A stretch of DNA of 53,985 nt from Jiella mangrovi (GTDB lineage Bacteria; Pseudomonadota; Alphaproteobacteria; Rhizobiales; Rhizobiaceae): the NCBI RefSeq assembly GCF_017815135.1, contig NZ_JAGJCF010000025.1, positions 1 through 53,985 on the forward strand, written 5' to 3'. The notes beneath the pieces were generated by a model. That model made no database searches. It was not told where the DNA came from and was given only the letters and a program-made list of their open reading frames with translations. Made by a program: the position numbers and the translations under genes. Position 1 is the first letter of the stretch; each line of letters begins with the position of its first letter. Positions 1-53,985 of this stretch are shown here, one piece after another.

Positions 1-93
1 ATGAGGTACGATCTGGGATATATCGACCTGGAACAGAGAACCTTGCAAACAATCGACAATCCGTTCGGCACGAGATTGTCACCCATGTCTTAG
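1..93 (+). CDS. IS481-like transposase, C-terminal end (partial)
   Basis: Frame 1 is open from the first base to a TAG at 91-93 and encodes about 30 residues, including YDLGYIDLEQ and NPFGTRLSPMS. This Y-D-L-G-(Y/F)-(F/I)-D ... N-P-F-G ... PMS ending is what I recall for the extreme C-terminus of IS481-family DDE transposases. The 5' part lies outside the window, so whether the element is intact cannot be judged. The repeats at 77-115 follow immediately, as expected near an insertion-sequence end. The assignment rests on a short tail only. Confidence 0.5.
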   Translation: MRYDLGYIDLEQRTLQTIDNPFGTRLSPMS

Positions 94-115
94 GAACGTT
101 CTGTCACCCATGTCT
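77..115 (+). repeat. 14-bp direct repeat at the probable IS end
   Basis: TGTCACCCATGTCT occurs at 77-90, overlapping the transposase stop codon, and again at 102-115, 25 bp apart. The second copy continues into CTCCGG. Placement right after a transposase C-terminus suggests terminal or subterminal IS sequence. The left end is not in the window, so the inverted-repeat relation cannot be tested here. Confidence 0.45.
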
Positions 116-136
116 CCGGGCCGGACAATTCCGAAC

Positions 137-212
137 TGGCGACCCCGGCAGGATTCGAACCTGCGACCATCGGCTTAGAAGGCCGGTGCTCTATCCACTG
201 AGCTACGGGGCC
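137..212 (-). tRNA. tRNA-Arg (anticodon UCU)
   Basis: On the minus strand a 76-nt cloverleaf is visible. The acceptor GGCCCCG pairs with CGGGGTC (one G-U), the D-arm reads GCTCAGTGGATAGAGC, the anticodon loop is CTTCTAA with anticodon TCT, the T-arm contains GGTTCGAATCC, and CCA is encoded. It reads AGA codons. It lies about 20 bp from the IS481-like end and just downstream of the NDUFS4-like gene on the same strand. Confidence 0.97.
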
Positions 213-232
213 GAAGCCGGTCCTGCCCGCCC

Positions 233-538
233 TCAGTGGGTCCAGGGCTGACGGCGATCGTATTTGAAGTTGTCGGCATAAGCGACCCGGGCCCGCTTCG
301 GCGCGTGGGCTTCCTCGACACGGTAGAGAATATCGTTGCGCTCGGCATATTCGATCGCCTGCTCCTTCGTTTCGAAGGTGAGGCGGACCTGCGAGCGCGT
401 GTCCTTGGAGGAGGTGTAGCCCATCAGCGGCTCGACCTCTTTCGGCGCTGCGGGCTCGAATTCGAGCATCCACAGACGCGTCTTCGCCTTCCCAGACTGC
501 ATGGCTGTACGAGATGGTCGAAAGATGCGTGCAACCAT
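233..538 (-). CDS. NDUFS4-like complex I accessory subunit (ETC complex I subunit family)
   Basis: This 101-residue protein has the conserved N-terminus ARIFRPSRTAMQSGKAKT followed by WMLEFEPA, then GYTSSKDTRSQVRLTFETKEQAIEYAE and a basic tail with NFKYDRRQPWTH. These features match the alphaproteobacterial homologue of mitochondrial NDUFS4 (18 kDa subunit), which stabilises the peripheral arm of NADH:ubiquinone oxidoreductase at the cytoplasmic face of the inner membrane. It is full length for the bacterial family and has no transmembrane segment. It stands alone between two tRNA genes, far from any nuo operon, as is usual for this accessory subunit. Confidence 0.9.
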   Translation of the reverse strand: MVARIFRPSRTAMQSGKAKTRLWMLEFEPAAPKEVEPLMGYTSSKDTRSQVRLTFETKEQAIEYAERNDILYRVEEAHAPKRARVAYADNFKYDRRQPWTH

Positions 539-585
539 GTGCGCCCTCGCTACGTCGCTGTCCCTTGCGACCGGACACCCGTGTT

Positions 586-662
<77 letters not shown>

Positions 663-792
663 CACACGGGGTGACCCGTTTCGCCAAAGCGGTCTGAAGG
701 GCTTTGGCTGCCAAGTCAAGCATCATCGTCGCCAGCGCAGCAACGATCGGGGGATGGGGCGGGAAAAACGCTGCCGGCCGACGACCATCGGC

Positions 793-1257
793 CTATTGCG
801 GCGGAATGACCTCGTTTTCCAGACGGTCGCCGATCGAGACGCCGTAACGGGCGGCAGCCCCGCCATTGAGTTCCAGCACATAGCGCACCGGCTCGCCCGA
901 GGGGATGATCGCCAGCGACAAAGGCTGGGCGTTGGTCTTGATCGTCACCACCTCGCCGGCCTCGTCCATGAACAGCATGTCGAGCGGAATCAGCGTGTTC
1001 TTCATCCACATCGCGACGTCGCGCGTCTCGTCGAAGCGAAACAGCATGCCCTGGTCCTGCGGCATTTCCGGGCGATTCATCAGGCCGACTTCCCGCTCCT
1101 TCGGCGTCAAGGCGAGCTCCACCATGATCTCGTGATCACCCGTCTTGGTGTGCAGCACCGCTTTCGACAGGTCGCCGGCCGCCCAGGCGAAGTAGCCGGC
1201 GGCCAGAATTGCCGCGATCGCCACGAGGCCGCCGGTCAAGAGTTTTCTGGAACGCAT
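793..1257 (-). CDS. DUF192 family exported protein
   Basis: The start at 1257 is set by GGAGGT six bases upstream. The longer in-frame ATG at 1305 lacks such a site. The 154-residue product begins MRSRKLLTGGLVAIAAILAAGYFAWAA in outline, a signal peptide or membrane anchor, followed by the DUF192 fold with LALTPKEREVGLMNR, a GMLFRFDE segment, MWMKNTLIPLDMLF and a C-terminal VLELNGGAAARYGVSIGD. The W-M-K-N-T-(x)-I-P-L-D motif is the family hallmark. DUF192 proteins have no established biochemical role. In many rhizobia a DUF192 gene lies next to the double cold-shock gene, as here. Confidence 0.88.
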   Translation of the reverse strand: MRSRKLLTGGLVAIAAILAAGYFAWAAGDLSKAVLHTKTGDHEIMVELALTPKEREVGLMNRPEMPQDQGMLFRFDETRDVAMWMKNTLIPLDMLFMDEAGEVVTIKTNAQPLSLAIIPSGEPVRYVLELNGGAAARYGVSIGDRLENEVIPPQ

Positions 1258-1545
1258 GCGACCTCCACGCTTTCGGCACGACCCGTTCAGTCCCCGCCCG
1301 AGCACACCTCATAAGGCGCCGGGCCGGCTACGGGCACGTCCGGTCGTCACTTTCATGCATTGTTTTTCGCCGAGATGCCAGCGCGTCGCGGCCGTTCGCT
1401 CGCGAGACTACGAGACTGCCGGACTGATTCCGTTTGCACTCCGCCTGGTCATGGTCGCTCGCCACGACCAGATACGTCCGAAGGACTCGTCGCTCGAAGG
1501 GTTTCGAGGCAACGAGAGGCGACAGGCGCGACGGTCGTCCCGCGA

Positions 1546-2121
1546 TCAGTGGACGGCCGGCCCGCTGCCGCTTGGCGTCTGGATTTCGGCGGCCATCAGC
1601 CCCTTGTCACCGGCGCCGAAGCGCACGAGGACTTCCTGGCCCGGCCGCAATTCGGACAGGCCGTAGCGTCGCAACGTCTCCATATGGACGAAAATGTCGG
1701 CCGTGCCGTCGCCGCGGGTGAGAAATCCGTATCCCCGCGTGCGGTTGAACCACTTGACCACGGCCGGAACGAGATCGCTGCTGGCGACGACGGTGGTGTG
1801 TGTGCGCGAGGGCGGGAGCTGCGCGGGATAAACCGCGGTGGAATGATCCATCGACAGGATCCGGAAGGCCTGCAGGCCCTTGTCGCCGCGCTGCACTTCG
1901 CAGACGAGACGTGCCCCCTCCGGCGCAGCCCCGTAACCGTCGCGGCGCAGGCAGGTAACGTGGAGAAGAATGTCTGGGCCGTCGTCGTCAGGGACGATGA
2001 AGCCGAACCCCTTCGACGCATCGAACCATTTGATATGTCCCGAAACGACGATGAGACCGACGTCACCGCTCGTCGCCGCATCATCGGAGGGACTGATCCG
2101 TGTCGAAAGTCTTTCCGGCAT
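1546..2121 (-). CDS. Double cold-shock domain protein
   Basis: The 191-residue protein has two cold-shock domains. The first covers about residues 25-92, with [19 protein letters not shown] (RNP1-like KGFGFI). The second covers about 118-185, with [19 protein letters not shown] and [13 protein letters not shown]. Each is a five-stranded OB-fold that binds single-stranded nucleic acid, so a cytoplasmic RNA-binding or chaperone role is expected. Tandem-CSD proteins of this length are typical of Hyphomicrobiales. The DUF192 gene follows on the same strand after 288 bp, so separate promoters are possible. Confidence 0.93.
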
Positions 2122-2464
2122 CCGGGGGTTCCGCCTTTTACGCCAACCGAATCGCGAGCCACAAACTTAGCATTAACTGTCCCATGTGCGGCAAGAGGCC
2201 GTAGGGTAAAATAGGGTTTTTCGACAGAAATCATGAGATTTCTCGACTATTGCAAATGATGCTGCAGGCTTACAAGCAACGCGCCGGCCGCCGCTCACCC
2301 TCGCCAAGCACTGCCGATGCGCGTGGTTTATCGACTTCATTGCCGACCAACGAACTACTCGGCGCGTCACGATCTCTCCCGCTTGCTGCGGCTGAGGAAC
2401 CAAGCTGATCTTCCGCGAGTTCTCTTGGCTGGGCACAGCAGAACCCAAAACCGGGAGAAACGCC
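2122..2464. other. Divergent intergenic region with an 18-bp near-palindrome
   Basis: This 343-bp region separates the divergent cold-shock and exported-protein genes and must hold both promoters. It contains AGAAATC (2226-2232) and GATTTCT (2237-2243), a 7-bp inverted repeat around ATGA, about 105 bp upstream of the cold-shock start. It could be an operator or a 5'-UTR hairpin. I see no convincing gene in it: the long minus-strand frame crossing it is a shadow of the gene at 2465. Confidence 0.4.
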
Positions 2465-2986
2465 ATGAAAAAGTTCATGATTTTCGCATCCGCCCTCACC
2501 ATCTCCGCCGCCGGCCTCGGCGCTAGCGGCGCCTGGGCCGATTGCGCATCCGACCTAAAGGCCATGCGTTCTGAAATGGGACAGCAGAGTTCGACGCAGA
2601 CGGCATCGACCATGTCCGGCGAGCAGTCCGGCTCGACCACGTCCTCGCCATCGAACGGCAATGAAACGGCGCAGAACGCGACCGGCGAGTTGAGCGGCGT
2701 CGCCCCGACGTCGGCCTTGGGCGAGGTCGCCGGCGGCAACCAGACGTCGGCCGACAAGAAGGCCGAAGAAGTCGATCAGAACGCCATGAGCGGCTCCAGC
2801 CAGTCCGACACGGCCTCGACCGACGACAGCCAGATGTCGACGGCTTCGACCTCGCCCAACGCGGGCGGCGGAGAGGAGAAGAGCCAGATGAGGACCGCCC
2901 ATCTCGAAGCAGCCCAGTCGGCTCTCGACGCAGGTGACGAACAGGCCTGCATGGCCGCACTCGAGGCCGCCAGGTCGGCGAACTGA
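2465..2986 (+). CDS. Exported Ser/Thr/Asn-rich protein of unknown function
   Basis: I do not recognise a named family. The 173-residue product starts with a clear signal peptide (MKKFMIFASALTISAAGLGASGAWA, cleavage after AWA). A low-complexity stretch rich in Ser, Thr, Gln and Asn runs from about residue 40 to 135, and the short helical C-terminus HLEAAQSALDAGDEQACMAALE carries one Cys. A second Cys lies just after the signal peptide in ADCASDL, so the two could form a disulfide in the periplasm. GGGAG upstream supports the ATG. A strong terminator follows at 3044, so the gene is monocistronic. Confidence 0.75.
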   Translation: MKKFMIFASALTISAAGLGASGAWADCASDLKAMRSEMGQQSSTQTASTMSGEQSGSTTSSPSNGNETAQNATGELSGVAPTSALGEVAGGNQTSADKKAEEVDQNAMSGSSQSDTASTDDSQMSTASTSPNAGGGEEKSQMRTAHLEAAQSALDAGDEQACMAALEAARSAN

Positions 2987-3360
2987 CCAGACCGCGCCGC
3001 GCGGCGATCCGAACGGGTCGCCGCGGATGAAACCGGATCGGTCGCGGGGGCTCGCCGGCCCCCGCTTTTCTCGTGCGGTGGCGATGGCGGCCCGCATTTG
3101 GCAGCCGTGCCGCGCCGCGCCGAGTTCTCATGCCGGTTTTATCACTTCAACACACACAGTCTGACGGCATGGCGAAAGGACTTGGCACGAAAGGATGCGG
3201 CGCTAACCTTTCATGCGGCCGTCGCTCGCCCGGGGCAGCGCCGGCCAGCCGGAGTTTTACGGGCCCGTCCTTGCTCGATCACGAGATGGGGCCGGGTTGA
3301 CGACGTCTCAAGCGCGTGAAGAGACCGCGCCTGGCGTCAACGAAAGATCAGGAGCCGAGA
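2987..3360. other. Intergenic region without a visible gene
   Basis: Apart from the terminator at 3044-3069, this stretch shows no ribosome-binding site followed by a plausible protein on either strand. It presumably carries the glyoxalase promoter in its second half. Confidence 0.5.
3044..3069 (+). terminator. Rho-independent terminator
   Basis: GCGGGGGC (3044-3051), a six-base loop and GCCCCCGC (3058-3065) form a perfect 8-bp stem followed directly by TTTT. It lies 58 bp after the stop of the exported protein gene. Confidence 0.85.
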
Positions 3361-3801
3361 ATGCGATATCTCCACACGATGGTCCGGATCACGGACATCG
3401 ACCAATCCCTCGATTTTTACTGCAACAAGTTCGGCCTCGTCGAAACCCGGCGCATGGACAGCGAAAACGGCCGCTACACGCTGATCTTCCTGGCCGCGCC
3501 CGGTGACATGCCGGAAGCGGCAGAGACCAAGGCTCCGCTGATGGAACTCACTTACAACTGGGATCCGGAAGACTACAGTGGCGGCCGCAATTTCGGTCAC
3601 CTCGCCTTCGAGGTCGATGATATCTACGCGACCTGCCAGAAGCTGATGGACGCAGGCGTCACGATCAATCGTCCGCCCCGCGATGGACGGATGGCTTTCG
3701 TGAAGTCGCCCGACGACATCTCCTTCGAACTGCTTCAGAAAGGCGATGCGAAGGAACCGGCGGAACCCTGGGCGTCGATGGAGAATACCGGCAGCTGGTG
3801 A
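3361..3801 (+). CDS. gloA: Lactoylglutathione lyase (glyoxalase I)
   Basis: The start is the ATG preceded by AGGAG eight bases away. The 146-residue protein is a single VOC-fold glyoxalase I. It has [20 protein letters not shown] with the first metal His, MELTYNWD with Glu, [10 protein letters not shown] with the second His, and ISFELLQK with the last Glu, matching the H/E/H/E metal set. It should convert the methylglyoxal-glutathione hemithioacetal to S-lactoylglutathione in the cytoplasm. The length fits the short Ni/Co-type bacterial enzymes. The last 25 residues are a variable polar tail. The gene stands alone. Confidence 0.92.
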
Positions 3802-4043
3802 AACGACTCGCCACAAACGTGAAAAGACTGTAAACGTCCTGAGGACACATTGTGGCCGTATAGATCGCCACGACGTTGCGTCAGATCGCTGCGGACATTT
3901 CGCAGGCCTCGATGGGGATCGAGGCATTTGGCGCAAGCAGGGCACCGGGTTCGGCTGCTAGGCCGGCCCGGAACAGCAATCGGCGGCACGGACCGCTTGG
4001 GGGATGACGGGTGGAGATCTTGCCCGTCGCGGAGAGGGAAAAC

Positions 4044-5090
4044 TTGACGACCATGTCTGAGGTCGCCACGGGCCGCGTTTTCAGCCGAACCTTTTTTGCC
4101 GGTGCGCTGCTTGCAGCCATGCCGTTTTTCGCGTCTTGCGTTTCGGCCGTCGATGATACCTCGGCCTTTGGTTTTGCCGGAGCGTCCTCGAGCGCACCAT
4201 CTGACGGCGACGATACCGAGACGGTGACGGCCTCTGGCGCCGACGGCGCGCCGGACGACGCAGCCAAGACGGCCGCAAACGGCGAGGCTTCCGACGCTTC
4301 GGCTCCGGCGGGCGGGGCGAGCATTGCCGACAACGATGCCGGGGCGGACGAGAGCCCGGCATCGCCCTCGACACTTCGAGACAGGATGACCAAGGCCCGT
4401 CCGGTCGCGGCCTATGCCGGCGGCTCTGTCACCGAAGGCGACGCGGTTGCGGCCGAAGAGACCGCCGCCCGCCCAGCGCAGACATCGCTGTTTGCATCGC
4501 TATTCGCCAAGGAGAAGGCGCGCACGCCGATCGCCAACGCCAGCAAGGGCAAAAGCCGCCGCGTCATCCTCAGGCACGACGAACAGACCGCCTCCGACGG
4601 CGGACTGTCCGACCTGCCGGGCGTCGATCCTTCCTCGCTGTTCGAAATCGGCCAGAAGGCTTCCGCCAACGAGGACGCAATCGACGACGTCATGTCGACC
4701 TATCGCGTCGCCTCGCTCGGAGGCTTAGCGCGTCTTTCGCCCAATGGTCTCAGCATCGCGCGTGACGACGTCCAGACCTCGTGCTTCCCATCCGACCTCG
4801 TCGCGCAGATACGCGCGATCGAGCGGCGCTTCGGCGCCAAGGCGGTCATCACCTCGGGCTATCGCAGCCCGACCCACAACGCCCGCGTCAACGGCGCGCG
4901 TCGCTCCCAGCACATGGGCTGCAAGGCGGCCGATCTCTACGTGCCGGGCGCCGATTCGAAGGCGGTCGCCGCTTACGTTCGCGCCCTGCCCGGCCGCGGC
5001 GGTGTCGGCACCTATTGCCACACCCAGGCCATCCACATCGATGTCGGCCCGAAACGCGACTGGAACTGGCGCTGCCGCCGGCGCAAATAG
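4044..5090 (+). CDS. YcbK/DUF882-type peptidase M15 family protein, probable lipoprotein
   Basis: The C-terminal 110 residues form a peptidase M15 (DUF882-like) domain: CFPSDLVAQIRAIERRFG, then SGYRSPTHNARVNGARRSQH, then KAADLYV, and finally AIHIDVGPKRDW. These supply the His-x6-Asp ... His zinc ligands of the D,D-carboxypeptidase fold, so cleavage of peptidoglycan peptides is likely. The N-terminus has a signal sequence ending MPFFASC, a degenerate lipobox, and a long Ala/Ser/Asp-rich linker to about residue 230. A TTG at 4044 has GGAGAGGG five bases upstream. The ATG at 4053 and a GTG at 4011 are alternatives. Confidence 0.82.
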   Translation: MTTMSEVATGRVFSRTFFAGALLAAMPFFASCVSAVDDTSAFGFAGASSSAPSDGDDTETVTASGADGAPDDAAKTAANGEASDASAPAGGASIADNDAGADESPASPSTLRDRMTKARPVAAYAGGSVTEGDAVAAEETAARPAQTSLFASLFAKEKARTPIANASKGKSRRVILRHDEQTASDGGLSDLPGVDPSSLFEIGQKASANEDAIDDVMSTYRVASLGGLARLSPNGLSIARDDVQTSCFPSDLVAQIRAIERRFGAKAVITSGYRSPTHNARVNGARRSQHMGCKAADLYVPGADSKAVAAYVRALPGRGGVGTYCHTQAIHIDVGPKRDWNWRCRRRK

Positions 5091-5381
5091 CTGCGAGCCG
5101 GAACCTACCGGCAATCAGACCGTGGCCCGCCGCCAGCGCGCCGCAGCGGCGTCGCGACGCACCCCAAGCGACTTTGGCGTCCGCCAGGCGCCCGGTATCC
5201 GGCCACGGCCCTCGCCCATATCCTATCAGTCTGCGCCTCACGCTGGCCGCTCAGACCGGCCATTTCATGCCGCCAAATCCGTGACACCGCGCCCTCGCAT
5301 CGTCACCGGAAGATCGCGCGTCGAAAAACCACGCGCCCTCGCTTGCGAACTGCGAGAATCATCCGTATACACCGCGTCGCC

Positions 5382-5457
5382 GCGCCCATCGTCTAGCGGT
5401 CTAGGACGCCGCCCTTTCACGGCGGAAACACGGGTTCGAGTCCCGTTGGGCGTACCA
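5382..5457 (+). tRNA. tRNA-Glu (anticodon UUC)
   Basis: This is a 76-nt tRNA. The acceptor GCGCCCA pairs with TGGGCGT, the D-arm is CGTCTAGCGGTCTAGGACG, the anticodon loop CTTTCAC carries TTC, the T-arm has GGGTTCGAGTCCC, and CCA is encoded. It reads GAA/GAG codons. Confidence 0.97.
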
Positions 5458-5542
5458 TCTCCCCTGTCGTAACAGCACCACATCGCCTGCCGGCATCGGG
5501 CGATGCTGTCGCGACCGAGAAATATATCGTACATCGCTGCGC

Positions 5543-6403
5543 ATGAACGGAATCACCGCAATGCTGATCCAGCCGGATGAACTCGACCAGAAGCGCGGCT
5601 CGGACGATCTGGTCGTTCTCGACTGTGCATGGTCCGCGCCGGAGCTCGGACGGACGGGCAAGGAGGCGTTCTACGCCGAACACATTCCCGGCGCCCGCCA
5701 TTTCGATCTGGAGGCCGCGTCTGATCCGGCGTCTGCCTATCCGAACATGATGCCGAGCCCCGATCATTTCGCCGAAGTCGTCGGCGCGCTCGGCATCGGC
5801 AATCAGACCGAGGTGGTGATCTACGACGGGAGCTACGTTTCGGCCCGGGTGTTCTGGATGTTCCGGCGGTTCGGCCATGAGCGGGTGTCGATCCTCGATG
5901 GCGGGCTCAAACGCTGGAAAGCCGAAGGCCGGCCGCTCGAGGCCGGTGATCCGGCCCCCTTCCTGCCAAAGACCTACGAAGCGAAAGAGCCGGACGAGGA
6001 TATCGCCGAATGGCCCGACGTGCTGGCGGCGCTGAGAGAGGGTAGTGCCCAGGTGGTCGATGCCCGCACGAAGGAACGCTTCACCGGCGCCCTGCCGTCG
6101 GGCTATCCAGGCCTTGCCAGCGGCCACATGCCCGGCGCCATCAGCCTGCCATGGTCGACGATGATCGATCAGCAGCCGCCCTATCGCTTCAAGAGCGCCG
6201 AGGAAGCGGAGGCTGCGTTCCGGGCAGCCGGCGTCGATCCGGACAAGCCCATCATCGCGACCTGCGGGTCGGGCGTGACCGCCGCGGTCCTCGCTCTGCA
6301 GCTGACGCGGATGGGGCGGACTGGGTGGCTCGTCTATGACGGCTCCTGGAACGAATGGGGGCGCCGGCCGGACCTGCCCCGCTCCTCGCTCGGGACCGAC
6401 TGA
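5543..6403 (+). CDS. sseA: 3-mercaptopyruvate sulfurtransferase
   Basis: The 286-residue protein has two rhodanese domains. The N-terminal inactive one covers about residues 8-130, with HIPGARHFDLEAASDP and VVIYDGSYVSARVFWMF. The catalytic C-terminal one covers about 155-280 and includes GHMPGAISLPW. The active loop is CGSGVTA with Cys241, the signature of mercaptopyruvate rather than thiosulfate sulfurtransferases. It transfers sulfur from 3-mercaptopyruvate to thiols or cyanide. No strong Shine-Dalgarno sequence decides between the ATG at 5543 and an in-frame ATG at 5561. It is probably transcribed alone. Confidence 0.92.
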   Translation: MNGITAMLIQPDELDQKRGSDDLVVLDCAWSAPELGRTGKEAFYAEHIPGARHFDLEAASDPASAYPNMMPSPDHFAEVVGALGIGNQTEVVIYDGSYVSARVFWMFRRFGHERVSILDGGLKRWKAEGRPLEAGDPAPFLPKTYEAKEPDEDIAEWPDVLAALREGSAQVVDARTKERFTGALPSGYPGLASGHMPGAISLPWSTMIDQQPPYRFKSAEEAEAAFRAAGVDPDKPIIATCGSGVTAAVLALQLTRMGRTGWLVYDGSWNEWGRRPDLPRSSLGTD

Positions 6404-6458
6404 CGCAACATTTCGTCCCGGCCCGGATCCGAACGAGATCTGTGTCGCGCAGCCGCCC

Positions 6459-7187
6459 TCAGGCGACGCCTGCCGCATCGCGGCGGGCGATTGCCTTCAG
6501 AACGCTCTTGGCGCCGTCGTCGATGGCGTGTTCGATCGCCTGACGCGCCGCTTCGGGCTCCCGCGCGCGAAGCGCCTTCAGAAGATCGTCGTAGTTGCCG
6601 TGTTCGGTGATCGCGGCATTGTCGCCGTCATAGAGATAGTTGAAGCCCGGCCCCGCCTTCAGCCAGAGCATCTCGATCACAGCCAGGAGGGTCGGCATCT
6701 GCGCCGCCTGATAGAGCGCGAATCGGAATTCCTTGTTGAGCGTCAAAGCCAGATGCGGGTCCGCAGCGGCCTTCGCGGCGAGATAGCGCGCCAGCAATCC
6801 CTCCATCGTGGCCAGCTCCTCCGGCGAAATCCGCAGCGCGGAATTAGCCGCGGCCAGCCCCTCGACGGATTTTCGGACCTCGCAGATCTCGCAATACTGA
6901 TCACCGTCCAGCTTCGGGACCCTGAAGGATTGTGACGGCTCGGCCGTCAGGACACCGGATGCGACAAAGCGCACCAGCGCTTCGCGAACAGGGGTGATGC
7001 TCATGCCGAGCTGCTCGGCGAGGTCGCGCGTCACGAGCCGTGTGCCCGGCTTGAGCCGCCCCTCGATCAGCGCCTGACGCAGAACATCTTCCACGTAGGT
7101 CACAAGGCTCTTGCGCGGCGCGGTTGCGAGCGACGTCAACCCGGCCCCTGTCATGTTTTTCAATCCCGATGCCTCATCTTCGATCAT
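6459..7187 (-). CDS. GntR-family regulator with FCD ligand domain
   Basis: The 242-residue protein has a winged helix-turn-helix near residues 25-90, with EGRLKPGTRLVTRDLAEQLG, ITPVREALVRFVASGVLT and SQSFRVPKL. An all-helical FCD effector domain follows (about 95-225), with EICEVRKSVEGLAAANSA and a late IEHAIDDG. The usual NxxFH metal His of FCD domains reads NKEFR here, so metal binding may be altered. I chose the ATG at 7187 because the longer frame to 7331 runs through the divergent promoter. The ATG at 7154 is another option. It is divergent from the transporter operon, with a palindromic AT-rich site between them, and is probably the local substrate-responsive repressor. Confidence 0.9.
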   Translation of the reverse strand: MIEDEASGLKNMTGAGLTSLATAPRKSLVTYVEDVLRQALIEGRLKPGTRLVTRDLAEQLGMSITPVREALVRFVASGVLTAEPSQSFRVPKLDGDQYCEICEVRKSVEGLAAANSALRISPEELATMEGLLARYLAAKAAADPHLALTLNKEFRFALYQAAQMPTLLAVIEMLWLKAGPGFNYLYDGDNAAITEHGNYDDLLKALRAREPEAARQAIEHAIDDGAKSVLKAIARRDAAGVA

Positions 7188-7218
7188 CGTTGCCACCAGC
7201 GTATCTCTTGCGCAATGT

Positions 7219-7234
7219 GATATATCATATATTC
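7219..7234 (+). promoter_or_regulatory. Probable GntR-regulator operator, site 1
   Basis: GATATATCATATATTC lies between the divergent regulator and binding-protein genes. Its reverse complement, GAATATATGATATATC, matches the site at 15724-15739 at 15 of 16 positions, and both are imperfect palindromes in otherwise GC-rich DNA. The placement and the match imply binding by the adjacent FCD regulator. The binding itself is inferred. Confidence 0.6.
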
Positions 7235-7312
7235 TTTCACCGTTGCGATCCGTCCCGTTCCCGCGCAATGTTGCAGGTACACCACTAGGAGATGCTAGGA
7301 GATGCGTTTGCC

Positions 7313-8812
7313 ATGGTAAACTTAAGAACATTCGTACTGGCCGTCGCAGCGCTCGTGCTGCCGTTATCGACAGCCGCCGCCGCGCAAAACGAAATCACCA
7401 TCGCCAGGTCCGTTTCGACGACCGCGATGGATCCGGGCTTCCTGCGCGAGGCCGCAACCATCGTCGACAACATCTTCGACACGCTCGTCATGCGCGACGA
7501 CGATATGAAACTCGTACCGGGTCTCGCCGATTCATGGAAGGCGATAGATGACACAACCTGGCAGTTCAATCTGCGGCACGGCGTGAAATTCCACGACGGC
7601 GAGGACTTCAACGCCGATGCGGTCAAGTTCACCATCGACCGCATTCTCGATCCCGCCGCGAACTCGCCGACGATCTCCTATATCCGCACCATCGCCAGCG
7701 TCGAGGTCGTCGATCCCTACACGGTGCGCATCAAGACCAACGGCCCCGATCCTCTGCTGCCGACGCGCATGAGCCGTTATCCGACCTATATCGTGCCGCC
7801 GAAATACGTCCAGAAGGTCGGAAACGACGTCTTTGCAAGGAAGCCGGTCGGGACGGGACCCTACAAGTTCGTCGAATTCATCCCGGACCAGCACGTCATT
7901 CTCGAAGCCAATGAAGACTACTGGCGTGGCAAGCCGTCCATCAAGAAGGTCACCTGGCGGGCAATTCCCGACGGCACGGCGCGGGTGACGGCCCTGATCA
8001 CCGGAGAAGCCGATCTCGTCGAGAACGTCCCGGTCGATCTCGCGCCGATGATCGAGCAGAGCCCGGATGCCGATCTCGTCCAGGTCAAGAATGGCGGGCT
8101 GACCATCTATCTCGGCCTCGTCATGAAGGACAAGCCTCTCGACAACGTCAAGGTGCGGCAGGCGCTGGACGCCGCGATCGATCGCAAGGGCATCGTCGAC
8201 AACATCCTGCGCGGCATGGCGACGCCCAAGGGCACGCAGGTCGGACCCGCCGATTTCGGCTATCTCGACATCCCGCCGACGAAATACGATCCGCAAAAGG
8301 CCAAAGAGCTGCTCAAGGAAGCCGGCTATCCGGACGGCTTCTCGATCAAGATGCAGTCGTCCCACCGCTACATGAAGGACGGTGAGGTCGCGCAGGCGAT
8401 CGCCCAGCAGTTCGGCGACATCGGCGTCAAGGTCGATCAGGAAGTGCTCGACTGGTCCGTCTACACGCAGCAGGTTCCGCGCAAGGGCCCGATCTTCATG
8501 CTGGGATGGGGATCGACCCAGACACTCGATGCGGACGCCGCCATCTACGCCATCATGAGGAGTGGCGAGCCCTATTCGACCGCCGATGTCCCCGAACTCG
8601 ACAAGCTGCTCGACGAGAGTCGCAAGATTGTCAATCCGGCGGCGCGCGAAAAGGTTCTCCACGAGGTGCAGAAGGTCGCGGCCGAGACGGTCCCGCTTCT
8701 GACGCTCTACCAGGAAGATTCGCTTTACGGCAAAGCCAAGGACGTGGTCTTCGCGGGCCGTCAGGATGCTCGCATCCCGGTGTTCGACATCAAGCTGAAA
8801 TCCGCCGAATAG
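7313..8812 (+). CDS. ABC transporter periplasmic binding protein, dipeptide/nickel (SBP_bac_5) type
   Basis: The product, about 499 residues, has a signal peptide (MVNLRTFVLAVAALVLPLSTAAAA). The family-5 fold follows with DSWKAIDDTTWQFNLRHGVKFHDG, RKPVGTGPYKF, DYWRGKPSIKKVTWR and VRQALDAAIDRKGIV. It should capture a peptide-like or opine-like solute in the periplasm and deliver it to the DppC/DppB pair directly downstream. I prefer the ATG at 7313, with AGGAG upstream and a proper signal peptide start, over the ATG at 7292, where AGGAG abuts the codon. It is first in a + strand operon that runs to 12916. The substrate is not readable from the sequence. Confidence 0.9.
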   Translation: MVNLRTFVLAVAALVLPLSTAAAAQNEITIARSVSTTAMDPGFLREAATIVDNIFDTLVMRDDDMKLVPGLADSWKAIDDTTWQFNLRHGVKFHDGEDFNADAVKFTIDRILDPAANSPTISYIRTIASVEVVDPYTVRIKTNGPDPLLPTRMSRYPTYIVPPKYVQKVGNDVFARKPVGTGPYKFVEFIPDQHVILEANEDYWRGKPSIKKVTWRAIPDGTARVTALITGEADLVENVPVDLAPMIEQSPDADLVQVKNGGLTIYLGLVMKDKPLDNVKVRQALDAAIDRKGIVDNILRGMATPKGTQVGPADFGYLDIPPTKYDPQKAKELLKEAGYPDGFSIKMQSSHRYMKDGEVAQAIAQQFGDIGVKVDQEVLDWSVYTQQVPRKGPIFMLGWGSTQTLDADAAIYAIMRSGEPYSTADVPELDKLLDESRKIVNPAAREKVLHEVQKVAAETVPLLTLYQEDSLYGKAKDVVFAGRQDARIPVFDIKLKSAE

Positions 8813-8815
8813 TCG

Positions 8816-9655
8816 ATGACGCGGTTCTGGACAGTCCGGCGGAACGCAGATGCCGTCCTCGCCGTCGCCCTTCTGGCGGCGGTGGCCGGCCTCTGCATTC
8901 TCGTGCCTCTGCTCTGGCCCCTCGATCCGACGAGGGGCCTCTTGACGGCGACGTTCCGGCCGCCAATGTCGGTGGTGGACGGGCAGCTGCATCCGCTCGG
9001 CACCGATCAGCTGGGACGCGACCTTCTGGCAAGGCTCGGCCTCGGCACGGCGATCTCGCTCGGCATCGTCCTCCTCGCCGCGGTCATTTCCGTCGTTCTG
9101 GGAACCGTTCTCGGGATGCTGGCGGGCTATTTCGGCGGCTGGCTCGACATCGTCATCATGCGCGCCGTCGATATCCAGCTGGCGATCCCGTTCATTCTGC
9201 TCATTCTTCTGATCGTTGCCGTCGTCGGCCCCTCGATGGGCAACCTCGTCGTGGTACTGGGCGTCACCGGCTGGGCGATCTTCGCCCGCGTCGCCCGGGC
9301 GCGCACACTCGAGGTTCGCGAACTGGAATATGTCGAGGCCTCGCGCGCCATCGGACTGTCGAACACTGCGATCATCTTCCGGCATGTTCTGCCGAACATC
9401 GTCGGTCCGCAGACCGTTCTCGTCACGCTCGACCTGCCGAGGCTGATCATCCTCGAGGCCTCGGTCGGCTTTCTCGGTCTCGGCGTCCAGCCGCCGACGC
9501 CGACCCTCGGCAATCTTATCGGTGAAGGACGATCCTTCATCCTTCTCGCCAACTGGCTGGTGCTTTATCCCGGTCTGACGATCGGCGCGCTCGTCGTCGG
9601 CTGCAATCTCCTCGGCGACTGGCTGGTGCGCCGCGCCGACCGCAGGAACGCTTGA
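8816..9655 (+). CDS. ABC transporter permease, DppC type
   Basis: The 279-residue membrane protein starts three bases after the binding-protein stop. It has one N-terminal membrane helix (about 15-37), a periplasmic loop with HPLGTDQLGRDLLARL, which is diagnostic for DppC/OppC, and five more helices. The cytoplasmic coupling motif is EASRAIGLSNTAIIFRHVLPN. It forms the translocation pore with the next gene product. The order here is DppC then DppB, the reverse of the common dppBC order. Confidence 0.93.
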   Translation: MTRFWTVRRNADAVLAVALLAAVAGLCILVPLLWPLDPTRGLLTATFRPPMSVVDGQLHPLGTDQLGRDLLARLGLGTAISLGIVLLAAVISVVLGTVLGMLAGYFGGWLDIVIMRAVDIQLAIPFILLILLIVAVVGPSMGNLVVVLGVTGWAIFARVARARTLEVRELEYVEASRAIGLSNTAIIFRHVLPNIVGPQTVLVTLDLPRLIILEASVGFLGLGVQPPTPTLGNLIGEGRSFILLANWLVLYPGLTIGALVVGCNLLGDWLVRRADRRNA

Positions 9656-10581
9656 TCTCCGTGAAGACCCTTTCCTTCATCACCGGCCGGGCCCTTCAGG
9701 GCGTGGTGGTCATGTTCGGCGTCTCGCTGATCGTGTTCTTCGCGCTGTTTCTGACCGGTGATCCGGCGGCACTGATGATGCCGCCCGAGGCGAGCCGCGC
9801 CGAGATCGAGGCGTTCCGCCAGGCGATGGGCTTCAACGATCCCGTCCTCGTTCAGTATCTCCGTTTCGTCGGCGGAATTCTGCACGGCGAGTTCGGCAAT
9901 TCCCTGCGCTTCCAGCGCCCGGCCCTCGACCTTCTTCTCGACCGGCTGCCGGCAACCGCGCTGCTGGCCTTCGTGGCGCTCGCCTGGAGTTCGCTGCTCG
10001 GCTTCGTGCTGGGAACGATCGCCGCGATCCGCCAGAACAGCGGGATCGACTTCGCGATCCGGGTGATCTCGCTTCTCGGTCAGGCGATCCCGGTCTTCTG
10101 GCTGGCGCTTCTTCTCATCATCGTCTTCTCGCTCAACCTTCGCTGGCTGCCGAGCAGCGGCATCGGCACGGTGCAGCAGCTCGTGCTTCCCTCGCTGGCG
10201 CTCGGGGCGTATTATTTCAGCGCGATCACGCGGCTCGTGCGCGCAAGTCTCATCGAGGTCCTCGGCGAAAACTACATCCGCACGGCCAGAGCCAAGGGAA
10301 TCTCGAACTGGCGGATCGTCGTTCATCACGCCCTGCGCAACGCGCTGATCCCGGTCATCACCGTCCAGGGCATGTATTTCGCCTCGCTCCTCGGCGGCGC
10401 CCTGATCACCGAGATCATCTTCGCCTGGCCCGGCATCGGCAGGCTGGCGGTGGATTCGATCCAGACCAAGGATTTTCCGGTCGTGCAGGCGGTCGTCATC
10501 TTCGCGGCGCTGGTCTTCGTCGTCATGAACTTTCTGGTCGACATCGCCTATGTCTTCCTCAATCCGAGGATCCGGCTGTGA
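9652..10581 (+). CDS. ABC transporter permease, DppB type
   Basis: The 309-residue protein has six predicted membrane segments, the N-terminal FITGRALQGVVVMFGVSLIVFF segment, the family loop with LRFQRPALDLLLDRLPATALL, and the coupling motif RTARAKGISNWRIVVHHALRN. It starts at TTG 9652, which overlaps the previous stop (TTGA) and has AGGA five bases upstream. A GTG at 9661 is an alternative. It pairs with the DppC-type permease and is probably energised by the fused ATPase encoded at 13696-15540. Confidence 0.92.
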   Translation: MISVKTLSFITGRALQGVVVMFGVSLIVFFALFLTGDPAALMMPPEASRAEIEAFRQAMGFNDPVLVQYLRFVGGILHGEFGNSLRFQRPALDLLLDRLPATALLAFVALAWSSLLGFVLGTIAAIRQNSGIDFAIRVISLLGQAIPVFWLALLLIIVFSLNLRWLPSSGIGTVQQLVLPSLALGAYYFSAITRLVRASLIEVLGENYIRTARAKGISNWRIVVHHALRNALIPVITVQGMYFASLLGGALITEIIFAWPGIGRLAVDSIQTKDFPVVQAVVIFAALVFVVMNFLVDIAYVFLNPRIRL

Positions 10582-11933
10582 CGATGGTGAGCCAGAGCCT
10601 GACGGCCAAGGCGCTCGAACTGACCAAGGCCTGGTGCGCGATCCCCTCGGTGCGAGGCAACGAAGCGGCGCTTACGCGGCAGGCTGGTGCCATCGCCGAC
10701 TGGATGAAGAACGAGCTCGGCGCGGACCTCATTGCGGCAACGTCCAGCCGCGGCCGGCCTCCGGTGATCCATGCGCGGCTCGATGTCGGCGCAGAGCATA
10801 CCGTCATTCTCTACAACATGTATGACGTGATGCCGGCCGACGACGCGGGCTGGCAGGCTCCGCCCTTCGAAGGCGGGATCGTCGATCTCGCGGGCATCGG
10901 ACCGAGCTTCGTCGCGCGCGGGGCGGAAAACAACAAGGGTCCCCTCGCCGGCATGCTTCAGGTGGTCAAGGACCTTGCCGACCGGGGCGCGCTCGGCGTC
11001 AATGTCGAATTCCTCGTCGAAGGTGAAGAGGAAAGCGGCAGCGGCGCGCTGCGGGACTATCTCGCCGATCCCGATTGCCCTGTCCGGCCTTCGTCCGGCG
11101 GGCTGTTTCCCTCCTTCTGCGAATATGGCGGCGGCCCGCCCCGCCTCTATCTCGGCTTTTCCGGCATCGCCAAGGGCAGGATCCGCGTTTGCGGCGGCGA
11201 GTGGGGCGGCCCGTCGGCGGCGATCCATTCGAGCAATGCGCCCTGGATCGCCAATCCATCGAGCAGGCTCGTCGAAGCGCTCGGCCATTTCGGCGCGCCG
11301 CCGACGGGCCGGCTCGGCCAGATCGCGCTCGATGACGAGGCCAAAACTATCGTCGCAGAACTCGCGGCGAACTTCGATCCGGCGGCAGAACTCAAATTCC
11401 GCAGGACCCGGCGTTATGCGGTCGCCGGAGATGCCGAAGCCTTGCTCTCCCACGTCCTTTCGACCGCATCGGCGACGATTTCGAGCCTGTCGACGAGCCC
11501 CGCATCCGGGGATGCGGTCATTCCCTCTGCCGCCGAAGCCGGCTTCGACCTGCGCTGCCCGCCCTCTCTCGATCCGGCGGACTATCTCGCCGCCTTCCGC
11601 CGGACGCTTTCGGAGAAATCCCTCGACGGCGTCGTTCTCGATGTCGCCGATTCCTATCCGGGCCATCGTTTTTCGCGCCAGTCGCCAGGCGCCGAAGCGC
11701 TTCTTGCAGCCTATGCCGAAACGTCCGTCACGCCGCAGGTCTGGCCCTGGGCGATCGGCTCGGCGCCCGGCTACGCCTTCGCGCCCCATACGCGCTCGTT
11801 TCTGATCGGCGGCGCCGGTCGCGGCGGCAATGCCCATGGCATCGACGAATTCCTGACGCTGGAGGGCTATCCCCGCTTTCTGAAATCGGTCGAGCTCTGG
11901 CTCGACGCGATGGCCGGAACGAAAGACCGGTGA
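10578..11933 (+). CDS. M20-family hydrolase with altered metal site
   Basis: This 451-residue protein has the M20 two-domain layout of acetylornithine deacetylase/dipeptidases. The catalytic domain includes ILYNMYDVMPADD (about 78-89), FVARGAENNKGP and FLVEGEEESGSG. A lid insert has LGFSGIAKGRIRV and AAIHSSNAPWI, and the C-terminal GRGGNAHGIDEF carries the last metal His. The usual GHxD is NMYD, so the metal His is replaced by Met81. The usual RGxxDDKG is RGAENNKG, so the bridging Asp is replaced by Asn118. The Glu-Glu pair is kept. It overlaps both neighbours by four bases. It probably hydrolyses an amide bond in the imported compound, but the mechanism may differ. Confidence 0.85.
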   Translation: MTMVSQSLTAKALELTKAWCAIPSVRGNEAALTRQAGAIADWMKNELGADLIAATSSRGRPPVIHARLDVGAEHTVILYNMYDVMPADDAGWQAPPFEGGIVDLAGIGPSFVARGAENNKGPLAGMLQVVKDLADRGALGVNVEFLVEGEEESGSGALRDYLADPDCPVRPSSGGLFPSFCEYGGGPPRLYLGFSGIAKGRIRVCGGEWGGPSAAIHSSNAPWIANPSSRLVEALGHFGAPPTGRLGQIALDDEAKTIVAELAANFDPAAELKFRRTRRYAVAGDAEALLSHVLSTASATISSLSTSPASGDAVIPSAAEAGFDLRCPPSLDPADYLAAFRRTLSEKSLDGVVLDVADSYPGHRFSRQSPGAEALLAAYAETSVTPQVWPWAIGSAPGYAFAPHTRSFLIGGAGRGGNAHGIDEFLTLEGYPRFLKSVELWLDAMAGTKDR

Positions 11934-12916
11934 TCTCGCTGCGCTATCTCTCGCGTGCCGACATCCTCGCCGCCGGCGGCGGCGACTTTGCGCTCGCCGT
12001 CGCAAACGTGCGCGAGGCGACGCGGCTGTTGCGGTTCGGCGAAGCGACGATGGTCGCCGAAAGCGTCCTGCCGGTCGGTGGCGACGCCAGACAGAATGCC
12101 TATGGCCTGCCGGCTTCCTTGGGCGGCGGTTTCAACGCGGCGGGGCTGAAATGGGCGATGCACCGGGCAGAGCCGAAAGGCGACCTGCCGAGCATCACCA
12201 GCGCGACCTTCGTCAATCGTCTGAGCGACGGGCGCCCCATCGGCCTTGTCGAAAGCGCGCTTCTCACCCGCATGCGCACGGCCGCCGTGTCAGCGATCGC
12301 CATGCAATCGCTGGCGGCCGGAGCGATCCGGCGCGTTGCGGTGCTTGGCGCCGGAGCGCAGGCGGAGAGCCATGTGGAGATGCTCCGCACGCTGTTTCCG
12401 GACATCGCCGAGATCAGGGTCTGGAACCGGTCGATCGAACGGCTGAACGCGCTCGTCGGCGCGCTGGGGCAGACTTTTGGACCGGCACTGATCGCCGTTC
12501 CGACGCTGGACGAGGCGATCGACGATGCCGATGTCGTCCTGTCATGCACGACCGCGCCGGAGCCGCTGCTTTCGGCGCGAGCGGTGCGGCCCGGGCGGCT
12601 GATCGTCCAGGTCGGCTATCACGAGGTGTCCTTCGAGGCGATTGCCGCGTCCGACCACGTCGTCGTGGATCTGTGGGGCGAGTTTGCCGAGCGCAGCGCC
12701 AAGAGCCTGTTCCAGATGTATCGGGCGAGACGCTTCGCGCCCGAAGGCGTCGCCGCCGATCTGACTCACCTCGTCGTCGATGGCTGGCGCCCGCCTGCAG
12801 GAAGTTCGGTGTATTTTTCGAGCTTCGGGCTCAACCTCTTCGATATCGCGCTGGCGGCGCGGATCCTGCGAGAGGCCGAAGCTCGAGAGATCGGGACAGT
12901 CCTGCCCTTCGTCTGA
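11930..12916 (+). CDS. Ornithine cyclodeaminase/mu-crystallin family NAD(P) enzyme
   Basis: The 328-residue protein begins at a GTG overlapping the M20 stop (GTGA). It has the family Rossmann motif VAVLGAGAQAESHVEMLRTLFPD near residue 135, LTRMRTAAVSAIAMQSLA just before it, and VLSCTTAPEPLLSA further on. Members include ornithine cyclodeaminase, alanine dehydrogenase, ketimine reductases and N-substituted amino acid dehydrogenases, and sequence alone does not choose between them. In this cluster it probably reduces an imine or oxidises an N-substituted or D-amino acid released by the hydrolase. It is last in the operon. Confidence 0.88.
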   Translation: MISLRYLSRADILAAGGGDFALAVANVREATRLLRFGEATMVAESVLPVGGDARQNAYGLPASLGGGFNAAGLKWAMHRAEPKGDLPSITSATFVNRLSDGRPIGLVESALLTRMRTAAVSAIAMQSLAAGAIRRVAVLGAGAQAESHVEMLRTLFPDIAEIRVWNRSIERLNALVGALGQTFGPALIAVPTLDEAIDDADVVLSCTTAPEPLLSARAVRPGRLIVQVGYHEVSFEAIAASDHVVVDLWGEFAERSAKSLFQMYRARRFAPEGVAADLTHLVVDGWRPPAGSSVYFSSFGLNLFDIALAARILREAEAREIGTVLPFV

Positions 12917-12929
12917 GCGTCAGGCTCCG

Positions 12930-12955
12930 GCCGGCATCCGGATCGCCATGCCGGC
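12930..12955. terminator. Inverted repeat in convergent intergenic region, possible terminator
   Basis: GCCGGCAT (12930-12937) and ATGCCGGC (12948-12955) form a perfect 8-bp stem with a 10-base loop, 13 bp after the stop of the cyclodeaminase-family gene. It sits between that gene and the converging SDR gene. Only a short run of T follows (TCGTTTTC), so it is a candidate terminator rather than a certain one. Confidence 0.45.
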
Positions 12956-13006
12956 TCGTTTCGAGAGACAGGCTTCGGCGGAGGCCGACGGTCGCTTTTC
13001 CAAGCC

Positions 13007-13693
13007 TCAGAAACAGTCCTCGACCGACCAGTGGATCGGGATCTCGGCGATGCTCGCCGTCGCCGGGAGTTCGAGGACGAGATGGACGATCCGTGCGACG
13101 TCTTCCGGCTGCGTCAGCTCTTCCGGAGGCCTGTCGGTGATCGCGGCGGCCATGTCGGTCGCAACGAAGCTCGGACAGATCGCGGTGGACCGCACACCCG
13201 CCTCCTTTCCGCACTGGCGCAGGGCGTGGGCAAGGCCGACGGCGGCGAATTTCGACAGGGCGTAGAGCCCTCCGCCCGGCGACTTGACCCGCTTGCCCGA
13301 GAGCGAGGCCATGGTGACGATCCGCCCTCTCGCGGCGGCCAGATGCGGCCATGCGGACTGTGTCAGGCGCATCGGCGACTTGACGTTGATCGCGAAGAGT
13401 TCGTCAAAGGCCGCGTCGTCGGCATCGAGCACCGATGTCCGCGGCGCGATGCCGGCGTTGTGAACGAGACCGTCGAGCCGGCCGAAGCGCTCGATCGTGT
13501 CCGCGACCCAGGCTTTCTCGCTGTCGGGGTCGAGGGCGTCGAAGCGGCAGACGAGGACGGTCTTTCCGGACAGCCTTGAGGCCGAAGGATCGCGCATTCC
13601 CAGACTGACGCACCAGCCGCTTTCAACGAGCCGAGTCGCGATCGCCGCGCCGATGCCGCGCCCTGCCCCGCTGATCATTGCCACCTTTTGCAT
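13007..13693 (-). CDS. Short-chain dehydrogenase/reductase (SDR)
   Basis: This 228-residue classical SDR has the cofactor motif SGAGRGIGAA near the N-terminus, LVHNAGIAP, the catalytic Ser in IVTMASLSGKR, and Tyr-x3-Lys in LYALSK. ATG 13693 follows GGCGG seven bases upstream. A GTG at 13699 overlaps the stop of the upstream ATPase gene, so the two genes are translationally coupled. It probably oxidises or reduces a carbonyl or hydroxyl intermediate of the cluster's pathway. The substrate is unknown. Confidence 0.9.
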   Translation of the reverse strand: MQKVAMISGAGRGIGAAIATRLVESGWCVSLGMRDPSASRLSGKTVLVCRFDALDPDSEKAWVADTIERFGRLDGLVHNAGIAPRTSVLDADDAAFDELFAINVKSPMRLTQSAWPHLAAARGRIVTMASLSGKRVKSPGGGLYALSKFAAVGLAHALRQCGKEAGVRSTAICPSFVATDMAAAITDRPPEELTQPEDVARIVHLVLELPATASIAEIPIHWSVEDCF

Positions 13694-13695
13694 CG

Positions 13696-15540
13696 TCACG
13701 CCGCCTTTCCCGCGCTTTCGGACCACTCTTCGCCCCAAAGCTGCACCTGATGGCCCGGCGAGACGGTCCGCCATTCGCGCCTCGGCGGGACGTAGTCGAC
13801 CGGCCGGATCGGGTTCTTGATCTCGGCGTCGTCGATCGCCCGGCGGATGCCCTTGCGGGCCGGATCGGGAATCGGCACCGCCGCGAGCAGGCGCTTGGTG
13901 TATGGATGCTGGGGGTTCTCGAAGATCGCCGCGCGGGGGCCGATCTCGACGATCTCGCCGAGATACATGACCGCGACCCGGTGGCTGATCCGCTCGACCA
14001 CCGCCATGTCGTGGGAGATGAAAAGAAACGCCAGTCCGAGGTCACGCTGCAGATCGAGCATCAGGTTGATCACCTGAGCCTTGATCGAGACGTCGAGCGC
14101 CGAGACCGCCTCGTCGGCGACGATCACCTTCGGCTCCAGTGCAAGGGCGCGCGCGATGCAGATGCGTTGGCGCTGGCCGCCGGAAAACTCGTGCGGATAG
14201 CGTGATGCCATCGACGGATCGAGACCGACCAGAGGCAGGAGCCGGGAAACCTTCGCCCTCGCCTCCTCGCGCGTCGCCGTCCTGTGCACGAGCATCGGCT
14301 CGGCGATGGCGGCACCGACGCGCATTCGCGGATCGAGACTTGCGAAGGGGTCCTGGAAGATCATCTGGACGCCGCGGCGAAGGAAGCCAAGATCGGAGCC
14401 TTTTGGGCCCAGAACCTCGCGGCCGTCCAGCTTGACCGAGCCGGACCGTGCGTCGGTCAGGCGCATGATCGCGCGGCCCGTCGAGGACTTGCCGCAGCCC
14501 GATTCGCCGACGAGCGCCAGCGTCTCGCCCGCCAGGAGATCGAATGACACGTTCTCGACGGCATGAACGCGGCCGCTGACGCGGCCGAAAAAGCCCGAGG
14601 ACGTATCGAAGCGGGCGACGAGATCGCTCACCTGCAGGACGGGCGTGTCGGCGGCGGGCGGCGCGGCGACGGTTTCGCCGACGCCGTCCGGAAGGCCGGT
14701 CTCGCCGTCGATCAAGGGAAAGCGCGCCGGCAGAAAGGTCCCGCGCATCGAGCCGAGCTGCGGAACGGCGGAGAGCAGCGCCCGCGTGTAAGCCTGTTTC
14801 GGCGCATAGAAAATCTTGTCCGTCGGACCGGCCTCGACGATCTCGCCGCTGAACATGACCGCCGTGCGGTCGGCGATTTCGGCGACGACGCCCATGTCGT
14901 GGGTGATGAAGAGGACGGCGAGATCCTCCTCTTCCTGCAGGATCTTGATGAGTTCCAGGATCTGAGCCTGGATCGTCACGTCGAGCGCGGTGGTCGGCTC
15001 GTCGGCGATCAGCAGCTTTGGCCGGCAGGCAAGCGCGATCGCAATCATCACGCGCTGGCGCATGCCGCCCGAAAGCTGATGCGGATATTCCTCGAAGCGG
15101 CGCGCCGCAGCCGAGATGCGGACCTTTTGAAAAAGCCGCAGCGTCTCGGCCTTGGCCTCGCGAAACGACAGCTTCTGATGCTGGACGAGGACTTCGGAAA
15201 TCTGGTCGCCGATCGTCAAAGCCGGGTTGAGGCTGGTCATCGGCTCCTGAAAGATCATCGCGACGTCGTTGCCGCGAATTCCTCGCATCGCCCCCTCGGT
15301 CATGGGCAGAAGATCGCGGCCATCGAGCATCACCCGGCCGGTGATCCGGCTGGTCTCGTGGGGCAGGAGCCGCATCACCGACAGCGCCGTCACGCTTTTG
15401 CCAGAGCCGGATTCGCCGACGAGCGCCAGCGTCTCGCGCGGCCGGACGGAGAAGGACACATTTCTTACGACCGGATGCCACCCGCCCTCGCGAAAGAAGG
15501 ACACGGCAAGATCCTCGACGCATATGATCGGTTCGCTCAT
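13696..15540 (-). CDS. Fused double ABC ATPase (DppD-DppF type)
   Basis: The 614-residue protein has two complete nucleotide-binding domains. The first has Walker [10 protein letters not shown], signature LSGGMRQRV and Walker [13 protein letters not shown]. The second has [18 protein letters not shown] and [12 protein letters not shown], where the usual Pro after Asp-Glu is Ala. Both carry the oligopeptide-transporter C-terminal extension (PYTRALL-like and [12 protein letters not shown]). It should power the DppC/DppB-type permeases encoded on the other strand. I chose ATG 15540 because the longer frame to 15576 has no better ribosome-binding site. It diverges from the PLP-enzyme gene, with the second operator between them. 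Confidence 0.93.
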
Positions 15541-15723
15541 CGGCTTCTTTCCGTCAAACCTGTCCCTCGTCCGCAATCAGGGCGGAACACCGTCGAAGCG
15601 CCGGCCCGTCAGGACCAGCGGGATTTGCCAGTTCCATCGCGCCTTCAGCCTGCTATGACCGTCTTTTCGCGGCAAGCCCGTCATGAAGGGCTTCGGCCAT
15701 AAAGCCCTTGCACGAAGCTTAAA

Positions 15724-15739
15724 GAATATATCATATATC
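15724..15739 (+). promoter_or_regulatory. Probable GntR-regulator operator, site 2
   Basis: GAATATATCATATATC lies in the 256-bp region between the ATPase-SDR unit (minus) and the PLP enzyme-hyuAB unit (plus), 58 bp before the chosen start of the latter. It matches the reverse complement of site 1 (7219-7234) at 15 of 16 bases. It could control both divergent units. Confidence 0.6.
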
Positions 15740-15796
15740 GTAAAGACGAACATGGAGGGCTGGACGTACTGCCGCCCGAGCGAAACCGGAGCTTCG

Positions 15797-16801
15797 ATGG
15801 AACTCAACGACATCCCACGCCTCCCTCTCGGCTTCCTCCCCACCCCGATCGAAGATCTCAAGCGTCTCGGCGACGAACTCAGGATCGACCTGGCGGTCAA
15901 GCGCGACGATTTCACCGGCTTTGGTGGCGGCGGAAACAAGGTTCGCAAGCTCGAATTCCTGATGGCCGAGGCCGTCAGCCGGGGGGTGGACGTCCTCATC
16001 ACCACCGGCGGGCACCAGTCGAACCATGCCCGCATGACGGCGGCCGCCGCCCGCAAGTTCGGCATGAAGCCGATCCTCGTCCTGCGCGGCAACAAGCCGT
16101 CGGTGATGCAGGGCAATCTCCTGCTCGACCATCTTCTCGGCGCCCAGATCGACTTCCTCGATCCGGACGCATATTTCACCGAAATCAATCCGCGCATGCA
16201 GCACCACGCCGACGCTGCAAGAGAGCGCGGCGAGACCCCCTATATCATCCCGCTCGGCGGGGCGAGCGCGCTTGGCGCCATGGGCTATGTCGCGGCGGTC
16301 CGGGAACTTTCCGAACAATACGAGGCCCTCAACCGCCTGCCGCCGGAATACATCGTCGCTCCGGTCGGCTCCGGCGGCACGCTGGCCGGCCTTCTCATCG
16401 GCTGTGCGATGTTCTGGCCATCGACGAAGATCCTCGGAATCGCCGTCAGCGGCAGCGCCGTGCCCTTCAGCCAGCGCATCGCCGACATGGCGAATGGCGG
16501 CGCCGAGCTTCTCGGCCTCGATCACCGCTTCTCCCCGACTGACGTCGCGATCGAGAACGGCTATGTCGGAGAGGCCTATGCCGTCCCGAGCCCGGAGGGC
16601 AACGCCGCCATCGCGCGTGTCGCCCGAAGCGAGGGCATGTTCCTCGATCCGGTCTATACCGGCAAGGCGATGGCCGGCCTCATCGACTGCGTGAAACGCG
16701 GCAGCATCGCGCCCGGCCGGCGCGTCCTCTTCCTTCACTGCGGCGGATCGCCGGCGCTGTTCCCCCATGCCGAACTCCTCACCAGCGACAGGGTGGACTG
16801 A
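15797..16801 (+). CDS. D-cysteine desulfhydrase / ACC deaminase family PLP enzyme
   Basis: The 334-residue protein is a fold-type II PLP enzyme: LPLGFLPTPIEDLKRLGDEL, the Schiff-base Lys in GGGGNKVRKLEFL, the TTGGHQSNHARMTAAAA segment contacting substrate, and PVGSGGTLAGLL for phosphate binding. Relatives are D-cysteine desulfhydrase, ACC deaminase and L-cysteate lyase, which eliminate or deaminate small amino acids. ATG 15797 has GGAG six bases upstream. An ATG at 15752 would start only 12 bases after the operator. It is followed by hyuA after three bases, forming an operon. Confidence 0.88.
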   Translation: MELNDIPRLPLGFLPTPIEDLKRLGDELRIDLAVKRDDFTGFGGGGNKVRKLEFLMAEAVSRGVDVLITTGGHQSNHARMTAAAARKFGMKPILVLRGNKPSVMQGNLLLDHLLGAQIDFLDPDAYFTEINPRMQHHADAARERGETPYIIPLGGASALGAMGYVAAVRELSEQYEALNRLPPEYIVAPVGSGGTLAGLLIGCAMFWPSTKILGIAVSGSAVPFSQRIADMANGGAELLGLDHRFSPTDVAIENGYVGEAYAVPSPEGNAAIARVARSEGMFLDPVYTGKAMAGLIDCVKRGSIAPGRRVLFLHCGGSPALFPHAELLTSDRVD

Positions 16802-16804
16802 GCC

Positions 16805-18832
16805 GTGGCGCATCGCATCGGCTGCGACGTCGGCGGCACCTTCACCGACCTCTGCCTGTTCGACGATGCGACCGGGACGACGACCCTCGTCAAGATCCCG
16901 ACGACGCCCGGACAGCAGGATGGCGCGGTGATCGAGGCGACCCGGCTGGCGCTGCAGGCCGGCGGGATCGCGGCAGAGCACCTCGCAAGCTTCGCCCACG
17001 GCACCACCGTCGCCACCAATGCGATCCTGGAGCGCCAGGGCGCGCGCACGGGCCTTCTCGTGACGGAGGGCTTCGCCGACCTTCTCCAGATCGGCCGCCA
17101 GACCCGGGCCCATCTTTACGACCAATATGCCCGCCGGCCCGATCCCCTTGTCCCCGCCGAGCTCGTCTTCGAGATCCGCGAGCGCTCCGGGCCGGATGGC
17201 GCAGCGAAGCTGGCGCTCGACGAGGCTTCGGTGCGAAAGGCCATCGCCGGCCTGCGGGCGGGCGGCGCCGAGGCCGTCGCGGTCGCCTTCCTGCACTCTT
17301 ATGCCAATCCGGCTCATGAGCGCCGGGTCGCCGAGATCCTTGCAGAGGAGGCGCCGGAGCTGAAGGTCTCGATTTCCGCCGACATCCTTCCCGAACCCGG
17401 CGAGTTCGAGCGCGCCTCGACGACGGTGATGAACGCCTATCTGATGCCGCGGCTCGAGGACTATCTCGGCCGCATCGCCCGCACGCTCCGGGCCGACGGC
17501 GTCACGGCAGAGCCCGCGATCATGCAGTCGGGCGGCGGCGTCATGCCGATCGAGACCGCGAGCAGCGTCAAGGCCGTCCATACCTGCCTCTCCGGGCCGG
17601 CCGCCGGCATGATCGGCGCCGAGCGTTTTGCCGCCGCAGCCGGCTATCGCAACGTCGTGACCATCGACATGGGCGGCACGAGCTTCGACGTCGGGCTGAT
17701 CCGGAACGGCGAGATCCTCACCCGCTACGAGAGCGAGATCGAGGGCTTTCCGCTCCGTGTGCCGATGTTCGACATCATCACCCTTGGCGCCGGCGGCGGC
17801 AGCATCGCCAGCGTCGACGCCGGCGGCCTCCTCAAGGTCGGACCGCAAAGCGCCGGCGCCCGGCCCGGCCCGGCCGCCTATGGCAAGGGCGGCGAGCGGC
17901 CCACCGTCACCGACGCCAATGTCGTCCTCGGCCGATTGCGACCCGGCCGGCACCTCGGCGGCGGCATCGTCATCGACCGCGAGAAAGCCGCGCAGGCGAT
18001 CGACGCCCATGTCGCCAAGCCGCTCGGCCTGACCGTCGAGGCGGCGGCGGTCGGCATCCTGAAAATCGTCAACGCGGCGATGGTGCGCGGCATGCGCCGC
18101 GTCACCGTCGAGCGTGGCCTCGACCCGCGCGATTTCGTCGTCGCCGCCTTCGGCGGCGCCGGGCCGCTCCATGCGGTCGATCTTTGCGCAGAGTTCGACG
18201 TGAAGACGCTCTACGTGCCCCCTTCGCCCGGTCTTCTGTGCGGCATCGGCCTGCTTCTCGCGCCCTGGCGGCACGAGGAGACCGCGATGATCGGCCGGAC
18301 GGCGGCCAATCTCCCGAGATCACTTGTCGAGGAGACGATCGCCGAGAACTGCCAGCGGCTTCGCGCCCAGGCCCGGCGCGACGGAATCGACCCGGAGACG
18401 ATGCTCGTCAGGATCTCTCTCGACATGCGCTATCGCGGCCAGGGTCACCAGATTTCCACTCCCTATGACGGCGATCTTCATCGGTCGATCAGGGCGTTTC
18501 ATGCCTCGCACAAGAGCGCCTTCGGCTACGATCGGCAGGAGGAGGACGTCGACGTGGTGCTTCTCAGGCTGCGCGGCATGGCGCCGGCGGCGACCCACAG
18601 GCTGCCCCTGCCAAATTTCAAGCTCGGCGAAGATCCCGTGATCGACCGCTCGATGCTCTGGACCGATGGCGGCTTCGTCGATGTCCCAGTCTATGATCGC
18701 GCCCGACTGGCGCCGGGAACGCGCCTCGAAGGCCCGTTGATCGTCGAGCAGCAGGACACGACGCTGATCGTCGGCCGGCAGAGCCTGACGGTCGACGAAT
18801 TCGGCGGCATCAGTATCGGGATGATGCCATGA
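16805..18832 (+). CDS. hyuA: Hydantoinase/5-oxoprolinase family subunit A
   Basis: The 675-residue protein starts at GTG and shows the ASKHA-type ATP-binding motifs of HyuA: GCDVGGTFTDLCLFD at the N-terminus, AHGTTVATNAILERQGA, GLLVTEGFADLLQIGRQ, a second phosphate loop TIDMGGTSFDVGLI, and TLGAGGGSIASVD. With HyuB it forms an ATP-dependent enzyme that opens cyclic amides such as 5-oxoproline or N-methylhydantoin, or carboxylates ketones in the acetone carboxylase branch. The length is normal. It overlaps hyuB by four bases (ATGA). Confidence 0.92.
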   Translation: MAHRIGCDVGGTFTDLCLFDDATGTTTLVKIPTTPGQQDGAVIEATRLALQAGGIAAEHLASFAHGTTVATNAILERQGARTGLLVTEGFADLLQIGRQTRAHLYDQYARRPDPLVPAELVFEIRERSGPDGAAKLALDEASVRKAIAGLRAGGAEAVAVAFLHSYANPAHERRVAEILAEEAPELKVSISADILPEPGEFERASTTVMNAYLMPRLEDYLGRIARTLRADGVTAEPAIMQSGGGVMPIETASSVKAVHTCLSGPAAGMIGAERFAAAAGYRNVVTIDMGGTSFDVGLIRNGEILTRYESEIEGFPLRVPMFDIITLGAGGGSIASVDAGGLLKVGPQSAGARPGPAAYGKGGERPTVTDANVVLGRLRPGRHLGGGIVIDREKAAQAIDAHVAKPLGLTVEAAAVGILKIVNAAMVRGMRRVTVERGLDPRDFVVAAFGGAGPLHAVDLCAEFDVKTLYVPPSPGLLCGIGLLLAPWRHEETAMIGRTAANLPRSLVEETIAENCQRLRAQARRDGIDPETMLVRISLDMRYRGQGHQISTPYDGDLHRSIRAFHASHKSAFGYDRQEEDVDVVLLRLRGMAPAATHRLPLPNFKLGEDPVIDRSMLWTDGGFVDVPVYDRARLAPGTRLEGPLIVEQQDTTLIVGRQSLTVDEFGGISIGMMP

Positions 18833-20406
18833 GTGACGGCTCGATCCTTGCCGAAGTGGTACGCCACGGGCTTCAGGCCGTCGCCGAGGAGATGGGCGCG
18901 GCGCTGATCCGCACGGCGCATTCGGTCAACATCCGTGACCGGCGGGACTTTTCCTGCGGCGTTTTCGACGAAAAGGCCCGCCTCGTCGCCCAGGCCGAAC
19001 ACATCCCGGTTCATCTCGGGCTGCTCGCCGGCGTCGTCGGCCGCGTCGTCGAAGACCTCGGCGCGGACGTGTCGGCCGGCACGATGATCGTCACCAACGA
19101 TCCCTGGCTGACCGGCTCGCATCTGCCGGACGTGGTCGTCATCGCCCCGGTCGATCACGAGGGCGTCCGCCTCGGCTATGTCGCCAACATGGCCCATCAG
19201 GTGGATCTCGGCGGCATGGCGCCGGGCTCGCTCGCACTCGGCACGACGGAGGTCATGCAGGAGGGCCTGCGCGTTCCCCCGACCGTCCTGATGCGCGGCG
19301 GCACGGTGGAGCGCTCGACGCTGCGCCTGTTCGAACTTGCCAGCCGCACGCCCGATGTTGTGGCCGGCGACCTCCTCGCCCAGGCCGCAGCGAACGAACG
19401 CGGCGCGGCACGGCTTGCCGAACTCGTTTCGCGCACCGGCCATGATCGTTTCAGCGAGGCGATCGAAACGCTCGTTGCAGCGACCGAGCGACGCGTCGAG
19501 GCCGAGCTCCTGAAGCTTGGAGACTGCCAGAGCGCATTCGAGGACGTTCTCGAATGGTCCGAACAGGGAAGACCCGTGGACCTTTCGATCAGGGCCTCGG
19601 TGCGCGTCTCGAACGGCCGTCTGACTGTCGATTTTACCGGTACCGCGGGCCAGGTGGCGGGGCCGGTCAACGCGCCGCGCTTTTTGACCACGAGCTGCGT
19701 TCTTTATGCGGTGAAAGCCCTGCTCGATCCGGAAATCGCCTCCAATGACGGGCTTTTCGCGCAGATCGACGTTGTCACGCCCGAACGCAGCATCGTCGAT
19801 GCCGCGGCGCCGGCGCCGGTCGCCCTGTGCACCTCGATCACCAGCCAGCGGATCACCGACGCGCTGATCGGCGCCTTCAACGTGCTCAGCCCCGAGCGGG
19901 CGATCGCCGCATCCACCGGCAGCATGAACGCGCTGATCATGGGCGGCCGGGACGAAAGCACCGGCCGCGCCTATTCCTATGTCGAGACCTATGGCGGCGG
20001 CCAGGGCGGGCTGCCGGGGATGAACGGCGCCGATGGCGTCCACTGCCACATGACCAACACCGCCAACTCCCCTGTCGAGTTCATCGAGCGGGAATATCCG
20101 CTGACAGTCCTCAACTATGCCCTCGTCGAGAACAGCGGCGGCGCGGGCGAATTTGCCGGCGGACGGGGCCTGACGCGGACGATCCGGCTGGAGTCGGATG
20201 CCGTCGTGACCGTCCATCTCGACCGGACCCGCCATCGCCCATGGGGCGTTCACGGCGGCGAAGCAGGCGGCCATTCGCGCCTCGTCGTCGAAGAAGACGG
20301 CAAGACGCGCAAACTTGCCGGCAAGAGCACGACCAGCCTCAAAAAGGGCGCGGTGCTGACGATCGCGACCGCTGGCGGCGGCGGCTGGGGCAAGGCGAAA
20401 GCATAG
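18829..20406 (+). CDS. hyuB: Hydantoinase/5-oxoprolinase family subunit B
   Basis: The 525-residue protein has the HyuB hallmarks GAALIRTAHSVNIRDRRDFSC, HIPVHLGLLAGVV, TNDPWLTGSHLPDVVV, MAHQVDLGGMAPGS and the glycine-rich ETYGGGQGGLPGMNGADGVH. HyuB supplies the ring-opening site that acts on the substrate phosphorylated by HyuA. It is slightly shorter than many HyuB proteins but shows no internal break. It ends the PLP enzyme-hyuA-hyuB operon, and I see no clear terminator after it. Confidence 0.92.
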   Translation: MSDGSILAEVVRHGLQAVAEEMGAALIRTAHSVNIRDRRDFSCGVFDEKARLVAQAEHIPVHLGLLAGVVGRVVEDLGADVSAGTMIVTNDPWLTGSHLPDVVVIAPVDHEGVRLGYVANMAHQVDLGGMAPGSLALGTTEVMQEGLRVPPTVLMRGGTVERSTLRLFELASRTPDVVAGDLLAQAAANERGAARLAELVSRTGHDRFSEAIETLVAATERRVEAELLKLGDCQSAFEDVLEWSEQGRPVDLSIRASVRVSNGRLTVDFTGTAGQVAGPVNAPRFLTTSCVLYAVKALLDPEIASNDGLFAQIDVVTPERSIVDAAAPAPVALCTSITSQRITDALIGAFNVLSPERAIAASTGSMNALIMGGRDESTGRAYSYVETYGGGQGGLPGMNGADGVHCHMTNTANSPVEFIEREYPLTVLNYALVENSGGAGEFAGGRGLTRTIRLESDAVVTVHLDRTRHRPWGVHGGEAGGHSRLVVEEDGKTRKLAGKSTTSLKKGAVLTIATAGGGGWGKAKA

Positions 20407-20512
20407 CCGGCCTGTGTTGTGAGGCGATCCCTGCCGACTTGCCTCTTGCCGCAGATCCGCCGAAGCTGCGATTGATCCCCCGGATCGACGCAAGCGAAGG
20501 GAGCGAGACGTC

Positions 20513-21196
20513 ATGGCGCGAGGTGGCCAGCGAAATGGCAGCAGGCGAGACCGCCGCGAGAGCGGGTCGGACCGGCCTCGCCGGCGCCCCGACCTTCGCG
20601 CCGCGGCCGCGCCGGCAGACGTCCATGCCGCCTCCACGGTGCTGATGGCGGCACTCGAGCGCGGCGATTACGCCGCCGCAGCCGACGCGCTGGACATCCT
20701 CGCCGCCGCTGAGCCGGACAATGCCGCGCTGCATTACAACCGCGCCCTCGCCCTGCGGCTTTCCGGCCGGCCAAGGGACGGCTTCGACGCCGCCCGGCGC
20801 GCCCGCGCGCTCGATCCGGCAAACGGCAAGGCCGTGTTCGAGGTCTGCGCCTGCGGCCTCGAATGCGGCGAGCCACAAGCCTCGCTCGAAGCCGGCACCG
20901 CCTATCTCGCCGTCCATCCCGGCGACGCGGACGCGGCGCTGAACAGCGCGCGAGCCGCTCTCCTCCTCGACCGGCCGGAAGACGCCCTCGCCCTTCTCGG
21001 TCAGGTCCCCGCGAACCAGCTTTCCGACGATCATCGCCTCTGCCGGGGCGAAGCGTTGCGAGATCTTAGCCGTTTCGATGAGGCCGAGTGCGCCTGGGCA
21101 CATGCTGGTTCAGCAAGCGCCGGGCTCGTTCTGTCGCTGCGCACCAAAGGCCCGCGTGGCCGGCTCGCCCTCAATCCGGCGCGGCTTTCGCCCTGA
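20513..21196 (+). CDS. TPR-repeat protein
   Basis: The 227-residue protein begins with about 35 basic residues (rich in Arg, Gly and Asp) and continues with tetratricopeptide-like helices. Units are seen in AALERGDYAAAADALDILA, NAALHYNRALALRLSGRPRD, ARRARALDPANGKAVFEVC and LLLDRPEDALALLGQVP. No signal peptide is visible, so it is probably cytoplasmic and mediates protein contacts. GGGAG precedes the ATG by 8 bases. It converges with and overlaps the 3' end of the minus-strand gene at 21171 by 26 bp. A long opposite-strand frame here is a shadow. Confidence 0.75.
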   Translation: MARGGQRNGSRRDRRESGSDRPRRRPDLRAAAAPADVHAASTVLMAALERGDYAAAADALDILAAAEPDNAALHYNRALALRLSGRPRDGFDAARRARALDPANGKAVFEVCACGLECGEPQASLEAGTAYLAVHPGDADAALNSARAALLLDRPEDALALLGQVPANQLSDDHRLCRGEALRDLSRFDEAECAWAHAGSASAGLVLSLRTKGPRGRLALNPARLSP

Positions 21197-21872
21197 AGCG
21201 CTTGCGATAGACGCCGGGATCGGCATCGAGCGCGTCCTGCAGCGCGAGGCTCGCGGCAAGCTCGGCCTCGTCCATCTCGCGGCATGACACCGAGACGGGC
21301 TCACGGCGCACGAAAACCGCCTGCGCCACCGGCGTTCCGGCCGGCACGACGCCTTCGAAATCCGGATCGGTCCAAAGGGCGGGAAAGTGGATGAAGCCCG
21401 CCGGAAAGTCGTCGACGAGGCCGGTAAGCGTGCGAAACGGCAAGTCGAGAAGGTTGTGCGGATGAGAGAACAGCATCGACCAGCCCGCGACCATGTCGAA
21501 CGCCCAGGGATTGGTGAATTTCACGGCGAAGCGATCGGGATCGGCGCCTGGAAAGCCGCTGAGCTGCTCGGGCAGATGAACCCCGACGGGAGAGCGGGTG
21601 AGCCGTGCGACAGGATGGGCGGGAAGCCCGCTATCCCATTCGAAGAGGCCGTCCTTCACATGAAGATCGGCGATCAGCGGAAACAGGATGCCGGCGCCCA
21701 TCGCATCGACGAAGGGCGGGCACTGCTTCACCGTCCGCACCTCGGCACCAATCAGCTCCGAAACGGCGCTGCGCGGCATGGTCTTCAGCCACTGCGGCAG
21801 ACTGCCGGCGGCGGCTTTCGGCTCGGGGATTTTGCCCTTCCAGCCGGGCAGGCAGCGAAATTGAAGCTTCAT
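21171..21872 (-). CDS. Conserved protein of unknown function
   Basis: I do not assign a family. The 233-residue, apparently soluble protein contains WLKTMPRSAVSELIGAEVR, TVKQCPPFVDAMGAGILFPL, VKFTNPWAFDMVAGWSMLF, HPHNLLDLPFRTLTGLVDD and FIHFPALWTDPDFEGV. The T-V-K-x-C-P-P-F-x-D-A-M block resembles uncharacterised proteins I recall from marine bacteria and phages, but I cannot verify this. It starts 73 bp after the stop of the PotC-type permease on the same strand, so it may be the last gene of that operon. Confidence 0.7.
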   Translation of the reverse strand: MKLQFRCLPGWKGKIPEPKAAAGSLPQWLKTMPRSAVSELIGAEVRTVKQCPPFVDAMGAGILFPLIADLHVKDGLFEWDSGLPAHPVARLTRSPVGVHLPEQLSGFPGADPDRFAVKFTNPWAFDMVAGWSMLFSHPHNLLDLPFRTLTGLVDDFPAGFIHFPALWTDPDFEGVVPAGTPVAQAVFVRREPVSVSCREMDEAELAASLALQDALDADPGVYRKRFRAKAAPD

Positions 21873-21945
21873 GCGTCAATCTCTGACGAAAGCGACGCAA
21901 AGGGGCAAGGCACCGGATAAGACCCGTCGGTCGTCGCCGGCGTCC

Positions 21946-22806
21946 TCACCCGGCGCCGGCTCGTCGCTTGGCCCGCATCTGGCCCATAGCCCAGACCAGC
22001 GAGGCGAGGATCGTCACGGCGATGAAGATGACGCCGATGGCGTTGATCATCGGCGAGAGGCCGAAGCGCATGCGGCTGGCGATCTCCGTCACCAGCGTAT
22101 AGTCCGGCCCGATCGAGAAGAAGGTGGTTGGAAAGTTCTCGATCGACTGCAGGAAAGCCAGCACCGCGGCCGTGCCGATGGTCGGCGCCAGGAAGGGCAG
22201 CGTCACTTTGCGAAAGGTGAAGAACGGCGTCGCGCCGAGGTCTGCGGCCGCCTCGTCGAGGCTTCGGTCCTGACGCGACAGCCGCGCCATGAAGAGCAGG
22301 AGGCAGTAGGAGGCGATGAATGAGGACTGCGCCATCATCGCCGTGAACAGCCCGGCATCGACGCCGAAGGCATCACGCCAGAAGATCATCGAGGTGCCGC
22401 CGAGGACGATGCCCGGGATCATGATCGGCGCGACGAGGACGGTGTAGAGGAAGCCGTTCGCCCGGCTCTCCAGCCGCGTCAGCAGCAGCGCTCCGGCGAT
22501 ACCGAGCGGAATGGCGAGGGCGATGACCCCGCAGGCAATGAGGAGCGAGTTGTACAGCCCGGTCATGATCCGCGCATCGTTGAAGGCCGCGACGAACCAT
22601 TTCAGCGTGAAACCCTGCCACATGGTGATCGAGGGGGAAGGATAGGCGTTGAAGGCCGCCGCCACCATGATGAGGATCGGTGCGAAGAGAACGACGAAGA
22701 AGACGCCGAGATAGATCTTGATCAATGTCTGGCCGAGGCCAGCGGGATAGGACTTGGAGGACACCGTGGCGTCGATGGCAGCCGTATCGCCGACGGTAGC
22801 GCTCAT
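21946..22806 (-). CDS. ABC transporter permease, PotC type
   Basis: The 286-residue protein starts at an ATG overlapping the PotB-type stop (ATGA). It has six membrane helices, starting with IYLGVFFVVLFAPILIMVAAAF, and the coupling motif DEAAADLGATPFFTFRKVTLP near residue 195. The family exports or imports no solute alone: it pairs with the upstream PotB-type permease. Members move polyamines, 2-aminoethylphosphonate or related cationic or zwitterionic solutes. A much longer open frame extends upstream to 24003, but that part is a shadow of PotB. Confidence 0.92.
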   Translation of the reverse strand: MSATVGDTAAIDATVSSKSYPAGLGQTLIKIYLGVFFVVLFAPILIMVAAAFNAYPSPSITMWQGFTLKWFVAAFNDARIMTGLYNSLLIACGVIALAIPLGIAGALLLTRLESRANGFLYTVLVAPIMIPGIVLGGTSMIFWRDAFGVDAGLFTAMMAQSSFIASYCLLLFMARLSRQDRSLDEAAADLGATPFFTFRKVTLPFLAPTIGTAAVLAFLQSIENFPTTFFSIGPDYTLVTEIASRMRFGLSPMINAIGVIFIAVTILASLVWAMGQMRAKRRAGAG

Positions 22807-24068
22807 TTGGCGATCTCCCGGATCGAGACCTTGAACAGCGACAGCACCATCAGGATGAAGACGATGCAGCTCATCAGCAGCATCAGGGAATAGGCCGAAC
22901 CCTGATTCCAGTTGCCGCTCTCGAAAAAGCGACGGTAGATCACCTGGCTGAACCAGTCCGGATGAAGGCCGCGCCCGAGCAGTTCCGGCACGGTGATGAC
23001 GCCCGCCGACAGCATGAAGACCAGGATCGAGCCCATGGCGATCCCGGGTTTGGCATGGGGCATGACGACCCGGTAGTGCACCCGCCACACCGAGGCGCCG
23101 AGATCGCGTGCCGCCTCGACCTGGCTGCGGTCGAGCGTGCCGAGCGCGTTCATCAGCGGGAACATCATGAAGAGGACGAAGGTATAGGCCGAAACGAGGA
23201 AGACGGTGTTGTTCGAGGCGACCCATTGCGGCGGATCGGCGCCGACGAGGCCGAGCCATTGGAGCGCGGAGTTCAACACGCCCTCGCGTGCGAGGATCAT
23301 CACCCAGGCATAGACCCGCAGAAGCTCGTTGATCGAATAGGGAATGACGAGCAGCAGAAGGATCGCGCCGGCCCCGAGCGCGCCTTGCACATTGGAAGCG
23401 AAATAGGCGACGGGATAGCAGACGGCGAAGGATATCAGCGTGACGAGCGTCGCGTAGAAGATCGTCTTGACGAAAATCGTCAGGTGCAAGGGCGAGATCG
23501 TCGAATAGTTCTTCAGCGAATAGCGCGGGGCATTGGCTGCTTCCGTCACGAGCCGCGCCTGCTTTTCCCGAAGCGTCGCCATCTCCTTGTCGGCGAGGGT
23601 GCGCTTGGCCTTCAGATCTGCAACCTCCTTGGCGAGGGAAGCGGGCGTCTTCTCGGCCGACGAGGCGCCCGGAAAGGATGGCAGCAGCGGAGATGACGGC
23701 GAAGCCGGTGAAGGATTTTTCGCCGCATCGGGCCTGTTTTGCGCCGAGGGAACGCTCATGCCGGGCACGAGAAAGCCACCAACGCTTCCGGCTTCCTCGG
23801 CGGCGCCATCGCCAGGCGTCTTGGCCGAAAGACCGGCGATCTCCTGTTCGTGGGCCTTGATGTCGTAGTCGAGCGTCGCGATGTCGCGCGACAGCGCGTT
23901 GACGGCGGTGTTGGTGCGGGTGAGTTCGTCGCCGCGATCGACATAGACGAACGAGCGCTCGGCCATGGTGAAGAGCGGTGCGGCAATCATCCCGCCGATC
24001 CACAGAACGACCAGCCCGAGGATCAGCGCCGTCAGCGGCCCGCCATAGGTTCGAAGCAGCGCGCCCAT
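22803..24068 (-). CDS. ABC transporter permease, PotB type, with long periplasmic insert
   Basis: The 421-residue protein is about 120-130 residues longer than usual PotB (around 290). After TM1 (LTALILGLVVLWIGGMIAAPLF) comes an insert of roughly residues 48-175. It holds two predicted helical or coiled-coil stretches (ALSRDIATLDYDIKAHEQEI and SLAKEVADLKAKRTLADKEM) around a Pro/Ser-rich linker. Five further helices follow, with the coupling motif EAARDLGASVWRVHYRVVMP. The insert lies on the periplasmic side if TM1 is inserted normally and might contact the binding protein. It sits between the ATPase gene (three bases away) and the PotC gene (overlapping). Confidence 0.92.
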   Translation of the reverse strand: MGALLRTYGGPLTALILGLVVLWIGGMIAAPLFTMAERSFVYVDRGDELTRTNTAVNALSRDIATLDYDIKAHEQEIAGLSAKTPGDGAAEEAGSVGGFLVPGMSVPSAQNRPDAAKNPSPASPSSPLLPSFPGASSAEKTPASLAKEVADLKAKRTLADKEMATLREKQARLVTEAANAPRYSLKNYSTISPLHLTIFVKTIFYATLVTLISFAVCYPVAYFASNVQGALGAGAILLLLVIPYSINELLRVYAWVMILAREGVLNSALQWLGLVGADPPQWVASNNTVFLVSAYTFVLFMMFPLMNALGTLDRSQVEAARDLGASVWRVHYRVVMPHAKPGIAMGSILVFMLSAGVITVPELLGRGLHPDWFSQVIYRRFFESGNWNQGSAYSLMLLMSCIVFILMVLSLFKVSIREIAK

Positions 24069-24071
24069 GGC

Positions 24072-25211
<1,140 letters not shown>

Positions 25212-25287
25212 GACACCTACCCCACCTCGATTGCGCAGAGCACCGGGCATCTGCCCGTGCCCGACCTTGAATCATCCTTCCGGCCCG

Positions 25288-26217
25288 TCAGATCGCCTGC
25301 ATGGCGTCGGTTTCGGAGGTCTCGTCCTCGAACATGCCGGCGAAGATGTCCGGCTCCTCGGGGACGCTGGTCGTTCCGAGCGAAAACACCTGCCAGCGCA
25401 GCCACTGCGTCAGCGCCACGGCATCGGAAAAACCGGCAATCACCGCCGGCTCGACCGGCCGGCCGATATTCAGCGCGATCCGCCCGTCGATCATGAGCGC
25501 TGCTTCGTGGAATAGCAAAGCATAGCGAAGCGATTGCGACAGGTGGCTGGCGATCTGAAACGGCAGGGAGTTCTGGCCCGGCATGTGGACCGGCAAAACG
25601 GTGGCGCCCGAACGCATGATCAGCCGCGCCGACAGCGGCCCCCAGGCGAGTTCGACGGCGCGTCGTGCCAGGGGATGCGGCGTCGTCATGACAGCGCCGG
25701 CCGGAAACACCATCAGGCAGCCACCACCCTTGAGATGCGCCAGCGCCTCGGCGCGGGCCCTGATGTTGCCACGCTCGGCCTCTCTGGTGCCGGAGAAATC
25801 GATCGCGAACAGCTTTTCGGCGAGTTCGGGAACCCGCGCCAGCGCCGAATGGGCGATGATCTTGACGTCGCCGCGAACCCGGCCGAGCAGGCAGCCGAGC
25901 GCGATCCCGTCCATCGCCCCGTAAGGATGGTTGGCAACGACCGCGAGCGGCCCCTCGCGCGGGATCCGCGCCATGCCGCGGGCGGCGAGGCGGATGTTCA
26001 TCCGCGAGATCGCCTCGGCGAAGAAATCGCCCCGGGCCGGATCGTCCAGATAGTCCTGATAGAGCCGTTCGAGGCGCCGCTGCCCTGTCATCGCCTCGAG
26101 GCCGAGGCAGAGCCGGCGCATGAGGCGGTGATCGATGGTCGCCGCGTAGGACAGGCGCACGCCCGATTGCGGCGATCTTTCCACGAAGCTGTCGTCGAAC
26201 GGTGTCTGGTCGTCCAA
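25288..26217 (-). CDS. PlsC-like lysophospholipid acyltransferase family protein
   Basis: The core has the acyltransferase motif I in VVANHPYGAMDGIAL (NHxxGxxDG, where the usual x4D is spaced as in hemolysin-type acyltransferases), motif III in GGCLMVFPAGAV and motif IV-like VLPVHMPGQNS. No membrane span is obvious, so it is probably peripheral on the inner membrane, transferring fatty acyl groups to a lysolipid or amino-lipid. The start is uncertain. TTG 26217 gives 309 residues, and the open frame to 26481 is mostly low-complexity Arg-rich sequence. Its location inside a transporter operon with Pho-box control hints at membrane lipid remodelling under phosphate limitation. Confidence 0.82.
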   Translation of the reverse strand: MDDQTPFDDSFVERSPQSGVRLSYAATIDHRLMRRLCLGLEAMTGQRRLERLYQDYLDDPARGDFFAEAISRMNIRLAARGMARIPREGPLAVVANHPYGAMDGIALGCLLGRVRGDVKIIAHSALARVPELAEKLFAIDFSGTREAERGNIRARAEALAHLKGGGCLMVFPAGAVMTTPHPLARRAVELAWGPLSARLIMRSGATVLPVHMPGQNSLPFQIASHLSQSLRYALLFHEAALMIDGRIALNIGRPVEPAVIAGFSDAVALTQWLRWQVFSLGTTSVPEEPDIFAGMFEDETSETDAMQAI

Positions 26218-26402
26218 TTCCCGTGACCTTCTGGACCATGGGGCCGTCTCGGCACCCTGGATTGAATGGCGGCGCACGAGACCCGTCGGGCTCGCACGCC
26301 GCAGTCGTTCATCCCCTGGCGGCCCGCGCCTCTCTCCCTCGCCCCCGCGCCTTTCAGCGACGCGTCGAGGGCGCTCGAACGACCGAGCCAGCCACGGGTT
26401 GA

Positions 26403-27563
26403 TCAGGACGCGTTGGTGATGCGGTCGACATATTCCTGCTGACCGGAGGCAAAGAACGGCGTATCGGGCTGCCACCACCACAGATTGGCAAGGTTCTCGG
26501 CGTTGTAGACCTCGCCGAACTGCTTGGCGTAGGTCTCGCCGGCATATTTCGCGCCGCCGTCGACGCAGGAATTGTAACCGGTATTGGCGCTCATCAGGCC
26601 GGCCATCTCGGGGTCCAGCATGGCGTTGATGAAGGCATAGGCCTGTTCGATATTTTCCGCGCCGGACGGGATCGCCATCGAATCCATCCAGGTCATGCCG
26701 CCTTCCTTGGGCATGCGATATTTCAGCTCCGGCTTGTCGCGGTTGAGCAGGAGGCCGGTCGAGTCCCAGGTCTGGCCGGCAACGCAGCCCGACTGCTGGA
26801 AGGCGTTGAGCGCCTCGGTGGCGTTGTTCCAGAAGGCGCCGAAATTCTCCTTGTGGTCGACGATGTAGCTCGCCACCTTGTCGAACACCCGGCGCATGTC
26901 CGCTTCGCTCTTGTAGACGTCGAGCATGCGGTTCGACTGGATTTCACCCTTGGCGTCGAGGTAAAGGCCGGTGCCGATCAGCACCGACTTCTGCCGGAAG
27001 GCCGCCTTGCCCTTGGCTTTCGGGTCCCACAGCATGCCGTATGAAACGTCCGCGTCGTCGACGCCGTCGAAGACCGACGAATCGAAGGTCACCGCCTCGG
27101 TGCCCCAGTTGAACGGGATGGCGACGCGCTTGCCGTTCTGAACCGCGCCGAGCTGGATCGAATCGCGGTACATCGACGGGATGACCTTGTCGACATTCGC
27201 CTTCTTCTCGTCGATGGGCTGCAAGAGGAAGGTGTCGCCGTCCTGATAATTCGCGACATTGGTGATCGACGGGAAGATGATGTCGAAGCCCTTGCCGCCG
27301 GACGCCTTCAGCTTCTGCGTCGCCTCGTCGTTGGAGCCGTAGGTCGACACGTTCAGCTTGATGCCGGTGTCCTTCTGGAACTTGTCGATCATGTTCTGCT
27401 GAACGTAGTCGCCCCAGACGAAGACGTTGACGGTGCCGGAACTCTGACCGAAACCGGGGCGCGTCAGAACGGCGGGCGCGGCGAGGAAAGCGGCGGTAGC
27501 GGCGCCACCCTTGAGCAACGAGCGGCGGGAGATCGGCTTGGCGAGGGTCATAAAACGATCCAT
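26403..27563 (-). CDS. ABC transporter binding protein, PotD type, Tat-exported
   Basis: The 386-residue protein has a twin-arginine signal (SRRSLLKGGAATAAFLAAPA) and then the PotD fold: VNVFVWGDYVQQNMIDKF, GFDIIFPSITNV, RVAIPFNWGTEAVTF, VAGQTWDSTGLLLNRDKP and EGGMTWMDSMAIPSGAENIE. It binds the solute in the periplasm for the PotABC-type transporter. It is the first gene of the minus-strand operon. A reversed array of Pho-box-like repeats (27606-27649) ends 43 bp upstream of its start with a possible -10 (TCTAAA) between, so phosphate-starvation induction is likely. The substrate may thus be a phosphorus compound such as an aminophosphonate. Confidence 0.9.
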   Translation of the reverse strand: MDRFMTLAKPISRRSLLKGGAATAAFLAAPAVLTRPGFGQSSGTVNVFVWGDYVQQNMIDKFQKDTGIKLNVSTYGSNDEATQKLKASGGKGFDIIFPSITNVANYQDGDTFLLQPIDEKKANVDKVIPSMYRDSIQLGAVQNGKRVAIPFNWGTEAVTFDSSVFDGVDDADVSYGMLWDPKAKGKAAFRQKSVLIGTGLYLDAKGEIQSNRMLDVYKSEADMRRVFDKVASYIVDHKENFGAFWNNATEALNAFQQSGCVAGQTWDSTGLLLNRDKPELKYRMPKEGGMTWMDSMAIPSGAENIEQAYAFINAMLDPEMAGLMSANTGYNSCVDGGAKYAGETYAKQFGEVYNAENLANLWWWQPDTPFFASGQQEYVDRITNAS

Positions 27564-27605
27564 CCGGGAAAGGGGAAGATTTAACGCAGCCTTTTAGACC
27601 GGGCA

Positions 27606-27649
27606 GATGACGCTTCGTTATCAGCGCGATGACAGAGTGATGACGGCAC
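27606..27649 (-). promoter_or_regulatory. Pho-box-like array driving the PotD-type operon
   Basis: Read on the plus strand, GATGAC, GTTATC, GATGAC and GATGAC start at 27606, 27617, 27628 and 27639, exactly 11 bp apart. On the minus strand three of the four read as GTCATC repeats. PhoB boxes are CTGTCAT repeats with 11-bp period, so orientation and spacing fit activation of the PotD-type gene. Confidence 0.65.
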
Positions 27650-27658
27650 CGGTGCGCG

Positions 27659-27687
27659 CGTCATCCCGGCGTCATCGCCCCGTCATC
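27659..27687 (+). promoter_or_regulatory. Pho-box-like array driving the PHP gene
   Basis: CGTCATC occurs at 27659, 27670 and 27681, three perfect copies with 11-bp period on the plus strand, ending 49 bp before the PHP start codon. The array is the mirror counterpart of the one at 27606-27649. Confidence 0.7.
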
Positions 27688-27736
27688 GAACCGGCGGCAG
27701 GATCGCGCATCCATCCACCACCGGAGACGAGACGAC

Positions 27737-28648
27737 ATGGACGGGCGCGAGGCCTTTTCGGCCGACGGGCGATTTCATCGCGGCAACATTCATACCCATT
27801 CGAACCGGTCCGATGGCGCGCGCGCCCCGGGCGAGGTCTGCGGGCTCTACCGGGAGATGGGCTATGATTTCCTCTGCCTGTCGGACCACTTTCTCGAGCG
27901 CTTCGACTTCCCGATCACCGACACGACGGCCCTTCGCGGCAGTGGCTTCACGACGCTGATCGGCGCCGAGATCCATGCGCCGCAGAACAGCCAGGGCGAG
28001 ATCTGGCACGTTCTTGCCTGCGGACTGCCGGTGGATTTCGAGCCACCTCAGGACGGCGAGCGCATGGAGAGCCTGGCCGCCCGAGCCAGACAGGCCGGCG
28101 CCTTTGTCGGCATTGCCCATCCCCAATGGTCGTCCCTGACCATCGAGGACGGCCGGGCTCTGGCGGGTATCGCCCACGCCGTGGAAATCTGGAACACCGG
28201 CTGCGCGCTGGAGACCGCACGCGGCGACGGCACCGCGCTATTCGACCAGCTCCTGAACGAGGGTCACCGGCACCTGACCGGCTACGCCACCGACGACGCG
28301 CATCTGAAAATTCCCGATGCCGGCGGCGGCTGGATGATGGTCAAGGCCGAGGCGAACGATCCGGACGCGCTGCTCGCGGCCATGAAGGCCGGGATCTACT
28401 ATTCGAGCCAGGGCCCCGAACTCATGGCGATCGAGGCGGTTGCAGAGAGGCTGGTGGTACAGAGCTCGGCGGTTCGGATGATCTCGATCGTCGGCCGGGG
28501 CAGCCGGGCGGAGACCGCCTATGCCCCGGAGGGAGCGCTGACCACCGCCGAGCTCCCGCTCGAGCGCTTTTCGGGCGACTGGTGCCGCGTCGTGGTTTGC
28601 GACGCCGAGGGGCGTATCGCCTGGTCGAACCCGATCTTTCCGGACTGA
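27737..28648 (+). CDS. PHP-domain metal-dependent phosphoesterase
   Basis: The 303-residue protein is a PHP phosphoesterase. Metal ligands are visible as His19-x-His21 (NIHTHSNRSDG) with Asp26, Asp50-His51 (CLSDHF), Glu78-x-His80 (GAEIHA), His128 (GIAHPQW) and Asp-x2-His near 186-189 (TDDAH). No signal peptide is present. PHP enzymes hydrolyse phosphomonoesters or diesters, and the PHP protein PhnPP of Eggerthella acts on cyclic ribose phosphate from the C-P lyase pathway. Here the gene is preceded by Pho boxes, diverges from a Pho-box transporter operon and converges on phnF. A role in C-P lyase or phosphodiester breakdown is plausible. Confidence 0.88.
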   Translation: MDGREAFSADGRFHRGNIHTHSNRSDGARAPGEVCGLYREMGYDFLCLSDHFLERFDFPITDTTALRGSGFTTLIGAEIHAPQNSQGEIWHVLACGLPVDFEPPQDGERMESLAARARQAGAFVGIAHPQWSSLTIEDGRALAGIAHAVEIWNTGCALETARGDGTALFDQLLNEGHRHLTGYATDDAHLKIPDAGGGWMMVKAEANDPDALLAAMKAGIYYSSQGPELMAIEAVAERLVVQSSAVRMISIVGRGSRAETAYAPEGALTTAELPLERFSGDWCRVVVCDAEGRIAWSNPIFPD

Positions 28649-28670
28649 AAGCCCGTAGGGCGCGCCAGCG

Positions 28671-28692
28671 TCACACCGGCTCGCCGGTGTGA
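28671..28692. repeat. Perfect 10-bp inverted repeat at the phnF 3' end
   Basis: TCACACCGGC (28671-28680) and GCCGGTGTGA (28683-28692) are exact complements around TC. The first bases are the phnF stop codon. It lies 22 bp after the converging PHP gene, so it may act as a shared transcription stop, though no T-run follows. Confidence 0.5.
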
Positions 28693-29414
28693 TCGAAGAC
28701 CAGCTCGACCCGGCTGCCGAGAAAGCGCGAGCGGGCATATTGCAGCGGCTCGCCCGCCGCCGTCACGGTGAGGCTGGTGGTGGCGATCAACGGCGTCGAC
28801 AAGGCACAATGCAGGTGCTCGGCGTCTCTTGGATCGGCGGGGATCGCCGCGACCTTCGTCCAAAGCCGGCGCTGGCCGGAAAAGCCCAGTTTCGTCAACG
28901 CCCCGGTCAGCGACCCCGCCTCCGCATAGGCGGGAATGATGCCCGCCAGACGGGCCTCCTCGAACCAGATCGTCGAGACGATCAGCGGCGCGCCATCGGC
29001 GACGCGCAGAAGCTCCAGCCGGATCACGGTTGCATTCGCCCGGCAGCCGAACGCCTCGGCAAGCTCTGCCGAAGCCATCTCGCGGGCCGATGCGATCATC
29101 GTTCCGCCCGGCTCGCGCGAGGCCGCGCCGATATTTTCCGAGAACCGGCTTTGCGAGCCGACAGGATAGACGATCCGGCTGGGCCGCGGCGCCGCGAAAG
29201 TCCCGCGGCCGCGGGTCGCCGTCAGGAGGCCTTCTTCGCTCAGCGTCGCGAGGGCCCGGCGCACCGTATGGCGATTGACGCCGAAGCGCTCGGCAAATTG
29301 CGTCTCGCCCGGCAACCGCCCGGCCAGCCGGCCCTCGGCGATGTCGAGGCGAAGGCTGTCGGCGATCTGCCGCCAGCGGGCAATGCCTGCTTTGTCGTCT
29401 GCCGTCACGCGCAT
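28671..29414 (-). CDS. phnF: PhnF, GntR/HutC-type regulator of the phn operon
   Basis: The 247-residue protein has a winged helix (about 12-80) with GRLPGETQFAERFGVNRHTV, RRALATLSEEGLLTATRGRGTF and a UTRA ligand-binding domain (about 95-240) containing IRLELLRVADGAPLIVSTIWF and YARSRFLGSRVELVFDHTG. This matches PhnF, the repressor associated with phosphonate uptake and C-P lyase genes. ATG 29414 has AAGGGATGGA upstream, while the longer frame to 29465 lacks a site. It diverges from phnG with a HutC-type operator between them, so it likely represses phnG onward and itself. Confidence 0.9.
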   Translation of the reverse strand: MRVTADDKAGIARWRQIADSLRLDIAEGRLAGRLPGETQFAERFGVNRHTVRRALATLSEEGLLTATRGRGTFAAPRPSRIVYPVGSQSRFSENIGAASREPGGTMIASAREMASAELAEAFGCRANATVIRLELLRVADGAPLIVSTIWFEEARLAGIIPAYAEAGSLTGALTKLGFSGQRRLWTKVAAIPADPRDAEHLHCALSTPLIATTSLTVTAAGEPLQYARSRFLGSRVELVFDHTGEPV

Positions 29415-29492
29415 TCCATCCCTTGCCGCTGCCACTCGGGTGCCTCGGCGCCCGCGCGCGGGCACACACCGACCGTCGGCTTTTCAGGCCAC

Positions 29493-29521
29493 CGTCATTT
29501 ACCCGTCACACCCGACATGCT
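29493..29521 (+). promoter_or_regulatory. Pho-box-like array upstream of phnG
   Basis: CGTCATT at 29493, CGTCACA at 29504 and a degraded ACATGCT at 29515 are 11 bp apart. A possible -10, TATACA, follows at 29529-29534. This fits a PhoB-activated promoter for phnG. Confidence 0.6.
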
Positions 29522-29538
29522 AGAGAGATATACAGTAG

Positions 29539-29550
29539 TTGTCTATACAA
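29539..29550 (+). promoter_or_regulatory. PhnF operator (HutC-type) before phnG
   Basis: TTGTCTATACAA contains GTCTATAC, an exact fit to the HutC-subfamily operator pattern GTMTAKAC, and has TTGT/ACAA outer arms. It lies just downstream of the candidate -10 of phnG, where a bound repressor would block transcription. Confidence 0.65.
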
Positions 29551-29611
29551 ATAAACAAATAAAGCGGGGACCGAACGCCCGCCCGAGCGTTCGAGCATCA
29601 CAGCCAGATCC

Positions 29612-30091
29612 ATGATGACAGATCCCGAAACGCCCATTCCGAGAAACGGCGAAGCCACTGCCCGCCGTCGCGCTGTATCGGTTTTCGCGCAAGCGGATGC
29701 CCGGTTTCTTGAGGACGCATGGAAACGGCTCTGCGGAGACCGGGAGATCGCTCCTCTGCGAGGCCCCGAAACCGGCCTCGTCATGGTTCGCGGGCGGGCC
29801 GGCGGCGGCGGCGCGCCGTTCAACCTCGGCGAGGCGAGCGTCACCCGGGCGAGCGTGCGCATCGGTGGCGACAGCGTCGGCCACGCCATGGTTCTCGGCC
29901 GCGACCTCGAGCGGGCGAAATTTGCCGCCGCCTTCGATGCCCTCTGGCAGATCGAGACCGAGCGCCAGTCGATCGAAACGCAGGTCGTGGCGGTCGTCGA
30001 GGCGGCAATGGCCGAACAGGATGGTCAACGCCGCGCCGAGACCGAGGCCACCAGGGTCGATTTCTTCACCCTGATGCGCGGAGAGGATTGA
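29612..30091 (+). CDS. phnG: C-P lyase core subunit PhnG
   Basis: The 159-residue protein has the PhnG features FAQADARFLEDAWKRL, LRGPETGLVMVRGRAGGGG, PFNLGEASVTRASVRIGGDSVGHAMVLGRD and AFDALWQ. PhnG is part of the cytoplasmic PhnG2H2I2J2 complex. With PhnI and PhnH it displaces adenine of ATP by phosphonate to form an alpha-D-ribose 1-phosphonate 5-triphosphate. It is the first gene of the phn operon behind the Pho box and PhnF operator. It overlaps phnH by one base (TGATG). Confidence 0.95.
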   Translation: MMTDPETPIPRNGEATARRRAVSVFAQADARFLEDAWKRLCGDREIAPLRGPETGLVMVRGRAGGGGAPFNLGEASVTRASVRIGGDSVGHAMVLGRDLERAKFAAAFDALWQIETERQSIETQVVAVVEAAMAEQDGQRRAETEATRVDFFTLMRGED

Positions 30092-30693
30092 TGACCGGGA
30101 CCGCCGAAATTTCCCGCCGCGCCGTCGAGGGCGGCTTCGCCGATCCGGTTTTCGATGCCCAGGCGGTCTTCGCCGCGATCCTCGAGGCGATGTCGCGCCC
30201 CGGCACGATCGTCGATCCCGGGACAAGGACAACGCCCCCACAGCCGCTGTCTCCAGCCGCAGGCGCCGTCCTCTGCGCTCTCGCCGATGCCGATACGCCG
30301 GTTTTCGTCGAAGAGGCCGACGATGCTCTCGCGGCCTGGCTCGGCTTTCAGACGAGCGCGCGGCTGGCAGATCCCGCAAACGCACGGTTTGCCGTGGTGC
30401 GGCGCTTCGACAAGGCGTCGCTCGAACGTTTTTCCCTCGGCACCCTGGCGTTTCCGGACCGCTCGGCGACCCTGATCCTCGAAGTCGCGTCACTCGAAGA
30501 CGGGCCGGGCTTTCGTCTCACGGGACCAGGCATCTCCGGCAGCACGCTCATGCAGGTCGGCGGACTTGGCAGGGAGTTTGCCGTCGCAAGGCGGGCGAAC
30601 CGCGCCCTCAGCCCTTGCGGGCTCGATCTGATCCTCACCTGCAAGACCCGGATCATCGGCCTGCCGCGCTCCACCATCGTCGAGGAGGCGTAA
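30091..30693 (+). CDS. phnH: C-P lyase core subunit PhnH
   Basis: The 200-residue protein contains GGFADPVFDAQAVFAAILEAMSRPG, FQTSARLADPANARFAVV, FSLGTLAFPDRSATLILE, LTGPGISGSTLM and CGLDLILTCKTRIIGLPRST, typical of PhnH. It is a PLP-fold-derived structural subunit of the C-P lyase core without PLP. The ATG at 30091 overlaps the phnG stop. A longer frame upstream is a shadow of phnG. Confidence 0.95.
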   Translation: MTGTAEISRRAVEGGFADPVFDAQAVFAAILEAMSRPGTIVDPGTRTTPPQPLSPAAGAVLCALADADTPVFVEEADDALAAWLGFQTSARLADPANARFAVVRRFDKASLERFSLGTLAFPDRSATLILEVASLEDGPGFRLTGPGISGSTLMQVGGLGREFAVARRANRALSPCGLDLILTCKTRIIGLPRSTIVEEA

Positions 30694-30694
30694 G

Positions 30695-31834
30695 ATGTAT
30701 GTCGCGGTGAAAGGCGGCGAGGCCGCCATCGCCAACGCCCACCGGCTGCTCGCCGACCGGCGGCGGGGCGAGCGCTCCCTCCCGGCACTGACGCTGGAAC
30801 AGATCGCCGGCCAGCTGGCGCTCGCCGTCGACCGGGTGATGGCCGAGGGCTCGCTCTACGACCCGGAACTTGCCGCGATGGCCGTGCGCCAGTCGCGCGG
30901 CGACCTGATCGAGGCGATCTTCCTCATCCGCGCCTATCGCACCACCCTGCCCCGCTTCGCCGCATCCCGCCCGATCGATACCGGCAAGATGCAGATCGAG
31001 CGGCGGATTTCGGCGACCTACAAGGACTTGCCCGGCGGCCAGCTGCTCGGTCCGACCTTCGACTACACGCACCGGCTGATCGAGCCCGACATGGCCGAGG
31101 ACGGCCCGGTCGAAGCGCCGGCGAGCCGGGAGCCGGCGGACAGCGGACCATCGCCGCGCGTCACCGACATTCTGGGCGATGACGGTCTGATCGAGGGCGA
31201 CGGCGAGGACGACGGCCGCGAGCCGGCCGACCTCACCCGCTCGCCGCTCGCCTTCCCCGCCTCCCGCGATCTGAGGCTCCAGGCGCTGGCCCGCGGCGAC
31301 GAGGGCTTTCTCCTCGGCCTCGGCTATTCCACCCAGCGCGGCTATGGCCGCACCCATCCCTTCGTCGGCGAAATCCGCATCGGCGAGGTGGAGGTCGAGG
31401 TGGATCTGCCGGAATTCGGCTTTCCGGTGGTGATCGGCCGGGTCCGCGTCACCGAATGCCAGATGGTCTCGCAATTCACCGGCTCGAAGTCGGAGCCGCC
31501 GCAGTTCACCCGCGGATACGGCCTGGTATTTGGCCAGCTGGAACGCAAGGCGATGGCCATGAGCCTCGTCGACCGGGCGCTTCGCGCCGACGAATTCGAC
31601 GAGGAGCGCCGCTCACCGGCGCAGGACGAGGAATTCGTCCTCGCCCATTCAGACAACGTCCAGGCGACCGGCTTCGTCGAACATCTGAAACTGCCGCATT
31701 ACGTGGATTTCCAGGCCGAGCTCGATCTTTTGAGGACGATGCGCAAGGTGGACGCACCAGTTACAGAAGACGAACCGCCGCACCGGGACGGGCGATCCCC
31801 CTCCGACCCTAGCCGGAGGGACGCCGCGGAATGA
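30695..31834 (+). CDS. phnI: C-P lyase core subunit PhnI
   Basis: The 379-residue protein begins MYVAVKGGEAAIANAHRLLA and has RQSRGDLIEAIFLIRAYRTT, ISATYKDLPGGQLLGPTFDYTHRLIE and GYSTQRGYGRTHPFVGEI, all characteristic of PhnI. It is the nucleosidase-type catalytic subunit that makes the ribose-phosphonate bond. It starts one base after the phnH stop. The C-terminal 30 residues are a polar extension beyond the conserved part. Confidence 0.95.
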   Translation: MYVAVKGGEAAIANAHRLLADRRRGERSLPALTLEQIAGQLALAVDRVMAEGSLYDPELAAMAVRQSRGDLIEAIFLIRAYRTTLPRFAASRPIDTGKMQIERRISATYKDLPGGQLLGPTFDYTHRLIEPDMAEDGPVEAPASREPADSGPSPRVTDILGDDGLIEGDGEDDGREPADLTRSPLAFPASRDLRLQALARGDEGFLLGLGYSTQRGYGRTHPFVGEIRIGEVEVEVDLPEFGFPVVIGRVRVTECQMVSQFTGSKSEPPQFTRGYGLVFGQLERKAMAMSLVDRALRADEFDEERRSPAQDEEFVLAHSDNVQATGFVEHLKLPHYVDFQAELDLLRTMRKVDAPVTEDEPPHRDGRSPSDPSRRDAAE

Positions 31835-31848
31835 CCCGCCGCTCCGGC

Positions 31849-32019
31849 TCAATTCTCCTTGGGATCCTCGCGTCTGGTCGCATCGTCAGGCTCACGCGGA
31901 CGGCCGGTGATGCCGCGACCATGCTTGCCCGTGACGGGATCGCGGTAAACCAGGAAATACCAGCCGGCCAAGAGACCGACGAGAACCGCGAAAAGCTCGC
32001 CGAGCGCCATCCAGTTCAT
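31849..32019 (-). CDS. Small antisense membrane protein between phnI and phnJ
   Basis: On the minus strand a 56-residue frame has one strong membrane segment (LGELFAVLVGLLAGWYFLVY) followed by a charged hydrophilic tail (DPVTGKHGRGITG and an acidic/basic end). This hydrophobic-helix-then-positive layout looks protein-like, and AAAGGG lies nine bases upstream of the ATG. A longer frame starts at 32058. It occupies the 241-bp gap between phnI and phnJ against operon direction. I do not recognise a family. A plus-strand frame starting at 31831 over the same bases looks like a shadow. Confidence 0.5.
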   Translation of the reverse strand: MNWMALGELFAVLVGLLAGWYFLVYRDPVTGKHGRGITGRPREPDDATRREDPKEN

Positions 32020-32075
32020 TGCCTCGCCCTTTCCCTGTTGGCGCCGACGCTCAACCACTCTGGAGTTTCGCTCCG

Positions 32076-32954
32076 ATGACCATGGCGCTTCCCGCCTACA
32101 ACTTCGCCTATCTCGACGAACAGACCAAGCGGATGATCCGCCGGGCGATCCTCAAGGCCGTCGCCATTCCCGGCTATCAGGTGCCGTTCGCCTCCCGTGA
32201 GATGCCGATGCCCTATGGCTGGGGCACCGGCGGCGTGCAGGTGACGGCGGCGATCCTCGGGCCGGACGATGTTCTCAAAGTCATCGACCAGGGCTCCGAC
32301 GACACCACCAACGCCGTCTCGATCCGTGCCTTCTTCGCCAGGGTGGCGAATGTCGCGGTGACGACGAAGACGGCCGAGGCGACGATCATCCAGACCCGCC
32401 ACCGCATCCCGGAGGTCCCGCTCACCGAGGGCCAGACGCTGGTCTATCAGGTGCCGATACCCGAGCCTTTACGGTTTTTAGAGCCGCGCGAGACCGAGAC
32501 GCGGATCATGCATGCGCTGGAAGAATACGGGCTGATGCACGTCAAGCTCTATGAGGACATCGCTCAACACGGCCACATCGCCACCACCTACGCCTATCCG
32601 GTCAAGGTCGAAGGGCGCTACGTCATGGACCCCTCGCCGATCCCGAAATTCGACAATCCGAAGATGGACGACTGTCCCGCGCTGCAACTCTTCGGCGCCG
32701 GCCGCGAACAGCGGATCTACGCCATCCCGCCTTATACGCGGGTGGAAAGCCTCGATTTCGAGGACCATCCGTTTGCGGTCCAGACATTCTCGCAACCCTG
32801 CGGGCTGTGCGGGGCAACGGGGGTTTATCTCGACGAGATCGTCACAGACGACCGGGGCGGACGGCTCTACGCCTGTTCGGATACCGATCACTGCGAGGAG
32901 CGACGGGACGCGGGGCATGTGGGGTCGGAAGCCTTCACGGGGGCGCGGCCATGA
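32076..32954 (+). CDS. phnJ: C-P lyase radical SAM subunit PhnJ
   Basis: The 292-residue protein is complete PhnJ. It has the glycyl-radical region IPGYQVPFASREMPMPYGWG with Gly33, GSDDTTNAVSIR, and the cluster-binding CGLC (Cys242, Cys245) followed 21 residues later by Cys267, with Cys273 beyond. PhnJ uses a 4Fe-4S cluster and SAM to cleave the C-P bond, releasing an alkane and a cyclic ribose phosphate. ATG 32076 is preceded by GGAG. The operon is interrupted just downstream by a repeat-flanked DUF559 gene. Confidence 0.96.
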   Translation: MTMALPAYNFAYLDEQTKRMIRRAILKAVAIPGYQVPFASREMPMPYGWGTGGVQVTAAILGPDDVLKVIDQGSDDTTNAVSIRAFFARVANVAVTTKTAEATIIQTRHRIPEVPLTEGQTLVYQVPIPEPLRFLEPRETETRIMHALEEYGLMHVKLYEDIAQHGHIATTYAYPVKVEGRYVMDPSPIPKFDNPKMDDCPALQLFGAGREQRIYAIPPYTRVESLDFEDHPFAVQTFSQPCGLCGATGVYLDEIVTDDRGGRLYACSDTDHCEERRDAGHVGSEAFTGARP

Positions 32955-32983
32955 GCGTTTCGGTGAAGGTAGCGGCCGCGATA

Positions 32984-33119
32984 CCCCCTTCTGCCTGCCG
33001 GCATCTCCCCCACAAGGGGGGAGATCAAAGCGTCGATGACGCCGCCGGAGGAACTCGCAACGACAGCCCCCGCCGATCTCCCCCCGTGTGGGGGAGATGT
33101 CCGGCAGGACAGAGGGGGG
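32984..33119. repeat. Paired palindromic repeat, copy 1
   Basis: The left arm 32984-33026 contains CTGCCTGCCGGCATCTCCCC and the right arm 33075-33119 contains GGGGGAGATGTCCGGCAGG. The arms are near-complements, and each also has its own small hairpin (CTCCCCC...GGGGGAG). Copy 2 at 33578-33726 has the same arms with a different central segment. Such CTGCCGG/GGGGGAGAT elements are, from memory, dispersed in rhizobial intergenic DNA. Confidence 0.8.
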
Positions 33120-33127
33120 TGCTCCAG

Positions 33128-33523
33128 CTAGCCTCCCGGCGTCCGACAGAATGCCCCCGGCGACCTCTCCTCGATCACCGCCAGAATGTGGCTGCAGACG
33201 CCGTCGATGTCCTTCAGAACATTGTCGTTCCAGAACCGCACCACCGTCCAGCCATCGGCTTCGAGACGCCGCGTTCGAACCGCGTCGCTTACTTGCGCTC
33301 TGTCGTCTCCGTGCTGCGATCCGTCGATCTCGACGATCAGCCGGTGCACCGGACAGACAAAGTCGACGATGTAGCCGGCAATGGGCACCTGCCGGCGAAA
33401 GCCGAGCCCCATCAGCCGATGCGCCCGCGCGGCGTTCCAGAACTTCAGTTCCGCCTCGGTCATCGCCTTGCGCATCGACCGGGCGTTGTCGCGGTTTTTT
33501 GGCGGAACGGGAGCATGGGGCAC
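33128..33523 (-). CDS. DUF559 (Vsr/endonuclease-fold) protein
   Basis: The 131-residue protein begins MPHAPVPPKNRDNARSMRKA and has the DUF559 core: MTEAELKFWNAARAHRL, GLGFRRQVPIAGYIVDFVCP, LIVEIDGSQH and VVRFWNDNVL. The Asp/Glu residues in IVDF and VEIDG form a PD-(D/E)xK-like nuclease site related to Vsr repair endonucleases. Its biological role is unproven. It lies opposite to the phn operon between phnJ and phnK and exactly between the two paired repeats, which suggests it arrived as a repeat-bounded unit. Confidence 0.9.
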   Translation of the reverse strand: MPHAPVPPKNRDNARSMRKAMTEAELKFWNAARAHRLMGLGFRRQVPIAGYIVDFVCPVHRLIVEIDGSQHGDDRAQVSDAVRTRRLEADGWTVVRFWNDNVLKDIDGVCSHILAVIEERSPGAFCRTPGG

Positions 33524-33577
33524 GTGACGACCTTTTCCAAGACCCGCTATCCTGGCGTGTCTCTGCCCACGTTCCTA

Positions 33578-33726
33578 CCCCCCTCTGCCTGCCGGCATCT
33601 CCCCCACAAGGGTGGAGATCGAACGCGTTCGGGCCCCCGTGCCAGCTGGTCAACGAAGGAAGCGCAGCCGCCAAAGCTGCCGATCTCCCCCCTGGTGGGG
33701 GAGATGTCCGGCAGGACAGAGGGGGG
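33578..33726. repeat. Paired palindromic repeat, copy 2
   Basis: Arm 33578-33620 repeats the left arm of copy 1 with few changes. Arm 33682-33726 repeats its right arm, including GAGATGTCCGGCAGGACAGA. The region between the arms differs in sequence. The copy ends 48 bp before the phnK start codon. Confidence 0.8.
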
Positions 33727-33774
33727 CGCGCCGCGCGGCGAAAGCAGATTGGCCTCCTATCAAAGGCTCACCCC

Positions 33775-34551
33775 ATGACCGACCTCCCCCTCCTAACCGC
33801 ACATGCCCTCACTCGTCATTACGGCAATCATGTCGGCTGCGAGGACGTCTCCTTCGATCTCTATCCCGGCGAGATCCTCGCCATCGTCGGCGAGAGCGGT
33901 TCCGGCAAGACGACGCTGCTCAACTGCCTCTCCTGCCGGATGCCGGCATCAAGCGGCGCGGTCTCCTATCGGATGCGCGATGGCGAGATGCGCGATCTGG
34001 CGACGCTCACGGAGGCCGAGCGGCGGTTCCTGATGCGCACCGACTGGGGTTTCGTCCATCAGAACCCGGCCGACGGCCTGCGCATGCGGGTTTCGGCCGG
34101 CGCCAATATCGGCGAGCGGATGATGGCGGTCGGCGAGCGGCATTACGGCCGCATCCGCGGCACCGCCGAAGACTGGCTCGGCCGCGTCGAGATCCCCGGC
34201 GCGCGCATCGACGACCGGCCGACGGCCTTTTCCGGCGGCATGCGCCAGCGGCTTCAGATCGCCCGCAATCTCGTCACCGCCCCGCGCCTCGTCTTCATGG
34301 ACGAGCCGACCGGCGGGCTCGACGTCTCGGTTCAGGCGCGGCTGCTCGATCTGTTGCGCGGCCTCGTCGGCGAAATGGGGCTGTCGGCGATCGTCGTCAC
34401 CCATGATCTCGCGGTCGCGCGCCTTCTGTCGCACCGCATCATGGTGATGAAGGGCGGCCACGTCATCGAAAGCGGCCTGACCGACCGGGTGCTCGACGAT
34501 CCGCAGCACGCCTACACCCAGCTTCTCGTCGCCTCGATCCTGGAGGTCTGA
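33775..34551 (+). CDS. phnK: C-P lyase ABC-type protein PhnK
   Basis: The 258-residue ABC protein has Walker A GESGSGKTT, VHQNPADGLRMRVSAGANIGERMM, which is characteristic of PhnK, signature FSGGMRQRLQIARNL and Walker B LVFMDEPTGGLD. PhnK binds the PhnGHIJ core rather than a membrane permease. It is separated from phnJ by 820 bp holding the DUF559 gene and repeats, so its expression needs read-through or a new promoter. Confidence 0.95.
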   Translation: MTDLPLLTAHALTRHYGNHVGCEDVSFDLYPGEILAIVGESGSGKTTLLNCLSCRMPASSGAVSYRMRDGEMRDLATLTEAERRFLMRTDWGFVHQNPADGLRMRVSAGANIGERMMAVGERHYGRIRGTAEDWLGRVEIPGARIDDRPTAFSGGMRQRLQIARNLVTAPRLVFMDEPTGGLDVSVQARLLDLLRGLVGEMGLSAIVVTHDLAVARLLSHRIMVMKGGHVIESGLTDRVLDDPQHAYTQLLVASILEV

Positions 34552-34554
34552 GCC

Positions 34555-35280
34555 ATGGCTGACGTTTCCCAAAAGACACGGCTCGTCCTTCAGGACGTTG
34601 CCAAGAGCTTCACCAACCATCTGCGCGGCGGCATTCATCTGCCGGTGGTGAGCGGCGTGGAATTCTCGCTCGCAGCCGGCGAGGTCGTCGTTCTCGGCGG
34701 GCCGTCCGGCGTCGGCAAGTCCTCGATCCTGCGGATGATCGTCGGCAATTACGGCATCGAGCGCGGACGCATCCTGATGCGGGGCGAGGACGACGGCGAA
34801 TTCATCGACATCGCCGCCGCGACGCCGCGCGAGACGCTGGCTCTGCGCTGCAACGTCATCGGTTATGTCAGCCAGTTTCTGAGGGCGATCCCCCGCGTTT
34901 CGACGCTCGATGTCGTCGCCGAGCCGCTTCTCGCCCGCGGCGTTGCGACCTTGGATGCGCGCCGGCGCGCAGGCGAACTCCTCGAACGGCTGAACCTGCC
35001 CGCCGCCCTTTACGACCTGCCGCCGGCCACCTTTTCGGGCGGCGAAAAGCAGCGGGTGAACATTGCCCGCGGCTTTCTCACCGACCATCCGATCCTCCTC
35101 CTCGACGAGCCGACGGCCTCCCTCGACGCCGCCAATCGCGACGTCGTCTGCGACCTGATCGACGCCAAGCGAGACACGGGTGTCGCAATCCTCGGCATCT
35201 TCCACGACGAGGAGGTGCGCGGCCGGATCGCGACGCGCATCGTCGACGTTTCCGGCTTCTCCGCCCGAAAGGCAGCCTGA
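34555..35280 (+). CDS. phnL: C-P lyase ABC-type protein PhnL
   Basis: The 241-residue protein has [23 protein letters not shown] in outline at the N-terminus, Walker [32 protein letters not shown], signature [15 protein letters not shown] and Walker [13 protein letters not shown]. PhnL assists the C-P lyase core together with PhnK. It begins three bases after the phnK stop and overlaps the next gene by one base. Confidence 0.95.
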
Positions 35281-35894
35281 TGGCAAAGCTCTCCGAAACC
35301 CCGCTCATCCATCCGACCGCCCGGGTCGAGGATTGTCACATCGGCCGCTACACGGAGATCGCCGAGCGCTGCAACATCTCCGAGACGCGGCTCGGCGATT
35401 ATTCCTACGTCACCCGCGATTGCGGCATCTGGGCGAGCGACATCGGCAAGTTCGTCAACATCGCCGCCGCCACCCGGATCAATGCCACCAACCACCCGAC
35501 CTGGCGCGCGACGCTGCATCACTTCACCTACCGGGCCGGGGACTATTTCGACGGCGAGGAAAACGAGGCCGAGTTCTTCGAGTGGCGGCGCTCGAACGCG
35601 GTGAAGATCGGCCATGACGTCTGGATCGGCCACGGCGCCACGATCCTGCCGGGCGTCACCATCGGCAATGGCGCCGTGGTCGGCGCCGGGGCGGTGGTTT
35701 CCAGGGACGTCGCCCCCTATACGATCGTCGGCGGCGTCCCCGCCAGGCTCATCCGCCGGCGGTTTTCCGAAACGGTTGCCGAGCGCATGGAGAGGCTCGC
35801 CTGGTGGGACTGGCCACACTCCGCACTCCACGCCGCGCTCGCTGATTTCCGCACGCTCGATGCGGAGCAGTTCCTCGATCGGTACGAACCCTGA
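35280..35894 (+). CDS. Phosphonate-operon hexapeptide-repeat acetyltransferase
   Basis: The 204-residue protein is a left-handed beta-helix acyltransferase with hexapeptide repeats ([60 protein letters not shown]) and a [13 protein letters not shown] end like xenobiotic acetyltransferases. A family of this type is regularly encoded in alphaproteobacterial phn operons and may acetylate aminoalkylphosphonates, much as the unrelated PhnO does. The ATG overlaps the phnL stop. Confidence 0.9.
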
Positions 35895-35919
35895 GCCCCT
35901 CTTCCCATATGGTTTTCAT

Positions 35920-35959
35920 CGTCATCGAAGCATCATCTGAACGTCATCCCAGTCACATG
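35920..35959 (+). promoter_or_regulatory. Pho-box-like array upstream of phnC
   Basis: CGTCATC (35920), CATCATC (35931), CGTCATC (35942) and TCACATG (35953) have exact 11-bp period, 57 bp before the phnC ATG. This implies phnCDEMN has its own PhoB-dependent promoter in addition to any transcription from phnG. Confidence 0.65.
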
Positions 35960-36015
35960 GAGCCCCCGTAAAGCTCTCACCAGAAAACGACATTGCGTCG
36001 ATCGGGAGCTCTGCC

Positions 36016-36888
36016 ATGACGGCGATCGCAGTCGAAAATCTCTCCAAGCGGTTCGGCAGGAAACAGGCGTTGTCCGGGATCGATCTCGCGATCGCCAAAG
36101 GAGAAATGGTGGCGCTGATCGGCGCTTCTGGATCCGGCAAGTCGACCCTGATGCGCCATATCGCCGGTCTGGAACGCGGCGATGGCGGCTCGCTCGTCAG
36201 GATTCTCGGCGATATCCAGCAAAAGGACGGCCGCTACGGCGCCGACATGCGGGCGCTGCGGGGCCGGATCGGCGTGATCTTCCAGCAGTTCAATCTCGTC
36301 GCGCGGCTGCCGGTGATCACCAATGTGCTCGTCGGCATACTTGGTCGCATATCCGCGTGGCGCGGCACGTTCGGCGTCTTCAGCAAGGCCGAGAAACGCG
36401 CCGCCATCGAAGCGCTCGGCCGGGTCGGCATTCCGGAAGTCGCCTGGCAGCGGGCCTCGACGCTTTCCGGCGGCCAGCAGCAGCGCGCGGCGATCGCAAG
36501 AACGTTGATGCAGCGCTCGGAGATCCTGCTCGCCGACGAGCCGATCGCCTCGCTCGATCCGGCATCGGCACGGCGGGTCATGGATGTCCTCGCCGACATC
36601 AACCGGACCGAGGGAATGACGGTGCTCGTCTCGCTCCATCAGGTCGAATACGCCCGCGTCTATTGCGACCGCACCGTCGCGTTGAGGGACGGAAAGGTCG
36701 TCTATGACGGTCCATCCGATGCTCTTTCCGACAGCTTTCTGACCGAGCTCTATGGCGCGGCCTCCGAGGAGCTGGTCCTGCCGCAGAAGCTGCCGGTCCG
36801 GCCTGCCGCCGCCGATCCCGCGACAAAGGCCGATGCTCACGCCGGCCGACATGTCGACGAGAAGACCAAGACGTTCGAGCCCGCCTGA
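36016..36888 (+). CDS. phnC: Phosphonate ABC transporter ATP-binding protein
   Basis: The 290-residue ATPase has Walker [30 protein letters not shown], signature [13 protein letters not shown], Walker [13 protein letters not shown] and the His switch in VSLHQVEYA. These are typical of PhnC. The C-terminal 35 residues are a polar extension. It is the first gene of phnCDE behind a Pho-box array, and it powers import of phosphonates bound by PhnD. Confidence 0.95.
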
Positions 36889-36941
36889 CCGCGGCCGGCT
36901 TCGACGATCGACGAAACCACCAACAGGGAAACCACGACCCC

Positions 36942-37952
36942 ATGAAGCTCATCGCGAAACTCATTGCGGCGGCGACGCTCGCCGTGTCCTTCACCGGCAT
37001 CGCCCATGCCGAGGACGGCAAGACAATCAATTTCGGCATCATCTCCACCGAGAGCCAGCAGAACCTGCGCCCGAAGTGGGAGCCGTTCCTGAAGGACATG
37101 GAAGAGCAGACCGGCCTCGACGTGAAGCCGTTCTTTGCCTCCGATTATGCCGGCGTCATCGAGGGCATGCGCTTCGGCAAGGTGCAGGTGGCCTGGTTCG
37201 GCAACAAGTCGGCGATGGAAGCCGTCGATCGCGCCGACGGCCAGATCTTCGCCCAGACCGTCGATGTCTCCGGCAACCCCGGCTACTGGTCGCTGATCCT
37301 CGTCCCCGCCTCTTCCAAGCTTCAGACGCTCGACGATCTCCTGAAGTGCGACAAGACGCTGAATTTCGGTCTCGGCGATCCGAACTCGACCTCCGGCTAT
37401 CTCGTGCCGATGACCTTCGTCTTCGCCAAGAACGGCATCGATCCGAAGGAATGCTTCAAGACGGTGACCAACGCCAATCACGAGACCAACGCCATGGCCG
37501 TCGCCATGGGCCAGGTCGACGCGGCGACCAACAACACCGAGAATCTCGCGCTGATCGAGAAGAACCATCCCGAAGCCTTCAAGAAGATCCGGATCCTGTG
37601 GAAGTCGACGCTGATCCCGTCCGACCCGCTGGTCATATCCAAGAAGGTCGACGACGCCACCACCAAGAAGATCGAAAACTTCATCCTGACCTACGGCACC
37701 GACCAGTCGAAGGGTGACGTCGCCGAGGAGAAGAAGGTGCTCGCCGGCCTCGAATGGGCGCCGTTCAGGAAGTCGAGCGACGACCAGCTCCTGCCGATCC
37801 GGGTGATGGAAGTGTCGAAGAAGATCGGCCAGCTGAAGGCCGACGACAAGATGGACGCTTCCGCCAAGGCCGCCGAGATCGAGAAGCTCGAGGCTCAGAA
37901 GGCCGAATACGAGAAGAAGATCGAGGCCAACGACAAGAAGTCCGGCGCCTGA
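36942..37952 (+). CDS. phnD: Phosphonate-binding periplasmic protein
   Basis: The 336-residue protein has a signal peptide ending in AHA, then INFGIISTESQQNLRPKWEP, SDYAGVIEGMRFGKVQVAWFG and the ligand-binding GDPNSTSGYLVPMTF, all typical of PhnD. The C-terminal 50 residues form a Lys/Glu-rich helix. It captures phosphonates such as 2-aminoethylphosphonate in the periplasm for PhnC/PhnE. Confidence 0.95.
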   Translation: MKLIAKLIAAATLAVSFTGIAHAEDGKTINFGIISTESQQNLRPKWEPFLKDMEEQTGLDVKPFFASDYAGVIEGMRFGKVQVAWFGNKSAMEAVDRADGQIFAQTVDVSGNPGYWSLILVPASSKLQTLDDLLKCDKTLNFGLGDPNSTSGYLVPMTFVFAKNGIDPKECFKTVTNANHETNAMAVAMGQVDAATNNTENLALIEKNHPEAFKKIRILWKSTLIPSDPLVISKKVDDATTKKIENFILTYGTDQSKGDVAEEKKVLAGLEWAPFRKSSDDQLLPIRVMEVSKKIGQLKADDKMDASAKAAEIEKLEAQKAEYEKKIEANDKKSGA

Positions 37953-37967
37953 GCTTTCCCACATTCC

Positions 37968-38028
37968 GGCCGGCTCCGATGCCGGCCGACCCGACACGGC
38001 GGCCGGTCTCCGACGAGGTGACCGGCCG
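37968..38028 (+). other. Two hairpins in the phnD-phnE gap
   Basis: GGCCGGC (37968-37974) pairs with GCCGGCC (37981-37987), and CGGCCGGT (38000-38007) pairs with ACCGGCCG (38021-38028) followed by TTT. Such structures behind a binding-protein gene commonly protect its mRNA and lower read-through into the permease gene, giving more PhnD than PhnE. Confidence 0.55.
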
Positions 38029-38064
38029 TTTCGACGCGACGCTTCCTGACAGGGCTGACCAGAC

Positions 38065-38910
38065 ATGAGCACGACGAGCGAAACCCTGGCGCATGCCGCC
38101 CCGGACGCCGCCACCAGAGCGCAGCTTGCCGGCATCAACGCCGGTCGCGACTGGTCCCGCACGCTATGGAACTTCGTGATCCTCGCAGGCCTGATCGCGG
38201 CGCTCGCGATCAGCTGGGGCCCGGCGGAGATGGGCCAGTGGACCTTCCTCTTCACCGATTCCGCCAATATGGTGGAATACGCCTCTGGCTTCCTGCGTCC
38301 GGATTTCACCGACGGGGCCTATTACGTCCACGAGATGATCGTCACCGTCGAGATCGCGCTCTGGGGCACCTTCTTGTCGCTGATCGTCTCGATCCCCTTC
38401 GGCATCCTGTGCGCCCACAACATGGTGCCCTGGTGGGTGCTGCATCCCTGCCGCCGGCTGATGGACTTCTTCCGGGCGATCCACGAGGTGGTCTGGGCGG
38501 TGCTCTTCGTCGTCGCCGTCGGGCTCGGCCCGTTTGCCGGCGTGATGGCGCTGTTCGTCCATAACACCGGCATCATGGCCAAGCTCTTCTCCGAAGCCGT
38601 CGAATCCATTGATCCGCGCCCGGTCGAGGGCATCCGCTCGACGGGCGCGACGCGGATCCAGGAAGTGGTCTTCGGCGTCATCCCGCAGGTGCTGCCGCTC
38701 TGGGTCTCCTATACGCTCTACCGGCTCGAAACCAACGTGCGCACGGCGACCATCCTCGGCGTCATCGGCGCCGGCGGCATCGGCCAGGTGCTGTTCGAAT
38801 CGGTACGCGGCTTCTATTATCCGCAGTCGTCGGCGATCCTGATCATCATCGTCGCGACGGTCGTTCTCACCGACCTCCTGTCTCAGCAGCTGCGCAAGTT
38901 CGTGACCTGA
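38065..38910 (+). CDS. phnE: Phosphonate ABC transporter permease
   Basis: The 281-residue membrane protein has TM1 (TLWNFVILAGLIAALAISWG), VTVEIALWGTFLSLIVSIPF, DFFRAIHEVVWAVLFVVAVG, the coupling motif GIRSTGATRIQEVVFGVIPQ and a late GGIGQVLFESVRGFYYPQ. It should form a homodimeric channel with PhnC. Only one phnE copy is present, whereas some rhizobia carry two. Confidence 0.95.
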   Translation: MSTTSETLAHAAPDAATRAQLAGINAGRDWSRTLWNFVILAGLIAALAISWGPAEMGQWTFLFTDSANMVEYASGFLRPDFTDGAYYVHEMIVTVEIALWGTFLSLIVSIPFGILCAHNMVPWWVLHPCRRLMDFFRAIHEVVWAVLFVVAVGLGPFAGVMALFVHNTGIMAKLFSEAVESIDPRPVEGIRSTGATRIQEVVFGVIPQVLPLWVSYTLYRLETNVRTATILGVIGAGGIGQVLFESVRGFYYPQSSAILIIIVATVVLTDLLSQQLRKFVT

Positions 38911-38970
38911 GGGTCGGCGCCCCGCAAAGCCGGCATCCGCCCTCTTGTCCAGCATTCCGAAAGTCTTCCT

Positions 38971-40110
38971 ATGCCGTCCGAAACAATCCTCAGCAACGCC
39001 CGCATCGTCCTGCCGGACGAGACGATCGAGGGCCATGTCGTCCTGCGCGACGGCCTGATCGCCGAGATCGGCTCAGGCCATGCGAGCGGCGAGGACATGG
39101 GCGGCGACACGCTCATCCCCGGCCTGGTCGAGCTTCACACCGACCATATTGAAACGCACTTCATGCCCCGGCCGAAGGTCTTCTGGAACATGTTCGCCGC
39201 GCTCCAGGCCCATGACGCCCAGATCGCAACCTCCGGCATCACAACCGTCTTCGACGCGATCCGCGTCGGCACCGACGAGGACGCGACGCTGACCGTCGAT
39301 ACGATGGAACAGCTGTCCGACGTCATTGCGGAAGCCGCCGAGACGGATCTCACCCGGGCGGAGCATTTCATCCATCTTCGCTGCGAGGTCTCCGCACCTG
39401 ATGCCGTCGAGGGCTTCGAGCGGCTGTCGAGGAACCCGCGGGTGCGGCTGGCCTCGCTGATGGACCATGCCCCCGGCCAGCGCCAGTTCGTCAGCCTCGA
39501 AACCTACCGCACCTATTACCAGAAGAAGAAGGCGCTCTCCGACGAGGAGTTCGAGCGCTTCACCGAGCGCCGCATCGCCGAGTCGAACGCCAATAGCAGC
39601 CGATCCCGGCAGGCGATTTCCGCCGCCGCCCACGAGCGCGGCATCGCCCTCGCCTCCCATGACGACGCGACCCTCGCCCATGTCGACGAGGCGCTCGCCC
39701 TCGGCACAAAGATCGCCGAGTTCCCAACGACATCGGAGGCGGCCGAGGCCTCCCACGGTGCCGGCCTCGGCGTGTTGATGGGCGCGCCGAACATCGTGCG
39801 CGGCGGCTCCCATTCCGGCAACGTCGCCGCCCACGACCTACTTTCCGCCGGCCATCTCGACATTCTGTCCTCCGACTACATCCCCTTCTCGATGCTGCAG
39901 GCGGCGTTTCTTCTCGCCGGGAACAGCACGCTCGATCTGCCCGCCGCTATCCGCCTCGTCAGCGCCAATCCGGCAAAGGCGGCGGGGCTTTCAGACCGCG
40001 GCGAGATCGCCGTTGGAAAGCGCGCTGATCTCGTGCGCATCGGTGCGGACAAGCCCGGGCGCCCGCCCCTCGTCGCCAGCGTCTACCGGGCCGGACGCCG
40101 TGTCGCCTGA
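38971..40110 (+). CDS. phnM: RPnTP hydrolase PhnM
   Basis: The 379-residue amidohydrolase-fold protein has IPGLVELHTDHIETHFMPRP carrying the His-x-Asp metal motif, ASLMDHAPGQRQF, GIALASHDDATLAHVDEA and SSDYIPFSMLQAAF, typical of PhnM. It removes pyrophosphate from alpha-D-ribose 1-phosphonate 5-triphosphate before PhnJ acts. It overlaps phnN by 11 bases. Confidence 0.95.
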   Translation: MPSETILSNARIVLPDETIEGHVVLRDGLIAEIGSGHASGEDMGGDTLIPGLVELHTDHIETHFMPRPKVFWNMFAALQAHDAQIATSGITTVFDAIRVGTDEDATLTVDTMEQLSDVIAEAAETDLTRAEHFIHLRCEVSAPDAVEGFERLSRNPRVRLASLMDHAPGQRQFVSLETYRTYYQKKKALSDEEFERFTERRIAESNANSSRSRQAISAAAHERGIALASHDDATLAHVDEALALGTKIAEFPTTSEAAEASHGAGLGVLMGAPNIVRGGSHSGNVAAHDLLSAGHLDILSSDYIPFSMLQAAFLLAGNSTLDLPAAIRLVSANPAKAAGLSDRGEIAVGKRADLVRIGADKPGRPPLVASVYRAGRRVA

Positions 40111-40684
40111 ACGAGAAGCGCTTCAGGGCCTCGGCGCCTTCGTCGCCGTCGTCGGCCCGAGCGGTGCCGGCAAGGACACGCTGATCGGCCTCGCGGCGCA
40201 GCATTTTTCGCGCGATGGCGGCTTTCATTTCGCGCGGCGCTTCGTCACTCGCCGCTCGGATCCGGACTCTGAGGATCATGCAGAGATCGACGAAGCCGAA
40301 TTCACGCGGCGCTGCGGCGCCGACGCCTTCGCCCTTTCCTGGCGTGCCCACGGCCTCGGCTACGGCCTCGACACGACCCTCCTCGAACGCGTCGCGCGCG
40401 GGCAGACGGTGATCGCCAACATCTCCCGCCGCAAGATCGGCGACGCAGCAGCGGTGTTTCCGCGCCTTGCGATCGCCCATGTCGTCGTCGCCGAGGCGCT
40501 GCTCGTCGAGCGGATCGTCAAGCGTGGTCGCGAGGACCGCACAGCCGCCCTGGAGCGCGCCCGGCGCGAAGCGCCGCTCGACGTGCCGCGCACGGTCTGG
40601 CGAGTGGCGGAGATCGACAATTCCGGCGCGCTGGAACTGGGAGTGGCGCGGTTCATCGACTTCCTGGAGACGTGCAGGTCTTAG
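40100..40684 (+). CDS. phnN: Ribose 1,5-bisphosphokinase PhnN
   Basis: The 194-residue protein starts at a GTG inside the end of phnM. It is a guanylate-kinase-like P-loop protein with VVGPSGAGKDTLIGLAA, FHFARRFVTRR and ISRRKIGDAAAVFP. PhnN phosphorylates ribose 1,5-bisphosphate to PRPP, the last step that returns the ribose moiety to metabolism. It ends the phn gene run. No phnP or phnO homologue follows. Confidence 0.95.
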   Translation: MSPEREALQGLGAFVAVVGPSGAGKDTLIGLAAQHFSRDGGFHFARRFVTRRSDPDSEDHAEIDEAEFTRRCGADAFALSWRAHGLGYGLDTTLLERVARGQTVIANISRRKIGDAAAVFPRLAIAHVVVAEALLVERIVKRGREDRTAALERARREAPLDVPRTVWRVAEIDNSGALELGVARFIDFLETCRS

Positions 40685-40857
40685 CGGTCCTGCCGAGACG
40701 CCGCAGCAGCGGAACGCCAAGGGCCCTCTCGGGAGATTGGTGACACCACTTGCTTGCATGGCCTCAACCTTGCACGCTCTTCCCCCGGCCGTCATTGGCC
40801 ACGGGGGTGTCATCTTGATTTTCTTATCATGTAAGTACAATGTATGTACGAGCGACA

Positions 40858-41139
40858 ATGCCAACGTTTGATTGGGATGATGGCAAGCGTCGCTGGCTGA
40901 TTGAAGATCGTCAGATCGACCTCGAGGACATGACGGTGCTTTTTGATGGGCGCCCTCGTTTCTCCTACCCCTCGCAAAGGGCCGGCGAAGATCGGGTCGT
41001 CTCAGTTGGCGAGATCAACGGTCGCATTTTCGCGGTCGTGTGGATGTGGCGAGGCGATGTCCTCTGGCTGATCACGGCGCGACGGGCGTGGAAGCGCGAA
41101 GAGCGCCAATTCCTTACAGAGATCGGGAGGCACTTATGA
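40858..41139 (+). CDS. brnT: BrnT-family toxin (ribonuclease)
   Basis: The 93-residue protein has FDWDDGKRRWLIEDRQIDLED, LFDGRPRFSYPSQRAGEDRV and the catalytic-end LITARRAWKREERQF, as in BrnT toxins of the RelE-like fold that cleave RNA. ATG 40858 gives the family-typical start, while the ATG at 40840 adds six residues. It is followed by brnA with a four-base overlap, the usual toxin-first order. A GTAC-ATGTAT-GTAC-like inverted element at about 40833-40847 could be the autoregulatory site. Confidence 0.88.
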   Translation: MPTFDWDDGKRRWLIEDRQIDLEDMTVLFDGRPRFSYPSQRAGEDRVVSVGEINGRIFAVVWMWRGDVLWLITARRAWKREERQFLTEIGRHL

Positions 41140-41423
41140 CCAGGCGCGGCAAAACGGACTTCGAGCGCATCGATGACGACGCCGAACTTGCGCGGCAGGA
41201 AACGGCCGATGCCGATCTGCAGGACATTCCGGCGGACTGGTTCGCCCATGCCCGGCTGGAAACGGGCATACCCGCGCCACCCTCGCCCGAGAACAAGCGC
41301 CCGGTTACCATCCGCCTCGATCCGGAAGTCCTCGCCTATTTCAAAGGGCAGGGCCGGGGCTGGCAGACACGGATCAATGCAGTGTTGAAGGCATTCGTCG
41401 CAGGACGACAGTCCGAGACGTAA
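41136..41423 (+). CDS. brnA: BrnA-family antitoxin
   Basis: The 95-residue protein ends with the ribbon-helix-helix-like segment KRPVTIRLDPEVLAYFKGQG and GWQTRINAVLKAFV, the BrnA_antitoxin signature. It should neutralise BrnT and bind its own promoter. The ATG overlaps the brnT stop (ATGA). The N-terminal half (DFERIDDDAELARQETADAD) is acidic, as in homologues. Confidence 0.9.
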   Translation: MTRRGKTDFERIDDDAELARQETADADLQDIPADWFAHARLETGIPAPPSPENKRPVTIRLDPEVLAYFKGQGRGWQTRINAVLKAFVAGRQSET

Positions 41424-41438
41424 ACTCTTCTAACCTTT

Positions 41439-41447
41439 GAATCATTC
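41439..41447 (+). promoter_or_regulatory. Possible Irr-type (ICE) iron-response site
   Basis: GAATCATTC is a 9-bp palindrome whose core matches the iron control element core (GAATnATTC) known for rhizobial Irr. The flanks match only partly. It lies about 150 bp before the first imelysin gene, whose products are linked to iron. Confidence 0.35.
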
Positions 41448-41597
41448 CAGACAGCTCTTTGATCGATTCCAATCTTCGCCGCGGCGGTTGACAGGGAAAG
41501 TTGACCGCCTTAGCCAAGATTTGTCGTATCCGCCGTGCCCATTCCCGCACCATCGATCACTGGACGCTGCCCCGCGCCCGGGAGGAGATCCGTCGCC

Positions 41598-42881
<1,284 letters not shown>

Positions 42882-42921
42882 GGCGCCGTCGAACGGGCAT
42901 CGGTTCGAAAACGAAGTTGCG

Positions 42922-42945
42922 AAGGGCCGCCGGGGCGGCCCTTTT
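42922..42945 (+). terminator. Intrinsic terminator/attenuator between imelysin and oxidoreductase genes
   Basis: AAGGGCCGC (42922-42930), loop CGGG and GCGGCCCTT (42935-42943) form a 9-bp stem running into TTTT. It lies 40 bp after the first imelysin gene and 30 bp before the next, so it may make the first gene the most abundant transcript. Confidence 0.75.
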
Positions 42946-42975
42946 CGCCGTTGATATCGGATGGAGACGCAAACA

Positions 42976-44505
42976 ATGCGTTTCGCCACGCAAGTGACGC
43001 TTCTCGCGGGCATGATCCTTCTGCCGGCGACGATCCCCATATCTGCCGCTCTCGGCCTCGACCGACCCGTCCGGCACGATGTTTCGAAGATCGATCTCGC
43101 CCGGGTGCGAGCCGTCACCAAGCCGACGACGGATTTTTCCAAGCCGGAGAAATTCGAGGCGATGCAGGCCGGCGGGGCGACCACGACCAAGATGGTCAAT
43201 CGCGATTCCTTCTCCCAGGTCTCGGCCAACCAGACCTTCGAGGGCGAGGATCGTTTCAAGCTCGGCAACGCTCTCTTCCGCAAGCTTTGGGTCTCGTCGC
43301 CCTCCTCCACCGAAGCCTCCGACGGGCTCGGGCCGCTGTTCAACTCGCGCTCCTGCCAGTCCTGTCATCTGAAGGACGGGCGCGGCCATCCGCCGGAAAA
43401 CGGCGAGCCGGCGGTCTCGATGTTCCTGCGCCTTTCGGTGCCGCCGAAGACCGCCGAGGACCGCGAAAAGCTCGCGCGCCACGAGCTCGCCCGCATTCCC
43501 GAGCCGACCTATGGCGGCCAGTTGCAGAATTTCGCCGTCGGCGGGCTGAAGCCGGAAGGCCGCCTGGTCGTCACCTACCGCGAAGAGCCCGTCACGCTCG
43601 GCGACGGAACGGTCGTCAGCCTGCGCCACCCGACCTATTCGGTGGCCGATCTCGGCTACGGCCCGATGGAAGCCGACGTGATGCTCTCGCCGCGGGTCGC
43701 GCCGCCGATGATCGGCCTCGGCCTCGTCGAACAGATCGAGCCCGCCGACATCCTCGCCAATGCCGATCCGAACGACGCCAACGGCGACGGCATTTCCGGC
43801 AGGGCCTCGATGGCGCGCGATCCCGAGACCGGCAAGCTCGTCCTCGGCCGCTTCGGCTGGAAGGCGACGACGCCCTCGATCAAGGTGCAGAGCGCCGATG
43901 CCTTTTCCGGCGACATCGGCATCTCGACCCCGCTCGTCACCGATGCCTTCGGGGAATGCTCGATCGCCCAGACGATCTGCCGCGACGCGCCATCGGGCGT
44001 GCAAAAGCGGCTCGGGGACGTCGAGGCGCCGGACCCGATCCTGCCTCTCGTCACCTTCTATTCGCAGAATCTCGCCGTTCCGGCCCGGCGCGATGTGGGC
44101 GACCCGCAGGTCCTGCGCGGCAAGAAGCTCTTTTATGACGCCGGCTGCACCTCCTGCCACACGCCAAAATTCGTCACCTCGAAAAACGCCCCCGACAAGG
44201 CCCAGCGCTTCCAGCTGATCTGGCCCTATTCGGATTTCCTCCTGCACGACATGGGCGAAGGTCTTGCCGATCACCGGCCGGTGGGCGACGCGTCCGGCAG
44301 CGAATGGCGGACCCAGCCGCTGTGGGGCATCGGCCTCACACAGACGGTGAATGGTCACACCCTGTTTCTCCATGACGGCCGAGCGCGTAATCTGTCCGAA
44401 GCGATCCTGTGGCATGGCGGCGAGGCGAAAGCTTCCCGCGACGCCTATGCCGCGATGGACGAGGCCGACCGCCAAGCGCTGCACCGTTTCCTGGAGTCCC
44501 TATGA
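42976..44505 (+). CDS. Di-heme oxidoreductase (thiol oxidoreductase-like, DHOR family)
   Basis: The 509-residue protein has a signal peptide (MRFATQVTLLAGMILLPATI) and two c-type heme sites, CQSCH at about 127-131 and CTSCH at about 391-395. Other DHOR landmarks are GLGPLFNSRSC, GDGISGRASMARD, GRFGWKA, HDMGEGLADHRP and LWGIGLTQ. It is a periplasmic cytochrome of unknown substrate, usually found with imelysins, and may oxidise or reduce iron. ATG 42976 has GGAG nine bases upstream. An ATG at 42961 is an alternative. Confidence 0.9.
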   Translation: MRFATQVTLLAGMILLPATIPISAALGLDRPVRHDVSKIDLARVRAVTKPTTDFSKPEKFEAMQAGGATTTKMVNRDSFSQVSANQTFEGEDRFKLGNALFRKLWVSSPSSTEASDGLGPLFNSRSCQSCHLKDGRGHPPENGEPAVSMFLRLSVPPKTAEDREKLARHELARIPEPTYGGQLQNFAVGGLKPEGRLVVTYREEPVTLGDGTVVSLRHPTYSVADLGYGPMEADVMLSPRVAPPMIGLGLVEQIEPADILANADPNDANGDGISGRASMARDPETGKLVLGRFGWKATTPSIKVQSADAFSGDIGISTPLVTDAFGECSIAQTICRDAPSGVQKRLGDVEAPDPILPLVTFYSQNLAVPARRDVGDPQVLRGKKLFYDAGCTSCHTPKFVTSKNAPDKAQRFQLIWPYSDFLLHDMGEGLADHRPVGDASGSEWRTQPLWGIGLTQTVNGHTLFLHDGRARNLSEAILWHGGEAKASRDAYAAMDEADRQALHRFLESL

Positions 44506-45677
44506 GCCGAACTTCTTTTGCAACGCGCGCGGCGTATCCGGCACACTTGCCAGGCCGGCGCGCCATCTTCGGTGCGTTTCTGGCGGGCCTGCTTTTGTTG
44601 CCGGCGCTGACGGGTCCGGCCGCGGCTCAGGAAGCCTCCCAGCCCGACGTGACCAGCGCGACCCGCGAGCAGAAGCTCGATGTCGTGTGGAACGCCATCG
44701 ACGGCTACATCCGCCCCGGCTACGCCAATGTCGTCGACGCGGCGGAAGAGGCCAGCGGCGCGATGGACGACCTCTGCCGGCTACCTGCGGGTGAGAATCT
44801 CGAGGACGCGCGCGAGGCCTTCGGCCAGCTCGTCAATGCCTGGTCGCATGTCGAGTTCGTCCAGTTCGGACCGGTGATGGAAGACAATCGCGGCTCGCGC
44901 ATCCTGTTCTTCCCCGATCGTCGCGGCATTGGGCTCAAGCAGGTCCAGGCGATCATCTCGGGCAAGGACGAGAGCGCCACGCTGCCCAAGGATCTCGCGG
45001 CCAAGTCGGTCGCCGTTCAGGGCCTCGGGGCGCTGGAATACGTGCTCTATGGAAAGGGTGCCGACAGCCTGAAGACCAAGGACGGCAATTTTCGCTGCCG
45101 CTACGGCCAGGCCATTGCCGGCAACGTTCTCAGCCTCGCGACCGCGATCCAGAATGGCTGGGCGAAGGACATCGGCGGCATCGCCGAACGGATGACCGAC
45201 CCCAAGGCCACCGACCCGGCCTATCGCAGCGCCGACGATTCCCTGAAGGAGATCGTCGGAATCTTCATCACCGGCTTCGAGGCCATCCGGGACCTGCGGC
45301 TGAAACCAGCCATGGGTGAAAGCGAAAAGAGCGCCAAACCGAAGCTCTTGCTGTTTTACCGCGCCAACCTCGCCCTCGTCGCGCTGCGGGCGGACTTTAA
45401 CGGACTGAAGGACCTCTTCACCGCGTCGAACGTCGCCTCGCTCCTGCCCGAAGCGCATGCCTATCTGAAGGATTCCATCCAGTTCGAGTTCGAAAATGCC
45501 GAACTCACCTTCCAGAAGATATCGCCGCCGCTCACCAAAGTCGTCACCTCCACCGAGGACCGGCAGAGCCTCACCTATCTCCAGATCGTCGTCGACAGTC
45601 TCCAGACCCAGTTCGCCAACCAGCTTTCGCCGCTGCTCGGGCTTTCGTCCGGCTTCTCCGCGCTGGACGGCGACTGA
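44502..45677 (+). CDS. Imelysin family periplasmic protein, second copy
   Basis: The 391-residue protein overlaps the preceding gene by four bases. A signal peptide ends PAAAQ, and the imelysin fold follows with AFGQLVNAWSHVEFVQFGPV and ILFFPDRRG. At the GxHxxE position it has GLGALEYVLYG, with no His, so metal binding would differ from the first copy. The C-terminal part has YLQIVVDSLQTQFANQL. It may be a structural partner to the first imelysin. Confidence 0.9.
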   Translation: MSRTSFATRAAYPAHLPGRRAIFGAFLAGLLLLPALTGPAAAQEASQPDVTSATREQKLDVVWNAIDGYIRPGYANVVDAAEEASGAMDDLCRLPAGENLEDAREAFGQLVNAWSHVEFVQFGPVMEDNRGSRILFFPDRRGIGLKQVQAIISGKDESATLPKDLAAKSVAVQGLGALEYVLYGKGADSLKTKDGNFRCRYGQAIAGNVLSLATAIQNGWAKDIGGIAERMTDPKATDPAYRSADDSLKEIVGIFITGFEAIRDLRLKPAMGESEKSAKPKLLLFYRANLALVALRADFNGLKDLFTASNVASLLPEAHAYLKDSIQFEFENAELTFQKISPPLTKVVTSTEDRQSLTYLQIVVDSLQTQFANQLSPLLGLSSGFSALDGD

Positions 45678-45742
45678 GCCCTACACTGGACGCGGTGCGC
45701 TACAGCCGGCACCGGGCGATCGCAACCGAGGGAGCCAAGCGC

Positions 45743-46867
45743 TTGCGCCTCTTCGACAAGAACACGATGGTCAAAAGCGGGGCCATCGACCGCCGCAGCT
45801 TCATGCTCGGTGCGGGAGCCGCCTTCGCCGCCGGCCTGTCGCCGCGCGCCGCGGCGGCTTTCGACCGGGCCGATGCGCTGTTCGGCGCGTCATGCCTGCG
45901 CCCCGACGGGCGCTTCGGCTGCGCCGTCTTCACCGATCGCGGCGAGCTGGTCTCGTCGCTCGCCTTGCCCGATCGCGGCCACGACGTCGCCTTCGATCCC
46001 CGTTCCGGCCGCGCCGTCGTCTTCGCCCGCCGCCCGCGCACCTTCGCCATCGTCTTCGATCCGGTTTCGGGCGAAACGATCAGGACGCTGACGTCGCCGG
46101 AGGGACGGCACTATTTCGGCCACGGCTTCTTCTCGCCCGACGGGAGGCTGATGTATGCGACCGAGCACGACTTCGACGCCGCACGGGGACTTGTCGCAGT
46201 CTACGACGTCGAGGCCGGCTATACCCGCATCGGCGAGTTCGACGCGCACGGCATGGACACGCATGAAGCGCTTCTGATGCCCGATGGCGAGACCATCGTG
46301 ATCGCCAATGGCGGCATCGAGACCCATCCCGACTATGGCCGGCAGATGCTCAACATCCCGACCATGGAGCCGTCGATCGTCTTTCTCGACAGAAAGACCG
46401 GCGATCTGATCGACAAGCAGCTTCTGCCGAAAGCTCTCCACAAGCTGTCGCTCCATCATATCGCGATCGATGCGCAAAACCGCGTCTGGTTCGGCGGCCA
46501 GTATCAGGGCGCCGCCTCCGATACGCCGCCGCTCGTCGGCTATGCCAGAGCGGGGGAGCCTTTGACCCTGAGCGAATTCCGCCCGGCCGAGCTTGCCTCA
46601 CTTTCCAACTATATCGGCTCGGTCGCGGCAAGCCGGGATGGGGAGCGGATCGCCGTCTCCTCGCCGGTCGGCGGAACGCTGATGATCATCGAGGCGAAGA
46701 CCGGCAATGTCCTCAAGCGGTTCGCATTGAAGGACGGCTGCGGCCTTGCGCCCGACGGACCGGACTTCCTCGCAACCAGCGGCAAGGGAGCGGTGCTGCG
46801 TCTCGAAGAGGACGACGCGCCGACACTGGCCGATCTCGAATGGGACAATCACATTCTGGCGCTGTGA
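45743..46867 (+). CDS. DUF1513 protein, Tat-exported beta-propeller
   Basis: The protein is about 374 residues with a twin-arginine signal (DRRSFMLGAGAAFAAGL). It then has repeated beta-propeller-like segments: GHDVAFDPRSGRAVVFARRP, GHGFFSPDGRLMYATEHDFD, GEFDAHGMDTHEALLMPDGE and SLHHIAIDAQNRVWFGGQYQ. DUF1513 genes travel with imelysin and DHOR genes in proteobacterial iron loci. TTG 45743 has GAGGGAG seven bases upstream. GTG 45695 and ATG 45767 are alternatives. Confidence 0.85.
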   Translation: MRLFDKNTMVKSGAIDRRSFMLGAGAAFAAGLSPRAAAAFDRADALFGASCLRPDGRFGCAVFTDRGELVSSLALPDRGHDVAFDPRSGRAVVFARRPRTFAIVFDPVSGETIRTLTSPEGRHYFGHGFFSPDGRLMYATEHDFDAARGLVAVYDVEAGYTRIGEFDAHGMDTHEALLMPDGETIVIANGGIETHPDYGRQMLNIPTMEPSIVFLDRKTGDLIDKQLLPKALHKLSLHHIAIDAQNRVWFGGQYQGAASDTPPLVGYARAGEPLTLSEFRPAELASLSNYIGSVAASRDGERIAVSSPVGGTLMIIEAKTGNVLKRFALKDGCGLAPDGPDFLATSGKGAVLRLEEDDAPTLADLEWDNHILAL

Positions 46868-47092
46868 TGAGCTTTGGCTCCGATTGAGAGCCTGGCAGCG
46901 TCCTGTCTGCATGCGCAGGAACGCAGGGAGGCCCTGAGTGCGCCCCGTCCCAAATCGTTACCGAAACGTTAACAGCCGTGCCAAACCGGTGCAAAAGTGC
47001 CGGATTCGTCCCATTTCGGTGCAATTTCGGCTGGCATGAAACCTGCTGCATCCCTGATAGGTTAACAAGTCCTTACCGTCAGGGAGACACGC

Positions 47093-47845
47093 ATGAGACG
47101 CTACAGCCTCTTCGCCGTCACCACCATTCTCGCCGCCTCCGCTGTGGCCCTGCCCTTCGATGTCATAGAGGCAGCGGCCGGCGATACGACATACGAGATC
47201 GCCCAGAACGACCCTCAAGGCAGCGGCCAGCGCTATCTGCGTGACGGCGGCTCCATCCGCATCCCCGCCTCCGTCGACCGTCAGCGCGGGGACAGAGGCG
47301 AAAGCGATCCGGCAGGCGGCCAGCTCGACGGCGTCAGCGGTATCGACCGGCTGAACGGCGACGACATCCTCGAAGAGGCCCGCGAGGACAATCTCGGCAC
47401 CGCTCCCGACATCTATTCGACGCAGGAGCGAGAAGAGTTTCTTGAAGACGGCGGCTCGATCCGGCCAGTCTTCGAAGACGCGCCCGGCGGTGGCGTGACG
47501 GTCTTGCGCGGGAAGAACATCGAAGGCCACTGGCGCCATGTCGTGGTCAAACCGGTCAATCTGAGCAGCCACGGATCCTTCGCCGTCATCACCTCGGATG
47601 TCGGCTACGAGCCGGGAAATCGCGGCTCGGTGCGGCACGTGTCGAGCAACGGCCCGGCGGAGACCTTGGATTATCGGCGCTTTTCGTCGGCCCCCAAGAT
47701 CATCCATGTCGAGAACGAGCGTCTCGACCGCCGGCCGATGCCCTCCTCCGGGATCGAAACCATCTATTCGGGCGGCGCCAAGATCATCCGGCTCTCCAGA
47801 GGCTATCGCATGAGCGACGACAGGGACGTGTCCTCGCTGAAGTGA
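47093..47845 (+). CDS. Exported protein of unknown function
   Basis: I do not recognise a family. The 250-residue product has a signal peptide (MRRYSLFAVTTILAASAVAL, cleaved near EAA). Two similar blocks carry DGGSIR, at about 52 and 122, and a basic, Tyr/Arg-rich C-terminal half has IIHVENERLDRRPMPSSGIE. GGGAG is 8 bases before the ATG. Upstream, CGTTA recurs at 46956 and 46967 (11 bp apart), and CGGTGCAA occurs twice near 46986 and 47019, possible regulator sites. Confidence 0.7.
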   Translation: MRRYSLFAVTTILAASAVALPFDVIEAAAGDTTYEIAQNDPQGSGQRYLRDGGSIRIPASVDRQRGDRGESDPAGGQLDGVSGIDRLNGDDILEEAREDNLGTAPDIYSTQEREEFLEDGGSIRPVFEDAPGGGVTVLRGKNIEGHWRHVVVKPVNLSSHGSFAVITSDVGYEPGNRGSVRHVSSNGPAETLDYRRFSSAPKIIHVENERLDRRPMPSSGIETIYSGGAKIIRLSRGYRMSDDRDVSSLK

Positions 47846-48116
47846 GACCGTCTTCCGCTGCCGGTTTCGCGATAGTCTCGGCGGCATGGGCGATCATTGG
47901 CCCTGCCGCCCAGAAGGGCATAAAGGTGGGCAAGCACGGGCTCGGTACTCTGGCGAAGCGTGAGGCACCCGACCCTGCCCTCGCCGACCCGGCCCCGTTG
48001 GCGGGCGGCGACGCAGCCCTCGGGACGGCGATCTCTATAGCCGGCAGCGAGGCCAGCGCAGCATGACGCAGGGGTCGCCGGCAGGGCCAGTCTCCCCTCG
48101 CCGACGGGCGGGCGTT

Positions 48117-48758
48117 CTATTGCAAGAACGGATTGGTCCGCTTTTCGTCGCCGATGCGACTGCCCGGTCCGTGCCCGCAGAGAAAGCCGACCTCGTCGCC
48201 CAGCGGCAGGACCTTCTCGCGGATCGACCGCAACAGCGTCTCGTGATCGCCACCGGGCAGGTCGGTCCGCCCGATCGAACCGGCAAAGAGCACGTCGCCG
48301 AGATGGGCAAAGCCCAGAGCACGATTGACGAAGATGACGTGTCCCGGCGCGTGGCCGGGCGTGTGATAGACCTCGAAATTGTGGCTGCCGAAGGAGACCG
48401 TCTCGCCCTCGCTCAGCCATCGGTCGGGCGTGCAGTTCTTCATGCCGGGCCCGGCGCCGAACATCTTCGCCTGATCTTCGATCGAATCGAGCAGCATCCG
48501 GTCGTCCTCATGCGGGCCGACGATGGTCGCGCCGATCATAGCCTTGAGATCCATCGCCCCTCCGGCATGGTCGAGATGGCCGTGGGTGAGCCATATGTCC
48601 TTCACGGCGATGCCGAGTTCACCGATGGCCGAGGCGATCGTGTCGGCGTCTCCGCCGGGATCGATGACGACCCCAACCTTTTCGTCGGCATCGAACAGGA
48701 TGCAGCAGTTCTGCTCGAACGGGGTGACGGGCACGATGCGGGCACTGAGTTTGGTCAA
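48117..48758 (-). CDS. MBL-fold metallo-hydrolase (glyoxalase II-like)
   Basis: The 213-residue protein has LTHGHLDHAGG (HxHxDH metal motif), EVYHTPGHAPGHVIF, LGDVLFAGSIGRTDLPGG and FLCGHGPGSRIGDEK, supplying a full set of zinc ligands. It belongs to the short YcbL-like branch of the glyoxalase II group, probably hydrolysing thioesters. TTG 48758 has AGGAG upstream and gives the usual TKLSARIVPVTPF start. An ATG at 48803 adds 15 residues. Confidence 0.9.
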   Translation of the reverse strand: MTKLSARIVPVTPFEQNCCILFDADEKVGVVIDPGGDADTIASAIGELGIAVKDIWLTHGHLDHAGGAMDLKAMIGATIVGPHEDDRMLLDSIEDQAKMFGAGPGMKNCTPDRWLSEGETVSFGSHNFEVYHTPGHAPGHVIFVNRALGFAHLGDVLFAGSIGRTDLPGGDHETLLRSIREKVLPLGDEVGFLCGHGPGSRIGDEKRTNPFLQ

Positions 48759-48858
48759 GACGGGCTCGCTCCTGGGGTTCTCGAGGCGCTTTGTGACCGC
48801 CATGATAGGCAGAGGCGGCCGGCATGACTACGCTCGCCCGCCGACATCCTTGCGAAAA

Positions 48859-49539
48859 TCAGGCGTCCGGCTTCGTCCCGAACCAGATCACGTGCCTTGC
48901 GCCCCGTTTGCCACGATGGGCTTTCACCCGGACTTCCTCGACATCGAAGGCGCTTTTTCGCAGGCGCGCGGCAAAGCGTTCGTCCGGTCCCTGCGACCAG
49001 ACGGCGAGGACGCCGCCGGGCTTCAGCGCGCGCCGCGCCTCGCCGAGCCCCTTTGCCGCATAAAGCGCATCATTGACGTCGCTCGTCAGCCCTTCGGGCC
49101 CGTTGTCAACGTCGAGCAGGATCGCGTCGAAATGAGATTGTGTCTCCGCCATGAGTTCCGCGACGTCCCGCACGACGATCTCGACGCGCGGATCGTCGAG
49201 ACAGCCCTCGAAGATATGCGCCATTTCGCCCCGCGCCCAAGCAACGACGGCCGGAACGAGTTCGCAGACGACGATCCGGGCATCTTCGGGAGCAACGGCG
49301 AGAAGCGCGCGCAGGGTGAACCCCATGCCGAGCCCGCCGACGACGATCGTCGGCGCCGCGCGCCCGGCGATCTTTTCCACCGACAGCCGGGCCAGCGCCT
49401 CTTCCGAGCCCGACAGCCGGCTGTTCATCAGCTCGATCTGCCCGAGCATGATCGAATATTCGGCGCCGCGCCGCATCAGCTTCATGTCGCCCTCGCTGCC
49501 GGGGATCGACGAGGTGGCAAGGTGTTCCCAGGGAATCAT
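48859..49539 (-). CDS. Spermidine synthase-like methyltransferase-fold protein
   Basis: The 226-residue protein has a spermidine synthase-type Rossmann core: LGQIELMNSRLSGSEEALA, VVGGLGMGFTLRALL, VVCELVPAVVAWAR, AILLDVDNGPEGLT and LKPGGVLAVWSQGPD. It lacks the long N-terminal beta domain of full spermidine synthases, so aminopropyl transfer is not assured. ATG 49539 is chosen because the frame to 49608 adds a Pro/Ser-rich leader without support. Confidence 0.85.
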   Translation of the reverse strand: MIPWEHLATSSIPGSEGDMKLMRRGAEYSIMLGQIELMNSRLSGSEEALARLSVEKIAGRAAPTIVVGGLGMGFTLRALLAVAPEDARIVVCELVPAVVAWARGEMAHIFEGCLDDPRVEIVVRDVAELMAETQSHFDAILLDVDNGPEGLTSDVNDALYAAKGLGEARRALKPGGVLAVWSQGPDERFAARLRKSAFDVEEVRVKAHRGKRGARHVIWFGTKPDA

Positions 49540-49631
49540 GGACGGGCACTTCGATCTGTTGGGCAAGAACGCGCTGCGGCCCGGAAGCGACGAGCCACCG
49601 GGCCGCATGAGGTTCGATTTGAGGGATCGGG

Positions 49632-50522
49632 CTATTCAGCCGCCGCGCGCTTCGGCGTCACTTCGGCCGCATAGTCCTCGACAAGGCGCTTGGAGATCTC
49701 GCCCGGCGTGAACCGCCAGTCGGCGATCTCGGCCACCGGCGTGACCTCGGCAGCGGTGCCGGTCAGGAAGCACTCGGAAAAGCCGGAAAGCTCTTCGGGC
49801 ATGATTTCGCGCTCGATCACCGTGAGGCCGCGACGCTTGGCGAGATCGATCACCGTGCGGCGGGTGATGCCGTCGAGGAAACAGTCAGCCTTCGGTGTGT
49901 GGATGACCCCATCCTTCACGAAGAAGACGTTGGCTCCCGTGGCTTCGGCAACATATCCGCGCCAGTCGAGCATCAGGGCGTCGGCATAGCCTTTGGCCTC
50001 GGCCGCATGCTTGGAGATCGTGCAGATCATGTAAAGCCCGGCGGCCTTCGACTTGGAAGGCGCGGTCTTCGGGTCGGGCCGCCGATATTCGGCAAGGTCC
50101 AGCCGGATGCCCTTCATCTTCTGCTCGGGGTCGAAATAGCTCGGCCACTGCCAGATGGCGATGGCGACGTTGATGCGGTTGTTTTGGGCCGAAACGCCCA
50201 TCATCTCCGAACCGCGCCAGGCGACCGGCCGGACATAGGCGTCGGCAAAGCCCTGCCTGCGCAGGAGCTCGTTCGTCGCGGCATCGATCTCGTCGGCGGA
50301 ATACGGAACCTTGAAGCCGAGGATGCGGCCGGATTCGATCAGCCGCTCGGTATGCTCGCGCAGCTTGAACACCTCGCCGCCATAGGCCCGCTCGCCCTCG
50401 AAGACGGAGCTGGCATAATGCAGACCGTGGGTCAGCACGTGGATCTTGGCATCCTTCCAGGCGACGAATTCGCCGTTGAACCAGATTTCGCCATCACGTT
50501 GATCGAATGGAACCGCGCTCAT
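49632..50522 (-). CDS. ilvE: Branched-chain amino acid aminotransferase
   Basis: The 296-residue fold-type IV PLP enzyme has IWFNGEFVAWKDAKIHVLTH, LHYASSVFEGERAY, the lysine in SKSKAAGLYMI, ADALMLDWRGYVAEATGANV and the late FLTGTAAEVTPVAEI. It transfers amino groups between glutamate and the keto acids of Leu, Ile and Val. ATG 50522 has GGAG six bases upstream. The longer frame to 50675 is unsupported. It diverges from the marR gene. Confidence 0.94.
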   Translation of the reverse strand: MSAVPFDQRDGEIWFNGEFVAWKDAKIHVLTHGLHYASSVFEGERAYGGEVFKLREHTERLIESGRILGFKVPYSADEIDAATNELLRRQGFADAYVRPVAWRGSEMMGVSAQNNRINVAIAIWQWPSYFDPEQKMKGIRLDLAEYRRPDPKTAPSKSKAAGLYMICTISKHAAEAKGYADALMLDWRGYVAEATGANVFFVKDGVIHTPKADCFLDGITRRTVIDLAKRRGLTVIEREIMPEELSGFSECFLTGTAAEVTPVAEIADWRFTPGEISKRLVEDYAAEVTPKRAAAE

Positions 50523-50715
50523 GGTGTCTCCAGCGCCACTGACGGGCGCTCTCCCTAGATTGCCGTTGGACGTGGCATCGCATTGCGGGCAGAATTTTGA
50601 CGGTCGCAATGCGAAAGGACGGCGATTGATGGTATCTGCTCGGTGCCGCCAAAGGCGGTATCGCGCGGTTTCCACATCCAGGGCGCCGGTGTAACAATAA
50701 AGCCAAATTACGTCA

Positions 50716-51282
50716 ATGGTGCTGACCTATCTTATGGACACCCCGGCCGTTCGAAGCGATCCGACCTCTGACGAGGAGCGCGCCATCGTGCGCGAGGCGC
50801 TGCCAACCCATGGCAGCCTCGACTTCCGCGTCATCGAACTCTTCTTCTTCGCCTATCGCGAGTTCACCGGCGACGCTGATTCGATTCTCCTGCGCTACGG
50901 TTTCGGCCGCGCCCATCATCGGGTCCTGCATTTCGTCAATCGCGATCCGGGCCTGACCATCGCCGAACTCCTCGACATCCTGCAGATCACCAAGCAATCC
51001 CTGTCACGGGTCCTGCGGCAGCTGCTCGACGAGAATTTCATCTGCCAGGTCCCCGGCGACGAGGATCGGCGTCAGCGCCGGCTCTATCCCACGGAAAAGG
51101 GCCGCGCGCTGACGGTCGAACTCTCCGAAGCGCAGAACCGCCGCATCGAGGCGGCGCTCGCCAAGACCAGCGACGAGGACATGCGCCCCATCGCGGCCTT
51201 CCTGAAGGCCATGGCCTCGGACCGCGCATCGGCCCGCGAGTGGTTCGCCAGGAAGGACATCAGTTGGAGCGACAGCGAATGA
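50716..51282 (+). CDS. MarR-family transcriptional regulator
   Basis: The 188-residue protein has a winged helix in LHFVNRDPGLTIAELLDILQ, ITKQSLSRVLRQLLDENFIC and the wing DRRQRRLYPTEKGRAL, with helical dimer ends. It probably senses a small ligand. ATG 50716 or the in-frame ATG at 50734 could be used. Neither has a strong site. It overlaps the response-regulator gene by four bases, forming an operon with the two-component pair. Confidence 0.9.
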   Translation: MVLTYLMDTPAVRSDPTSDEERAIVREALPTHGSLDFRVIELFFFAYREFTGDADSILLRYGFGRAHHRVLHFVNRDPGLTIAELLDILQITKQSLSRVLRQLLDENFICQVPGDEDRRQRRLYPTEKGRALTVELSEAQNRRIEAALAKTSDEDMRPIAAFLKAMASDRASAREWFARKDISWSDSE

Positions 51283-52004
51283 GCGACACCGAAGCAGACG
51301 GCGGCGAGACCTCCGGGGCGATCGGCGACGATGCCCCGCACATCCTGATCGTCGACGACGACAGGCGCATTCGGTCCCTCCTCTCCCGCTTCCTGTCGGC
51401 CCGCCACTTCCGGGTCTCGGCCGCGGCCGATGCCGCCGAGGCGCGGCGCATTCTGGGCGGCCTCGATTTCGACCTCGTCGTCGTCGATGTGATGATGCCC
51501 GGCGAGAACGGCATCGATCTCGTGCGCTCGATCCGCAAGACCCGGGACGCACCGATCCTGATGCTCACCGCCCGCTCCGAGACGGAAGACCGGATCGAGG
51601 GGCTGGAGGCCGGCGCCGACGACTATCTGCCCAAGCCCTTCGACCCGCGCGAGCTTCTGCTTCGCATCAACAACATCCTGAAACGCGGCGCGCCGCAGAC
51701 GGTGGTCAAGCTCGAGCATGTCCGGTTCGGCCCGTTCACCTTCTTTCTGTCGAAGCGCGAGCTCAAACGCGGCTCCGAGATCATCCGCCTCACCGACCGC
51801 GAACAGGAGATCATGAGCCAGTTCGCCGCCAAGGCCGGGGAGACGATCCCGCGAATGGAACTGCTCGGCGAGGAAAGCGAGGTCGGCGAGCGCACCGTCG
51901 ACGTCCAGATCAACCGGCTGCGCCGCAAGATCGAACAGGATCCGACCAACCCGCTCTGGCTCCAGACCGTGCGCGGCATCGGCTACAGGCTGAACATCGA
52001 CTGA
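51279..52004 (+). CDS. OmpR-family response regulator
   Basis: The 241-residue protein has a receiver domain with DDD at 26-28, the phosphoacceptor Asp70 in VVVDVMMPGENG, Thr98 and Lys119 in PKPF, followed by a winged-helix output domain (SEIIRLTDREQEIMSQFAA, GERTVDVQINRLRRKIEQD, VRGIGYRLNID). It is presumably phosphorylated by the kinase encoded next. Confidence 0.95.
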   Translation: MSDTEADGGETSGAIGDDAPHILIVDDDRRIRSLLSRFLSARHFRVSAAADAAEARRILGGLDFDLVVVDVMMPGENGIDLVRSIRKTRDAPILMLTARSETEDRIEGLEAGADDYLPKPFDPRELLLRINNILKRGAPQTVVKLEHVRFGPFTFFLSKRELKRGSEIIRLTDREQEIMSQFAAKAGETIPRMELLGEESEVGERTVDVQINRLRRKIEQDPTNPLWLQTVRGIGYRLNID

Positions 52005-52122
52005 GGCTTCGGCGCGCGGCCCGAAGCTTCGCAGGCCCGTCAATCCAGGACGGCGACCGGTCCAGTTGGCGGCCGTTTCGAATTTGCATTATGGGTGCGG
52101 ACCGCCCCATCTATGTTGGCAG

Positions 52123-53610
52123 ATGACCCTGATCGACCGCATCCTTCGCAACGGCAAGCATGCTCCCGGAGCCCCCCGGCTGCGGGATCTGCGTGCGCGG
52201 CAGGCTTCGGGACCCGTTGCCCGGACGGCCGCCTGGCTTCGCGCCCGCGCCCCCCGGCGCGTCGATGTCTGGCGTGGACCGCTGCGGCCGATCCCCCGCT
52301 TCGTCCGGCGCTTCCTGCCCAAGGGGCTTTATCCGCGCTCGCTGATCATCATCCTCGCGCCGATGATCCTGCTTCAATGCGTCGTCACGGTCGTGTTCAT
52401 GGAGCGCCATTGGGCGATGGTCACAGAACGGCTTTCGGAAGCCGTCGTCGAGAACATCGCGGCGGTCGTCGATCTGATCGAGACGACCAAGAATACCGCC
52501 GAAATCGACCGCGTTCTGCAGGTCGCCCAACGCCGCCTCGACCTCAATATTTCGCTGCTTCCCCCCGGCGAACTGCCGCCCCCGACGCCCAAGCCCTTCT
52601 TCAACATTCTCGACGGGATCCTGTCGGAGGAGCTGACCAAGCAGATCGGCCGGCCGTTCTGGATCGACACCGTTGGCAATTCCCGGATCGTCGAGATCCG
52701 CATCCGGCTCGACGACGGCATCCTCAGGGTCTTTGCACCGCGCAATTCCGCCTATGCCTCGAACACCCACATCTTTCTGGTCTGGATGGTCGGCACGTCG
52801 CTGGTGCTTCTCGTCATCGCCGTCCTCTTCCTGCGCAACCAGATCCGCCCGATCCAGGCGCTGGCGGCGGCGGCCGACGATTTCGGCCGCGGCAAGCCGA
52901 TGCCGCAGGATTTTCGCCCGCGCGGGGCGTCCGAAGTGCGCCAGGCCTCGGTCGCCTTCATCCAGATGCGCGACCGCATTGAACGCCAGATCGAGCAGCG
53001 GACCCGCATGCTGAGCGGCGTCAGCCACGATCTGAGAACGGTGCTGACGCGCTTTCGCCTGCAGCTCGCTCTTCTCGGCGAGGGCGAGGATCAGGACGAG
53101 CTCAACGCCGACATCGACGAGATGCAGCGCATGCTCGAAGGCTATCTCGCCTTCGCCAAAGGGGAAGCGGGCGAGGACGTCGAGGAGATCGATCTGGAAC
53201 CGCTGCTCGATCGCTACGAGGCAGAGGCGGAACTGAAGGGCAAGACCCTCACCCACGAGATCACCGGCGACACCCGCGTCACCGTCCGGCCGGATGCTTT
53301 CACGCGGATGATCTCGAACGTCGTCGCCAACGCGCTTCGCCATGGCGACAAGGTGGAGATGTCGGTCACCCACGACACCCGCTGGCTCTCGATCGTCGTC
53401 GAGGATGACGGACCCGGCATTGCCGCCGATCAGCGCGAGGCGGTGTTCAAGCCCTTCGTGCGCCTCGATGTCGCGCGCAACCTCGACGCCGGCGGCACGG
53501 GCCTCGGCCTCGCCATCGCCCGCGACGTTGCACGAGCCCATGGCGGCGACATCCTCCTGTCCGACAGCGCGCTCGGCGGCCTGCGGGCGCTCATCCGCGT
53601 TCCCGCCTGA
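52123..53610 (+). CDS. EnvZ-type sensor histidine kinase
   Basis: The 495-residue protein has a basic cytoplasmic N-terminus, TM1 near 76-97 (SLIIILAPMILLQCVVTVVF), a periplasmic sensor of about 125 residues, TM2 (IFLVWMVGTSLVLLVIAVLF), a HAMP linker, the His box MLSGVSHDLRTVLTRFRLQL and an ATPase domain with NVVANALRHG, EDDGPGI and GTGLGLAIARDVARAHGG. It autophosphorylates on the His in SHDLRT and passes phosphate to the upstream regulator. The ATG at 52123 is preferred over the frame from 52066. Confidence 0.94.
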   Translation: MTLIDRILRNGKHAPGAPRLRDLRARQASGPVARTAAWLRARAPRRVDVWRGPLRPIPRFVRRFLPKGLYPRSLIIILAPMILLQCVVTVVFMERHWAMVTERLSEAVVENIAAVVDLIETTKNTAEIDRVLQVAQRRLDLNISLLPPGELPPPTPKPFFNILDGILSEELTKQIGRPFWIDTVGNSRIVEIRIRLDDGILRVFAPRNSAYASNTHIFLVWMVGTSLVLLVIAVLFLRNQIRPIQALAAAADDFGRGKPMPQDFRPRGASEVRQASVAFIQMRDRIERQIEQRTRMLSGVSHDLRTVLTRFRLQLALLGEGEDQDELNADIDEMQRMLEGYLAFAKGEAGEDVEEIDLEPLLDRYEAEAELKGKTLTHEITGDTRVTVRPDAFTRMISNVVANALRHGDKVEMSVTHDTRWLSIVVEDDGPGIAADQREAVFKPFVRLDVARNLDAGGTGLGLAIARDVARAHGGDILLSDSALGGLRALIRVPA

Positions 53611-53985
53611 CTCTGGCAGAACCGAAAGCGACGTCGGTATTGAAAGGCGCCTTGCCACATCTGCAGCATCGGCCTGAGAATCGTAATCGATTTTCGGAAA
53701 GCACGATGCGGTGATTCAATAGGTTAGACTAGAGCGTCCGTTGTGCGTTGATTCAGTGTGCGCGACACGATCCTCGAGAGCCGGCCACGACTTGACCGAT
53801 AAGGCGCAGCATTCGACGCTTCGTCATTCTCGGGCCCCGTCCCGAGAATCCTGTGTGTTCGAATTGGTGTATGGTGGGAGGCGGGAAGGAGGCCGAGAGA
53901 ATCCTGGTCGTCCGCAAGGCAGACCGGTGCCTGGCATGGCCCCTTCCCGCGCCGTCTTCGAAACCTGAACAGTTGCATGAGGCTG
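53611..53985. other. Terminal intergenic region, possible dispersed repeat
   Basis: No convincing gene is seen. AATCGATTTTCGGAAAGCAC at about 53683 and GACTAGAGCGTCCGTTGTGC at about 53727 resemble, from memory, motifs repeated in rhizobial intergenic regions. The short open frames on both strands lack ribosome-binding sites and protein-like composition. Confidence 0.35.

Follow-up and report, generated by a model that had tools for sequence, protein, structure and literature searches.

The gap between a PotD-type gene and a divergently transcribed gene for a PHP-domain metallohydrolase (Table 1) carries two back-to-back arrays of PHO-box-like repeats. We consider it probable that they form a bidirectional PhoB-controlled promoter, driving an importer of organophosphorus compounds on one side and the hydrolase on the other. 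Such a two-way Pho switch, serving the importer on one side and a phosphate-ester hydrolase on the other, suggests that the importer family scavenges phosphorus compounds rather than polyamines. Pho regulation of both units is well supported by the sequence taken together with a published relative, while a phosphorus solute as the substrate is likely, because of the phosphoester-hydrolase and pst neighbours of the importer and the altered pocket of its PotD protein. For Phaeobacter sp. MED193, published data already connect PotA/PotD and PHP proteins of this kind with the Pho response (PMC10132767, Table 1). By the literature searched, the bidirectional arrays, the recurrent pairing with hydrolases and the change in the pocket are new here.

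Table 1. Features around the potD/PHP gap and in the adjoining C-P lyase region. Positions are those of the window, i.e. the whole stretch of DNA analysed (53,985 bases).
Feature	Position	Strand	Evidence
Conserved last operon gene, phrog_7084 (E 5.8e-27)	21171..21872	-	profile match
PotC-type permease	21946..22806	-	family match
PotB-type permease	22803..24068	-	family matches
PotA-type ATPase, start 25211 or 25250	24072..25211	-	family matches
OlsF/GlsA-like acyltransferase of the PlsC/Acyltransf_2 type, start at either GTG 26277 or TTG 26217	25288..26277	-	family matches
PotD-type solute-binding protein, TAT signal	26403..27563	-	family matches, alignments
Probable -10 element TAAAAG, 10 nt past last left unit	27591..27596	-	direct reading, genus alignment
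Left-reading PHO array, four 11-bp units	27606..27645	-	direct reading, pattern statistics, genus alignment
Right-reading PHO array, three CGTCATC units	27659..27687	+	direct reading, pattern statistics, genus alignment
Probable weak -10 element CAGGAT, 11 nt past last right unit	27698..27703	+	direct reading, genus alignment
PHP-domain metallohydrolase, CehA/McbA family	27737..28648	+	NF038032, alignment, structure model
PhnF, phosphonate-gene regulator (GntR family), start uncertain	28671..29414	-	TIGR02325, 231.8 bits (cut-off 156.8)
PHO box before phnG (CCGTCAT TTAC CCGTCAC)	29492..29509	+	pattern matches, genus conservation
C-P lyase cluster phnG-H-I-J-K-L, hexapeptide transferase, phnC-D-E, phnM, phnN	29612..40684	+	family matches
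PHO array ahead of phnC, outer units at a 22-bp distance, the middle one degenerate	35921..35947	+	three-unit pattern

PHO-box arrays and their conservation

In the PhoB regulons of E. coli and Sinorhizobium, PHO boxes are CTGTCAT-like heptamers, arranged in tandem with an 11-bp period ahead of phosphorus genes. The repeats studied here share the tandem heptamers, the period and the position, but they form two long back-to-back arrays for divergent units and consist mostly of CGTCATC. On the minus strand the left array reads CCGTCATCACT, CTGTCATCGCG, CTGATAACGAA and GCGTCATCTGC (positions 27639, 27628, 27617 and 27606, respectively), the unit at 27617 being the degenerate one (GATAAC / GTTATC). 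On the plus strand the right array reads GCGTCATCCCG, GCGTCATCGCC and CCGTCATCGAA, i.e. CGTCATC at 27659, 27670 and 27681. The original prediction had described four left and three right units with these coordinates, directions and period, and direct reading reproduces all of this. The hexamers TAAAAG and CAGGAT beyond the arrays are probable -10 elements.

The three-unit pattern GTCAT-N6-GTCAT-N6-GTCAT, with up to three mismatches allowed, has 7 matches in the 53,985-base window, where 0.71 would be expected; no shuffle out of 100 gave as many. All seven fall into three clusters, 27607-27697, 29483-29509 (before phnG) and 35921-35958 (before phnC), and the sole exact match is at 27660-27686. 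A pattern designed after the left array had been seen (three GTCAY at its spacing, at most one mismatch; expected 0.02, with a single match in 2 of 100 shuffles) matches that array alone, with 0 mismatches. The looser two-unit consensus with three mismatches shows no significant excess in the window (4 matches, 1.84 expected, 16 of 100 shuffles reaching 4). Genome-wide, CNGTCAT-N4-CNGTCAT has three occurrences: in the potD/PHP gap, before ugpB (E. coli UgpB, A, E and C match there in order, with 48-59% identity), and near the edge of contig C4, where no Pho gene is evident. As the window matches all stand ahead of phosphorus genes and a perfect two-unit box also precedes ugpBAEC, the arrays may be read as PHO boxes.

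The PHP gene was found in 16 of the 61 genomes searched, among them nine of the ten genomes of the genus (own and nine others; G006 has none). In eight of these nine, own included, the divergent potD/PHP pair adjoins phnF and C-P lyase genes; by its named records, the group comprises Jiella, Aurantimonas and Fulvimarina. In Jiella flava (G002) mere fragments of potD and potA match, the PHP and acyltransferase genes are present, and phnM/phnN lie beside PHP. Loss of the repeats in relatives had been named beforehand as an outcome that would contradict their proposed role. The alignment shows, however, that in all eight intact-pair genomes (own included) the left array is kept with its four units, the degenerate one included, and the right array with at least two units in register. 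The left hexamer (TAAAAG or TACAAG), 10 nt past the array, and the right one (CAGGAT, AAGGAT, AAGAGT or AAGAAT), 11 nt past, are also kept in all eight. Moreover, the two units of the phnG box are in register in 8/8 genomes, and the outer units of the phnC array are kept in the 7/7 examined, own included in both cases. The three-unit statistics and the genus conservation lead us to reject a chance origin of the arrays. The claim that PHO-box-like arrays face two divergent units, with a C-P lyase operon adjoining, is supported; the phnG and phnC arrays and the genus conservation itself are additions to that claim.

Across the order, a forward two-unit box (p<=0.01) was found upstream of 16 of the 28 potD homologues (37-75% identity), against 0/16 last-gene copies unlinked to potD and 6/29 acyltransferase homologues, while 12/28 potD homologues have no upstream box at this threshold; the null, here and in the box tests on PHP and MED193 below, was first-order Markov resampling per region, p-values are single-test, and loci of the same genus are not independent. 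By the Mann-Whitney test, potD differs from both controls together (p 2.5e-6) and from the acyltransferase control alone (8e-4). The survey covered 28/29 potD, 29/29 acyltransferase, 16/16 last-gene and 66/67 PHP loci, short upstream rows being left out.

In Phaeobacter sp. MED193, Westermann and co-workers found PotA (MED193_11419) and PotD (11424) raised at low phosphate, and likewise the PHP protein (18169), DUF1045 and the C-P lyase proteins; in the phoB mutant PotA and PotD are unresponsive, while PHP and DUF1045 are undetected (PMC10132767, Table 1). The genome record, titled Roseobacter sp. MED193, has no locus tags, and therefore the genes were mapped by position, with PhnJ (3,057,875) and a UshA-like gene (about 3,191,000, by eye) as anchors. 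There is one PotD-profile match (1,796,290) and one PHP-profile match (3,172,834), and their distances from the anchors agree with the tag numbering if one gene takes up 1.02-1.07 kb. The MED193 regulon resembles the system described here in the PhoB dependence of PotA, PotD, PHP, DUF1045 and C-P lyase proteins, but in MED193 some 1.4 Mb separate potD from PHP, and PotD is 37% identical to that of the window. With the box matrix, no box was found upstream of MED193 potD (p=0.43), and the one upstream of the PHP gene is weak (p=0.12). On the potD side of potDABC in this genome (L279) we observed a Na/Pi cotransporter-like gene (by eye) and a PehA-like hydrolase gene (437.3 bits), the latter about 4 kb from potD. 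In the portions of the literature searched, those of PMC10132767 included, no substrate is named for a Pho-regulated PotD.

The importer, its pocket and its neighbours

The leftward genes follow in the order potD, acyltransferase, potA, potB, potC, last gene, and all four PotA, B, C and D family components are present. Equivalog cut-offs are reached by none of PotA (348.2 of 482 bits), PotB (131.9 of 348) and PotD (96.7 of 582). The best model for PotA is PhnT2 (353.1 of 457.7 bits), and PotD does not match the PhnS model. PotD scores 74.1 bits with PF13416 and 26.8 with pfam13343, just above the cut-off of 24.6. Two candidate relatives were dismissed: GpxB, being of the PhnD type (PMC12718374), and AepX/AepS, which carry pfam13343 and are phosphate-insensitive according to their description (PMC8316502), the window's PotD scoring higher with PF13416.

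Every member aligned retains the E. coli PotD residues Trp34, Tyr37, Trp229, Trp255, Asp257 and Tyr293, while none retains Asp168 or Glu171; we take all these residues to have polyamine-binding roles in E. coli. Depending on the alignment, Asp168 corresponds to Lys192 or a gap, and Glu171 to an insertion or Ser193. The motif at this place is RQKS, invariant in 17/17 rows (RAHS in MED193). Among the closest solved structures most are polyamine-binding proteins. The predicted structure of PotD has a mean pLDDT of 41.4 (7-row alignment), and therefore the pocket claim is drawn from the alignments only. An amine site opposite the basic RQKS site would suit a zwitterionic phosphorus compound. The importer has the component set, the site aromatics and Asp257 in common with the spermidine/putrescine importer PotABCD, and differs from it by RQKS in place of Asp168/Glu171, by scores below the equivalog level and by its phosphorus neighbours.

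The wide genomic context was analyzed for 15 of the 20 non-congener potD homologues with at least 48% identity; the five left out are G231, G350, G142 and G266, whose genera were already covered, and G260, at a contig end. A PHP gene lies within 5 kb of potD in two loci (G281 and G154; in the latter it is on the potC strand and starts 3 bases downstream of potC), a PehA-like gene within 5 kb in six (G268, G049, G134, G208, G106, G246), and pst genes at about 10 kb in three further ones (G182, G364, G209). In total, 11 of the 15 loci have a phosphoester hydrolase of the PHP or PehA-like kind, or else pst genes, as neighbours. None of the phosphorus genes sought is nearby in G202, G113 and G370 (3/15), and the G389 locus is shortened by a contig end. 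The four PehA-like proteins scanned score 559.5-587.1 bits, below the 900-bit cut-off. The link to PehA/phosphonate monoester hydrolase holds for homologous importers (6/15 loci), but no PehA-like gene was found near the importer of the window. Pararhodobacter sp. CCB-MM2 has potD-A-B-C followed by the last gene, an opposite-strand TPR gene and PHP. In Aurantimonas aggregata and two Aureimonas a different importer, with boxes, lies opposite PHP, and its binding protein weakly matches PhnS models (best 67 of 310 bits).

UgpBAEC and UgpQ are an ABC importer and a cytosolic phosphodiesterase for glycerophosphodiesters. The combination of an ABC importer with a hydrolase is the same here, and ugpB of the same genome is likewise PHO-boxed; the differences are the family of the solute-binding protein and the hydrolase, which is PHP or PehA-like, not UgpQ.

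The PHP hydrolase and the weighing of alternatives

The PHP protein exceeds the cut-off of NF038032 (103.2 bits, cut-off 80) and stays below that of Pfam PHP (22.4 of 26.4 bits). Residues H19, H21, D26, H51, E78, H128, D187 and H189, presumably the metal ligands, are invariant, being kept in all 29 rows. The structure model (mean pLDDT 96.5) best matches the PHP phosphoesterases 3e38 and 2anu and RNase AM.

Genes of the phn core lie within 8 kb of PHP in 10 of 80 PHP loci, six of them congeners. Five lineages have phnM and/or DUF1045 beside PHP, namely Aureimonas Leaf427, Aurantimonas aggregata, Tabrizicola, a Rhodobacteraceae MAG and Jiella flava; such neighbourhoods occur in several lineages with no importer of the PotD kind close by. 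PHP also adjoins phnF-phnG in G035, where no importer of the PotD kind occurs within the 20 kb examined. It also sits in Ugp-like importer operons, one of them with a model-confirmed HAD phosphatase, and with PotD importers. In two loci, L032 (G059) and L034 (G040, checked by model), PHP relatives were observed beside a HAD-type phosphatase and a solute-binding protein of the Ugp-like kind, and these may be operons for the use of phosphodiesters. In the PHP tree (86 rows) the pot-labelled rows lie in two separate clades, and phn-labelled rows occur in both. An upstream box (p<=0.01) precedes 10 of the 67 PHP relatives (about 50-58% identity), 7/24 in one clade and 3/43 among the others (the comparison covering 24/25 and 43/43 loci, a short upstream row being left out); few of the 67 adjoin pot or phn genes. 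Near PHP, boxes were found at L193, L194 and L191 (p<=0.01) and at L221, and none at L192 and L195.

The mechanism that we propose is the following. At low phosphate, phosphorylated PhoB would bind both arrays of tandem 11-bp units and bring RNA polymerase to the -10 element 10-11 nt past each of them. Leftward transcription would yield the ABC importer operon, from potD to the last gene, and rightward transcription the PHP metallohydrolase. The importer would represent a branch of the PotABCD family in which part of the polyamine pocket has been swapped for the basic RQKS motif. Its cargo would probably be a zwitterionic organophosphorus compound, either a phosphodiester (glycerophosphoethanolamine, glycerophosphocholine) or an aminophosphonate or its ester, and PHP would probably hydrolyse either the ester taken up or an intermediate of C-P lyase. 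Elsewhere a phosphodiesterase of the PehA-like kind lies beside the importer in place of PHP.

With the same regulation, PHP could instead serve C-P lyase by hydrolysing 5-phosphoribosyl 1,2-cyclic phosphate in bacteria devoid of PhnP, which we regard as possible, though rather unlikely. The PHP-type enzyme PhnPP of Eggerthella lenta hydrolyses this compound. In none of the 22 genomes searched does PhnP exceed the cut-off, though each has weak matches below it, and PhnJ is present in 19; the five lineages with PHP beside phnM/DUF1045, and the phnF-phnG neighbourhood without the importer in G035, fit the same role. However, DUF1045, presumably a stand-in for PhnP, is present in 18 of the 22 genomes, own included, and therefore the idea of PHP as the sole PhnP stand-in is weakened. 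PhnN is present, and PHP also accompanies importers with no C-P lyase genes in the stretch examined (G281, G154, Pararhodobacter, the Ugp-like/HAD operons), which argues against the C-P lyase role as well. Given its occurrence with phnM/DUF1045 and with importers, the lack of PhnP above the cut-off and the frequency of DUF1045, the substrate of PHP may therefore be an ester brought in by the importer or an intermediate of C-P lyase. An unlikely alternative is that the importer carries 2-aminoethylphosphonate for C-P lyase, PHP being incidental to uptake. The preference of PotA for PhnT2 and the weakly PhnS-like, boxed importer opposite PHP in sister genera agree with such cargo, but PotD has no PhnS match, and several potD carriers pair the importer with PehA-like phosphodiesterases, one of them (G049) without PhnJ.

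That the importer carries polyamines, and is induced at low phosphate because these replace cations or supply nitrogen, appears improbable. The polyamine-binding nature of most of the nearest solved structures and the six retained pocket residues point to it; against it stand the loss of Asp168/Glu171 in all aligned members, the scores of PotA, PotB and PotD under the equivalog cut-offs, the phosphoester-hydrolase and pst neighbours, and the PHO boxes. We give hardly any credence to the arrays being sites of another OmpR-type regulator or chance runs of GTCAT, with neither unit under phosphate control. The near-chance frequency of the two-unit consensus in the window would allow it, but the genus conservation, the three-unit statistics, the phnG and phnC boxes, the box enrichment at potD and the MED193 phoB mutant (PMC10132767, Table 1) all contradict it.

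Beyond the bidirectional Pho promoter itself, we tentatively propose, with somewhat less than even confidence, that widespread alphaproteobacterial importers matching spermidine/putrescine models are Pho-regulated importers of zwitterionic phosphodiesters (glycerophospho-amines), in which an RQKS/R-x-HS phosphate site faces an aromatic amine site and which work with interchangeable cytosolic PHP or PehA-like hydrolases. If so, many "polyamine transporter" genes of soil and marine Alphaproteobacteria would be phosphorus scavengers, and the uptake of phospholipid head groups or of phosphonate esters would be a further route in the phosphorus cycle. This would also help to explain the presence of PotA/PotD and PHP in a published PhoB regulon, and would provide PehA-type ester hydrolases with a likely source of substrate.

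Accessory genes and C-P lyase region

The best NCBIfam matches of the acyltransferase (ACYLTRANSFERASE) are OlsF (114.6 of 620 bits, spanning one OlsF domain) and GlsA (60.9 of 260), both below the cut-offs. It resembles ornithine- and glycine-lipid O-acyltransferases, and therefore may make a phosphorus-free lipid, which it would probably contribute at low phosphate. The gene is linked to potD across the genus, and a homologue (40% identity) lies near potD in one of the 15 non-congener loci (G246). With these lipid-type matches and the rarity of the linkage, the original prediction, supported in part overall, stands for the Pho-type arrays and the divergent units but has less support for an acyltransferase engaged in solute use. 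Six of the 29 acyltransferase homologues (L039-L067) have an upstream two-unit PHO box (p<=0.01), and therefore some of them may themselves be Pho-regulated.

In the C-P lyase cluster PhnG, H, I and J are all present. PHO arrays stand ahead of phosphorus genes in three separate gaps of the window, namely the potD/PHP gap, before phnG and before phnC (35921-35958). Between the PHO box and phnG there is an imperfect palindrome, TTGTCTATACAAATAAACAA (29539-29558), which recurs slightly varied in 8/8 genomes and may be the PhnF operator. No copy of it was seen in the potD/PHP gap, and the repeat search of the window did not list the palindrome itself. A small ORF (33128-33523, minus strand), antisense between phnJ and phnK, resembles DUF559-type endonucleases (by eye); it was found again only in G035 (84%) in a search of 22 loci, of which several were duplicates or did not cover that gap.

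The last operon gene has no Pfam or NCBIfam match; 8 of the 15 non-congener loci show it linked to potD. In the genus and in G281 it is paired with an opposite-strand TPR gene (20513-21196). The same pairing was observed in other families, both with and without potD (by eye), and the TPR assignment was confirmed by Pfam in G182.
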